This document shows positions 1-41,351 of a stretch of DNA of 41,351 nucleotides, in pieces. The notes beneath the pieces were generated by a model. That model was given only the letters and a program-made list of their open reading frames with translations, did not search any database and was not told the DNA's origin. A program made the position numbers and the translations under genes. The DNA comes from a gamma proteobacterium symbiont of Ctena orbiculata (lineage in GTDB: Bacteria; Pseudomonadota; Gammaproteobacteria; Chromatiales; Chromatiaceae). Location: positions 1-41,351 of the forward strand of contig NATW01000102.1 of NCBI GenBank assembly GCA_003094555.1, read 5' to 3'. Every line of letters starts with the position of its first letter. Position 1 is the stretch's first letter.

Positions 1-731
1 GACTCCGAATCATCCTCTGCGGGAGGCGGGGTACCGCCACTGCCCGGTGGCTCCATATGGACATTGTTCTCATCCGGCCAGGCATCCGACTGCATGCGTA
101 CCGTCGCCACCGAGGTGATCGGCAAGCGCCGGGCGTTATAGTAGGTGAAATTATCTGGATCGAAGAATCGCATCACGGCGGGGATGACCCGGTCCATCAG
201 CGGCACCTTGAGTTGGTAGCCGTAGGTTACCTTGATCTTCAGCAGGTTGGCGTCCTGGATGTTGACCCCGCTGATGCCGGGTTCAGAGTCGCGCCAACGC
301 AAGTGGCTGCTGGGGATACCGAAGTGGGAATCGCCGCTATGAGGATCGACGATCTCGCGACCGAACTCGTCAAAGGCCTCGATGGTGGGATTGATGATCT
401 CGATCTCGGTGAAGCGGTTGTCCAGCACGTCGAGGCTAGCACGGGTGATGGCCGACATTGCCCTTTCTGCGCTACCGTCACCGCCGAACAAGGAGGCCAG
501 ACGCAGGCCCAGTTCCTGGCGCATGGCATCGCTCTGGGCATGGTTGACGGCACCTTTGCGTGCCGCTTCGAAAGTGGCGCTGTTGATGATGATTTTGGCG
601 TCGAACAGCAGGGCGGTCTGAAGACTGCCCAGGCCCATCAGTAGCAGAGCCGGTAGTGACACCAGCAGCTCTGTCATTGCAACACCGCACTGCCTCTTGA
701 ACAGCCGGATCAAGTTCCCTTTGATCTGCAT
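1..731 (-). CDS. TadE-like pseudopilin (C-terminus cut by window edge)
   Basis: The reading frame stays open from an ATG at 731 to the window edge (243 codons, no stop), so the C-terminus lies outside. An SD-like AGGAG stands 6-7 nt before the ATG. The N-terminus has a short basic stretch, then GVAMTELLVSLPALLL at about residues 16-31 and a hydrophobic segment. This is the Gly/Glu-containing processing and membrane motif of TadE/TadF pseudopilins of Flp pilus systems. The rest is predicted extracytoplasmic and becomes rich in Pro, Gly and acidic residues near the edge. It follows the TadG-like gene by 101 bp on the same strand. Membership of the TadE/G family is inferred from the N-terminus; no Tad motor or secretin gene is in view, so the pilus role is inference. 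Confidence 0.72.
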   Translation of the reverse strand, partial: MQIKGNLIRLFKRQCGVAMTELLVSLPALLLMGLGSLQTALLFDAKIIINSATFEAARKGAVNHAQSDAMRQELGLRLASLFGGDGSAERAMSAITRASLDVLDNRFTEIEIINPTIEAFDEFGREIVDPHSGDSHFGIPSSHLRWRDSEPGISGVNIQDANLLKIKVTYGYQLKVPLMDRVIPAVMRFFDPDNFTYYNARRLPITSVATVRMQSDAWPDENNVHMEPPGSGGTPPPAEDDSE

Positions 732-832
732 ACGGTACTCCTAATTCAACCGCTGCTGTTTGACCAACACTTTGTTCATCGGTGACGGATCCATGCTTTA
801 CAGCATCCTATAAATCTCTGGTAGAAACCAAA

Positions 833-2740
833 CTACCATACTGAGTTCCGCACACTCTCCACGGCATTATCTACAGCCGCTTCAAGCGTCTCTTGCATCT
901 GTCCCGTTATCTGATCAACCACCTCATCTTCAAATTGATCGATTGTCACTTCTCCCGCTTCCTCGGCATACTCTTGGGTCAACTGCGCATACTGGTCGAT
1001 TTGAACTTGTGCTGCTTGTGTTGCGCCCTGAGTCATCTCTTGTTGCAGGCCTTCGGGCAGCATCTGGGGGTTACTCGTGGTTGATTCCAAGTATGAAATC
1101 TGTGAGTGGACCGCAACAAGTTCAGTTTCCAACTCTGCTCGTCTGGTCGCATCCACTGTATTGCCCAACTGATCCTGGAGAGACTGTTCCAAATCTCTCA
1201 GCCGGGTGAGTTCCTCCTGCCTTTCTTGAATGTAGTGCTCGATACCGGCCGATATACCAGATACACCATCGGTTAACAGGTTTTCATCCCGTAATGCCCA
1301 GGACATGAATACTCGCTCCATAGGTGTATCTTTCAGACGCACTTCCCAATAGGGGCTGAATAGACTTGCGATTTCATATCGTCCTTGTCTTCTTGTTGGG
1401 ATATAATCATCGGGAGGATGAAAAAAGAGCTCGCCACTGGCGATTACTGCCATACCTTCACCCGCCATCCGGTCTTCAGTGCCAAACACCCCTTCGCCAA
1501 TTCCGTTCCTCAGTTCTTCTTCAGGTACGGAATCGGATCCCAAACCATCGATCTTCGATGCAGTTCTGATATCGGATTGGGGTAGTTCCACTTCCAAGCG
1601 CAATGCTACTCGGGGGTCTCTATTCTGCCGACTCAAGTTTCTCAAGTCATTGTAGGCACGTATACCGTTGTACTCGGCATCCAGCTCTTCCTGTGCCCGG
1701 TTGGCCATCATCTCGGCCCGCCTATTTTCACGGGTATATCGCGGACAGCCGTCATAGGAATTGCGCCACGGCCACGAACGTCCTGTTTCTTGTTCTTGTT
1801 CACATTCAAAATCACCGTTGACATAGCGAAACCCCCAGCCCAGAGGAATTTCACGATGAACCCACCTTGGACCTCTACGGGTTAACCTCAGGTCTTCTCT
1901 ATGCAGGGAAAACGTATCCTTAGCCTTCCACTCCCATTGTGTAGAACCGCCATCGGTTTCTGATATCAAGTTTGTTCTACCCTCTTTTCTCAACCATAAT
2001 CGCGTTAGACCAAGATTCAGTACATCTGGCGTTTCAGGTAGCAATTGACTTGTTCCAAGATCTCTTCCGTTGGTGAATTCATCTTTTGACCGATTGACAA
2101 CATCCGCTTTTCGCTGCAACCCCTCCTCATCTTCATAGCGCCTCACCAGGTTTTGCCACGCGACAGTGTTTTCGCCCAAACCGATTACCGCATAATCTGT
2201 AGTTACGTTGTAACGCTCATCATTTTCCTCGACCACCTCTCTTACAATGGCAGGCGTTGCAGCAAAGCTCGCCACATAGACTGCCTGCTGAATCCTGGTC
2301 AATATACCATTAATGCTGTCGATGACCGGGATAAAGGTCTCAGCAACATTCACCATAACATCATCGATTGATTCAGTTATCCTTTCCGCTGCCTCGATGT
2401 AGGGCTCGACAACCGGAAAATACTCAGTGATGTAATCGATATTCCGAGCAAGGACATGCGCATATTTTGTCCAGGAGGTCAGACTCACCAATTGCCCGAT
2501 GGAGACCTGATTGGCCACCATTGCCCGATTGGTATAGGCCTGGAAGTTGAGGGCACGCGCCTGCCATATGAGGCCACTATAGACTGCCGCATCCGCTGTA
2601 TTGATAAGGCGCGATCTTTCTGAGGCCGTCTGACCGGTATTGAATAGCACCAGGCACAATAATATTGAAGACATGAGAAAGGCTATACCAAGTGGCATCG
2701 CCTGGCCTACTTCCCTGTTTCGAGGCTTATAAATCATCAT
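833..2740 (-). CDS. TadG-like Flp pilus assembly/secreted membrane protein
   Basis: This 635-residue protein has one N-terminal membrane segment (about residues 12-36) preceded by EVGQAMPLG. It continues with ERSRLINTADAAVYSG and Gln/Asn-rich helices, the usual TadG-like signature of an anchored protein whose bulk lies outside the cytoplasm. A long middle region without recognisable motifs is followed by Glu/Gln-rich heptad-like sequence from about residue 505 to the end, probably coiled coil. Two tandem ATG codons (2740, 2737) follow AAGAGGTC, so the exact start is uncertain by one codon. It is the first of two pseudopilin-type genes on the minus strand. It is longer than most TadG proteins. 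The cellular role (pilus tip, adhesion or secretion) is inferred from the family only. Confidence 0.68.
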   Translation of the reverse strand: MMIYKPRNREVGQAMPLGIAFLMSSILLCLVLFNTGQTASERSRLINTADAAVYSGLIWQARALNFQAYTNRAMVANQVSIGQLVSLTSWTKYAHVLARNIDYITEYFPVVEPYIEAAERITESIDDVMVNVAETFIPVIDSINGILTRIQQAVYVASFAATPAIVREVVEENDERYNVTTDYAVIGLGENTVAWQNLVRRYEDEEGLQRKADVVNRSKDEFTNGRDLGTSQLLPETPDVLNLGLTRLWLRKEGRTNLISETDGGSTQWEWKAKDTFSLHREDLRLTRRGPRWVHREIPLGWGFRYVNGDFECEQEQETGRSWPWRNSYDGCPRYTRENRRAEMMANRAQEELDAEYNGIRAYNDLRNLSRQNRDPRVALRLEVELPQSDIRTASKIDGLGSDSVPEEELRNGIGEGVFGTEDRMAGEGMAVIASGELFFHPPDDYIPTRRQGRYEIASLFSPYWEVRLKDTPMERVFMSWALRDENLLTDGVSGISAGIEHYIQERQEELTRLRDLEQSLQDQLGNTVDATRRAELETELVAVHSQISYLESTTSNPQMLPEGLQQEMTQGATQAAQVQIDQYAQLTQEYAEEAGEVTIDQFEDEVVDQITGQMQETLEAAVDNAVESVRNSVW

Positions 2741-2758
2741 GTTGACCTCTTATTCCAA

Positions 2759-2787
2759 GGTATCATTTGACATATGCATTTGATACC
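2759..2787. repeat. 29-bp inverted repeat upstream of the TadG-like gene
   Basis: Arms GGTATCA and TGATACC (7 bp, perfect) enclose 15 bp containing CATATG. It starts about 19 bp before the TadG-like ATG, so it could be an operator or a 5' leader hairpin. There is no T-tract to support termination of the upstream lipoprotein gene. Confidence 0.45.
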
Positions 2788-2838
2788 GGACAGCTATTGT
2801 AATGACTATGCAATGTGTGTCAGAAAACACACGACAGG

Positions 2839-3738
2839 TCACCATGTATAAGTATTCGAGGTCCCGTTACTGGTAGTAAGTACATATTCATCACAACTAA
2901 TAAACTCAATGGTCCCGGATGATTGACTAGCGCCCGTAAAACGCAGCCTACCAGAGCCCGGATGATCATTAGGACAATCCAGTGTGAAGGGAATTTCGGT
3001 GGTCACATCGACGTAACCATAATTCGGATCGTAAATTCTGCCAGAGGCCGTATTAGTTGAGTTACCATCCTCAGAAACCTCAGCATCTGTCACACGATAC
3101 GCTCGACCATCGTCACCCATGTAATCAGAAATATTATTGCAACTTTGTCTCTGATCACCGCAACCATAGACACGGTATATATCCCGTGTTACTCCATCAC
3201 TGGTGGTCATTAAACCATCATGTATCAAAGTAAATGGACTTAAGACATCATCACCATATACATAGTGATACATCACACCTGTAAAGGTATAGGTATGAAT
3301 TCCTTGACCATAGCTGCAATTGGTTAAATGGAATGTATGTATATGCCCGGTGTCATCATCATACTCCACAATCGCCTCGCCACCATGTATGCACATTTCA
3401 GAACTTGCATCAGCCGTTCCCATCATATTAATTGAAGCGCTTGAGATGAAATTCTTCCCTGCGGATTGCATCGGAAACGCATAATCGCTTTCCTCAACAG
3501 CATGGATGATTCCGGAAACAGCAGTTATGGCAAGGTCCTTGGCGTTATTCTCATCGATAACTGCCTGGTCCTCACTACCTGTATAATTATCTGAAGCATT
3601 GTCAACAACTTCATCGCTGGCAGTCTGATCCCCTGCATCTGTTGGATTATCAGAGGAACCACCACTGCCGCCGCATCCTTGCATTGAAAGTGTAAAGAAA
3701 AATAGCATCGAGCAAACAATAACCGTCGAGTCTTTCAT
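2839..3738 (-). CDS. Uncharacterised lipoprotein
   Basis: A 299-residue protein I do not recognise. The N-terminus MKDSTVIVCSMLFFFTLS is a hydrophobic signal peptide ending in MQGC at residues 19-22, a plausible lipobox, so Cys22 would be lipidated. A Gly/Ser/Asp-rich linker (about residues 23-60) follows, as is common after lipobox cysteines of outer-membrane lipoproteins. The rest is rich in Tyr, Thr, Gly and Asp with several Cys (SEMC, LTNC, VYGCG, SCNN, LDCP, ISCD), which fits a secreted beta-rich, disulfide-bonded domain. The gene is visibly more A+T rich than the kinase gene upstream and stands alone. Function unknown. Confidence 0.75.
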   Translation of the reverse strand: MKDSTVIVCSMLFFFTLSMQGCGGSGGSSDNPTDAGDQTASDEVVDNASDNYTGSEDQAVIDENNAKDLAITAVSGIIHAVEESDYAFPMQSAGKNFISSASINMMGTADASSEMCIHGGEAIVEYDDDTGHIHTFHLTNCSYGQGIHTYTFTGVMYHYVYGDDVLSPFTLIHDGLMTTSDGVTRDIYRVYGCGDQRQSCNNISDYMGDDGRAYRVTDAEVSEDGNSTNTASGRIYDPNYGYVDVTTEIPFTLDCPNDHPGSGRLRFTGASQSSGTIEFISCDEYVLTTSNGTSNTYTW

Positions 3739-3860
3739 GTCCTTATAACCTTTTTGTTACAACCCATCCTTGGGTGGTTAGAGACTAACGATTATTACTC
3801 GGGCATTGGAACAGGCAATCGATGACTAGTAGCACCTTTCAGAAAACAACTACATGAGAG

Positions 3861-3876
3861 TGTGGCGTGAATCACA
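3861..3876. promoter_or_regulatory. Possible CRP/Vfr-like site (weak)
   Basis: TGTGG-N6-TCACA matches the TGTGA-N6-TCACA consensus except for one base. It lies about 120 bp upstream of the lipoprotein start and downstream of the kinase gene. No convincing -35/-10 pair is attached to it. A 12-bp perfect palindrome (GTCTTTAAAGAC, 3904-3915) lies between this site and the kinase stop codon. Confidence 0.22.
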
Positions 3877-3936
3877 CCTTTAACACTGTAATATAAATAG
3901 CGGGTCTTTAAAGACATCACTCAGGTATGGATGAGA

Positions 3937-5409
3937 TCACGACCCGGTAAGCGGCAAGGTAAAACTAAAACAAGCCCCACCCCCCTCACCATTGGCCGCA
4001 CTTATCTCCCCACCCTGTAGCTCCACCATGCGCTGAGCAATGGCCAAGCCTAGTCCGGCATGGCCGCCCTCTTTGCCAGCCTTGCGATTTTTGTAGAAGG
4101 GTTCGAAGATGTGGTGTAGATCATCCTCACTGATGCCTGTGCCGCTGTCGGTGACGCTGACCACCGCCGCCTGGTCCTGCCGGGTGATCACCAGTGTGAT
4201 GGTGCCGCCCTGCTCCACGTGATCCAGGGCGTTGCCGATGAGGTTGTCCAGGACCCGTTCGGTGAGGGCGTAGTCGGCGTTGACGAAGGGTGGGGATTCG
4301 GGGATCTGCCAGGCCAGGGTGACCCCCGCCTGCTGGGCGCGGAGTTGGAATTTCTGAATCACATCCTGCACCAGCTCCGCCAGGGGCATGGGTTCGCAGA
4401 CCGGTTGGGTCTCCCGGGCATCCAGGCTGGCCAGTTCGAACAGGTCTTCGACCATGCGTTTCAGGCGTTCGCTCTGGTTGAGGGCAATGGCCAGGTATTC
4501 GTCCCGGCGGGTTTCGTCCAGGTCCTCGGCCTTCATGTTGACCGTTTCCAGGTAACCGTGCAGCGCGGCGAGTGGGGTGCGCAGGTCGTGGGAGACCTGG
4601 GCCACCAGCTCCCTGCGCAGGCGATCCTGCTCCTTGAGTTGTCCCCATTGATCGATGATGCGGTTCGCCATTTCGTCGAAGGCCTCGCCCAGGCGGTCCA
4701 CCTCATCGCCACCGGGTCCCGTGTAGGCCTTGGCGAACTGCTCGTGCTCGGTGAAGTTGCTTTGCTGGAAGGAGGACATGACCTGGGAGAGGCGTTGCAC
4801 GCGCCGGGTCAGCCAATGGAACAGCAGCAGGCCGGTGAGGAGTCCGAATCCCAGGCTCACCGCCACGGCACTGGCGCTGTAGCGCAGGGCGTAGCTCTCC
4901 TGCACCGCCTGTTCCGCATTGTCATACTCCTCACCGCGCAGCACCACATAGAGATAGCCCGCCGGCATGTCACCGGCGGGTACCGGTGTCACCGAGAAGG
5001 CCTTGCGTCGTTCATGGGAGCGGGGATCATCCCCCAGCAGGGGAAAGCCCTCCCCGTCCATGAAGGCCTGAATGGGTTGCAGATCGACCCGTTTACGTTT
5101 CACCTTTCCCGGATCGGCGGAGAAGGCGAGGATCTTTCCCTCTTCGTCCAGCAGGTAGATCTCAATGCTGGGATTGATGTCCATGTAGACGCTGAAGGTC
5201 TTTTTCAGCGCCTTGTCATCCATCTCGCCGTCGATGACCAGCTGCCGGTCCGCAACGATTCTGCTGGCAAGATCGCGATTGAAGTGTTGGGTGATCTCCT
5301 GCAGATAGCTCTCGGTCATTGCCGAGGTGATCAAGGTGTAGAGCAGCCCGGTCACCAGGAACAGACCGATAAGGGCAAGCGAGAGACGGGCGTAGAGTGT
5401 ATGCAACAT
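3937..5409 (-). CDS. Two-component sensor histidine kinase
   Basis: This 490-residue inner-membrane kinase has a first membrane helix at about residues 9-30, an extracytoplasmic sensor region (about 31-175), and a second helix (about 178-200). A HAMP-type linker (about 201-255) follows. The dimerisation/phosphoacceptor helix carries SHDLRTPL with His274. The C-terminal ATPase domain shows the N box (NLIGNALDH), G1 (DSGTGI), the F box (FEPFYK) and G2 (GLGLAIA). All catalytic motifs are intact. It follows the response regulator by 43 bp on the same strand, so the two form a cognate pair. The sensor region, with EIYLLDEEGKILAF, looks PAS/Cache-like, but its ligand cannot be read from sequence. 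Confidence 0.93.
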   Translation of the reverse strand: MLHTLYARLSLALIGLFLVTGLLYTLITSAMTESYLQEITQHFNRDLASRIVADRQLVIDGEMDDKALKKTFSVYMDINPSIEIYLLDEEGKILAFSADPGKVKRKRVDLQPIQAFMDGEGFPLLGDDPRSHERRKAFSVTPVPAGDMPAGYLYVVLRGEEYDNAEQAVQESYALRYSASAVAVSLGFGLLTGLLLFHWLTRRVQRLSQVMSSFQQSNFTEHEQFAKAYTGPGGDEVDRLGEAFDEMANRIIDQWGQLKEQDRLRRELVAQVSHDLRTPLAALHGYLETVNMKAEDLDETRRDEYLAIALNQSERLKRMVEDLFELASLDARETQPVCEPMPLAELVQDVIQKFQLRAQQAGVTLAWQIPESPPFVNADYALTERVLDNLIGNALDHVEQGGTITLVITRQDQAAVVSVTDSGTGISEDDLHHIFEPFYKNRKAGKEGGHAGLGLAIAQRMVELQGGEISAANGEGGGACFSFTLPLTGS

Positions 5410-5452
5410 ATGACTGATCTATCGCTGAGTCATGAGTGGCGGCGCGGCGGGT

Positions 5453-6163
5453 TCATTCCTGATCCTCGCTGAACTTGTAGCCCACACCCCATACCGTGAG
5501 TACATAGCGGGGGGCGGCTGGATCCTCCTCGATCTTGGCCCGCAAGCGGTTGATGTGGGAGTTCACGGTATGTTCGTAGCCGTCATGGTTATATCCCCAG
5601 ACCTTATCCAGCAGTTGGATGCGACTGAAGACGCGCCCGGGCTGGCGGGCGAAAAAGAGCAGCAGGTCGAACTCCCTGGCCGTCAGGTCAGCCAACTTGC
5701 CGTCGACCTTCACGATCCGTTTGGCCACATCGATGCTCAGTCCGCCCCGCTCGATCACCTCTTCACCACCACTCTCGCCACCACTGTTCTGCAACGCCTC
5801 CATACGCCGAAACAGGGCCTTTATCCGCGCCAGCAGTTCCGGCACGCTGAAGGGCTTTGTGAGATAGTCGTCCGCCCCCATCTCGAGCCCCACCACCCGG
5901 TCGAGTTCGGTGGATTTTGCGGTCAGCATGAGAATCGCCACATAGTCACCCGCGCTACGCATCTTACGACACAGGGTCAGACCGTCCGTGTCGGGTAGCA
6001 TCAGATCGAGGACCACCAACTGGTAGCCGCCCTTGTTGAACAGACCCATCGCCGCGGCGCCATTGCCGGCGATGTCGGCCTCACAACCGATATCGTTCAG
6101 GTGAGTCTGTACCAGATGAGCGATATCGGGCTCGTCTTCAACGATAAGTACCTTGCGCTGCAT
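5453..6163 (-). CDS. OmpR-family response regulator
   Basis: A 236-residue DNA-binding response regulator. The receiver domain has VLIVEDEPD, the phosphoacceptor in VVLDLMLPD (Asp53), a conserved Thr in MLTAKS and Lys in LTKPF. The C-terminal winged helix (about residues 137-232) has LTAREFDLL, the recognition helix region TVNSHINRLRAKIE, and a wing ending VWGVGYKF. The frame could start 13 codons earlier (6202). I prefer the ATG at 6163, because homology begins there and because a -10-like TATGAT overlaps the upstream ATG. No strong SD was seen for either. The gene lies 99 bp after amylosucrase and precedes its kinase. Direct repeats upstream suggest autoregulation. Confidence 0.92.
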   Translation of the reverse strand: MQRKVLIVEDEPDIAHLVQTHLNDIGCEADIAGNGAAAMGLFNKGGYQLVVLDLMLPDTDGLTLCRKMRSAGDYVAILMLTAKSTELDRVVGLEMGADDYLTKPFSVPELLARIKALFRRMEALQNSGGESGGEEVIERGGLSIDVAKRIVKVDGKLADLTAREFDLLLFFARQPGRVFSRIQLLDKVWGYNHDGYEHTVNSHINRLRAKIEEDPAAPRYVLTVWGVGYKFSEDQE

Positions 6164-6197
6164 AGAATCAATTTTCCCGTGTGTTGATGCTGATTCC

Positions 6198-6249
6198 ATC
6201 ATACACCGATGGCGAAAGGTTCACGGAAATCTCACAAATGGATCACGGA
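6198..6249 (-). promoter_or_regulatory. Response-regulator box (three 11-bp-spaced direct repeats) with -10
   Basis: On the plus strand TCACGGA (6221-6227), TCACAAA (6232-6238) and TCACGGA (6243-6249) repeat every 11 bp. Read in the gene's direction they are TCCGTGA, TTTGTGA, TCCGTGA. A TATGAT (6203-6198) lies 17 bp past the proximal repeat, which therefore takes the place of the -35 element. Tandem repeats with one-helical-turn spacing over a poor -35 are typical of OmpR/PhoB-family activation. Predicted transcription starts near 6191. The binding protein, most simply the product of the next gene, is an inference. Confidence 0.55.
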
Positions 6250-6262
6250 TGATGAGTTGGAA

Positions 6263-8236
6263 TTAAAATCCCACATCCGGACGCTCATCCGTCAGCCAGT
6301 AGAAGTGGAATGGTGGCACAACCAGTTGGTCCTTGAACAGCCGGGGCGACTCCCCTGAATAGATATCCTTGAGATTGCCATACTCGAACATGCCCCGGTT
6401 GCCCAATGCGGAGAGCTCCATGTATTGGGGTGAATCATCGAAGTTGCACACCACCAGTACCGACCCCAGGGGCATAAACGGGTCGGTGCGCCAAAACACG
6501 AACAGGTGGGGGTTCTCCACATCCACCAGTTCCCGGTTGTTGAAGTCGGCAAATGCCGGGATACCCTTGCGTGCGGCGATCATCTTCTTCAGGGCGCTGA
6601 ATATCCGCTGCTCCGGGGTGCCGTGCTGATGCCGACGCTCCGCCCTCTCCCAATCTATTTTCGGTCTTTGCAACCAGCGATTGTCACCGGCCTTGTTCTC
6701 GTCCTCCAGGTAACTGCGATCATTGAGGGTGCCGATCTCATCGCCATAGTAGATCAGGGGTATGCCGCCAAAGGAGCAGATCATACTGTGCACCAGCAGA
6801 ATCATCTTTATCGAGCGTTCGATTGCCTCATCGTCATTGCTGTCGATGGCGCTCTCCAGCCCCACCAGGGAGGCCAGTGAGCCGGATATGCGCGCATCCC
6901 CGGTCTTGTGATTGACCCCGAACGGCTGACCCCTGGCCGGGGAGTCGGCATATTGACCGGTGAAATAGTCCACCAGGAACTGGCGATGGGCAGCGGGCTG
7001 ATAGCCGGCGCGCACGATATCGGCATCGTCGAAACCCAGCCCGATATCGTCATGACAGCGTAGGTAGTTGAGCCAGGTGGCGCGATCCAGCTTAGTGGGC
7101 AGGCTCTGAATACCCTGTCGGAGCAGCTGCGTGTTCTTGGTGGCGACCGCATCCCACATCAGCGCCATGAAGGTGGCGTTATAGGCGATCTCGCACTCCT
7201 TGGCGATCACCGCATCCTCACCGAAATATTTGGTGATCTCCACCGGTGCCACGATCGCCTCGGCGATGAACAGCACGCCCGGCGCGGTCACCTGGCAACA
7301 ATCCTTCATCAATTGCAGGATCAGGTGCGCCTCGCGCTCGTTCTGAGAGGTGGTGCCGATCTTTTTCCATAAGAATGCCACCGCATCCAGGCGCAGGATA
7401 TCCGCCCCCTGGTTGGCCCAGAACAGATTGTTATCGAGCATCTCGATAAACACCGCGGGATTGCTGTAGTTGAGATCCCACTGGTAGTGGTTGAAGACGG
7501 TCATCACCCACTTCTGCATGGTCTCATCCCAGGTGAAATTACCGGGAGAGGTTTCAGGGAAGATCTCCGGCATGTTCTCCTCGAACATATCCGGCACATC
7601 CCGGTTGTCGAAGATATAGAAATAGTCCTGGTAGCGCTTTTCACCGGCGCGCGCCCGCTGCACCCATTCATGTTCATCCGAGGTATGGTTCAGCACCATG
7701 TCCAGGATCAGCAGCATGCCCCGTTTACGCGCGGATGCAGAGAGGATATTGATGGCGTCCAGGTTGCCGACCCGGGGGTCGATGTTGCGAAAGTCACTCA
7801 CCGCATAGCCGCCGTCACTGGCCCCCTCGGGGCAGACCATGACCGGCATGACATGCACCATATTGATGCCCAACTCCTGCAGATAGGGCAGCTTGCTCTC
7901 CACACCCAGCAGATCATCGGCAAAACCATCCGCATACAGCGCCATGCCGACCCACTCCTGACTGAGGAACCAGTTGTGATCCTTCTCCCGTTCACTGTCG
8001 AGCTGCTTGAGTGCGATATGCCGCTGGATGTAACGGGTCGCCATCACCTCCACCAGGTGGATCATCTGCTCCTTGAAGTCCTCCCGCTTGCCGTAGAGAT
8101 AGTGAAACAGCTGGTGAATGACATAGAAATTGGCGCCGAGACGGGTATAGAAATGGCGCAGATCCCGCTCCCGGATCTCGGGCTTGATCTCGTCGAGAAT
8201 CTGATTCAGCAGGGAATGGGAGACCTGTTCATACAT
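6263..8236 (-). CDS. ams: Amylosucrase (GH13)
   Basis: A 657-residue GH13 glucansucrase that transfers glucose from sucrose to an alpha-1,4-glucan, releasing fructose. The alpha-helical N-terminal domain (about residues 1-90) is typical of amylosucrases. The barrel shows LDMVLNHTSDEH (about 178-189), the nucleophile Asp284 in LRLDAVAF, the acid/base Glu326 in IAEAIV, and the transition-state Asp396 in RCHDDIGL. Length and residue positions match characterised amylosucrases closely. There is no signal peptide, so the enzyme is cytoplasmic. It follows the sps-spp-frk genes on the same strand, as in methanotroph sucrose clusters, but about 930 bp and one small gene separate it from fructokinase. 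It likely turns stored sucrose into glycogen-like glucan, with fructose passed to fructokinase. Confidence 0.93.
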   Translation of the reverse strand: MYEQVSHSLLNQILDEIKPEIRERDLRHFYTRLGANFYVIHQLFHYLYGKREDFKEQMIHLVEVMATRYIQRHIALKQLDSEREKDHNWFLSQEWVGMALYADGFADDLLGVESKLPYLQELGINMVHVMPVMVCPEGASDGGYAVSDFRNIDPRVGNLDAINILSASARKRGMLLILDMVLNHTSDEHEWVQRARAGEKRYQDYFYIFDNRDVPDMFEENMPEIFPETSPGNFTWDETMQKWVMTVFNHYQWDLNYSNPAVFIEMLDNNLFWANQGADILRLDAVAFLWKKIGTTSQNEREAHLILQLMKDCCQVTAPGVLFIAEAIVAPVEITKYFGEDAVIAKECEIAYNATFMALMWDAVATKNTQLLRQGIQSLPTKLDRATWLNYLRCHDDIGLGFDDADIVRAGYQPAAHRQFLVDYFTGQYADSPARGQPFGVNHKTGDARISGSLASLVGLESAIDSNDDEAIERSIKMILLVHSMICSFGGIPLIYYGDEIGTLNDRSYLEDENKAGDNRWLQRPKIDWERAERRHQHGTPEQRIFSALKKMIAARKGIPAFADFNNRELVDVENPHLFVFWRTDPFMPLGSVLVVCNFDDSPQYMELSALGNRGMFEYGNLKDIYSGESPRLFKDQLVVPPFHFYWLTDERPDVGF

Positions 8237-8738
8237 GATTGCGAACCTGGAAAATGGACTACATACCGTATCGGCTGCCAGTTGTAGGAGTTTACACGCT
8301 TAAGCGAGAGAAGATAGATATGGGTTGAGGAGAGATTATAGTTCGGTAACCTCGAGCTGAATACAAGAAACAGGTCTATGCAGTACTGGGGTAATCCGTC
8401 TTGACGACACAATGCCTAATGGCACGAGAACCAAGATTTATGATTACTCATCTAGCTGCAATCAATATAAACAAATATAAACCATCAACCTCTTATCAAA
8501 AGAGACATCAGTGTAGGTCATGTTATGTGTCAAGGTCATTAAATAATATGAAGAGCCGGTAAGTATCATTTCTGATTTCGGGGCATGCAGATGTTAAACC
8601 TTCCACATATGACTTGACAGAAAAGTATTACAATTCAGTATAGACTGATGTTGACTGAAATCGTCTATAGCAGCATCTTCAAGTAGTGTCTGACTCTGCC
8701 CGACATGTGACTGGTTCGCCAGGTATCGACTGGATAGG
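8237..8738. other. 502-bp intergenic region before amylosucrase
   Basis: No convincing gene. It is A+T rich and presumably holds the amylosucrase promoter, but I could not pick a good -35/-10 pair on the minus strand. It contains an inverted repeat TATAGAC (8639-8645) / GTCTATA (8663-8669) downstream of the small gene at 8739, without a T-tract. A small CTCTT/AAGAG hairpin lies near 8492. A plus-strand TTGACA near 8614 has nothing obvious to transcribe. Confidence 0.4.
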
Positions 8739-9011
8739 CTACTGACTGAGCCATTCATCCATATTGCGTCGTTCACCAATATTAAAAGCACCAACCGGTT
8801 GGCTGTCGATCGAGGCAAAAAACAGACGCTTTCCCTTGTTACCAGCACTTTTTATTATTTTTGTTTTAACCTCTTTGGCTGCAAATTTTCTTTGAAACTG
8901 CTCTGCATACTCCATCACACTCGGTATATTTCGATAAGTGCCTGTAAAATCTACGTAACCCGCGATCCAAAAGACCATTTTTTCACTTGGAGAGTAATAC
9001 AAATTATCCAT
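8739..9011 (-). CDS. Small hypothetical protein (90 aa)
   Basis: A 90-residue protein with a strong SD (GAGGAG, 7 nt before the ATG), which argues that it is real. It begins MDNLYYSPSEKMVFWIAGYVDFTGTY and has a basic middle (EVKTKIIKSAGNKGKR). The C-terminus LFFASIDSQPVGAFNIGERRNMDEW is compact, and there is no membrane segment or signal peptide. I do not recognise the family. It sits between fructokinase (161 bp upstream) and amylosucrase on the same strand. A link to sucrose metabolism is possible but rests only on position. Confidence 0.6.
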   Translation of the reverse strand: MDNLYYSPSEKMVFWIAGYVDFTGTYRNIPSVMEYAEQFQRKFAAKEVKTKIIKSAGNKGKRLFFASIDSQPVGAFNIGERRNMDEWLSQ

Positions 9012-9172
9012 TTAGTATCTCCTCGTAATTGATACCTCACATCTTAATCCGTATGCACTGATTATATCTTGAATATAGTTCACACCGTGACATGAGCTGA
9101 GACTGAGACTCACCCCTACCACGCATCAATATGACACTGTAATTTTTACAAGACTGTAATCTAACTCAGGGA

Positions 9173-10072
9173 TCAGGCAAGCTGCCAGGCGTCGATGTAG
9201 CTTTGATAAAAGGCGGGATCATCGACGACGGCCCCACGCTGTCCCACGATGGCCGAAGCGAAGCCCTGGGCACGTTCCAGGGTCAGTTGTAAAGGCCAAT
9301 CGAGTTCCAGGCCCAGGATCAGCACGGAGGTCAGGGCGTCCCCCGCTCCGACCGTGTCGACCAGGTTCGGATTGACCTCGGGTTCAATCCGGGCGGAGCG
9401 GCCATCGGCGGTCACCGCCAGCACCCCTCGCGCCCCAAGGGTCACCACCAATCCCTCAAGCTTGTACTGACGCCTGAAGCTGGTTGCCGTGGTCAACAGA
9501 TCATCGCTCTCACCATGGAGCTGTAGCAGTTCGTCCTCATTAAGCTTGACCCAGTCGGCCTCGGCCACCCAGTTCAACACAGACTCCCGCTGCCACCAGG
9601 GGTCACGCAGATTGACATCCATGAAGATGCGTTGGGGGTGGTTTGCCTTCAACCTGTGCAGTGCCTCCCTGGCAACCGGATTTCGCAAACCCAGACTGCC
9701 ATGATAGAGAGTGGTCGCCTGAACCTCCCCTAAACTGGCCGCATCGATGAAGTCATAGGCCACATCGGCCACAATCTCATAACTGGGCTCCCCCGCTTCA
9801 AGGGTAATCGCTACCCGTCCCGTGAGGTGCTGCTCATCCCGTTGCAGGTATTCAGTCTGCATCCCCCACTGATCCATGGACCGCAGAATGACATCACCCT
9901 CGTCATCCCTGCCGATACGGCTTATAAACAACGGCGAACGGCCAAATGCCTGAAGATGCCAGGCGACATTGAACGGTGCGCCACCCAAAATCTGTTCTCC
10001 CTCGGGAAAGCAGTCGAAGAGCACTTCACCAAAGATCGCAATGGCGTGTCTGTTCATGACCTGCCGACTCAC
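9173..10072 (-). CDS. Fructokinase (PfkB family)
   Basis: A ribokinase/PfkB-family sugar kinase that phosphorylates fructose to fructose 6-phosphate with ATP. The N-terminal GEVLFDCFPEGEQILGGAPFNVAWHL (residues 15-40) holds the substrate-binding GG motif. KLNEDEL lies near residue 177. The second PfkB signature DTVGAGDALTS carries the catalytic base Asp245. The frame opens with GTG at 10072 overlapping the phosphatase stop (GTGA); an ATG five codons later (10057), preceded by GGCAGG, is an equally good start. Third gene of the sps-spp-frk unit. It would recycle fructose released by amylosucrase or imported, feeding the synthase with its substrate. Confidence 0.9.
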   Translation of the reverse strand: MSRQVMNRHAIAIFGEVLFDCFPEGEQILGGAPFNVAWHLQAFGRSPLFISRIGRDDEGDVILRSMDQWGMQTEYLQRDEQHLTGRVAITLEAGEPSYEIVADVAYDFIDAASLGEVQATTLYHGSLGLRNPVAREALHRLKANHPQRIFMDVNLRDPWWQRESVLNWVAEADWVKLNEDELLQLHGESDDLLTTATSFRRQYKLEGLVVTLGARGVLAVTADGRSARIEPEVNPNLVDTVGAGDALTSVLILGLELDWPLQLTLERAQGFASAIVGQRGAVVDDPAFYQSYIDAWQLA

Positions 10073-10917
10073 ACGGCCAACAGCCGGGCGATTAACTGCG
10101 GATGGTAGTGAGCGGCCCCTTCGATAATGCCGGCGCTGTAGTTCCCGTTCATGGCCATGAATCCCCCCTTGGCCATGTAGAGGCTGCCACCATTGCCATT
10201 CGCGTCCACCGACTGCTGCGCCTGCTGTCTGACTTCGGCCTGGGCATTCGCTACCAGTACCGCGGGAATCGGGCTGACCAGCACCTCCATGTCGTTCCCG
10301 CTGTCTCCGGAAAAGACCGTTTCATTCAGCCCATAGCCCAGGGACTCCCTGAGAAAATCGATGGCGTGGTACTTGGTCGCCCGCTCAGGCAGTACATCGA
10401 GCAAGCCCATGTTGGCTGTCTCATCGATACTCCAGACCAGGCTCGCGGCCACCGTCTCCCGTTGCAGGCGCAACCCCATCTCTTCGAGTATCGGCTGCTG
10501 GTCCTGGTCAGGTGAGAGGTAGTAACTCAATTTGAAGCGGTTCTGTTTTTCATCCTCCTGCAGACGAAGGCCTGGGATATCGGAAAACAGCTGTTTCAGA
10601 TCCTGGTGCGACCTGCCGTTCCAGTCTTGACTGATGTGTTGATGCCAATTCGCTTGATGACGCCAATCATCCGCGGACTCCACATGGTAGAGAGAGGTGC
10701 CCACATCACCGATAACATAGTCCGGCTGCGGCAATGTATAATCGGCGATTGCGTCTCTCACCAGCGACTGATCCCTGCCACTGACATAGGCAAGCAGCAC
10801 CTCATCGCTGGCACACAGCTGTTTGAATCTTACCCTGGCCTGCACCGACTCGGGTTGCGGGCCATTGGGAATAAGGGTTCGATCCAGATCTGTGCAGACT
10901 AATAACCTTTCACTCAT
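10069..10917 (-). CDS. spp: Sucrose-6-phosphate phosphatase (HAD-IIB)
   Basis: A 282-residue HAD-superfamily hydrolase of the sucrose-phosphatase type. It removes phosphate from sucrose 6-phosphate and makes the pathway irreversible. Motif I is CTDLDRTL (Asp10 nucleophile, Asp12 acid/base). SGRD near residue 46 supplies motif II, a Lys near residue 182 (ATKY) motif III, and GDSGNDM (Asp205, Asp209) motif IV. All catalytic residues are present. The start codon overlaps the synthase stop by ATGA, and the end overlaps fructokinase by 4 bp, so the three genes are translationally coupled. Mannosylfructose-phosphate phosphatases are related, but the partner synthase supports sucrose. Confidence 0.88.
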   Translation of the reverse strand: MSERLLVCTDLDRTLIPNGPQPESVQARVRFKQLCASDEVLLAYVSGRDQSLVRDAIADYTLPQPDYVIGDVGTSLYHVESADDWRHQANWHQHISQDWNGRSHQDLKQLFSDIPGLRLQEDEKQNRFKLSYYLSPDQDQQPILEEMGLRLQRETVAASLVWSIDETANMGLLDVLPERATKYHAIDFLRESLGYGLNETVFSGDSGNDMEVLVSPIPAVLVANAQAEVRQQAQQSVDANGNGGSLYMAKGGFMAMNGNYSAGIIEGAAHYHPQLIARLLAV

Positions 10918-13055
10918 TGCTCTTCTTGCTCTTCCGGAACGTTACAGCGTTGAAAAAAATCGTAATGATCGATGGCTTCCAGGATGCCCAAGGCGTGGGA
11001 GCTATTGGCCAGGTAGATGCGTTCGTGGTCGACCATGTGGGACAGCTCTTCATGATGACGGTTGGCCACCACCACCGCCAGGGTGTTGCCCCGCATCATG
11101 TCCTCATCGGCGCCTGAACCACCCGCCACCAGAATGTTTTCCAGCGGAATATCCAGACGCTGGGCCACGTAGCGCAGCGCCTGCCCCTTGGAGGCGCGTG
11201 AAGGCAGGATATCCAGGAACTGGCCGAAGGCGTGAATCACATTACAGGTCAGCTCCTCCTTGTGCAGCAGGGTGTTGATCTCATCCACCGAGGGTGCCTT
11301 GTTGGGATCGTAGTGATAGGCAATCTTGAAGTAGCTCTGCTCCCGCTTCGACTGCGCCTTGATCCCCGGCAGGTTCGCCATCACCCGGCGCACACTCTTC
11401 GGTTGCCACAGATGATCGATATGCTCTATCCAGAAGTCATCGATGGAGAGGCCCTGGGTATAGTGAATCTTGGTACCCAGGCTGGTGATCAATACATCGG
11501 GGATGGGTATGGAAAACTTCTTCATCACCGTCAGGGCATCGTCCAGGCGCCGGCCGGTGGCGATGCCGAACGTGGCGCATTTTCTGTTTTGCCGTACAAC
11601 CTCGATAAACTTTTTCAAGCCGGAGGGATTGCCGAGGAGATTTTGATCGAGATCGGTAAAGATGGCGCGATCCCGATAACGATGCTTGACATGTTTTGGC
11701 GGCTTGGTGGGCAATCGATCGTATCCGGCCGGGAGTGGTTCGATCCTGGAAATATATTTCTGGGCATGGGCCTTCCAGGAGTAGTGTTTGCGCACCCCGT
11801 TCAAACCGTTGCGGGAAAACTTCTGCCAGAGCGTATTGTCGTGCAATATCTTCAACAGGCTGCTGCGAATGGCCTTCTTGTCCAAAGGGTCCACCAGCAA
11901 TCCGTTGTTACAGTTGCCGATGATATCCACCGGCCCACCATTCTCCGTCGCAATCAACGGCAGACCGCTGGCCGCCGCCTCGAGTAGGGTCAGGCCAAAG
12001 GGTTCGGTCAATGCCGGGTTGACAAACACCCCTTTTGACAACGCGGCCAGGCGGTAGATGTCCGGCACTTCTTTGGCCAGGTGGCGCTTCGGAATCGCCA
12101 CATGACCGTACAGGTCGTAGAGGTCGATCATCATCAACAGTTCGGTCATCACCGATTGCGGGCCACTCTCCATATCCCGGATATCGTCACGATTGCCGGC
12201 CACGATCACCAGATTGGCCGCATTCTGCAGTTGGCTGGATTCGCCATAGACCTCCAGCAGGGTGAGGATGTTCTTGCGTTCATCCGGGCGTGACAATGCA
12301 AGGATGATCGGTTTATCCGGCTGCTGCAGAAAGCGGCCCAGGCTCTTGGCAAAGGGGATCTCATTGGCGCTGGTATCTGGCGGGTGAAACTGGGTCAGGT
12401 CGGTACCCGGTGGAATGACCGCCATATTGTCCGGCTGATAGTAATTATAGAGACTGTACTGTTCCTCAATCTCGTTATGGGTGCTGGTGATGACCAGGTC
12501 CGCATTGGCCAGCAACTCCTCTTCCGCCTCGATGCGCCGATCCATGTTGTAACGTTGATCGATCTCCCGCCCCGATAATCCCTTGGCTAACAGTTGATGC
12601 CGTTTGTCACGCCCCAGGGAGTGACCGGTATGCACCAAGGGTACCCCCAGCAGATGAGATAGCCTGACACCGACATAGCCTGCGTCGGCATAGTGACTGT
12701 GGACGATATCTGGCATGCGCGGTTGATCGTTGAGCCAGTTGAGCAGGTTATCCATGAAGCTGTCGAGATGATCCCACAGGGTCTCTTTCATCAGATAGCC
12801 ATCGGGACCCGCATCGACGCGTACGATTCTCGCCTTGGAAGTGATGGGTTCGATCAGCTCGGCATAGTCGTCGCTGATGTCCGGATCCACCACCCGTCGT
12901 GTCACCAGGTCTACCTGGGTGACCGCGTCCAACTCCGCCAGTGCCTTGGCCAGATCGACCACGTACTTGGTTTGTCCCCCGGTGTCGGCATCGCGTCCTA
13001 GCTCCAGGTCGTGTCCTCGAATAAGACCGTGCACGCTTATTAAGCAGATATACAT
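10914..13055 (-). CDS. sps: Sucrose-phosphate synthase with C-terminal phosphatase-like domain
   Basis: A 713-residue cytoplasmic protein. The N-terminal GT4 glycosyltransferase (about residues 1-450) joins UDP- or ADP-glucose to fructose 6-phosphate. It shows HGLIRGHDLELGRDADTGGQ near the start, HSHYADAG near 119, GHSLGRDKR in the acceptor region, and the EX7E motif EPFGLTLLE near 350. A HAD-IIB sucrose-phosphatase-like domain begins near 467. Its motif I reads DLDQN where an active phosphatase has DLDxT, and motif IV reads GGSGADEDM where the phosphatase has GDSGND, so it is probably inactive. That fits the separate phosphatase gene just downstream. The start has no clear SD. First gene of the sucrose unit; in related clusters sucrose serves as a compatible solute. 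Confidence 0.92.
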   Translation of the reverse strand: MYICLISVHGLIRGHDLELGRDADTGGQTKYVVDLAKALAELDAVTQVDLVTRRVVDPDISDDYAELIEPITSKARIVRVDAGPDGYLMKETLWDHLDSFMDNLLNWLNDQPRMPDIVHSHYADAGYVGVRLSHLLGVPLVHTGHSLGRDKRHQLLAKGLSGREIDQRYNMDRRIEAEEELLANADLVITSTHNEIEEQYSLYNYYQPDNMAVIPPGTDLTQFHPPDTSANEIPFAKSLGRFLQQPDKPIILALSRPDERKNILTLLEVYGESSQLQNAANLVIVAGNRDDIRDMESGPQSVMTELLMMIDLYDLYGHVAIPKRHLAKEVPDIYRLAALSKGVFVNPALTEPFGLTLLEAAASGLPLIATENGGPVDIIGNCNNGLLVDPLDKKAIRSSLLKILHDNTLWQKFSRNGLNGVRKHYSWKAHAQKYISRIEPLPAGYDRLPTKPPKHVKHRYRDRAIFTDLDQNLLGNPSGLKKFIEVVRQNRKCATFGIATGRRLDDALTVMKKFSIPIPDVLITSLGTKIHYTQGLSIDDFWIEHIDHLWQPKSVRRVMANLPGIKAQSKREQSYFKIAYHYDPNKAPSVDEINTLLHKEELTCNVIHAFGQFLDILPSRASKGQALRYVAQRLDIPLENILVAGGSGADEDMMRGNTLAVVVANRHHEELSHMVDHERIYLANSSHALGILEAIDHYDFFQRCNVPEEQEEQ

Positions 13056-13101
13056 AGCGTATTGCAGGTATGGGAATCCTGCAGATCCATCCTTCAGGTT
13101 C

Positions 13102-13132
13102 TTGGTTGTCGTTTAGCCCGACATACAACCAA
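13102..13132 (-). promoter_or_regulatory. Leader hairpin upstream of sucrose-phosphate synthase
   Basis: Perfect 8-bp arms TTGGTTGT (13102-13109) and ACAACCAA (13125-13132), with a possible inner GTCG/CGAC pairing, lie 47 bp before the sps start codon. There is no U-tract, so it is not a standard terminator. It could be a 5' UTR structure or an operator. Confidence 0.35.
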
Positions 13133-13227
13133 TAGCTGTCTGGGGTTTGCCGGGCGGCTGTTGTTTTTTAATTTTGTGACGAATATGTTAACAAAGTTAA
13201 GAAGATATTGCTGAGTAGGATTATGTT

Positions 13228-13806
13228 CTATTGAATATCCAATAATTCGGCCGCTGTCTGCCGGCAGCTGGTCAATATCCTTTCAGCAAGCCGCTCGTCG
13301 TCCACCACACGACTCAGGGCCACACCGCCAACCATTAAGGCAGTCAGGGCGAGAACTTCCTCATTCTGCTGATTTGACGGATTATCCCGGTAACGTTCGA
13401 TCAGGCTATTCATACGCCGATATATGCGCGTGTAGGTCTGACGAACTTGCGGCTCCCTGTTGGCGATATCGGTGACAAGAAATGCCAATGGGCATGGCGT
13501 CTCTTCCCCCACCAGATGATCCAGACTCAAATAGCCCTCAAGCATGGTCATGAGCCACTCAGACCCCCTTTGCCCGCTGTTTTTGTGTGACGCCAAGCGG
13601 CCATGTGCCGCTGCATAGAGCATCGCCTTATCATAGAGTTCGCTCTTACTGCTGAAATGGGCATAAAAGGCACCACGGGTCATACCCGCATCGCGCATGA
13701 CATCATTGATACCCGTTTGCTCATAACCCTTGTGCAGAAAGCTTTTAGCCGCGCTCTCGAGTATCCGCAGTCGACTCTCTTCTTTATGTTGTGGTGAGTA
13801 AGGCAT
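13228..13806 (-). CDS. TetR-family transcriptional regulator
   Basis: A 192-residue repressor-type protein. The N-terminal helix-turn-helix (about residues 12-58) shows RILESAAKSFLHKGYEQTGINDVMRDAGMTRGAFYAHF with SKSELYDKA after it, a typical TetR core. The C-terminal ligand-binding domain contains PCPLAFLVTDIANREPQVR, as in AcrR/NemR-like regulators that sense small electrophiles or lipophiles; that ligand class is only a guess. I start it at the ATG 13806, preceded by GAGGTAA, because the longer frame (to 13839) would run through a palindromic operator. It is divergent from the MAPEG gene, its likely target, and is probably autoregulated. Confidence 0.9.
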   Translation of the reverse strand: MPYSPQHKEESRLRILESAAKSFLHKGYEQTGINDVMRDAGMTRGAFYAHFSSKSELYDKAMLYAAAHGRLASHKNSGQRGSEWLMTMLEGYLSLDHLVGEETPCPLAFLVTDIANREPQVRQTYTRIYRRMNSLIERYRDNPSNQQNEEVLALTALMVGGVALSRVVDDERLAERILTSCRQTAAELLDIQ

Positions 13807-13821
13807 GGTTACCTCGTTGTT

Positions 13822-13843
13822 AAATATGATCTTGATCATATTT
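13822..13843. promoter_or_regulatory. TetR-type palindromic operator
   Basis: AAATATGATC (13822-13831) and GATCATATTT (13834-13843) are perfect 10-bp arms around a 2-bp centre. The site sits 15 bp before the tetR ATG. It also lies inside the spacer of a plus-strand TTGTTA-N16-TATTTT pair that could drive the MAPEG gene, so one bound dimer pair would shut both directions. Confidence 0.7.
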
Positions 13844-13933
13844 TAATGCCCGTTACTATCCTGGAACAGACCTATAGCCCTCAAGACAACCGGATTGGCG
13901 AAACGACACACACTGCTGTCAAGGATAGTGCAC

Positions 13934-14362
13934 ATGAATCAGCATCACATACTCTACCCCATGATAATCCTGGTACTGTTCACTGGCCTGGTTGGCATCG
14001 CAATGCTTGTCGCACGCTACAGGGCGGTACGCGAAGGTTCATTGCGAATCTCCTATTTCAAATACAATCGCGGTGGTAAGCAACCTGAATATCTGCTCAA
14101 AATCAACCAGCATTTCGATAATCTGCTAGAGACCCCATTGCTGTTCTATCTCTCTCTCATCCTTATTCTGCAGCAAAATCGGACTGACGTGGCATATATA
14201 GCTATGGCCTGGGCATATATCGCCAGTCGCTTCCTCCATGCATGGATACATATGGGTACGAACAATATCCTGCATCGTAAAAATGCCTTCATTCTCAGCT
14301 ATGTACTGATCTTTACTATCTGGATACGGTTGTTCTTACAGCTCCTGATGGATTCTCAGTAA
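13934..14362 (+). CDS. MAPEG-family membrane protein
   Basis: A 142-residue integral membrane protein with about four hydrophobic helices (residues 5-26, 62-80, 84-102 and 118-138). It matches the MAPEG family of glutathione- and eicosanoid-related membrane proteins: RYRAVREG after helix 1, NQHFDNLLETPLLFYL, ASRFLHAWIHMGTNNILHR, and a hydrophobic C-terminal helix. AAGGAT lies 8 nt before the chosen ATG; a TTG 39 bp upstream would extend the frame but has poorer support. Divergent from a TetR gene with a shared operator, so expression is probably inducible. Bacterial members of this type are mostly uncharacterised; glutathione-dependent detoxification is an inference. Confidence 0.85.
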   Translation: MNQHHILYPMIILVLFTGLVGIAMLVARYRAVREGSLRISYFKYNRGGKQPEYLLKINQHFDNLLETPLLFYLSLILILQQNRTDVAYIAMAWAYIASRFLHAWIHMGTNNILHRKNAFILSYVLIFTIWIRLFLQLLMDSQ

Positions 14363-14410
14363 CTGCCATATTACGCTTGAGTTTGGCGGCCGCAGTACAG
14401 TGACGAGCTA

Positions 14411-14438
14411 TTGTTGCGCCTCGTTAGACAGATAAAAT
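14411..14438 (+). promoter_or_regulatory. Candidate sigma-70 promoter of lutABC
   Basis: TTGTTG (14411-14416), a 16-bp spacer and TAAAAT (14433-14438). The -10 is good and the -35 is weak. It would give a leader of about 110 nt ahead of lutA. Confidence 0.35.
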
Positions 14439-14496
14439 GTAGGCTTTATTTGTAATCCGGGTTTAACTATAAAGAGATTCTAAGCCCACCCAATAT

Positions 14497-14538
14497 GGCT
14501 TTTTCGAAGTTGCATAGGTCATAGGATGGAGAAAAGCC
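14497..14538 (+). repeat. Inverted repeat in the lutA leader
   Basis: GGCTTTT (14497-14503) pairs with AAAAGCC (14532-14538), with partial pairing just inside. The downstream arm ends 16 bp before the lutA ATG and next to its SD, so folding could affect translation. No T-tract follows. Confidence 0.3.
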
Positions 14539-14554
14539 ACTCCCGGGAGATGAG

Positions 14555-15322
14555 ATGTTAGAGCAAAAGCAATACCCGGCCAAACCCGAGAAGGTCTATT
14601 TCTTCGCCACCTGCCTGATGGATCTGTTCTACCCCGAAGCCGGGCTTGCCGGCATGCAGCTGATGCGCAGGGAGGGTGTGGAAGTGATCTTTCCCCAGGA
14701 CCAGACCTGCTGCGGACAACCGGCCTGGAACAGCGGCTATCGCAGCGAGGCAAAAGCGGTGGCGCTGCAACAGCTGGCATGCTTCAGTGAAGACCATCCC
14801 ATCGTGGTAGCCTCCGGCTCCTGCGCCGGGATGCTGCGTTACCACTATCCCGGGATGTTCGAGAAGAGCGAGGAAAAGAGCCGGGTCGAGGCCTTCGCTA
14901 CACGGGTCTACGAACTTACCGAGTTTTTACTGCATGTCCTTAAGATCGAATTGAAGGATCTGGGTTCACCGGTCAAAGTCGCCCTCCACACCTCCTGCTC
15001 GGCACGCCGCGAAATGGGTGTCGCGGAAGAACATCAGGCCCTCCTGCAGCAGCTGTCGAACGTGGAGCTCGTGGAGCAGGTACGCAAAGCGGAGTGCTGC
15101 GGCTTCGGTGGCACCTTTGCGGTCAAGCAACCGGCCATCTCCGCCGAGATGGTGAACGACAAGGCGAATGCCATAACCGCCACCGGGGCGGATGTTTTGG
15201 TCAGCGGAGATTGTGGCTGCCTGATGAATATCGGCGGTCATCTGGAACACCGGCAGGAATCGATCGAGAGCCAGCATATCGCCAGCTTCATCTGGGAACG
15301 CACCGATGCAACAGAGCGCTGA
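14555..15322 (+). CDS. lutA: Lactate oxidation (Fe-S) protein LutA (CCG domains)
   Basis: A 255-residue protein with two cysteine-rich CCG domains, as in LutA/YkgE and the glycolate oxidase Fe-S subunit. It is a cytoplasmic subunit of the LutABC complex that oxidises L-lactate to pyruvate. The first CCG unit runs from CLMDLFYPEAGL (about residue 19) to DQTCCGQPAWNSGY (about 55). The second runs from HTSCSARREMG (about 147) to ECCGFGGTFAVKQP (about 180), followed by SGDCGCLMNIGG. Length is typical. GGGAGATGAG precedes the ATG. The end overlaps lutB by 17 bp. Confidence 0.93.
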   Translation: MLEQKQYPAKPEKVYFFATCLMDLFYPEAGLAGMQLMRREGVEVIFPQDQTCCGQPAWNSGYRSEAKAVALQQLACFSEDHPIVVASGSCAGMLRYHYPGMFEKSEEKSRVEAFATRVYELTEFLLHVLKIELKDLGSPVKVALHTSCSARREMGVAEEHQALLQQLSNVELVEQVRKAECCGFGGTFAVKQPAISAEMVNDKANAITATGADVLVSGDCGCLMNIGGHLEHRQESIESQHIASFIWERTDATER

Positions 15323-16724
15323 TTTTCATATCCGGGTCGAACAAGCCCTGGCCAATGCTCAGCTCAAAGCGAGCTTGCGTTCCGCCATGGATGGATTGAT
15401 GGCCAGTCGCAAGGCCTGTTTTCCCGATGCCGACGCCCTGGAGAAACTGCGCCTGCGGGGAGCCCAGATCCGTGCCAACTCCCTGTCAAAACTGCCGCAA
15501 CTGTTGGAGCAGCTGGAACAGCGCTGCACCGGCAACGGCATCCATGTGCACTGGGCCGAGAGTGTGGATGCGGCGAATGAGATCGTCCTTGGCATCATGC
15601 GGGCCCACGAGGCCGAACTGCTGATCAAGGGTAAATCCATGGTCTCGGAAGAGATGGCGCTGAACCAGTATCTGGAATCCCACGGCATCGAGTGCCTGGA
15701 GTCGGACCTGGGTGAGTACATCCTGCAGCTTGCTGGCGAGCCCCCCTCGCACATCGTTGCGCCGGCCATCCACAAGACCCGCCAGGATATCGCCCAGCTG
15801 TTCAATGAAAAATTTCCCGACATCCCCTATAGCGATGACGTGGATACCCTGACCCGTAACGCCCGGGGCATTCTGCGCAAGAAATTCTACGCCGCCAGGG
15901 TGGGCCTCTCCGGGGTCAACTTTGCGGTTGCCGAAAGCGGCACCCTCTGCCTGGTGGAGAACGAGGGCAACGGGCGCATGTGCACCACCGTGCCGCCGGT
16001 GCATATCGCAGTGACCGGTATAGAAAAGGTGGTGGAGAAAATGGCCCACATCCCTCCCCTGCTGAAACTGCTCACCCGCAGCGCCACCGGGCAGCATATC
16101 ACCACCTACTTCAACATGATCAACTCCCCGCGCAAGCCGGGAGAGAAGGATGGGCCCAAAGAGGTCCATCTGATCCTGCTCGACAATGGCCGCTCGCGTA
16201 TCTATGAAGACAACGAGCTGGTCAACACCCTGCGTTGCATCCGCTGTGGTGCCTGCATGAACCACTGCCCCATCTATACCCGCATCGGCGGCCATGCCTA
16301 CGGCACCACCATACCCGGACCCATCGGCTCGATTCTCGAACCACAGAAGGCGGGAGCGGATGATCTGGGGGAACTACCTGTCGCCTCCACCCTCTGTGGC
16401 GCCTGCGCCGAGGTCTGCCCGGTGCGGATTCCGATACCCAAACTCCTGAATCGGCTGCGATACGAGCGCAATCGCGCAGACCGGGACGGCACCACCCATG
16501 GACAGGGCAGCGGCCGCAAGTTCATGGAAGCCACAATTTGGCAGGGGTGGAGCTGGCTGCATCGCAATCCGCGTCTGTATCGCCTGGCAACCACCTATGC
16601 CACCCGTATACGCAAGATACTGCCCATGGGTTTAGGCCCCTGGACCCAGGTGCGCGAGGCGCCACGTATCGCCCCCAAGACCCTGCATGAGCGCGCGCGG
16701 GAGGAGGGATTCAATGACCACTAG
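15306..16724 (+). CDS. lutB: Lactate utilisation iron-sulfur protein LutB
   Basis: A 472-residue protein. The N-terminal and middle part is a LUD-type domain with GKSMVSEEM, NYL-like NQYLESHGIE and the SGVNFAVAESGTLCLVENEGNGR segment. A ferredoxin-like region holds two [4Fe-4S] motifs, CIRCGACMNHCP near residue 311 and CGACAEVCPV near 365. This matches LutB/YkgF and is the electron-transfer and catalytic core of LutABC. Its start lies inside lutA and its last codons overlap lutC by 11 bp, so the three are translationally coupled. Full length, with all eight cluster cysteines present. Confidence 0.94.
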   Translation: MQQSADFHIRVEQALANAQLKASLRSAMDGLMASRKACFPDADALEKLRLRGAQIRANSLSKLPQLLEQLEQRCTGNGIHVHWAESVDAANEIVLGIMRAHEAELLIKGKSMVSEEMALNQYLESHGIECLESDLGEYILQLAGEPPSHIVAPAIHKTRQDIAQLFNEKFPDIPYSDDVDTLTRNARGILRKKFYAARVGLSGVNFAVAESGTLCLVENEGNGRMCTTVPPVHIAVTGIEKVVEKMAHIPPLLKLLTRSATGQHITTYFNMINSPRKPGEKDGPKEVHLILLDNGRSRIYEDNELVNTLRCIRCGACMNHCPIYTRIGGHAYGTTIPGPIGSILEPQKAGADDLGELPVASTLCGACAEVCPVRIPIPKLLNRLRYERNRADRDGTTHGQGSGRKFMEATIWQGWSWLHRNPRLYRLATTYATRIRKILPMGLGPWTQVREAPRIAPKTLHERAREEGFNDH

Positions 16725-17385
16725 CGCCAAACAGGCCATTCTGCAACGTTTGCGCATGAAACAGCCAAGCTTTGACACCCCGAGTCAACCCGTCGACATA
16801 GACAATCCGACCTGGCCGATGGCAGCACGCATCGCCCATTTCAAATCGATGCTCGAATCAGTGCGTGCCGAGGTCCATGTGGTCGACCCAGAGAACTGGA
16901 CCGACAGCTTGAAAAGCTTGCTCGCGGATAAACAGATCAACAACCTGCTATACGCAAAACAGGGGCCGCTGGCGCTAGGGATCGAGGCTGCCTGGGGAGA
17001 TACCCTACTCCCCGAACTTGTTTGTGACGAGAGGCCGGTGGATGAGTGGAAAGAAGAGATCTTTTTTCACACCGATGCGGCAGTCACATCAGCCAGGGCC
17101 GCCATAGCAGAGACCGGAAGCCTGATCCTATGGCCGGACGAATTCGAACCCCGCACCTGGTCCCTGGTACCGCCGGTACATTTCGTTGTGGTGGATAGCG
17201 AAAAGCTTTACAACAACTTTGCCGAGGCGGTCGAGGCCGAAGAGTGGGCGCAACAGATGCCGACTAATGCACTGCTCATATCAGGACCTTCCAAGTCGGC
17301 GGACATTCAGCAGACCCTGGCATATGGCGTGCACGGGCCCACTGAATTGATCGTGTTATTGCAATCCACGATTCAGCCAAACTGA
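16714..17385 (+). CDS. lutC: Lactate utilisation protein LutC (LUD domain)
   Basis: A 223-residue LUD-domain protein, third subunit of LutABC. Recognisable parts are KQAILQRL at the N-terminus, VTSARAAIAETGSLILWPDE (about residues 120-139), SLVPPVHFVVV, and the C-terminal ISGPSKSADIQQTLAYGVHGP, the LUD signature near the end. I use the ATG at 16714 because GGAGGAGGG lies just before it; an ATG at 16687 is in frame but lacks an SD. No lactate permease or regulator gene adjoins the cluster here. Confidence 0.93.
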   Translation: MTTSAKQAILQRLRMKQPSFDTPSQPVDIDNPTWPMAARIAHFKSMLESVRAEVHVVDPENWTDSLKSLLADKQINNLLYAKQGPLALGIEAAWGDTLLPELVCDERPVDEWKEEIFFHTDAAVTSARAAIAETGSLILWPDEFEPRTWSLVPPVHFVVVDSEKLYNNFAEAVEAEEWAQQMPTNALLISGPSKSADIQQTLAYGVHGPTELIVLLQSTIQPN

Positions 17386-17504
17386 CGGGTATCGTTTTTT
17401 GAAAGCCTGGTAATTGTGACCTACAGTTACCACAGTAGTCGTATAGACAGCCGATCCAACATCGACTTCAACTATAAATTATATATTTACAGGGAGGTAT
17501 CGAG

Positions 17505-18899
17505 ATGGAGCAGCGTAGCGTAAAAAGATCGAGCCCGATCGGTTTGTTGATTCTCGTGTTATTAATTTCGGGGTGCACCACCACCAACCCCTATCATTCC
17601 ATAGAATGGAAAGAAGGCAACTGCAACAATCCGAACAGCAGCGATTGCAAGCAGAGTTATTATCAGGAGTATCCGAATTATGATCTGGCGTTCGCCGAAT
17701 ATACCGAGCGTGGCAATGCCTTCAATGATGAATGGATACGCGAGGTCACATCAAAAATAGAGGAGCGCCGGGAGGCGAATGGCGTAGTGACGATCGTTTT
17801 CATTCACGGCTGGAAACACAATGCCGACGAAAACGACGAGAACCTCAAAGACTTCAAAAAAACCCTGGAAGTACTATCAGGTTCCGCGCAGTTGATAAAC
17901 AGGCGCCTGGTCGGTGTTTACATAGGATGGCGGGGGCTCAGCATCGAAATGCCCCTGCTCAAGGAAGTGACGTTCTGGGATCGTAAGGCGGTGGCACAGG
18001 AGGTCGGCAAGGGTGGGGTAACTCAGCTACTCCTGGAGCTGGCTAAGATCGACCATAAAGATCCAACTAATGTATTGGCGATTGTGGGACACAGTTTCGG
18101 CGGTGCGATTGCGGTTAGCGCAGTAACAGAAATCATCTCGGAAATCATAATCAATGACAGACAGGAACAGGAACCTGGTGGAACGATTGGGGATGCGGTA
18201 ATCGTGCTCAATCCGGCGATAGAAGCAAACCAGACATTAAACATGGTCGAGGCGGCGGTAAAAAATAAAATCACCGGCCCGAGCAATCCACTCTTTTATT
18301 CAATCAGCACTGACGCGGATTGGGCAACCCACTACGTCTTTCCTATCGGCCAGACCATCGGCCTGCTGTTTACATGGCGTCAGATGGATCTGCAACGATC
18401 CTACTACCACGACCGTCTGACTCAGGATTCGTTGATACTGCGGGAAGAACATCTCGACGCCACAACCACCGGTAACTTTGCACCCTATTTGACTCACCGC
18501 TTGAAAATGGATACCTCCAGCGAGATACCGGAACCGACTCTGCACAGCTGCGAAGAGCTACCGGACGCGTGTGTGCCAAAAGGATTGACAACGCTCGATG
18601 GGCACCCGGCTATCGGCCCTCTCCCTGAGAAATATCCACTCCAGTTCATTAAGACGGATAAAACGGTAATGGCAGGTCATAACGACATATTCAATCCAGA
18701 GATCCTGACCTTCATATACACCCTCATAGACGATGTGGTCCGCTATGCGATCAGTGACCACCCCGACTATGAGGACGATGGTATAGCGACCGGAAATATC
18801 CTTTCCAGACCTGACGATCTCAAAAACCGTTTCAGGCAGTTCTACCCGACAATAGAGTTGAAGATAAGCGAGGTACCATCAAACAGCGCTAAACCATGA
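17505..18899 (+). CDS. Alpha/beta-hydrolase lipoprotein
   Basis: A 464-residue lipoprotein. The signal sequence GLLILVLLISGC ends in a good lipobox (LISGC, Cys24). The body has an alpha/beta-hydrolase fold: VTIVFIHGWKHNA (about residues 95-107) gives the oxyanion-hole strand, and IVGHSFGGAIAV holds the nucleophile Ser197. A later Asp and a His in AGHNDIFN (about 394) are candidates for the rest of the triad. GGGAGGT precedes the ATG. Homologues are generally uncharacterised esterase- or lipase-like proteins; the substrate is unknown. It probably acts at the cell envelope. It stands alone on the plus strand, convergent with the next gene. Confidence 0.8.
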   Translation: MEQRSVKRSSPIGLLILVLLISGCTTTNPYHSIEWKEGNCNNPNSSDCKQSYYQEYPNYDLAFAEYTERGNAFNDEWIREVTSKIEERREANGVVTIVFIHGWKHNADENDENLKDFKKTLEVLSGSAQLINRRLVGVYIGWRGLSIEMPLLKEVTFWDRKAVAQEVGKGGVTQLLLELAKIDHKDPTNVLAIVGHSFGGAIAVSAVTEIISEIIINDRQEQEPGGTIGDAVIVLNPAIEANQTLNMVEAAVKNKITGPSNPLFYSISTDADWATHYVFPIGQTIGLLFTWRQMDLQRSYYHDRLTQDSLILREEHLDATTTGNFAPYLTHRLKMDTSSEIPEPTLHSCEELPDACVPKGLTTLDGHPAIGPLPEKYPLQFIKTDKTVMAGHNDIFNPEILTFIYTLIDDVVRYAISDHPDYEDDGIATGNILSRPDDLKNRFRQFYPTIELKISEVPSNSAKP

Positions 18900-18960
18900 G
18901 TATCTCGACAAGAGGAGTGAGACGGATTGTTGGCCGCGAATCCATGGCATTGAGCGCCGT

Positions 18961-19476
18961 CTACTCTTCATGTATCTGTCCTTGTTCCTGTTCGGCTATA
19001 TACAGCGGCACTTCATCACAAGCAGATCCCAGATAGAGGAAGTATGCCGCTGTATCAGAGATCTCAGTTTCTGGATATGTATCCAACCAGTCTGCAATCT
19101 CCTGCTGTCGCGGCATGACACGACTCTCTAAATCAGAAAGCTCCTCGAGTGATGCGGCTTTCATGATATCCCCCCTTTCCGCGTCACAGCCGATTCCGAA
19201 CTTCCTGGCCAAGGGTATCAGGTCCCGCAGAGATTCAGGTATTTCAGCTTCGATCAAGACGGGCGGCTCGACAACCGTCGCCGGTACAAAAACTCCGATA
19301 TCCTTACCAATCAACAATACAAGCAACAATTCGACAATGAGCACGGGGAACAGAAATAGTAGCAGGAGACCAAATCCAAGCTGATACCAGACTCCTGCAT
19401 CCCTGAGCCCAGATACCTCAACCTTATAGTTGTCGATTTTTCCCGCTATGCATTCAAGCCTCTGTCTAAAATCCAT
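18961..19476 (-). CDS. Hypothetical single-pass membrane protein
   Basis: A 171-residue protein I do not recognise. A short amphipathic N-terminus (residues 1-28) is followed by a strongly hydrophobic Leu/Val/Phe segment (about 32-58), long enough for one or two membrane passes. The soluble C-terminal part is acidic (ESLRDLIPLARKFG, ASLEELSDLESRVMPRQQEIADWLDTYPE) and ends EQEQGQIHEE. AAGGAT stands close to the ATG. It is divergent from the NADAR gene, 112 bp away. Function unknown. Confidence 0.6.
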   Translation of the reverse strand: MDFRQRLECIAGKIDNYKVEVSGLRDAGVWYQLGFGLLLLFLFPVLIVELLLVLLIGKDIGVFVPATVVEPPVLIEAEIPESLRDLIPLARKFGIGCDAERGDIMKAASLEELSDLESRVMPRQQEIADWLDTYPETEISDTAAYFLYLGSACDEVPLYIAEQEQGQIHEE

Positions 19477-19588
19477 AATCCTTTGATCCGAAAAACAGCA
19501 TGCCGATCATCCCTTCTTTTCACGACTTGGATACTGAGTCAGGTTGAGAGACAATGATAACTCATTCTAAGGTTACTGGTGTTAACTG

Positions 19589-20068
19589 ATGATTTTCTCA
19601 AGGTCTGAATCCTCACCGCTTTATGTATCCCGCACTGATCCACTCGATATACTCTCCAGCTACTCAAAGTATGGATTTGACCTTGACGGTGACACCTGGC
19701 CCTCCGTGGAACACTACTACCAGGGCATGAAATTTGAGCCGGGCGAGTTGCGCGATGCGATTCGCGAATCAGACCATCCGGCGAAGGCAAAAAAACTCGC
19801 TGAGCAAAACAAAAAACTCATACGCAATGATTGGCAAAAGATGAAGGAAGTGATCATGACCCGCGGCATCTATATAAAATGCCGCACCCACGCGGAAGCG
19901 GCCAATAGATTGATAGCCACCGACGAGCAGAAGATCATCGAGAACAGCCAATTCGACTACTTCTGGGGCTGTGGCCGTGACGGACGCGGCCACAACACCT
20001 TTGGCAAGGTACTGATGGCGGTCAGGGACAAACTCCGGCAAGAGCTGTCAGGTAGTGAAGGGCCATAG
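19589..20068 (+). CDS. NADAR-family protein (YbiA-like N-glycosidase)
   Basis: A 159-residue single-domain NADAR protein. Hallmarks are LSSYSKYGFDLDGDTWPSVEHYYQGMKF (about residues 22-49), DHPAKAKKLA, the internal helix MKEVIMTRGIYIKC, and the C-terminal FDYFWGCGRDGRGHNTFGKVLMAVRD (about 125-150). The family includes YbiA/RibX, which splits the N-glycosidic bond of early riboflavin intermediates. Other NADAR proteins remove ADP-ribose from guanine and can act as antitoxins to DarT-type toxins. No toxin-like gene adjoins, so the riboflavin-intermediate role is the simpler guess. Its 3' end overlaps the convergent membrane-protein gene by 21 bp. Confidence 0.87.
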   Translation: MIFSRSESSPLYVSRTDPLDILSSYSKYGFDLDGDTWPSVEHYYQGMKFEPGELRDAIRESDHPAKAKKLAEQNKKLIRNDWQKMKEVIMTRGIYIKCRTHAEAANRLIATDEQKIIENSQFDYFWGCGRDGRGHNTFGKVLMAVRDKLRQELSGSEGP

Positions 20069-20341
20069 CTCTATTCCATGCCACAAAAAGCCGACGGACA
20101 GGAGCATGCATAGCAGTGTGACAACTGCATACAGCGGTTTCAATCCAACCGCCAGAATATGTTTGATCCCTATATAGGCCCCGATGGCGGTGACAAAAAA
20201 AGCAAACTCACTCACCACGAGAAGCGTCAACAGGGGGATGGCCGTAGCCCCATCAACCCGGGTTTCACCCCCTTTCATCACAACCAGCAGTAAAATCAGG
20301 CCGATACCCAAGGCGACAAAGGGGAAGTTGTTTTTATTCAT
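20048..20341 (-). CDS. Small hypothetical membrane protein
   Basis: A 97-residue protein with three hydrophobic stretches (about residues 6-22, 33-58 and 66-88) separated by short loops such as KGGETRVDG. I do not recognise the family. The ATG at 20341 is chosen over a TTG three codons earlier; neither has a strong SD. It converges on and overlaps the NADAR gene by 21 bp. Confidence 0.5.
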   Translation of the reverse strand: MNKNNFPFVALGIGLILLLVVMKGGETRVDGATAIPLLTLLVVSEFAFFVTAIGAYIGIKHILAVGLKPLYAVVTLLCMLLSVGFLWHGIELWPFTT

Positions 20342-20380
20342 CGGAATCAATCAGGCTTCATGAAGCTATGGTTACAGGCC

Positions 20381-20632
20381 CTAGTATACACATCCAAAGC
20401 CTGACCAGGGTGGCAATATCGTAGGATAAGCGATCTTCTCCAGTGCGGAAGAAAAGATGCAATCGATACCAACGACGGTCTCGGCGATAGGGTTAATGCC
20501 TGGATTTCTCTCACATCCTGACGGGTATGAGGAATTGTTTTTTCTTCTAGACTTCAAAGTAGGAGTGAAGTCGAGGTAAAACATCTGCATCCTGAGAAAA
20601 ATGACTGGCAGCACCGGATGATCACATACCAT
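20381..20632 (-). other. Doubtful 83-codon reading frame in a 359-bp intergenic region
   Basis: The stretch between the small membrane protein and the large ligase gene (20342-20700) holds an open frame of 83 codons on the minus strand with no SD. Its translation (for example NPGINPIAETVVGIDCIF) does not resemble a family I can name, and its composition is not that of a membrane or exported protein. It may be non-coding, or a relic or repeated element. The ligase promoter must also lie here, but no clear -35/-10 was found. Confidence 0.25.
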
Positions 20633-20700
20633 TCGTGTGCGCCTAAAATACTTTTATGTTGTCACAGCTTATGTGAAGCACGGTTATAGGATACAAGCCT

Positions 20701-23544
20701 ATGGGTAATCGACTCCCCGCAGAGATGGATACCCGAAAAACCGAGATCACGGTGGATAATCTGTTGGGCGTGATTCAAGGATTGATCGATGAGATGCCCA
20801 CGGCCAGCCACGACCGGCAAGGGTTGAATCTGGACTGCCGTCTGGAGTACGACCTGGGCCTGGATAGCCTTGCACGGACTGAGTTGGTGGCCCGTATCAA
20901 CAAGCGATTCGCGATCCTCATGCCGGACGAGGCACTACTCGCTGAAACACCCCGCGCGCTGTTGGCGCTGCTGGCGCAGACAACCGGCATAGCGGAAGCT
21001 GAAGAAACCACCACAAGGCAGGTACTCCCTGGTGGCGTCGCCGCCCTTCCGTCCGCGGCCTCGACCCTGATGGAGGTATTGGCCTGGCATCTGGATCACC
21101 AGCCGCAACGGGCACATATACTGCACTATGGCAGCCATGAAGATCCCGATGAATTGAGTTACCAGGATCTTTGGCTGGGTGCAGCCCGGGTGGCGACGAG
21201 CTTATGGGAGCGATCGGTAAGACCGGGCGACCGGGTGGCGCTGATGCTACTCACCGGCGAGAGCTATTTCTTCAGTTTCTTCGGCATCCTGTTGGCAGGG
21301 GCCGTACCGGTGCCCATCTACCCTCCCACCCGTCCCTCCCAGCTGGAGGAACATCTACGCCGCCACGGACGCATCCTGCAGAACGCAGGAGTACGCATAC
21401 TGATCACCTTCCAGAAGGCGCACAGGGTCGCCCAGTTGCTCAGGACCCAAGTGCCCTCCCTACAACATATCCTCGACTGGGCCGAACTCGAGAGTGGATC
21501 CAGCACACCCCCATCCGTCGCCAGGAATGGGGAGGATATCGCCTTTCTGCAATACACCTCGGGCAGTACCGGAGATCCCAAGGGTGTTGTGCTCAGCCAT
21601 GCCGATCTGTTGGCCAATATCCGCGCCATGGGTGAAGCGGTTAAGGTCACCCCCGAGGATGTCTTCATAAGCTGGCTGCCTCTCTACCACGACATGGGCC
21701 TGATCGGTGCCTGGCTCGGCAGTCTCTACTACGGGATGCCGCTGGTGGTGATGTCCCCATTGCGCTTCCTGGCGCGTCCCTCCCGCTGGTTATGGGCCAT
21801 CCACCGTCACCGGGGAACCCTCTCCGCCTCCCCCAACTTCGGCTACGAGCTTTGTCTCAGCAAGGTGCCCGAGGAGGAGATAGCCGGGCTCGATCTCAGC
21901 TCCTGGCGCTTCGCCTTCAACGGCGCCGAACCTGTCACCGCCGCCACCCTGCAAGGATTTGCCCAGCGCTTTGCACCATACGGACTGAACGCAGGCGCCC
22001 TGGCCCCGGTGTATGGCCTGGCGGAGGTGGCCGTGGGCCTGGCCTTCCCACCACCAATGCGAGGACCCGTCATCGACCGGGTGAACAGAGAACGCTTCAT
22101 GCTCAACGGCGAGGCCCTACCGGCGGCGGAAGGCGATCCCGATCCACTCTCCATGGTGGCCTGCGGGCGACCCTTGCCCGGTTACAGGGTTCAGGTAGTG
22201 GATAGCAGCGCCAATCCTCTGCCCGAGCGCAGAGAGGGGCGGTTGGAGTTCCAGGGGCCCTCCGCCACCAGCGGTTATTTCGACAATCCGCAAGCCACGG
22301 CACGCTTGTACCGCGACGGCTGGCTGGATACGGGTGATCGGGCCTACATCGCCGATGGGGAGATCTATATCACAGGACGTATCAAGGAGATGATCATCCG
22401 TGGCGGACGCAACATCTACCCCTACGAACTGGAGCAGCAGCTGGGCGAGCTGCAGGGTATACGCAAGGGCTGCGTGGCAGTGTTTCCCAGCAACGACCCC
22501 ACCACCGGCAGTGAACGCCTGATCGTTGTGGCAGAGAGTCGGGAGACGGATCAGGAACGCAAACTGGCACTCCTGCAGATAATCCGGGAACGGACCACCG
22601 ATCTGCTGGGGATACCGCCGGATGATCTGCTATTGGTGCCCCCGCACACTGTGCTTAAAACCTCCAGCGGTAAACTACGGCGGGGCACCGTGCGTGAACT
22701 CTATGAGCAGGGACAGCTGGGGCGCGGTCAGCGCCCGTTGCCGCTGCAGGTATTGAGCCTGCTGGTATCTGGCGCGGCAAAACGGCTGCGCGGTATGCAA
22801 CAGGGAGCGGCCCGTTACCTCTTCGCAGCCCACGCCTGGATATGCTTCTACTGCCTGGTCCCATTTGTTTGGCTCTGGGTAGTGTTGTCACCCAAGCTAA
22901 CCTGGCGCTGGGGCCTGATTCGCTCGGCGATTCGCATCCTGCGGGGCCTTACCGCCACGCCACTCAGTGTAGAGGGTCTTGAACATCTGCCCGCTTCCGA
23001 TCAACCCATCATCCTGGTAGCCAACCACACCAGCTATCTCGATACCCTGGCGTTGATCGATGGCGTACCCCGGGATTTTATCTATGTAGCGAAACAAGAG
23101 TTGGCGGAGAGTTTCCACTCAAGGCTGTTTTTGCAACGGCTTGAGACCCTGTTCGTGGAACGATTCGATTCCCGTCGCAGCGTTGCGGCTATCAAGGAGG
23201 TCACCGGCAAAATCGCCGAGGGCCATTCACTGGCCTTCTATCCGGAGGGCACCTTCCGTGCCGAACCCGGTCTGTTGCCGTTTCACATGGGCGCCTTTGT
23301 GGCAGCGGTGCAAAGCGGGGTACCGGTCGTACCGGTTACCATCAGAGGCACCCGTGCAATCTTACAGTCCGATTCCAATTTTCCCCACCATGGCGCGGTG
23401 CGGATCATTGTAGCGCCGCCACTGGTACCAAAAGGAAACGATTGGGCAGAAGCTGTGCGCCTGAAAATCGCCGCGAAAGAGATAATTGCTAGTCATTGCA
23501 ATGAGAAAAATCTGCAGCCGGAGGATCAGGCCAACCCAAAATAA
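20701..23544 (+). CDS. Fused carrier protein / acyl-AMP ligase / PlsC acyltransferase
   Basis: A 947-residue multidomain protein. An N-terminal phosphopantetheine-binding carrier domain (about residues 12-95) has LGLDSLARTEL with Ser56 as the attachment site. An acyl-AMP ligase of the FAAL/FadD32 type (about 110-680) has YTSGSTGDPKG near 284, WLPLYHDMGLIG, YGLAEVAVG, GWLDTGD and the Lys-containing TSSGKLRRG. A hydrophobic linker (about 705-725) leads to a PlsC-type acyltransferase (about 755-925) with NHTSYLD (HX4D, near 776) and EGTF near 849. It would activate a fatty acid, load it on its own carrier and pass it to a lysophospholipid or similar acceptor at the inner membrane. The overall logic resembles Aas but with a built-in carrier. 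AGGATA lies 6 nt before the ATG. Confidence 0.88.
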   Translation: MGNRLPAEMDTRKTEITVDNLLGVIQGLIDEMPTASHDRQGLNLDCRLEYDLGLDSLARTELVARINKRFAILMPDEALLAETPRALLALLAQTTGIAEAEETTTRQVLPGGVAALPSAASTLMEVLAWHLDHQPQRAHILHYGSHEDPDELSYQDLWLGAARVATSLWERSVRPGDRVALMLLTGESYFFSFFGILLAGAVPVPIYPPTRPSQLEEHLRRHGRILQNAGVRILITFQKAHRVAQLLRTQVPSLQHILDWAELESGSSTPPSVARNGEDIAFLQYTSGSTGDPKGVVLSHADLLANIRAMGEAVKVTPEDVFISWLPLYHDMGLIGAWLGSLYYGMPLVVMSPLRFLARPSRWLWAIHRHRGTLSASPNFGYELCLSKVPEEEIAGLDLSSWRFAFNGAEPVTAATLQGFAQRFAPYGLNAGALAPVYGLAEVAVGLAFPPPMRGPVIDRVNRERFMLNGEALPAAEGDPDPLSMVACGRPLPGYRVQVVDSSANPLPERREGRLEFQGPSATSGYFDNPQATARLYRDGWLDTGDRAYIADGEIYITGRIKEMIIRGGRNIYPYELEQQLGELQGIRKGCVAVFPSNDPTTGSERLIVVAESRETDQERKLALLQIIRERTTDLLGIPPDDLLLVPPHTVLKTSSGKLRRGTVRELYEQGQLGRGQRPLPLQVLSLLVSGAAKRLRGMQQGAARYLFAAHAWICFYCLVPFVWLWVVLSPKLTWRWGLIRSAIRILRGLTATPLSVEGLEHLPASDQPIILVANHTSYLDTLALIDGVPRDFIYVAKQELAESFHSRLFLQRLETLFVERFDSRRSVAAIKEVTGKIAEGHSLAFYPEGTFRAEPGLLPFHMGAFVAAVQSGVPVVPVTIRGTRAILQSDSNFPHHGAVRIIVAPPLVPKGNDWAEAVRLKIAAKEIIASHCNEKNLQPEDQANPK

Positions 23545-23597
23545 CAGCTTCTCCAATTGTAACTATTCAGCCTAAGTACGAAGAATAATCAAAGTAA

Positions 23598-23707
23598 GCG
23601 TTGGTTGCCGCACAGCTATCAGAAACTGTTGTCCGCAGGGACGCGGACATCAAGCGCCCAGGGATGGGTTTACAGCGAGTTTCTGATAGCTGTGCGGCGA
23701 CCAACGC
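23598..23707. repeat. 110-bp inverted-repeat element
   Basis: Arms of 30 bp (23598-23627 and 23678-23707) are complementary with one mismatch, around a 50-bp centre. The centre holds a second hairpin, TGTCCGC/GCGGACA (about 23630-23648). It lies between convergent genes, 53 bp after the ligase stop and 37 bp before the DUF2459 stop. Size, GC content and nested palindromes fit a REP/MITE-like interspersed element; as RNA it would form a strong stem in either direction. Confidence 0.75.
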
Positions 23708-23744
23708 GGGATGATTCCACCGGGGGGGAGTCGTTACCAGTCTC

Positions 23745-24467
23745 CTACTTAAACCCACACCCAGAGGCAATCCCCGACACTGTTCTATTGTTACGCTTTA
23801 CATTGTACTCACTAAGGTAGGTCATGATACTTTCAGCCGTGAACTTGGTGGCGGGAAAAATATCCATTCCCATACTCTTCAAGCCTTTTCCCGTCCATTC
23901 ATTACATGTGTTCAACAGATGGTAGTCGCCAGCTCCCTTGTAGAACTGACTATCCCCGTAAATACCATTGCTAAGCTGTTCCACCTCACCCGATCTGTTT
24001 TTTCTGAAGCTGTTTGAAACGAAGTCTACCAATGCTGTAAGCTCTTTATCACTTAAACACAGCAGTTCCATTTGGCTATTAGCGAAATAATCCCTCACAT
24101 TTCCCGGCACTGCCACGGCATGAACCACCGTTTCAGTTGGCCATAATATTGCTCTTATTTTCAAGCCAGCGGTGATCTCCTTGGCCTGATAGAATTTCTT
24201 GTCACCCCAGCCAAATTCGATATTGGCACTACCTCCAAATCTATCTTCCAATGAGGGAACAACCTCATAAACCTTGGTTGAGGGAATCACAAAGCCGGTA
24301 TGCCATGCGTGACTGACCACATAGACTTCGTTTTCACCAAGTCCGGTGTATTTTTCCGCATACTGGACGATTTTCGGATTATCGGTACAAGCGGATATTA
24401 TCAGTGAAAAAATAAGCGGCACATATACCTTTATACCTCGATATATTTTGGTCCTTATTTCAGCCAT
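23745..24467 (-). CDS. DUF2459-family lipoprotein
   Basis: A 240-residue protein resembling the DUF2459 family. Typical features are VYVVSHAWHTGFVIP near the N-terminus, IEFGWGDKKFYQA, IRAILWPTETVVHAVAVPG, and LLNTCNEWTGKGLKSMGMDIFP. The frame opens 57 codons upstream, inside arsJ. I start at ATG 24467, because it gives a basic n-region, a hydrophobic core and a lipobox (IISAC), as expected of a lipoprotein; no SD is obvious for any start. It follows arsJ by 77 bp on the same strand and is probably co-transcribed. The conserved His/Trp/Cys residues could be catalytic, but function is unknown. Confidence 0.75.
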   Translation of the reverse strand: MAEIRTKIYRGIKVYVPLIFSLIISACTDNPKIVQYAEKYTGLGENEVYVVSHAWHTGFVIPSTKVYEVVPSLEDRFGGSANIEFGWGDKKFYQAKEITAGLKIRAILWPTETVVHAVAVPGNVRDYFANSQMELLCLSDKELTALVDFVSNSFRKNRSGEVEQLSNGIYGDSQFYKGAGDYHLLNTCNEWTGKGLKSMGMDIFPATKFTAESIMTYLSEYNVKRNNRTVSGIASGCGFK

Positions 24468-24544
24468 AGTGGTCACGGACGTCATCCATGTTGTGATGGT
24501 TGTCCCCATAATATTGCCCATAACATTGAGCTTCGAGTCTACCA

Positions 24545-25762
24545 CTACTCCTGGGTCACCGCTTCCCGCTTGACCTCCGGCAAGCCGAACGAAAGCAGAG
24601 CCGCCACCAGTACGAACCCGGCCGACCACCAGAGACAACCGGTAAGCCCATCGAGCTGATAGATCAGCCCCGAGAGCACGGTACCCAGCAAGCGTCCGCC
24701 GGCGTTGGCCATATAATAGAAGCCCACATTCATGGCCACCTTCTCATGATCGGAGTAGGCCAGGATGAGGTAGGAGTGGACCGCGGAGTTAACGGCGAAG
24801 ACCACGCCGAACAGGATCAGGCCGATCACCAGCACAGTGTCGGCGGGCCATCCCATTTGCAACCCCACCGCGATGGCTATCGGAAACAGGGCCAGCAGGA
24901 ATGCCCAAATTCTTGCCGTACCCCCACCCGGCCCCAGCCCGTGATGGCTGCGCCGGACCAGCCTGGGGACGCTGGCCTGAACGATGCCGTAGCCGATGAT
25001 CCAGAGCGCCAGGTATCCCCCCACCTGGGTGAATGACCAGCCGAGCACCTGGTAGAGAAACACCGGCAGACCCACCACGAACCAGACATCCCGGGAGCCG
25101 AAGAGAAAGAAGCGGGCCGCTGCCAGCCAGTTGATGGCCGGGATGTTGGAAAAGACCTGGGTGAATTTGGGTTTAGACTTCATCTTGCCCAGGCCGGTGG
25201 GCAACAGTATGGCGGTTAGAATCAGGACCAGCAGCAGCATCGCGGCCAGAATGGCCAAGGCCCCGCGGAAACCGACCAGTTCCAACAACGCCGCGCCGAT
25301 GAAGTAGCCGCCCCCCTTGAGGGCATTCTTGGAGCCGGTCAACACCGCCACCCACTTGAACAGGGTGGTCCCGCTGCCATCTTTCACCATGGTCTTGACC
25401 GACGCCTTGGCCGACATCTTGTTCAGATCCTTGGCGATCCCCGACAGGGCCTGGGCGAACATCACATAGGCCACTGAAAGCCAGGGATCCGGGACGGTGA
25501 GCAGAGAGAGCGCAACCACCTGCAGCCCCATGCCGATGTGCATGGTCAGGTTGAGGCCGATGCGCGCACCCAGCCAGCCGCCCACCAGATTGGTGACGAT
25601 GCCGAAGAACTCGTAGAAAAGAAACAGCATCGCCACTTCGAAGGGCGAATAACCCAGGAGATGGAAATAGAGCACCACCAGCATGCGGATGGCGCCGTCG
25701 GTGATGGTGAAGGCCCAGTAGCCCCCGGTAACCACCAGGTAGTTGCGCAGACCCTGATCCAT
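24545..25762 (-). CDS. arsJ: ArsJ organoarsenical efflux permease
   Basis: A 405-residue MFS transporter with about 12 helices, matching ArsJ in NYLVVTGGYWAFTITDGAIRMLVVLYFH, FLFYEFFGIVTNLVGGWLGARIGL, IAKDLNKMSAKASVK, LKGGGYFIGAALLELVGF and SRDVWFVVGLPVFLYQ. ArsJ exports 1-arseno-3-phosphoglycerate, made from arsenate by a partner GAPDH; the product then breaks down outside the cell. The ATG at 25762 overlaps the GAPDH stop (TAATG) and is preferred over a start 19 codons earlier inside GAPDH. This GAPDH-ArsJ coupling supports the assignment strongly. No arsR or arsC lies in the window. Confidence 0.93.
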   Translation of the reverse strand: MDQGLRNYLVVTGGYWAFTITDGAIRMLVVLYFHLLGYSPFEVAMLFLFYEFFGIVTNLVGGWLGARIGLNLTMHIGMGLQVVALSLLTVPDPWLSVAYVMFAQALSGIAKDLNKMSAKASVKTMVKDGSGTTLFKWVAVLTGSKNALKGGGYFIGAALLELVGFRGALAILAAMLLLVLILTAILLPTGLGKMKSKPKFTQVFSNIPAINWLAAARFFLFGSRDVWFVVGLPVFLYQVLGWSFTQVGGYLALWIIGYGIVQASVPRLVRRSHHGLGPGGGTARIWAFLLALFPIAIAVGLQMGWPADTVLVIGLILFGVVFAVNSAVHSYLILAYSDHEKVAMNVGFYYMANAGGRLLGTVLSGLIYQLDGLTGCLWWSAGFVLVAALLSFGLPEVKREAVTQE

Positions 25763-26763
25763 TACAGGTGTTCCACCACCTTGCGGGTCAGGTCGACCAG
25801 GCGATTGACATAGCCCCACTCGTTGTCATACCAGGCGTAGATTTTGACCAAAGAGCCATCCACCACCATGGTGGACGGGGCGTCGATCACGGATGAGCGG
25901 GACTCATTCAAATAGTCCACCGAGACCAGGGGACGCTCCTCGTAGCCCAGGATACCCTTCAGCCCCCCTTCCGCCGCCGCCTTGAAATAACGGTTGATCT
26001 CCTCCGCCGTCACCTCTCTGGCGGCCTGAAAGACAAAGTCGGTGAGGGAACCGTTGAGCAACGGCACCCGCACCGCATGGCCGTTGAGCTTACCCTCCAG
26101 CTCGGGGAAGATCTTGGTAATCGCCTTCGCCGAGCCGGTGGTGGTGGGGATCAGGGACTGGCCGCAGGCGCGGGCGCGGCGCAGGTCCTTGTGTCCCTTG
26201 TCGACGATGATCTGGGTATTGGTGATGTCATGGATGGTGGTCATGCAGCCTTGCAGGATACCCACCTGTTCGTGCATCACCTTCACCACAGGCGCCAGGC
26301 AGTTTGTGGTGCAGGATGCCGCCGTGATCAGGTGGTGCCTGTCCGGCTCGTAGCGGTCGTCGTTGATGCCGTAGACGATGTTCAATGCCCCTTCGGTGGG
26401 GGCGGCGACGATAACCTTCTTCACCCCCTGATCGAAATAGGCCTGCAGGGAGTCCGGTTTCTTGTGGTGTTTGCCGGTGGCCTCGATGACGATATCGCAG
26501 TCGGACCAGTCGCTGGCGGCAATATCCTGATTCGCGCTGTAGGCCAAGCGGCTATTCCCGACAGCGATCTCACTCCCATGGGCAGCGCAATCCACATCCC
26601 AGGTGCCATGCACCGAATCGAACTGCAGCAGATGAGCCGCACAGGTGGCATCGCCGGCGATCTCGTTGATGCGCATGAAATCCATTGAATCCTCACCCCA
26701 GCCGGCCCGTAGCGCCAGGCGGCCCATACGGCCAAAGCCGTTTATACCAATCTTTGCTTTCAA
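25762..26763 (-). CDS. ArsJ-associated glyceraldehyde-3-phosphate dehydrogenase
   Basis: A 333-residue NAD-dependent GAPDH. The Rossmann motif is [13 protein letters not shown], the catalytic SCTTNC gives Cys151, and His of TTIHDIT lies near 179. [14 protein letters not shown] is near the C-terminus. In arsenate-resistance operons this isoform uses arsenate in place of phosphate and makes 1-arseno-3-phosphoglycerate for ArsJ. No ATG opens the frame. The best start is a TTG at 26763 (giving M-K-A-K-I-G-I-N-G), preceded by GAGGAA at a good distance; an upstream TTG at 26838 would add 25 unconserved residues. Its stop overlaps the arsJ ATG. A weaker possibility is that it also serves glycolysis. 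Confidence 0.92.
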
Positions 26764-26808
26764 AAGGAGATTCCTCGGTATCAAGTTATCGTCAGGTTTT
26801 TGTTTGGC

Positions 26809-26838
26809 AATATAAGCCCCGACATGCGGGTTCTGCAA
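26809..26838 (-). promoter_or_regulatory. Candidate promoter of the GAPDH-arsJ operon
   Basis: TTGCAG (26838-26833), an 18-bp spacer and TATATT (26814-26809). The spacer includes CCCG-N5-CGGG, a small inverted repeat where a repressor could bind. The predicted leader is about 40 nt to the TTG start. Confidence 0.4.
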
Positions 26839-26944
26839 TCAGAATCCCATCGCAGTACCGGCTGGACCATTACCGTCTTGGCTAAGTACCATATCTTTAT
26901 GACAGAAATGTGAAATCCAGGCCGGAGAGGAAGAGAAAATAAAC

Positions 26945-27079
26945 CGCGAATACACGCAAATTATGAGGTGGCAATTCGACAATCATCCGCCATGAAAGTC
27001 ATGGTGATAGCGACAGGCCGTGTTGGAATGAGGTCCTATAGTCAAAAATCTTTTTTGCGTAGATTTGCGGTAATTCGCG
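26945..27079. repeat. Imperfect inverted repeat of a 17-bp unit
   Basis: The unit CGCGAATACACGCAAAT (26945-26961) recurs inverted at 27063-27079 with 14 of 17 bases matching, about 100 bp apart. The style (GCGAAT...ACGCAAAT) is like an interspersed intergenic repeat. It fills most of the gap between the terminator at 27106 and the GAPDH promoter. No gene was seen in this 414-bp gap (26764-27177). Confidence 0.4.
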
Positions 27080-27105
27080 TCCATTTGCAGCTAAGCAAAA
27101 TAAAA

Positions 27106-27125
27106 AGGCGGCCCGAAGGCCGCCT
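27106..27125 (-). terminator. Rho-independent terminator of the PhoX-like gene
   Basis: An 8-bp GC-rich stem (AGGCGGCC/GGCCGCCT) with a 4-nt loop is followed on the minus strand by TTTTTATTTT. It lies about 53 bp after the stop of the secreted PhoX-like gene and separates it from the GAPDH-arsJ operon downstream. Confidence 0.92.
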
Positions 27126-27177
27126 CGATAAGGGAGTTTCTTAATCCATTAGGAATTCACGTCCCTGTCAATTGCTC

Positions 27178-28548
27178 TTATCTATCTCTTCTGCGGCCAT
27201 CATCCTCACGCTCGTCGTCCTCGCCATACTTCTCCTTGGGATCCTCACGGCTGATGGCCCAGGTGCCGTCGCCGTCGTCGTTAGCCGAATGCTGGATGTT
27301 GACATACAGGGTGTTGCGGTCCACCGGGCTGAAATAGATACCGGTACCCTCTGCGCCAGGGTCGGACAGGGAAGCGAACAGGGAGACATAGCGGGATGCA
27401 CCGAACTCGTTGGTCACCTGACTGGCGAACCAGATATCGGACGGCTTGTTGTCCTCGATCATCACCAGGTCGCCATTCGGCGCTTCAGCCAGGTTGTCCA
27501 CGCTGTCGAAACCAGTCTGATGACCCGCCTCACCCGGTTTACCGATCTCCTTCGGCACATTCACACCCGGCTTGACGAAGTCGGTTACCATCATGCTGCT
27601 GAGGTTGATGGCGATGACACGACCTTCGTAGAGTTCCGAAGTGAAAACAAGCGCACCGCTCTCATCGGTCTTGGTATCTCTCGGGCCTTCGGTGATTGCC
27701 ACATAGAGGGTATCTCCGATCACTTCCAGATCCTCAGGACGCTGGTAGCTCTGGCCACCGGCGGCGCTACCGGACTCACGGGCGGTCATAGGATCGATGG
27801 GACCGACCCACTCGCCCTGGCCAACACCATCTGCACCATTCACCTTCAACGCATACAGAGATCCAGCCGAAAGATCACCGGCAACATCGGGTACGAACTT
27901 ATACACGCCACCGCCACAAGGAACCACACCACTGCAGCCCGAGGTACGGCCGCGATGCTCATCCACCACATAGACATTACCATCACTGTCGAGATCTATA
28001 CCTTCATGGGCAAGACGACCCACAGCCGGTCTGTCGACAACCTCTTTGGCGGTCATCAGATCGTCTTCCAGGTAGATCTCAAGCAGGCGACCGCCGGTGA
28101 TCTCTTCTGCGAACAGGAGAGTGCCCCAAGGGGTCCAGCGAATACCGTCAAGGGCGTCGTAGCTGGGATCCTGGGCCAGCAGACGGGTTTCACCGGTCTG
28201 CAGATCAACCACACTCACAGAGCCGCCTTCCGGCTGGTTGGCAGGGCTGCGCAGTTCGTGGGTCCGGTACATGAAGCGGCCCTTCATGGGTCCGGTCTCA
28301 TTGACCGTATTCATGTCATGCCAGTCATCACGACCGCCATCATAGATATTCAGATTGGTCTCGTCGGAAACAACCCACTGTTTGAAGCCCTTTGGCACTT
28401 TCCAGGGAGCGGTTGCGTCCCAGTCAGCGGCATTGGCGGACTCTTCAAGGGGTTTGAAATTATAGCTTTTAATACCACCCGCCATTGCCGAACCGGAAAT
28501 TGCCACGGCTGCCGCAAGTGCGATAGTCAATACTTTACGTTGAAACAT
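27178..28548 (-). CDS. Secreted PhoX-like (DUF839) protein
   Basis: A 456-residue protein with a Sec signal peptide (KVLTIALAAAVAISGSAMA, cleavage near residue 23). The mature part looks like a PhoX/DUF839 beta-propeller: MYRTHELRSPANQPEGGSVSVVDLQTGE, YDALDGIRWTPWGTLLFAEE, HEGIDLDSDGNVYVVDEH, QRPEDLEVIGDTLYVAITEG and the late GTGIYFSPVDRNTLYVNIQHS. PhoX enzymes are calcium/iron-dependent phosphatases; acidic and Glu-rich loops that could bind metal are present. Classical PhoX is exported by Tat, but no twin arginine is seen, so phosphatase activity is uncertain. The C-terminus is a highly charged Glu/Asp/Arg tail. GAGGATG precedes the ATG, and a strong terminator follows. Confidence 0.8.
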   Translation of the reverse strand: MFQRKVLTIALAAAVAISGSAMAGGIKSYNFKPLEESANAADWDATAPWKVPKGFKQWVVSDETNLNIYDGGRDDWHDMNTVNETGPMKGRFMYRTHELRSPANQPEGGSVSVVDLQTGETRLLAQDPSYDALDGIRWTPWGTLLFAEEITGGRLLEIYLEDDLMTAKEVVDRPAVGRLAHEGIDLDSDGNVYVVDEHRGRTSGCSGVVPCGGGVYKFVPDVAGDLSAGSLYALKVNGADGVGQGEWVGPIDPMTARESGSAAGGQSYQRPEDLEVIGDTLYVAITEGPRDTKTDESGALVFTSELYEGRVIAINLSSMMVTDFVKPGVNVPKEIGKPGEAGHQTGFDSVDNLAEAPNGDLVMIEDNKPSDIWFASQVTNEFGASRYVSLFASLSDPGAEGTGIYFSPVDRNTLYVNIQHSANDDGDGTWAISREDPKEKYGEDDEREDDGRRRDR

Positions 28549-28770
28549 TTACGATCATCCTCATCTAGTATTAGAGGGAAGCTTTGAACTAGTCTTAGAT
28601 GGACATATTAGAACTATCAGCTTCCGAGTTTATGCAGCGCCTATAAAGTCCATGTTGTTGCGCCCCACTCTTCTTGAGCCGGCGTCATTCTGATGAGGGA
28701 ATGTTTCAGCAGCACAACTGCTGCGATTACATTTTCGTGATTAAGCTAATAAGAATATATTTGCTACTTA

Positions 28771-29904
28771 ATGACATTGAATAAAGATACAACAAAACAG
28801 ATAGTTGGTGAATTCTCCGGCGCCTTTGCCGACCTCGGCACCTTCCTGCCCATCGTAATCGCGGTGCTCACTCTACAACTGATCGATCCATCCGGATTGT
28901 TTATCGGCTTCGGGCTGTTCGCCCTTGCGGTAGCGGCGATCTATCGCCGCCCGATCCCGGTACAGCCGATGAAAGCGGTAGCCGCGGTTGTCATCGCAGA
29001 AAATCTCAGTGCCGGCACCATTGCCGCCAGCGGCCTGCTGTTGGGTATTACGGTTCTCTTGCTTACCGTCACCGGCGTTGCCTCCTATTTGGGCAAAAAA
29101 TTGCCCCAGGCTGTACTCAGCGGGATACAACTGGGTATCGGCCTGATCCTCGCATGGGCCGGTGCAAAACTGATGCTGCAGGATCCCCTTACCGGCCTGG
29201 CGGCGATGGTGCTTTTACTCCTGCTGCTGCCAACGCGATTCAAATCCTTCAGTGCCATCCTGGTCATTCTCGGCACATCCGTATGGAGTGCCGTTGGCCA
29301 ATCCGTGCAAATTCCAGAGATAGCAATTGGATTCTATCTGCCCCAGTGGGTCAGCTTCGACTGGTCGGATGGCTGGAAATCGGCTGAAACGATTCTGCTG
29401 CCACAGCTCGCCCTGACCCTGACCAATGCAATGATCGTAACCGCCGCCATCGCAAGGCACCTGTTCGTCGATCAGGACAGATCGATCACGCCGAATCAAC
29501 TTGGCATGAGCACCGGCGTGCTCAATCTGTTATTGGCCCCACTCGGCGCCTTTCCCATGTGCCATGGCGCAGGCGGCCTGGTGGTGCAGCACCGCTTCGG
29601 TGCCCGCACTGGATTGGCACCTGCCATTTTCGGTATCACCTGTCTGTCGATCGGACTCCTGTTGGGACCGAATGCGTTGCAACTCCTGCTACTGATACCC
29701 CTCGCGGCGGTTGGCGCACTATTGGTCTTTGCCGGTATCGATCTGGCTATGAGCAAAGAGCTGATGCAGGGATCACGGGAGAATTTGCCAGTCATTATCA
29801 TCACCGGCCTTGTCTGCCTGCTGTTCAACGTGGCCCTGGGATTGTTGGTGGGCATAGCGATTGAATATCTACGCCAACGAAATAGCAGCAAGGTATCGGA
29901 CTAA
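28771..29904 (+). CDS. MOT1-type molybdate/sulfate transporter
   Basis: A 377-residue membrane protein with about 10 or more helices. It carries both signatures of the MOT1 molybdate transporter family: GAFADLGTFLPIVIA (residues 17-31) and FPMCHGAGGLVVQHRFGARTGLAP (about 264-287). PVQPMKAVAAVVIAE, near residue 70, is also conserved. It likely imports molybdate, which would serve the molybdenum or tungsten enzyme FdhA encoded nearby; the functional link is inference. The start has little SD. It is divergent from the PhoX-like gene (222 bp between starts). Confidence 0.85.
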   Translation: MTLNKDTTKQIVGEFSGAFADLGTFLPIVIAVLTLQLIDPSGLFIGFGLFALAVAAIYRRPIPVQPMKAVAAVVIAENLSAGTIAASGLLLGITVLLLTVTGVASYLGKKLPQAVLSGIQLGIGLILAWAGAKLMLQDPLTGLAAMVLLLLLLPTRFKSFSAILVILGTSVWSAVGQSVQIPEIAIGFYLPQWVSFDWSDGWKSAETILLPQLALTLTNAMIVTAAIARHLFVDQDRSITPNQLGMSTGVLNLLLAPLGAFPMCHGAGGLVVQHRFGARTGLAPAIFGITCLSIGLLLGPNALQLLLLIPLAAVGALLVFAGIDLAMSKELMQGSRENLPVIIITGLVCLLFNVALGLLVGIAIEYLRQRNSSKVSD

Positions 29905-29907
29905 AGA

Positions 29908-29940
29908 AACAAGCCTCAAAGGGACCCAGCCAGGCTTGTT
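29908..29940. terminator. Hairpin between convergent genes (possible bidirectional terminator)
   Basis: AACAAGCCT (29908-29916) and AGGCTTGTT (29932-29940) form a perfect 9-bp stem just after the molybdate transporter stop. On the minus strand TTTCTTT follows the stem, a short U-rich run, so it could stop transcription from the DUF4399 gene. The plus-strand side has no T-tract. Confidence 0.5.
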
Positions 29941-29945
29941 CCCGC

Positions 29946-29964
29946 TCCCACGCTTCACGTGGGA
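29946..29964. repeat. Short REP-like palindrome
   Basis: TCCCACG (29946-29952) and CGTGGGA (29958-29964) around CTTCA, with an outer GTTCCC/GGGAAC. This type of GTTCCCACG/CGTGGGAAC palindrome is commonly dispersed in intergenic regions. It sits directly beside the 29908 hairpin. Confidence 0.45.
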
Positions 29965-30003
29965 ACGAGTCTAGTTCCAGGATTGAAACCTATTTGATTG
30001 CCA

Positions 30004-30432
30004 TCACTTCACTGTGATAGTGATCTTGTCAGAGACGATGGGGGGATCGAAGGGGATGTGATCCTTATCACCCAGCACCAGCTGCAAGGTATGAGAACCC
30101 TTGTCCAGATCGAGCGTCACCTCCGTCTGACCACCACCGAAATGGCGGTGATTCTCATCCGAGGGCAGCGGCTTATCCATGGCCGGCATCTCGGCTACAT
30201 CGATGAGCAGATGGTGATGACCGGTCTTTTCACGATCGATTCCTGCAGGTGCCACACCCATCCCGCGCAAACCGAAACGAACAGTAACAGGACCGCTTAT
30301 GCTTTCACCATTCATCGGCGAGATGATATAGAGTTTGGCTCCATCAGGCGCCGGTGTACCCGCATTGATCTGTGGCACAAAGCACAGCATACACAACATT
30401 GTAAAAAGTAATTTTTTGCAACGAGAGGACAT
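30004..30432 (-). CDS. DUF4399 periplasmic protein
   Basis: A 142-residue protein with a Sec signal peptide (KLLFTMLCMLCFVPQINA, cleavage near residue 24). The mature domain matches DUF4399: YIISPMNGESISGPVTVRFGLRGMGVAPAG, TGHHHLLID, NHRHFGGGQTEVTLDL, and a C-terminal beta segment. The conserved His cluster (GHHHLLID, HRHFGGG) suggests metal or ligand binding; function is not established. A strong SD (CTGGAGGT) precedes the ATG. The 280 bp upstream (30433-30712) hold no gene, and no clean promoter was found. Confidence 0.85.
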   Translation of the reverse strand: MSSRCKKLLFTMLCMLCFVPQINAGTPAPDGAKLYIISPMNGESISGPVTVRFGLRGMGVAPAGIDREKTGHHHLLIDVAEMPAMDKPLPSDENHRHFGGGQTEVTLDLDKGSHTLQLVLGDKDHIPFDPPIVSDKITITVK

Positions 30433-30712
30433 ATGGACCTCCAGGAGAGCTTGATTTTTTAAGGATTGGAATATAGGGCTCCTGGATAATCGAACTGCGG
30501 AAAATCAAGGGACTCCCATGTGGTGTAAGACAATTCAATTACAGCATATGTTGACTATTTATAACCCTGCAAAAAAGGGCATTTCGCAGGTATTGTGAAT
30601 AATATCTTTACTCTTGATATATCTCTGCATATGACTACCCGCTCGACCACATGAGTGAGAAAGTGTATGCCTTGCGAACAGTCGATCCACGTTCTCCGGG
30701 AGCTTTCTCTTG

Positions 30713-31984
30713 CTATCCCTTTTTTGATCTATCAATCAGATGCTCGGCCACCAGTTCGGTCAGGCTGATCACCTGGGTATCCATTTCGTTATGCTCTATC
30801 CCCTCTTCCAGGATGATCCGGCAATTGGCGCATGCCGTGACCATGGTATTGACTCCTGTCTCCTGTAACTGCTGTTTCTTACGCTCGAAGACCCGCAGGC
30901 GCAACGGCTCGGCGCGCTCGTTGGCACTCACGCCACCACCGCCACCACAGCACCAGTTCATCACCCCATGGTCCTTCATCTCGACAAAGTTTTCCGCCAC
31001 ACTGTTGAGTAATTCCCGTGGCTGGTTGACGACACCACCGCGACGCACTATCTGACAGGGATCGTGCAGGGTCATGGGGGTTGTATCCATACCCTCCAAC
31101 TGCAGGCGTCCCTCCGCCTTTAACTGTTCCAGCAACTCCAGGATATGCACTACCTCGAAGGAGTATGGACGACCGATCAGGTTCGGTCCTTCCCAACGAA
31201 TAGCGGTATAGGCGTGGCCACATTCGGGACTGATGACAGTCTTGACACCCAACTCTTCCGCGGCGATCACAACCCGATTCACCAGTTCAGCCGCTGCCTC
31301 CTTTTTGCCGATCTGGACACCGCTGTTGGTGGCCTCGAAGGCATTGCTGTTGATTGTCCAGGAGACTCCCGCCGCATCGAAGATACGCGCGATACTCTCG
31401 ATAAATTCCGGAAAATTGACCACCTCCATGGAGGAGAAGAGAACCATGTAGTCGGCACCCTTTTTGTCCACCGGTATTTTCAACCCGCTATCCTTCTCCA
31501 CATGGGCCAGGGCGGCCTGGAGGGTCTTGAAGGTGACTCCCATGGGACTGCCGATCTTCAGCGCCCGCTTGGTCGCCTCTTTCATGCCGTCCGGCGCATA
31601 GCCCGCGACGGAGAAGCCTTCCCGCTGTTTACGTATCATGTAGGTGATGTCGTTACCCACCGGGCAGATCATGGAACAGCGGCCACACAGGGTGCAGCTG
31701 TCGTAGACAAGGGTCTCCCAATCGGCGAAATCTTTCTCGGTGACAGGCTCACTCAGACCGAACACTGAACCCAACTTACCCCAGAAGGTATGTTCCCGTC
31801 GCCAAAGCTTCTTCATCGGCTCGAGTTTGTAGATCGGCGTATAACGGGGATCATGGGTCTCTGTATAGAAGAGACAGGCCTCGGCGCAGAGCCCACAGTG
31901 GACGCAACTGGAGAAGTAGGATGAGATGCGGGAATCGATCTGTAGACGTAACGCCTCTACACCCTGCTCAAACTGTTCACTCAT
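30713..31984 (-). CDS. HdrD/DsrK-like iron-sulfur protein, end of formate dehydrogenase operon
   Basis: A 423-residue soluble Fe-S protein. Two [4Fe-4S] motifs are near the N-terminus: CVHCGLCAEAC (Cys27/30/33/37, followed by TETHDPRYTPIYKLEPM) and CTLCGRCSMICPVG (Cys97/100/103/107). C-terminal CCG-type elements follow: SPECGHAY, LHDPCQIVRRGG, MNWCCGGGGGV and TACANCR. This is the plan of HdrD, DsrK, TmcB and HmcF, where the CCG region binds a special [4Fe-4S] cluster for thiol/disulfide or quinone-linked chemistry. It follows a NarI-like membrane gene by 8 bp, giving a DsrMK/HdrED-like pair. The pair closes the formate dehydrogenase operon. The natural electron partner is unknown. No clear terminator follows. 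Confidence 0.87.
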   Translation of the reverse strand: MSEQFEQGVEALRLQIDSRISSYFSSCVHCGLCAEACLFYTETHDPRYTPIYKLEPMKKLWRREHTFWGKLGSVFGLSEPVTEKDFADWETLVYDSCTLCGRCSMICPVGNDITYMIRKQREGFSVAGYAPDGMKEATKRALKIGSPMGVTFKTLQAALAHVEKDSGLKIPVDKKGADYMVLFSSMEVVNFPEFIESIARIFDAAGVSWTINSNAFEATNSGVQIGKKEAAAELVNRVVIAAEELGVKTVISPECGHAYTAIRWEGPNLIGRPYSFEVVHILELLEQLKAEGRLQLEGMDTTPMTLHDPCQIVRRGGVVNQPRELLNSVAENFVEMKDHGVMNWCCGGGGGVSANERAEPLRLRVFERKKQQLQETGVNTMVTACANCRIILEEGIEHNEMDTQVISLTELVAEHLIDRSKKG

Positions 31985-31992
31985 GCCGCCCC

Positions 31993-32634
31993 CTATGCAT
32001 TGATACCTTTGCGTCCCATGGTTGCGCCGGTATAGCCGCGACTCATTACGAAGGTAAAGGTATGCATCAGCTTGCTGAATGGAAAATAGATCAGCAGCAA
32101 CTCGGCCAGTAGCAGATGGATCAGGCGCAGCGCCTCGAAGGATTGCGCCAATGCCAGACAGCCTGTCAGCATCACCAGAAACACCAGGACACTCCCCACA
32201 TGGTCATCCAAGTCCGAGAGCAGTCTCGTCACCGGACTGAGCAGACGATGGATCCATAACAGCAGCAGGCCAAGAAACGCCAGTTCGGCAGAGAGGATAA
32301 AGGCCCAATGGGGCATGCCCGGCCAACTGAAACCGGTGATCCTCTCGGCGTAGAAATCGATATGGGGTTGGGCGAAGAAGAGCAGCGCAAACAGCCCAAG
32401 GTGGAACAGATAGCCGGCGATCTGCAGCAGTCTGCCACGGGTGGCGGCAGTGCGCTCATACAGGGAACGGCTGAAGATAGTCCGCATCGCACCGGATGCT
32501 GCACTGCCTTTTGGCGTCGCAAGGTCCGTCCTGTTGCCCGCCATGAGAATCATCAAGATACGCCATACAACACCGATCACAAACACGCCCAGGGAGAAGA
32601 TCCACAAGGGCCCGTCGATGAACTGAGCGATCAT
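31993..32634 (-). CDS. NarI/DsrM-like membrane cytochrome b
   Basis: A 213-residue membrane protein with five or so helices, starting PLWIFSLGVFVIGVVWRILMILMA. Histidines placed within or beside helices (GYLFHLGLFALLF, LLLLWIHRLL, LRLIHLLLAELLLIYFPFSKLMHTFTF) fit two b-type hemes as in NarI and DsrM/HmcE, which exchange electrons with quinones. The frame opens 46 codons upstream inside fdhC, but I start at ATG 32634, where GGGGAGG precedes it and ATGA overlaps the fdhC stop. Paired with the downstream CCG iron-sulfur protein. Confidence 0.85.
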   Translation of the reverse strand: MIAQFIDGPLWIFSLGVFVIGVVWRILMILMAGNRTDLATPKGSAASGAMRTIFSRSLYERTAATRGRLLQIAGYLFHLGLFALLFFAQPHIDFYAERITGFSWPGMPHWAFILSAELAFLGLLLLWIHRLLSPVTRLLSDLDDHVGSVLVFLVMLTGCLALAQSFEALRLIHLLLAELLLIYFPFSKLMHTFTFVMSRGYTGATMGRKGINA

Positions 32635-33719
32635 TTGCCTGCCTCCCCAAGCTCTCGACCGAGGGATCTGTTGGTATCGGGGTCGCTGAACCGGTTCACT
32701 TCTTCGTTGGCTATCGCTTCTCCCCGCTTTTCCATCTGCGTCGCCCACAGATCGTGATGTTCCTTGGCCCAATTCAGGTCACAGTATCCTGACTTCATAC
32801 CTTCGATGGCGCCCTGCATACCGATGCTGCCAATATAGATGTGACCAAGTATCACACCGATCATGAGAATCGCACCGATGGCGTGACCCACATGGGCCAG
32901 CTCCATCCACTCCCGACTCTGACCGAATATGGGAAATACCAATACCAGACCGGACGCCACAATCACTGAACCCACGATTATCAGCATCCAGAACATGCTC
33001 TTCTCGCCCATATTGAAAAAGTTGGACGGAACATGTTTTTTACCGATGATGCCACCCCCCCGCAACAGCCAACTCATATCCCCCTTCTGATAGATGTTGC
33101 GGCGAACGAATTTTATAAACACCAGGATCAGGGCAATCATAAACAGGGGCCCCATCAGATTGTGCCCCTCTTTGCTGGCCGATGCGATAACCGAGAAGAT
33201 CTCCTTGCCGAAGAGGGGAATCAATACTGGTCGACCGAACAAAATGATCAGACCGGTAATGGCGAGAAACAGGAAAATCGATGCCATGAACCAGTGGATC
33301 AAGCGTTCATAGCTGGTATAGCGGGGCAGCTTCCTGTCCGACTCACCACCGACAATCTTCACTTTGCCGCGGATCAGGTAGAAAAGGATTAAACCTATAC
33401 CTATGCCCAGCAACAGGTATCCACCGATGGGTATCAACTGCTGCATACGGAATTTTCGCCACTTGTCCCCATAGGCATTGATCAGCACACCCGTGTCCAC
33501 ACCCCTTACCTGAGTGGTACCGGATGCGGGCATATCCCGCTGGCGCACATCCCGCCACAACTCCGCAGCGGGATTGAGTACCGCTACTGAAGGCAGGCCT
33601 CTCGACTCCTTGGACTCGGCAAAGCTATGCAGTGGCAGGACAATCAACCACAACAGCAACAACCATGCTGTGGTGTTACTGCCCTGACCAGCTGCAGATA
33701 GGTTGCAGAACCTGTTCAT
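32631..33719 (-). CDS. fdhC: Formate dehydrogenase cytochrome b subunit (FdhC)
   Basis: A 362-residue protein. An N-terminal signal peptide (about residues 16-36) and a periplasmic stretch lead to about four membrane helices. Heme-ligand histidines sit in YERLIHWFMAS, SKEGHNLMGPL, and AHVGHAIGAILMIGVILGHIYIG, as in FdnI/FdoI-type cytochrome b556. It passes electrons from FdhAB to the quinone pool. The longer open frame (to 34169) translates fdhB in the wrong frame at its start and is rejected; the ATG at 33719 is used, with GGGAGAG upstream. It overlaps the next gene by 4 bp. Confidence 0.9.
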   Translation of the reverse strand: MNRFCNLSAAGQGSNTTAWLLLLWLIVLPLHSFAESKESRGLPSVAVLNPAAELWRDVRQRDMPASGTTQVRGVDTGVLINAYGDKWRKFRMQQLIPIGGYLLLGIGIGLILFYLIRGKVKIVGGESDRKLPRYTSYERLIHWFMASIFLFLAITGLIILFGRPVLIPLFGKEIFSVIASASKEGHNLMGPLFMIALILVFIKFVRRNIYQKGDMSWLLRGGGIIGKKHVPSNFFNMGEKSMFWMLIIVGSVIVASGLVLVFPIFGQSREWMELAHVGHAIGAILMIGVILGHIYIGSIGMQGAIEGMKSGYCDLNWAKEHHDLWATQMEKRGEAIANEEVNRFSDPDTNRSLGRELGEAGK

Positions 33720-33748
33720 AGCGAACCAACTCTCCCTATTGCGCTGCT

Positions 33749-34378
33749 TCACTCTTTGGCGCTGCTCTTGCCGGCACCACTGGAGGGTGCGCGGAAAGAG
33801 GCATCGCGATAGGAGACACCCCGCGCCATCACACTCGCACTGCGATTGATGACGCGTTTGCGATAGATGTCTGAAATCGTATCCGAGTCTCCGGCCAACA
33901 GGGCCTTGGTGGAGCACATCTCCGCACATAACGGCAGCTTGCCTTCGGCGAGACGGTTTGAGCCATACTTTCTGTGCTCGTCGGAGCTGTTGTCGGCCTC
34001 CGGTCCACCGGCGCAGAAGGTGCATTTGTCCATCTTGCCCCGGGTGGCGAACGCCCCATCCTCGGGAAACTGAGGTGCGCCGAAGGGACAGGCGTAGAAG
34101 CAGTAGCCGCAGCCGATGCAGATATCCTTGTCGTGGAGAACGACCCCGTCCTGGGTGGTATAGAAGCAATCCACCGGACAGACCGTGGCGCAGGGAGCAT
34201 CCGAACAGTGCATACAGGCCACCGACAACGAGCGTTCACCTTCGTCACCATCGTTAATGGTCACCACCCGGCGGCGGTTGACGCCCCATGGAACCTCGTT
34301 CTCGTTCTTACAGGCGGTAACGCAGGCATTGCACTCGATACAACGCTCGGGATCGCAATAGAATTTCATTCGTGCCAT
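33749..34378 (-). CDS. fdhB: Formate dehydrogenase iron-sulfur subunit (FdhB)
   Basis: A 209-residue ferredoxin-type subunit with four [4Fe-4S] motif groups: CIECNACVTACKNE, CMHCSDAPCATVCPV, CIGCGYCFYACPFGAP, and CTFCAGG with a later CAEMC. It carries electrons from the molybdopterin subunit to FdhC. There is no C-terminal membrane anchor of the FdnH kind, and the tail after the cluster region is short. It lies 26 bp after fdhA and 29 bp before fdhC, clearly in one operon. No signal peptide is present, consistent with export together with FdhA through Tat. Confidence 0.93.
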   Translation of the reverse strand: MARMKFYCDPERCIECNACVTACKNENEVPWGVNRRRVVTINDGDEGERSLSVACMHCSDAPCATVCPVDCFYTTQDGVVLHDKDICIGCGYCFYACPFGAPQFPEDGAFATRGKMDKCTFCAGGPEADNSSDEHRKYGSNRLAEGKLPLCAEMCSTKALLAGDSDTISDIYRKRVINRSASVMARGVSYRDASFRAPSSGAGKSSAKE

Positions 34379-34404
34379 GTTGATATCCTCTGTTTAAAAC
34401 TCGT

Positions 34405-37299
34405 TTACGCTTTACTGATGCGACAGAGACTGCATTTGGTCTCCTGCATCTGCGTCACCGAGTCATAGCCATAGGTCATGGCCGTGTTACAGGCTTCGCC
34501 CAGAACATAGGGATCCGCACCCTCGGGATACTTACTGCGCAGATCCTTACCCAGGAAGTGGCCGCCGAAATGGAACGGCATGAAGGCCACACCCGCAGCA
34601 ACCCGTCGGGTCACCATCGCCTTGACTTTAATGCGGGCGCCCTCGGCGCCCTCCACCCAGACATCCTCCCCGTCACTGACACCGGCATTGTTGGCATCCC
34701 GCGGATGCATCTCGATAAACATATCCTGCTGCAGCTCCGCCAACCAGGGATTGGAGCGGGACTCATCACCGCCACCCTCATACTCCACCAGACGCCCCGA
34801 GGTGAGGATGATGGGAAAATCCTTGGAGTAGTCCTTGGCCTGAATCGAACCGTAACGGGTCGGCAGGCGATAGAAGGACTTGCGATCCTCATAGGTGGGA
34901 TACTTCTCCACCAGATCACGCCGGTTGGTGTACAAGGGTTCCCGATGTACCGGCACCGGATCGGGGAAGGTCCAGACCATGGCCCGGGCCTTGGCGTTAC
35001 CAAAGGGCGCGCAGCCATGCTTGATGGCGACCCGCTGGATACCGCCGGAACGGTCGGTCTTCCAGTTCTTGCCCTCCGCCAGTTGCTTCTCCTCCGGGGT
35101 CAGGTCATCCCACCAGCCCAGTTTCTTCAACAGGTCGGCGGTGAATTCCGGATGACCGTTCTTAATCTCGTTGCCCACCGGGTAGGATCCCTCGGCCAGG
35201 AGGTTTTCACCATTGCGCTCGACACCGAATCGGGCGCGGAAGTTGAGACCGCCCTTGGCCACGGGCTTGCTGGTATCGTAGAGATTGGGTGTCCCCGGAT
35301 GAGCCATCTCCGCAGTGCCCCAACAGGGCCAGGGCAGACCGTAGTACTCACCGTCGCAGGCACCGCCCTCCGCCAACAGGCTGGTATAGTCGAAGGTACC
35401 CCAGTTCTGCTGCTGTTTCTTCATCCGCTCGGGGCTCTGGCCGGTATAACCGATGGTCCACATACCGTTGTTGAACTCGCGGGTGATATCCTCGATCAGG
35501 GGTTCGTCGTTCTCCACCTTGATGTTCTTAAACAGCTCATCGGCGAAACCGAGCTTGCTGGCCAGGCGATACATGATGGTGTGATCCGGCAGGGACTCGA
35601 ATATGGGCTCGATGACCTTGTCCCGCCACTGCAGTGAGCGGTTGGATGCGGTGACCGATCCATAGGTCTCGAACTGGGTGGCGGCGGGCAACAGATAGAC
35701 CCCGTCGGTCCGGTCGTGCATCACTGCGGAGACCGTGGGATAGGGATCGATGATCACCATCATATCCAGCTTTTCCATGGCCTTCTTCATCTCCGGGCCG
35801 CGGGTTTGGCTGTTGGGCGCGTGCCCCCATAAGACCATCACCCGAACGTTATCCTTCTGGGCAATGTTTCCCTTCTCTTCCAATACACCATCTATCCAGC
35901 GGGAGACAGGGATACCCTTGGTATTCATGGGCGACACATCCTTGCCCTTGGATTGTTCATAACTGCCCGGATCGAAGCGGCCGGCCACCCAGTCGTAATC
36001 CACACCCCAGACCTTGGACCAATGCCCCCAGGCACCCTTCGACAGACCGTAGTAGCCCGGCAGGGTATGGGATAGCACGCCGAAGTCGGTGGCCCCCTGT
36101 ACATTGTCGTGGCCGCGGAAGATATTGGTGCCGCCGCCGGAGGTACCCATGTTGCCCAGGGCCAGCTGGAAGACGCAGTAGGCGCGGGTGTTGTTGTTGC
36201 CGATCGTGTGCTGGGTACCGCCCATGCACCAGATGAAGGTGCCGGGGCGGTTGTCCGCCATGGTCTTGGCGGCGGCATAGACCTGGTTCTCGGGGACACC
36301 GGAGACACGCTCCACCTCTTCGGGTGTCCACTTGGCGATCTCCTTCTTCACCTCCTCCAGACCGTAGACCCGTTGCCGGATGAACTCCTTGTCCTCCCAG
36401 CCGTTTTTGAATATGTGCCAGAGCATGCCCCAGATGACGGGCACGTCGGTACCCGGGCGCAGCCTCAGGAACTGATTGGCATGGGCGGCGGTGCGGGTGA
36501 AACGCGGATCGATAACGATCAATTGGGCATTGTTCTGTTCCTTCGCCTTGAACACATGCTGCAGGGAGACCGGATGGGCCTCCGCCGGATTACCACCGAT
36601 GATCAGAATCGACTTCGAGTTATGGATGTCGTTGTAGGAGTTGGTCATGGCACCGTAGCCCCAGGTATTGGCAACCCCGGCAACGGTGGTCGAGTGACAG
36701 ATGCGGGCCTGGTGGTCCACATTGTTGGTGCCCCAAAAGGCCGCGAACTTGCGGAACAGGTAGGCCTGTTCGTTATTGTGCTTGGCCGATCCCAGCCAGT
36801 AGACCGAATCGGGACTCGACTGCTCGCGCACCTCGAGCATCTTGTCGCCGATCTCGTTGATCGCCTGCTCCCAGGAGATGCGTTTCCATTTGCCGTCCAC
36901 CAGCTTGGTGGGATACTTCAGGCGTCGCTCACCATGTCCATGCTCCCGCACCGAGGCACCCTTGGCGCAGTGGGCACCCAGGTTGAAGGGGTGATCGAAG
37001 GCCGGCTCCTGGCCGGTCCAGACACCGTTTTCGACCTCGGCGATGATGCCGCAACCCACCGAACAGTGGGTGCAGATGGTCTTGATCTGTTCCGCCTGGC
37101 CCTTTTCGGTTGTCGCCGCCTCGGCCTTTTTCATCATGCCCGGGGTAAATCCGCTGGCCAATGCGGCGCCACCCGCCACCAGGCTGGAGTTGCGTAGAAA
37201 GTCGCGACGGCTCATGCTCTGACCGGCGGACGCTCTCTCGGGTGAAACCGAATCACTACTGCTGTGGTTCACCAGATCGGAGGTTTTATGCAGTTTCAT
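34405..37299 (-). CDS. fdhA: Formate dehydrogenase catalytic subunit, Cys form (FdhA)
   Basis: A 964-residue molybdopterin enzyme that oxidises formate to CO2. A Tat signal has SRRDFLR at residues 30-36 followed by a hydrophobic stretch, so it works in the periplasm. The [4Fe-4S] site is CTHCSVGC (Cys76, 79, 83) plus Cys111. The metal ligand is Cys201 in ARICHSTTVAG, encoded by TGT, so this is the selenium-independent form; His202 follows as usual. SILIIGGNPAEAHPV, GGTQHTIGNNNTRAY and the C-terminal LTSGRLVEYEGGG domain match FdhA/FdnG. GAGGAT precedes the ATG. Mo versus W cannot be told from sequence. It lies just after fdhX and a TorD-like chaperone that would aid its maturation. Confidence 0.96.
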   Translation of the reverse strand: MKLHKTSDLVNHSSSDSVSPERASAGQSMSRRDFLRNSSLVAGGAALASGFTPGMMKKAEAATTEKGQAEQIKTICTHCSVGCGIIAEVENGVWTGQEPAFDHPFNLGAHCAKGASVREHGHGERRLKYPTKLVDGKWKRISWEQAINEIGDKMLEVREQSSPDSVYWLGSAKHNNEQAYLFRKFAAFWGTNNVDHQARICHSTTVAGVANTWGYGAMTNSYNDIHNSKSILIIGGNPAEAHPVSLQHVFKAKEQNNAQLIVIDPRFTRTAAHANQFLRLRPGTDVPVIWGMLWHIFKNGWEDKEFIRQRVYGLEEVKKEIAKWTPEEVERVSGVPENQVYAAAKTMADNRPGTFIWCMGGTQHTIGNNNTRAYCVFQLALGNMGTSGGGTNIFRGHDNVQGATDFGVLSHTLPGYYGLSKGAWGHWSKVWGVDYDWVAGRFDPGSYEQSKGKDVSPMNTKGIPVSRWIDGVLEEKGNIAQKDNVRVMVLWGHAPNSQTRGPEMKKAMEKLDMMVIIDPYPTVSAVMHDRTDGVYLLPAATQFETYGSVTASNRSLQWRDKVIEPIFESLPDHTIMYRLASKLGFADELFKNIKVENDEPLIEDITREFNNGMWTIGYTGQSPERMKKQQQNWGTFDYTSLLAEGGACDGEYYGLPWPCWGTAEMAHPGTPNLYDTSKPVAKGGLNFRARFGVERNGENLLAEGSYPVGNEIKNGHPEFTADLLKKLGWWDDLTPEEKQLAEGKNWKTDRSGGIQRVAIKHGCAPFGNAKARAMVWTFPDPVPVHREPLYTNRRDLVEKYPTYEDRKSFYRLPTRYGSIQAKDYSKDFPIILTSGRLVEYEGGGDESRSNPWLAELQQDMFIEMHPRDANNAGVSDGEDVWVEGAEGARIKVKAMVTRRVAAGVAFMPFHFGGHFLGKDLRSKYPEGADPYVLGEACNTAMTYGYDSVTQMQETKCSLCRISKA

Positions 37300-37318
37300 T
37301 CAGATATCCTCTAAAAAC

Positions 37319-37531
37319 TCAGCTCAGGGTGGACTTGTAGTAGGCCGCAATGTGAGGTGTCAGTCGGTAGCCCTTCTTCGCCTTTGGCGTTTCGCTATCG
37401 GTTTCATCCACGGAAGCTGTCGTCAGACCGGGCAGGCTGGCTGCGACGGCGACACCAACACCGGCACTCGCAGTGCTACGCAGAAACGCCCTGCGTTTCG
37501 GATCTGGTTTCTGCTTATGCTGTTTTTTCAT
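37319..37531 (-). CDS. fdhX: Small Tat-targeted formate dehydrogenase protein (FdhX)
   Basis: A 70-residue protein with a twin-arginine signal (KRRAFLRSTASAGVGVAVAASLPG). Its short C-terminal region, KKGYRLTPHIAAYYKSTL, is conserved in small proteins found directly before fdhA in many proteobacterial formate dehydrogenase operons. It precedes fdhA by 19 bp. Its exact role (assembly or a small subunit) is not known. Confidence 0.9.
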   Translation of the reverse strand: MKKQHKQKPDPKRRAFLRSTASAGVGVAVAASLPGLTTASVDETDSETPKAKKGYRLTPHIAAYYKSTLS

Positions 37532-37587
37532 GAAATCATCCTCCGGTCGGATTCACAGTTCAGTCATGGCATCATCGATAAATCAGG

Positions 37588-38256
37588 TTACACAGGCATA
37601 CTCAGATAACGTTTCTCCATCGCTGCGAATGCGGCGCCGAAACGCCCCACCGCACGATAGAAGACAGCGGTTTTCGCCTCACTCAAATCAGCGAAAAAAC
37701 GCTCCAGCCAACCAGCCATGTGTGATTCGTAGAAGTGTGATTGCTGCTGGAAACCGACCCCCTCAGTGATCAACATCGCCATCACTTCGCACAGCGCGGC
37801 AACATGATCCTCCGGTTCGGTTACACCTTCCTGGCGCTGGAATCCCAACATGGCCAGGTCGTCCCGCAGCTTTCCCAGGGGCTTTTCCATCAGGAAGCCG
37901 GTGAGATACCAGGAGCCATAGGGCACCAGCTCGCCGCGACCCATGCCGATGAACAGATCGTGAAACTCCACATCCACCGCTTGCGGTTTAGAGTCCGAAG
38001 CGGAGAGTCCCAACATGGACATCGCCAATGCCAACTCATCCCTGGTTGGCTCTATGCCTGCGAAACCGGCGACCTGGTCGAGCATCGATTGATCCGGGGC
38101 CTGTCGCAACAGTTGCGCCAGCATGCCGTAGGCACCGATCCGATAGTGCTGTTCCTGGTCCAGGCCGACGCCTTGAGCCGCCTCAGCCGTTGCATCAGGC
38201 TGCTGGCTCTTTGGATACTCATTGTCGGGTTGAACAGCTTGGTTCAAATCGGTCAT
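37588..38256 (-). CDS. TorD/DmsD-family chaperone
   Basis: A 222-residue all-helical chaperone for molybdoenzyme maturation. Typical parts are RIGAYGMLAQLLRQAPD (about residue 40), VEFHDLFIGMGRGELVPYGSWYLTGFLMEKPLGKLRDDL (about 96-134), EPEDHVAALCEVMAMLI, and the HMAGWLERFFADL helix. It likely binds the Tat signal of FdhA and/or FdhX until the cofactor is in place. The ATG at 38256 is preferred over an earlier start because GAGGAGAG precedes it and a candidate sigma-54 promoter lies immediately upstream. First gene of the TorD-fdhXABC part of the operon. Confidence 0.91.
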   Translation of the reverse strand: MTDLNQAVQPDNEYPKSQQPDATAEAAQGVGLDQEQHYRIGAYGMLAQLLRQAPDQSMLDQVAGFAGIEPTRDELALAMSMLGLSASDSKPQAVDVEFHDLFIGMGRGELVPYGSWYLTGFLMEKPLGKLRDDLAMLGFQRQEGVTEPEDHVAALCEVMAMLITEGVGFQQQSHFYESHMAGWLERFFADLSEAKTAVFYRAVGRFGAAFAAMEKRYLSMPV

Positions 38257-38282
38257 CACACTCTCCTCAGCTGAATAGTGTT

Positions 38283-38298
38283 TGCAAGCAATGGACCA
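38283..38298 (-). promoter_or_regulatory. Candidate sigma-54 promoter before the TorD-like gene
   Basis: On the minus strand TGGTCCATTGCTTGCA (38298-38283) has GG and GC separated by exactly 10 bp and a full TTGCA at -12. The predicted start near 38273 leaves a short leader that includes the torD SD. Its -24 half departs from TGGCAC in a few bases. Confidence 0.6.
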
Positions 38299-38360
38299 GC
38301 CCTGGTGGGAAATAAATGACAAATTGGACTGATATCGACCAAGTCTCCGCCCTCCCCGCC

Positions 38361-38389
38361 TGTCAAACGGTGCCGGCCTGTATCTGACA
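38361..38389. promoter_or_regulatory. TGTC-N21-GACA inverted repeat, candidate activator site
   Basis: TGTCA (38361-38365) and TGACA (38385-38389) are 5-bp arms, centred about 78 bp upstream of the -24 element of the torD-proximal sigma-54 promoter. Spacing is nearly that of the repeat at 41225-41260, which suggests the same activator. With 5-bp arms it could arise by chance. Confidence 0.3.
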
Positions 38390-38407
38390 AGGGGTCAAAA
38401 TGCGGCG

Positions 38408-40036
38408 CTACTGTCGAAACCGACCATCCAGGTCACCCCCCATGGCTTCCGAGTCCTGCACGATATCCACCACCCGGCAGGCGTCACACAGGGTCAGGCG
38501 CTTGAGTGCCCTTTCACTCTGGAACATATAGTGATCCTTGAGCTTGCTGCGCATCTTGTCGATCACGGAACGGGTTGCGAAGGGTTTACCGCAGGATGTA
38601 CAGCGAAAGGGTTCCTCTTCCCGCAGGGTGCGCGTCTGGGTGCGACTCTCTGACTCGAACAACAGGCGCGGGGTAATCCAGATGGCATCCTCGGGACAGG
38701 TGCGGGTACAGAGTCCGCACTGCAGACAGTTGGCCTCGATGAATTGCAGCTGTGGCAGACCCTCGCTGCCGCTCTGCAGCGCCTTGCCGGGACAGGCCCC
38801 GACACAGGACATACACAGGGTACAGGCCTTCTCTTCCACGTAGACCGTACCGAAGGGGGCACCCGTAGGGAGGTTGGCCATGGGTTTTGACCGCTCTGCC
38901 TGGGCATACAGATGATCGAGAGCGAGATAGATCGATTGACGTTTGCTGCCGATCCCCGAGTGGGCCGCTGCCTCGATCTCGGGCATCCCATCCCCCGCCT
39001 CCTCCACGAGTGCCGTATGCTCTACGAGTCGAATCGATGCCTGGGGATAACCCATGGCAGTAAGGATTTCACCACTGATGGTCAACTGTTCTTGCAGAGC
39101 ACCCATCACGGATGGCGGCATCCCACCGCCGTCCGCCAACAATACCTGCCTGGCGCCATAGGCCAGGGAAGTCAGCCAGACATCCATGCCGATGCTGGCC
39201 AGTTCCTCCACCATCACCGGTAAATAATGGGCGGGGATATCATCCGGCAACACTTGATCCGATGCAGCGTGAAACACCACCACCGGGGAGCTGCCCCCCT
39301 GCTCCCGATAGATGGACAGCAGCTTGCGCAGTCGCTGCAGGTTGTCTTTGACCGAGGGATAGACATAGCGAATCGCGCCGCTGGGGCAGACACTGGCGCA
39401 TGCCCCCCCTCCCTGGCAGAGGTAGTTGTTCACTTCGATGGTTTCCGCCAGGCCGGTGATCGCATCGGCGGGGCAGGCATCGATACAGCGGGTGCAGGCG
39501 GTGTTACCCGAACGACCATGGGCACAGATCGCCGGATCGTAGTCGAAATAGCGGGGCTTTTCGAAATTACCGGTCATCTGCGCCACTTCTTCGAGCACCG
39601 CTGCGAGCTGATCCTCCTCGATACTGGCGTGGTAGTAACCGGGCGGGTTCATACCCCGGCTCATCAACGGCTGCCGGGAGAGATCGAGGATCAGATCCAC
39701 CGCCAGGGTCTCCCCATTGGCGCGGCCCGCTTCGCCCAGGTGTATCTTGAAATCACCCAGATAACCCTCTAACCGCAGGGTGCGGCCACCCACCGGCACC
39801 ACTGGGGCTCCCGGCTCCTCCGCACCTTCGGTCAGGACCACGATCGGACTCAGTCTGTCATTGAGCCGCGGCGCAATCTCCAGCGCCGTTTGATCACCGA
39901 TTACCGCCACCCGACCCCGGGACTGATAGTTCACCAGACTGGTCGGCTCTACAGGGACTCCCTGCATGGCATGCAGTGCCTGGTCCCGGGCCCGGCGGTT
40001 GGCCATCGTATCAGGGGATATCTTCGATTCACTCAT
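38408..40036 (-). CDS. Multi-[4Fe-4S] protein of the formate dehydrogenase locus
   Basis: A 542-residue protein. After an N-terminal region with VAVIGDQTALEIAP and LDLSRQPLM it has four ferredoxin-type motifs: CTRCIDACP near residue 183, CQGGGACASVCP near 210, CTLCMSCVGACP near 407 and CLQCGLCTRTCP near 440. Zinc-ribbon-like CTSCGKPF and CDAC follow near the C-terminus. It regularly accompanies DUF3305/DUF3306 and Fdh genes, probably as an assembly or electron-transfer factor; the role is not firmly known. No signal peptide, so cytoplasmic. Its ATG overlaps the DUF3306 stop by 4 bp (ATGA). 151 bp and a candidate promoter separate it from the TorD-like gene. Confidence 0.88.
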   Translation of the reverse strand: MSESKISPDTMANRRARDQALHAMQGVPVEPTSLVNYQSRGRVAVIGDQTALEIAPRLNDRLSPIVVLTEGAEEPGAPVVPVGGRTLRLEGYLGDFKIHLGEAGRANGETLAVDLILDLSRQPLMSRGMNPPGYYHASIEEDQLAAVLEEVAQMTGNFEKPRYFDYDPAICAHGRSGNTACTRCIDACPADAITGLAETIEVNNYLCQGGGACASVCPSGAIRYVYPSVKDNLQRLRKLLSIYREQGGSSPVVVFHAASDQVLPDDIPAHYLPVMVEELASIGMDVWLTSLAYGARQVLLADGGGMPPSVMGALQEQLTISGEILTAMGYPQASIRLVEHTALVEEAGDGMPEIEAAAHSGIGSKRQSIYLALDHLYAQAERSKPMANLPTGAPFGTVYVEEKACTLCMSCVGACPGKALQSGSEGLPQLQFIEANCLQCGLCTRTCPEDAIWITPRLLFESESRTQTRTLREEEPFRCTSCGKPFATRSVIDKMRSKLKDHYMFQSERALKRLTLCDACRVVDIVQDSEAMGGDLDGRFRQ

Positions 40037-40578
40037 GTTTCAACCTCATCACTTGGATCCTCTTGCTGCCCGGTCAGGGGTGGTGACGGCTCATCACCGG
40101 CCTTATCGTCCGCAGCTACCCCCCGGCTGGGCATAGGGTCGTCGCCATCCCTATCCAATGCCTGGGCCTGGGCCAGCTCATCCTCTTCGGCCTGTTTTTT
40201 CAGTGCCTCCTGCTCAAGCCTGTGGCGCAGATCCGCGGTCATCACATTGCCCAACTTCTCAAAACTGGTGAAATCCTCCGCGTAGTCATCCAGACCGTCG
40301 CAGACATTGAAGGCGGCACTGTGGAAAAGCTTGTCCAGGGCCAGTTGGCGCAGCTGCTCGGATACCTTGGGGGAGAGAAAACCGCTGTAGTCGGAGTCTT
40401 CATTCAGACTCTCCAGTGGCGGCATATCTGCGTCGCTGGGCTGCTGTTCCTCGTCGACCGGTTCTTCCAGTTCCACCACAGGTTGCTGGGCGGCCTGTTT
40501 TTTCTCGGACCAGCGACGGTAGAAACCCTCATCGCTCTGAACGGTTGTCTCCGGCGAGTCCTCAGGCTTCATGATCAT
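40033..40578 (-). CDS. DUF3306 protein of the formate dehydrogenase locus
   Basis: A 181-residue, highly acidic, Pro/Gln/Glu-rich protein. The DUF3306 core is seen in FYRRWSEKKQAAQ (residues 19-31), SDYSGFLSPKVSEQLRQLALDKLFHSAAFNVCDGLDDYAEDFTSFEKLGNVMTADLRHRLEQE. The C-terminal tail is low-complexity and charged. Family members sit in formate dehydrogenase clusters; a role in enzyme assembly is likely but unproven. The start is MIM; an ATG two codons in is equally possible. It overlaps DUF3305 by 17 bp and the next gene by 4 bp. Confidence 0.87.
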   Translation of the reverse strand: MIMKPEDSPETTVQSDEGFYRRWSEKKQAAQQPVVELEEPVDEEQQPSDADMPPLESLNEDSDYSGFLSPKVSEQLRQLALDKLFHSAAFNVCDGLDDYAEDFTSFEKLGNVMTADLRHRLEQEALKKQAEEDELAQAQALDRDGDDPMPSRGVAADDKAGDEPSPPLTGQQEDPSDEVET

Positions 40579-41092
40579 CCGGTCCCGGAGCCGACGATTT
40601 CCAGTCGGTGCGCTTGCGTTTGGTGCGCTTCTGCGGCACGTAGTGATTCAGCACGAAGGCCTCTGTCCACCGATAGAGCTCGGCCGGCAGGGGCACGGTA
40701 TAGACCGCGTCATCCCCTTCCAGGTAGGCATGGGCCTCATCGTAACTGAGACTGACCAGGAAGGGCTCCGGCTTGCCCTGGTCATCCAGATTCGCCACCA
40801 CATAACAGTGGGGCTGAATCGAGAGCAGATTGTAGTAGTAGCTTTCACACTCATCTTCATACAGGCGCAGGGTGAAACCGGAATAGAGATAGCGATTCAC
40901 TGAACCCTCCTGGTGAATCAGGCTCGGTGCGGCCCTGTCGCCCCGCTCCTCGACCAGGTCGCTGATGATGCCAACCGCCTCCCAGTTGTTCTCAAGCCAT
41001 TGAGAATCGCTGGGTGATTGCTGCATGATCACAGAAACATTGAATTTCGAAGGGTTATCAGCCTTCGCCTGGTCGTTATTGGTCGCTGTCAT
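40562..41092 (-). CDS. DUF3305 protein of the formate dehydrogenase locus
   Basis: A 176-residue protein. The DUF3305 core shows VSVIMQQSPSDSQWLENNWEAVGIISD (residues 19-45), LYSGFTLRLYEDECESYYYNLLSIQPHCYVV, and a C-terminal RWTEAFVLNHYVPQKRTKRKRTDW tail rich in Lys/Arg. It is the first gene of the operon; CAGGG lies 10 nt before the ATG. DUF3305 and DUF3306 are found side by side in fdh loci, and their presence supports the identity of the whole cluster. Exact role unknown. Confidence 0.89.
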   Translation of the reverse strand: MTATNNDQAKADNPSKFNVSVIMQQSPSDSQWLENNWEAVGIISDLVEERGDRAAPSLIHQEGSVNRYLYSGFTLRLYEDECESYYYNLLSIQPHCYVVANLDDQGKPEPFLVSLSYDEAHAYLEGDDAVYTVPLPAELYRWTEAFVLNHYVPQKRTKRKRTDWKSSAPGPDDHEA

Positions 41093-41127
41093 GGTTCAAT
41101 ACCCTGAACTTATCCAATTGTGCTACC

Positions 41128-41143
41128 GCAAGTTGCATACCAA
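41128..41143 (-). promoter_or_regulatory. Candidate sigma-54 promoter of the formate dehydrogenase operon
   Basis: On the minus strand TTGGTATGCAACTTGC (41143-41128): GG (-24) and GC (-12) are exactly 10 bp apart, with TTGC complete and TGGTATG close to the TGGCACG consensus. Predicted start near 41116, about 25 nt before the DUF3305 ATG, which leaves room for its SD. Confidence 0.68.
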
Positions 41144-41224
41144 ACCCCTGCCGGGGCAGAAAAATCAGACAGGAGTCGCAATGGAAAAATAGTCTTAAAA
41201 ACGGAAGAGGAGAAAAACAGGGCA

Positions 41225-41260
41225 AAATGTCCCGTTTAGTCTCACTGAAGTGGGACATTT
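41225..41260. promoter_or_regulatory. Inverted repeat, candidate enhancer site for a sigma-54 activator
   Basis: AAATGTCCC (41225-41233) and GGGACATTT (41252-41260) are perfect 9-bp arms 18 bp apart, giving TGTC-N22-GACA. The centre lies about 125 bp upstream of the predicted start, the usual range for an NtrC-type activator. No T-tract follows, so termination is unlikely. Confidence 0.5.
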
Positions 41261-41283
41261 CACACCATTTGTCACCCCCACGG

Positions 41284-41318
41284 GGCATCAGGCTTAGATA
41301 ATCGTCCCCACTGATGCC
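41284..41318. repeat. Second inverted repeat in the fdh control region
   Basis: GGCATCAG (41284-41291) and CTGATGCC (41311-41318), perfect 8-bp arms 19 bp apart, flanked by GGGG and CCCC near the outside. It could be a further regulator site or the end of a neighbouring unit cut off by the window. Confidence 0.35.
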
Positions 41319-41351
41319 TATCCCCGCTCCATCCTCGGGATCGGAGATGGA

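Follow-up and report, generated by a model that had tools for sequence, protein, structure and literature searches.

Comparisons among relatives give good support for two predicted sigma-54 promoters serving one formate dehydrogenase (FDH) locus in the window, that is, the whole 41,351-nt stretch of DNA analysed here. We put at roughly three in four the probability that both sites, P1 and P2, are genuine sigma-54 promoters and that one response regulator (C151), together with its histidine kinase, activates both of them as well as the divergent promoter of the tup operon, which encodes tungstate uptake and molybdopterin assembly functions. We also lean towards a broader reading, in which a dedicated two-component system present in many gammaproteobacterial families uses sigma-54 and a GGGNCA-N3-TGNCCC dyad to control a periplasmic FDH, through two promoters, along with tungstate uptake and molybdopterin assembly. 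If so, the enzyme, its cofactor and its metal supply would form a single regulon responding to one periplasmic signal.

The source genome groups with Candidatus Thiodiazotropha and encodes a single copy of rpoN and 22 high-scoring sigma-54 activators, so that both the sigma factor and enhancer-binding proteins are present. The locus lies on the minus strand and starts with genes for a DUF3305 protein (40562..41092; PF11749, 129 bits), a DUF3306 protein (40033..40578; PF11748, 68 bits) and a multi-4Fe-4S protein with Fer4 family domains (38408..40036), followed by a TorD-family chaperone (37588..38256; PF02613), a small twin-arginine protein whose translation contains the motif RRAFLRST (37319..37531), and the three FDH subunits. 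FdhA (34405..37299) has an uninterrupted frame, a twin-arginine leader and a CysHis pair (C201-H202) at the candidate active site, and its best solved relative is 9vap_A. FdhB (33749..34378) scores above the cut-off of the NCBIfam FDH3_beta model NF038355 (342 vs 240 bits), which assigns the enzyme to the FDH3 type, and FdhC (32631..33749, start approximate) is a cytochrome b gamma subunit (TIGR01583, 159 bits, cut-off 115.85). By their coordinates, the DUF3305 and DUF3306 genes overlap, as do the DUF3306 and Fe-S genes, whereas gaps of 151, 56 and 19 nt separate the Fe-S gene from torD, torD from the twin-arginine gene, and the latter from fdhA, respectively. An Rfam search of the window gave no match at gathering cut-offs.

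Sigma-54 promoters carry GG at -24 and GC at -12, 10 nt apart, within a sequence close to TGGCAC-N5-TTGC. The first-pass annotation had pointed to two minus-strand GG-N10-GC sites with TTGC at the natural promoter positions of the operon, and both were found within the named spans with exact spacing, in the two largest gaps between the contig end and fdhA. P1 (TGGTATGCAACTTGCG, 41127..41142, minus strand), upstream of the DUF3305 gene, has its TGG at 41142, GG at 41141-41140, GC at 41129-41128 and the end of TTGC at 41128; P2 (TGGTCCATTGCTTGCA, 38283..38298, minus strand), upstream of torD, has the corresponding positions at 38298, 38297-38296, 38285-38284 and 38284. Both sites had been placed 15-30 nt before a Shine-Dalgarno sequence and start codon; this is correct for P2, where 27 nt separate the -12 element of TGGTCCATTGCTTGC from the torD ATG at 38256, but slightly short for P1, where the -12 element of TGGTATGCAACTTGC lies 35 nt from the DUF3305 ATG at 41092, a gene with a weak-looking Shine-Dalgarno sequence. 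Terminator-like sites were as frequent as expected (7 vs 7.0), with one (41162-41145, minus strand) located just before P1.

The argument that two such sites are unlikely by chance does not stand on the motif alone, but it does stand on position and conservation. The pattern TGGYNYNNNNNTTGC, whose Y positions were set after the sites had been seen, matched the window 5 times against 1.59 expected (at least 5 in 3 of 100 shuffles) and the genome 230 times against 94 for the reversed pattern. With a hand-entered sigma-54 matrix, P1 and P2 score 13.2 and 13.1 bits and take second and third place in the window, below a site at 17318 (14.3 bits) and close to one inside torD (12.7 bits). Given these matches, we consider the motif by itself weak evidence and rejected an argument based on it alone; equally good matches, which the first-pass annotation had said would count against the idea, are indeed common genome-wide, yet the GG/GC pairs of P1 and P2 are kept in relatives.

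Examining the regions upstream of orthologous genes in relatives with a threshold of 11 bits, we found a site before DUF3305 in 28 of 31 loci and before torD in 24 of 27 (including one, L088, at -119, which is probably spurious and inside the Fe-S gene); five control genes gave 0/31, 0/31, 3/25, 0/22 and 1/22. In the cultivable relative Cocleimonas flava DSM 24830 (locus L062), the sites preceding DUF3305 and torD score 16.6 and 18.5 bits, respectively. The pattern was present in 25/26 genome loci for P1 and 21/24 for P2, and site position and spacing were retained among relatives whose DUF3305 proteins share 29-82% identity. The core identity of 1.0 in the site alignment carries no information, the TGG/TTGC pattern having itself served as the anchor. 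We then extended the comparison to 40 loci across the class (46 of 369 genomes matched; G000, G010, G066 and G071 were already covered, and G409 and G117 were left out). Score cut-offs, among them 12 bits for sites, were chosen after the values had been seen. In the class set, sites were found upstream of DUF3305 in 17/40 loci and of torD in 11/34 (one of them, at -144 in L174, is likely to fall within the Fe-S gene, and the 100-nt window used for co-occurrence gives 10), compared with 1/39 for DUF3306, 0/35 for the Fe-S gene, 0/32 for FdhA, 0/24 for FdhB and 14 of 600 random 320-bp stretches of the same loci. Among 34 class-wide loci, P2 was present in 10 of 15 with P1 and in 0 of 19 without it (Fisher p 2e-5, in a test that, like our other association tests, ignores shared ancestry).

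The candidate activator is an NtrC-type response regulator (G000:C151, L226:7814-9226) with the domain order receiver, sigma-54 AAA+ and Fis-type HTH, adjoined by a Cache-domain histidine kinase (L226:9236-11359). No enhancer-binding gene with a GAFTGA motif was found in the window or in the corresponding stretches of relatives (up to ~14 kb); the activator gene is located further out, in the wider class-level stretches. When 9 fdh-linked activators extracted from other families of the class were compared with the strong activators of G000 (20 of 22, L022 and L023 having failed a motif filter), all 9 had the C151 regulator as their best match, at 50-69% identity, with the next G000 activator at no more than 44%. 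A GAFTGA gene near the locus in L163 failed the Walker A filter and was excluded; that genome contained no candidate orthologue at 400 bits. Among 93 relatives, an orthologue scoring at least 545 bits occurred in exactly the 26 with a DUF3305 match and in none of the other 67. Across the class, with a cut-off of 400 bits likewise picked after the values had been seen and a manually entered list of regulator-bearing loci, the regulator was found in 13 of 17 loci with P1, leaving four without a detected regulator, and in 7 of 23 without P1. Among the best 25 of 119 NCBIfam families, no equivalog scored over its cut-off for this protein: AtoC reached 405 (cut-off 714), NtrC 394 (559) and the formate-hydrogenlyase activator 274 (830).

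The regulator gene is divergent from a tungstate-uptake/molybdopterin operon, tupABC-mobA-mobB-moeA, that has its own predicted sigma-54 site. In 25 of 26 relatives, a site of at least 12 bits was oriented towards tup, compared with 48 of 600 random 700-bp stretches, and in 7/26 when the same 700 bp were read towards the regulator, some of these within tupA. A TupA match was obtained on the divergent side in 23 of the 26, each of which had such a site facing TupA; in the remaining three, L215, L218 and L221, the stretches are perhaps not long enough.

Two putative upstream activating sequences precede P1 on the minus strand, namely, a proximal dyad GGGACATTTTGCCCT (41219..41233), centred 84 nt upstream of the P1 TGG, and a distal copy GGTGTGAAATGTCCC (41252..41266), centred 33 bp from the first. 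The exact sequence of the proximal dyad occurs once in the genome, and its core is similar to that of the dyad preceding tupA; sequences near GGGNCA-N3-TGNCCC lie upstream of both the fdh and tup operons; in the distal dyad, the outer GGT and inner TGTCCC are conserved in an alignment of 25 loci. Within 330 bp upstream of DUF3305, GGGACATTTTGCC occurred in 18/30 loci and a match to the dyad pattern in 23/30, against 151 of 2000 random stretches. Beside the regulator, on the tup side, the dyad core was found in 18/26 relatives and was absent in 8 (88 of 600 random 700-bp stretches). The core GNCAWTWTGNCC is by itself uninformative for a regulon search, because its 30 genome matches compare with 27 in the control; three of the 30 had a sigma-54 score of at least 12 within 300 bp, at fdh, tup and one other location (L280).

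From the computed sites, their conservation, the co-occurrence of regulator and operon, and the shared dyad type, we infer the following steps of phosphorylation, binding and transcription. The C151 regulator, the likely activator, with the adjacent kinase as its partner, would when phosphorylated occupy both 15-bp dyads, whose centres lie 84 and 117 nt upstream of P1, and remodel sigma-54 RNA polymerase at both P1 and P2. P1 would drive DUF3305-DUF3306-FeS and probably the whole operon, and P2 would add expression from torD through FdhABC. The regulator would in addition activate tupABC-mobA-mobB-moeA from its divergent sigma-54 promoter, so that the enzyme, cofactor assembly and metal supply would be induced together. 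From the predicted sensor domain of the kinase, our guess is that the signal is formate or a related small molecule.

The extent to which P2 shares this control is where the alternatives begin. Upstream of P2, a UAS-like element CATTTTGACCC (38392..38402, minus strand) lies 94-104 nt from the TGG, and CATTTTGACC upstream of torD is restricted to the window and the three relatives closest to it. Another dyad is present in two Cocleimonas torD loci. Overall, the dyad pattern matched upstream of torD in 7/27 loci, one of them doubtful, and was missing in 20/27 (random stretches 151/2000); it is convincing only in these six cases. P2 thus keeps its sigma-54 site mostly without a canonical dyad, a T-rich block TTTGTCATTTNTTTNCC adjoining P2 is conserved in the alignment, and P1 occurs without P2 in 5/15 class loci. 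These observations would fit an arrangement in which the C151 regulator activates P1 via the dyads, while P2 relies on a different activator or on the T-rich block, so that the two promoters respond to different signals. We regard such a division as unlikely, although worth keeping in view, considering that, in the class sample, P2 was never found without P1 and 9 of 10 P2-positive loci have the regulator.

Less probable still, and in our estimate quite unlikely, is that both promoters are real but answer to another of the ~22 enhancer-binding proteins, with the C151 regulator controlling tungstate uptake only. The abundance of strong activators, two of them outside the best-match comparison, the presence of the regulator in class loci without P1, and the incomplete occurrence of the dyad core beside the regulator gene all leave room for this possibility. 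Against it stand the same dyad type upstream of DUF3305, the unanimous best matches of the fdh-linked activators and the strict co-occurrence of the orthologue with DUF3305 among relatives, all of which point to the C151 regulator.

Sigma-54 control of a formate enzyme is familiar from the E. coli FhlA regulon (fdhF, hyc), the parallel drawn in the first-pass annotation. FhlA, which controls the cytoplasmic formate hydrogenlyase, does not belong to the response regulators. The parallel holds for the sigma factor but is not the closest, because the symbiont candidate is a receiver-AAA-HTH response regulator that falls far below the cut-off of the formate-hydrogenlyase activator model. The same annotation could name no precedent for sigma-54 control of a periplasmic FdhABC with DUF3305/3306, but one exists: the Vibrio parahaemolyticus FDH cluster falls in expression in an rpoN deletion, according to passages of PMC9817140. 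In the relevant passages of PMC9817140, PMC10469919 and PMC5517513, expression of VP1501 (TupA), VP1508 and VP1510-VP1515 is lower in the rpoN mutant, and sigma-54 sites are listed at VP1501, VP1508 and VP1510. The passages of PMC9817140 further mark VP1508 and VP1510 as V. cholerae RpoN ChIP-seq peaks (citing Dong and Mekalanos), and report that adding purified RpoN left the VP1510 promoter unshifted in vitro; the authors call RpoN control of this promoter indirect. The passages of the three papers describe, under close locus numbers, a similar set comprising TupA (VP1501), an NtrC-family regulator (VP1502), a histidine kinase (VP1503), an Fe-S protein, a chaperone and FDH subunits; judging from gene order, VP1508 would correspond to DUF3305 and VP1502 to the regulator orthologue. 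In V. parahaemolyticus, the second fdh site precedes the Fe-S gene (passages of PMC9817140), whereas in the symbiont it precedes torD. The passages of PMC9817140, PMC10469919 and PMC5517513 contain no statement that VP1502 activates fdh, and no publication naming this activator was found in the open-licence literature searched (titles and listings, with selected passages). A second precedent is the Geobacter sulfurreducens fdnG operon (GSU0777-0781), for which passages of PMC2725144 describe an RpoN promoter mapped by primer extension and an activator gene upstream; unlike the symbiont locus, it encodes a selenocysteine enzyme, and DUF3305 and DUF3306 are absent from the operon genes listed there.

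That the GG/GC pairs are chance matches in an operon using sigma-70 promoters is extremely improbable: the many equal genome matches and the higher-scoring site elsewhere in the window favour it, but position and spacing persist across divergent relatives, P1 and P2 co-occur, the Vibrio counterpart is expressed less without rpoN, and a simple scan found no sigma-70-like site on the minus strand of 30500-41351 (three on the plus strand; 4.8 expected overall).

An effect of rpoN on fdh was thus already known from Vibrio; what our analysis adds is a candidate activator and a candidate binding site, which turn that effect into a testable circuit, suggest a role for regulator pairs of the VP1502/VP1503 type, and propose a coupling between tungstate supply and an enzyme that may need tungstate. 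Ca. Thiodiazotropha has been reported to use the oxidation of formate as a source of energy (passages of PMC6712303 and PMC11171427), and an fdhA of Thiodiazotropha symbionts, possibly belonging to another operon, showed higher expression in non-upwelling samples (passages of PMC12172469).

The genome containing the window spans 4.07 Mb in 193 contigs, the window being contig C102, and its nearest named relatives are the Candidatus Thiodiazotropha symbionts of lucinid clams; the DUF3305 protein of the window shares 81% identity with its Ca. T. endolucinida counterpart, and the formate dehydrogenase locus is also present in the congeneric genome G010. On the minus strand, the operon runs in the order DUF3305, DUF3306, a multi-4Fe-4S protein, a TorD-family chaperone, a small twin-arginine protein, FdhA, FdhB and FdhC. 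FdhA carries a twin-arginine leader and a candidate active site with Cys-His, and in NCBIfam profile comparisons, FdhB scores above the FDH3 beta cut-off and FdhC above the gamma-subunit cut-off. In PMC4464133, fdhGHI operons are described as linked to NarJ-family chaperones and preceded upstream by DUF3305 and DUF3306. Past FdhC, the same strand encodes a CCG/4Fe-4S protein (30713-31984) and a second protein, with no match in Pfam (31993-32772); both may be further members of the operon.

Two sigma-54 promoters very probably serve this locus. P1 (41142-41127, minus strand) precedes the DUF3305 gene and P2 (38298-38283, minus strand) precedes torD, and at both sites, as the first-pass annotation had observed, the GG-N10-GC spacing is exact. 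The motif alone is weak evidence, given that the sigma-54 pattern has 5 matches in the window versus 1.59 expected, and 230 genome-wide versus 94 with the reversed pattern. The top-scoring sigma-54-like site of the window, TGGCATATGGCGTGCA (17318-17333, plus strand), lies within an ORF (16687-17385), approximately 170 nt ahead of the ORF at 17505. A T-rich block is kept beside P2 (TTTGTCATTTNTTTNCC, window positions ~38325-38306, minus strand) and is found before P1 in relatives (GGATTATTTTCC, window positions ~41203-41183, minus strand), with a spacing to the promoter that is not the same at P1 and P2.

The GG/GC pairs proved to be conserved upstream of both genes. The relative set comprised orthologous loci of 25 genomes besides the window, together with five named contigs, six further named contigs being omitted as duplicate copies; each start was scored by the highest-ranking site between -200 and +30, using a manually entered sigma-54 matrix. 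With this matrix, sites of at least 11 bits preceded DUF3305 in 28 of 31 loci and torD in 24 of 27, one of the latter (L088, at -119) being probably spurious, inside the Fe-S gene, whereas the control genes yielded 0/31 (DUF3306), 0/31 (Fe-S), 3/25 (FdhA), 0/22 (FdhB) and 1/22 (FdhC). The DUF3305 misses were loci L078, L082 and L066, and in the first two an insertion displaces the site further upstream. A pattern search with a 330-bp limit recovered P1 in 25/26 and P2 in 21/24 of the genome loci. Across the class, DUF3305 was present in 46 of the 369 genomes sampled, and 40 further loci were fetched. In this class set, sites of at least 12 bits were found for P1 in 17/40 and torD in 11/34, compared with 1/39 for DUF3306, 0/35 for Fe-S, 0/32 for FdhA and 0/24 for FdhB; random 320-bp stretches reached the site threshold in 14 of 600 cases. 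P2, located within 100 nt of torD, accompanied 10 of 15 P1-positive versus none of 19 P1-negative class loci (p 2e-5, in tests that treat loci as independent and ignore shared ancestry).

Sigma-54 control of the locus, as first proposed, thus stands as very probable, but the accompanying statement that no precedent could be named does not, given precedents in Vibrio and Geobacter. According to PMC9817140, rpoN deletion in V. parahaemolyticus lowered VP1510-VP1515 by log2 3.2 to 4.8, VP1508 by 1.84 and VP1501 by 1.45. The paper lists sigma-54 sites at VP1501, VP1508 and VP1510 and marks all three as V. cholerae ChIP-seq peaks. The VP1510 promoter was not shifted by purified RpoN, and the authors term its control indirect (PMC9817140). 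VP1502 is listed as an NtrC-family regulator and VP1503 as a histidine kinase in PMC10469919. From gene order only, we infer that VP1508 corresponds to DUF3305 and VP1502 to the regulator L014 discussed below. Geobacter fdnG provides the second precedent (PMC2725144), and a computational survey places formate dehydrogenases in a COG with predicted sigma-54 regulation (PMC12316311). Sigma-54 control of formate dehydrogenase itself is therefore not new; what comparison of genomes adds is a candidate activator and a candidate binding site, together with a third promoter that would link tungstate uptake and cofactor assembly into the same circuit.

An enhancer-binding gene with the GAFTGA motif lies ~10 kb or less from DUF3305 in 10 of the 40 class loci. 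Nine of these passed extraction and were compared with 20 activators extracted from the genome containing the window; the best match of all nine was L014, on contig C151, at 50-69% identity versus at most 44% for the next activator. L014 has a receiver-AAA-Fis HTH architecture, and among the matches listed, the best 25 of 119 families, it exceeded no NCBIfam cut-off (0/25). Orthologues scoring at least 545 bits occurred in 26 of 93 relatives, exactly those with a DUF3305 match; the next scores were 497 (G050), 453 (G028) and 378 bits (G037, part of the protein), with the remainder at 364 or lower. G050, G028 and G037 have regulator homologues and no DUF3305 match, and a search for FdhA in the 7-20 kb stretches around these homologues (L231, L232, L233) gave no match. 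In the congeneric genome G015 (2.6 Mb), both the DUF3305 match and the regulator orthologue are absent, fitting the expectation of joint loss. Regulator and DUF3305 share a contig in 18 of the 26 genomes, on the same strand every time, with the regulator 3 to 38 kb upstream in 17 and ~23 kb downstream in G066; in the other eight, the window's genome included, they lie on separate contigs. Among the class loci, 13/17 P1-positive versus 7/23 P1-negative ones had a detected regulator (p 0.0095), as did 9/10 P2-positive versus 9/24 P2-negative ones (p 0.008). The misfits were seven class loci with the regulator and no P1, and four with P1 and no detected regulator, of which two belong to assemblies exceeding 500 contigs and one to a 400-contig assembly.

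Directly after the regulator gene lies a histidine kinase gene (Cache, HisKA and HATPase domains), and divergent from the regulator are genes for a TupA-like binding protein, a permease, an ATPase, MobA, MobB and MoeA. This tupABC-mobA-mobB-moeA operon (L226:2813-7492) has a strong sigma-54-like promoter of its own, conserved in relatives. The best solved relative of the TupA-like protein is 3muq, a V. parahaemolyticus protein that, according to PMC5517513, is to be classed as TupA and bears the locus tag VP1501 in an alignment. The site facing tupA in the interval between that gene and the regulator, TGGCACTTCTTTTGCA, scores 15.5 bits in the window's genome, and sites of at least 12.0 bits are found in 25 of 26 DUF3305-bearing relatives, the miss being L218 at 10.7; TupA was matched on that side of the regulator in 23/26. 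Such sites occurred in 7/26 of the same stretches read in the opposite direction and in 48 of 600 random 700-bp stretches. Scores of 8.1, 5.6 and 11.3 were obtained in the three genomes that have a homologue of the regulator and no DUF3305 match.

Upstream of P1 are two dyads, GGTGTG-AAA-TGTCCC and GGGACA-TTT-TGCCCT. Their centres are separated by 33 bp, and that of the dyad closer to the promoter lies 84 nt ahead of the TGG of P1. Matches to the dyad pattern preceded DUF3305 in 23/30 loci versus 151 of 2000 random stretches, and GTCATTTTGACCC or a variant was found in the tup-regulator region in 18/26 versus 88 of 600 random stretches. A strict dyad upstream of DUF3305 was present in 7/17 P1-positive versus 1/23 P1-negative class loci (p 0.006). 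Most torD promoters lack a convincing dyad; P2 could be activated either via the P1 dyads ~2.9 kb away, through a degenerate site, or by a different activator. The exact sequence of the P1-proximal dyad occurs once in the genome. Besides those at fdh and tup, L280 is the sole one of 30 genomic dyad-core matches with a sigma-54-like site of at least 12 bits within 300 bp. The insertion between P1 and DUF3305 in L078 and L082 carries inverted repeats, AACGCCAATCACCGCAAA ... TTTGCGGTGATTGGCGTT in L078 and imperfect in L082, and behind it both loci retain P1 and the dyads.
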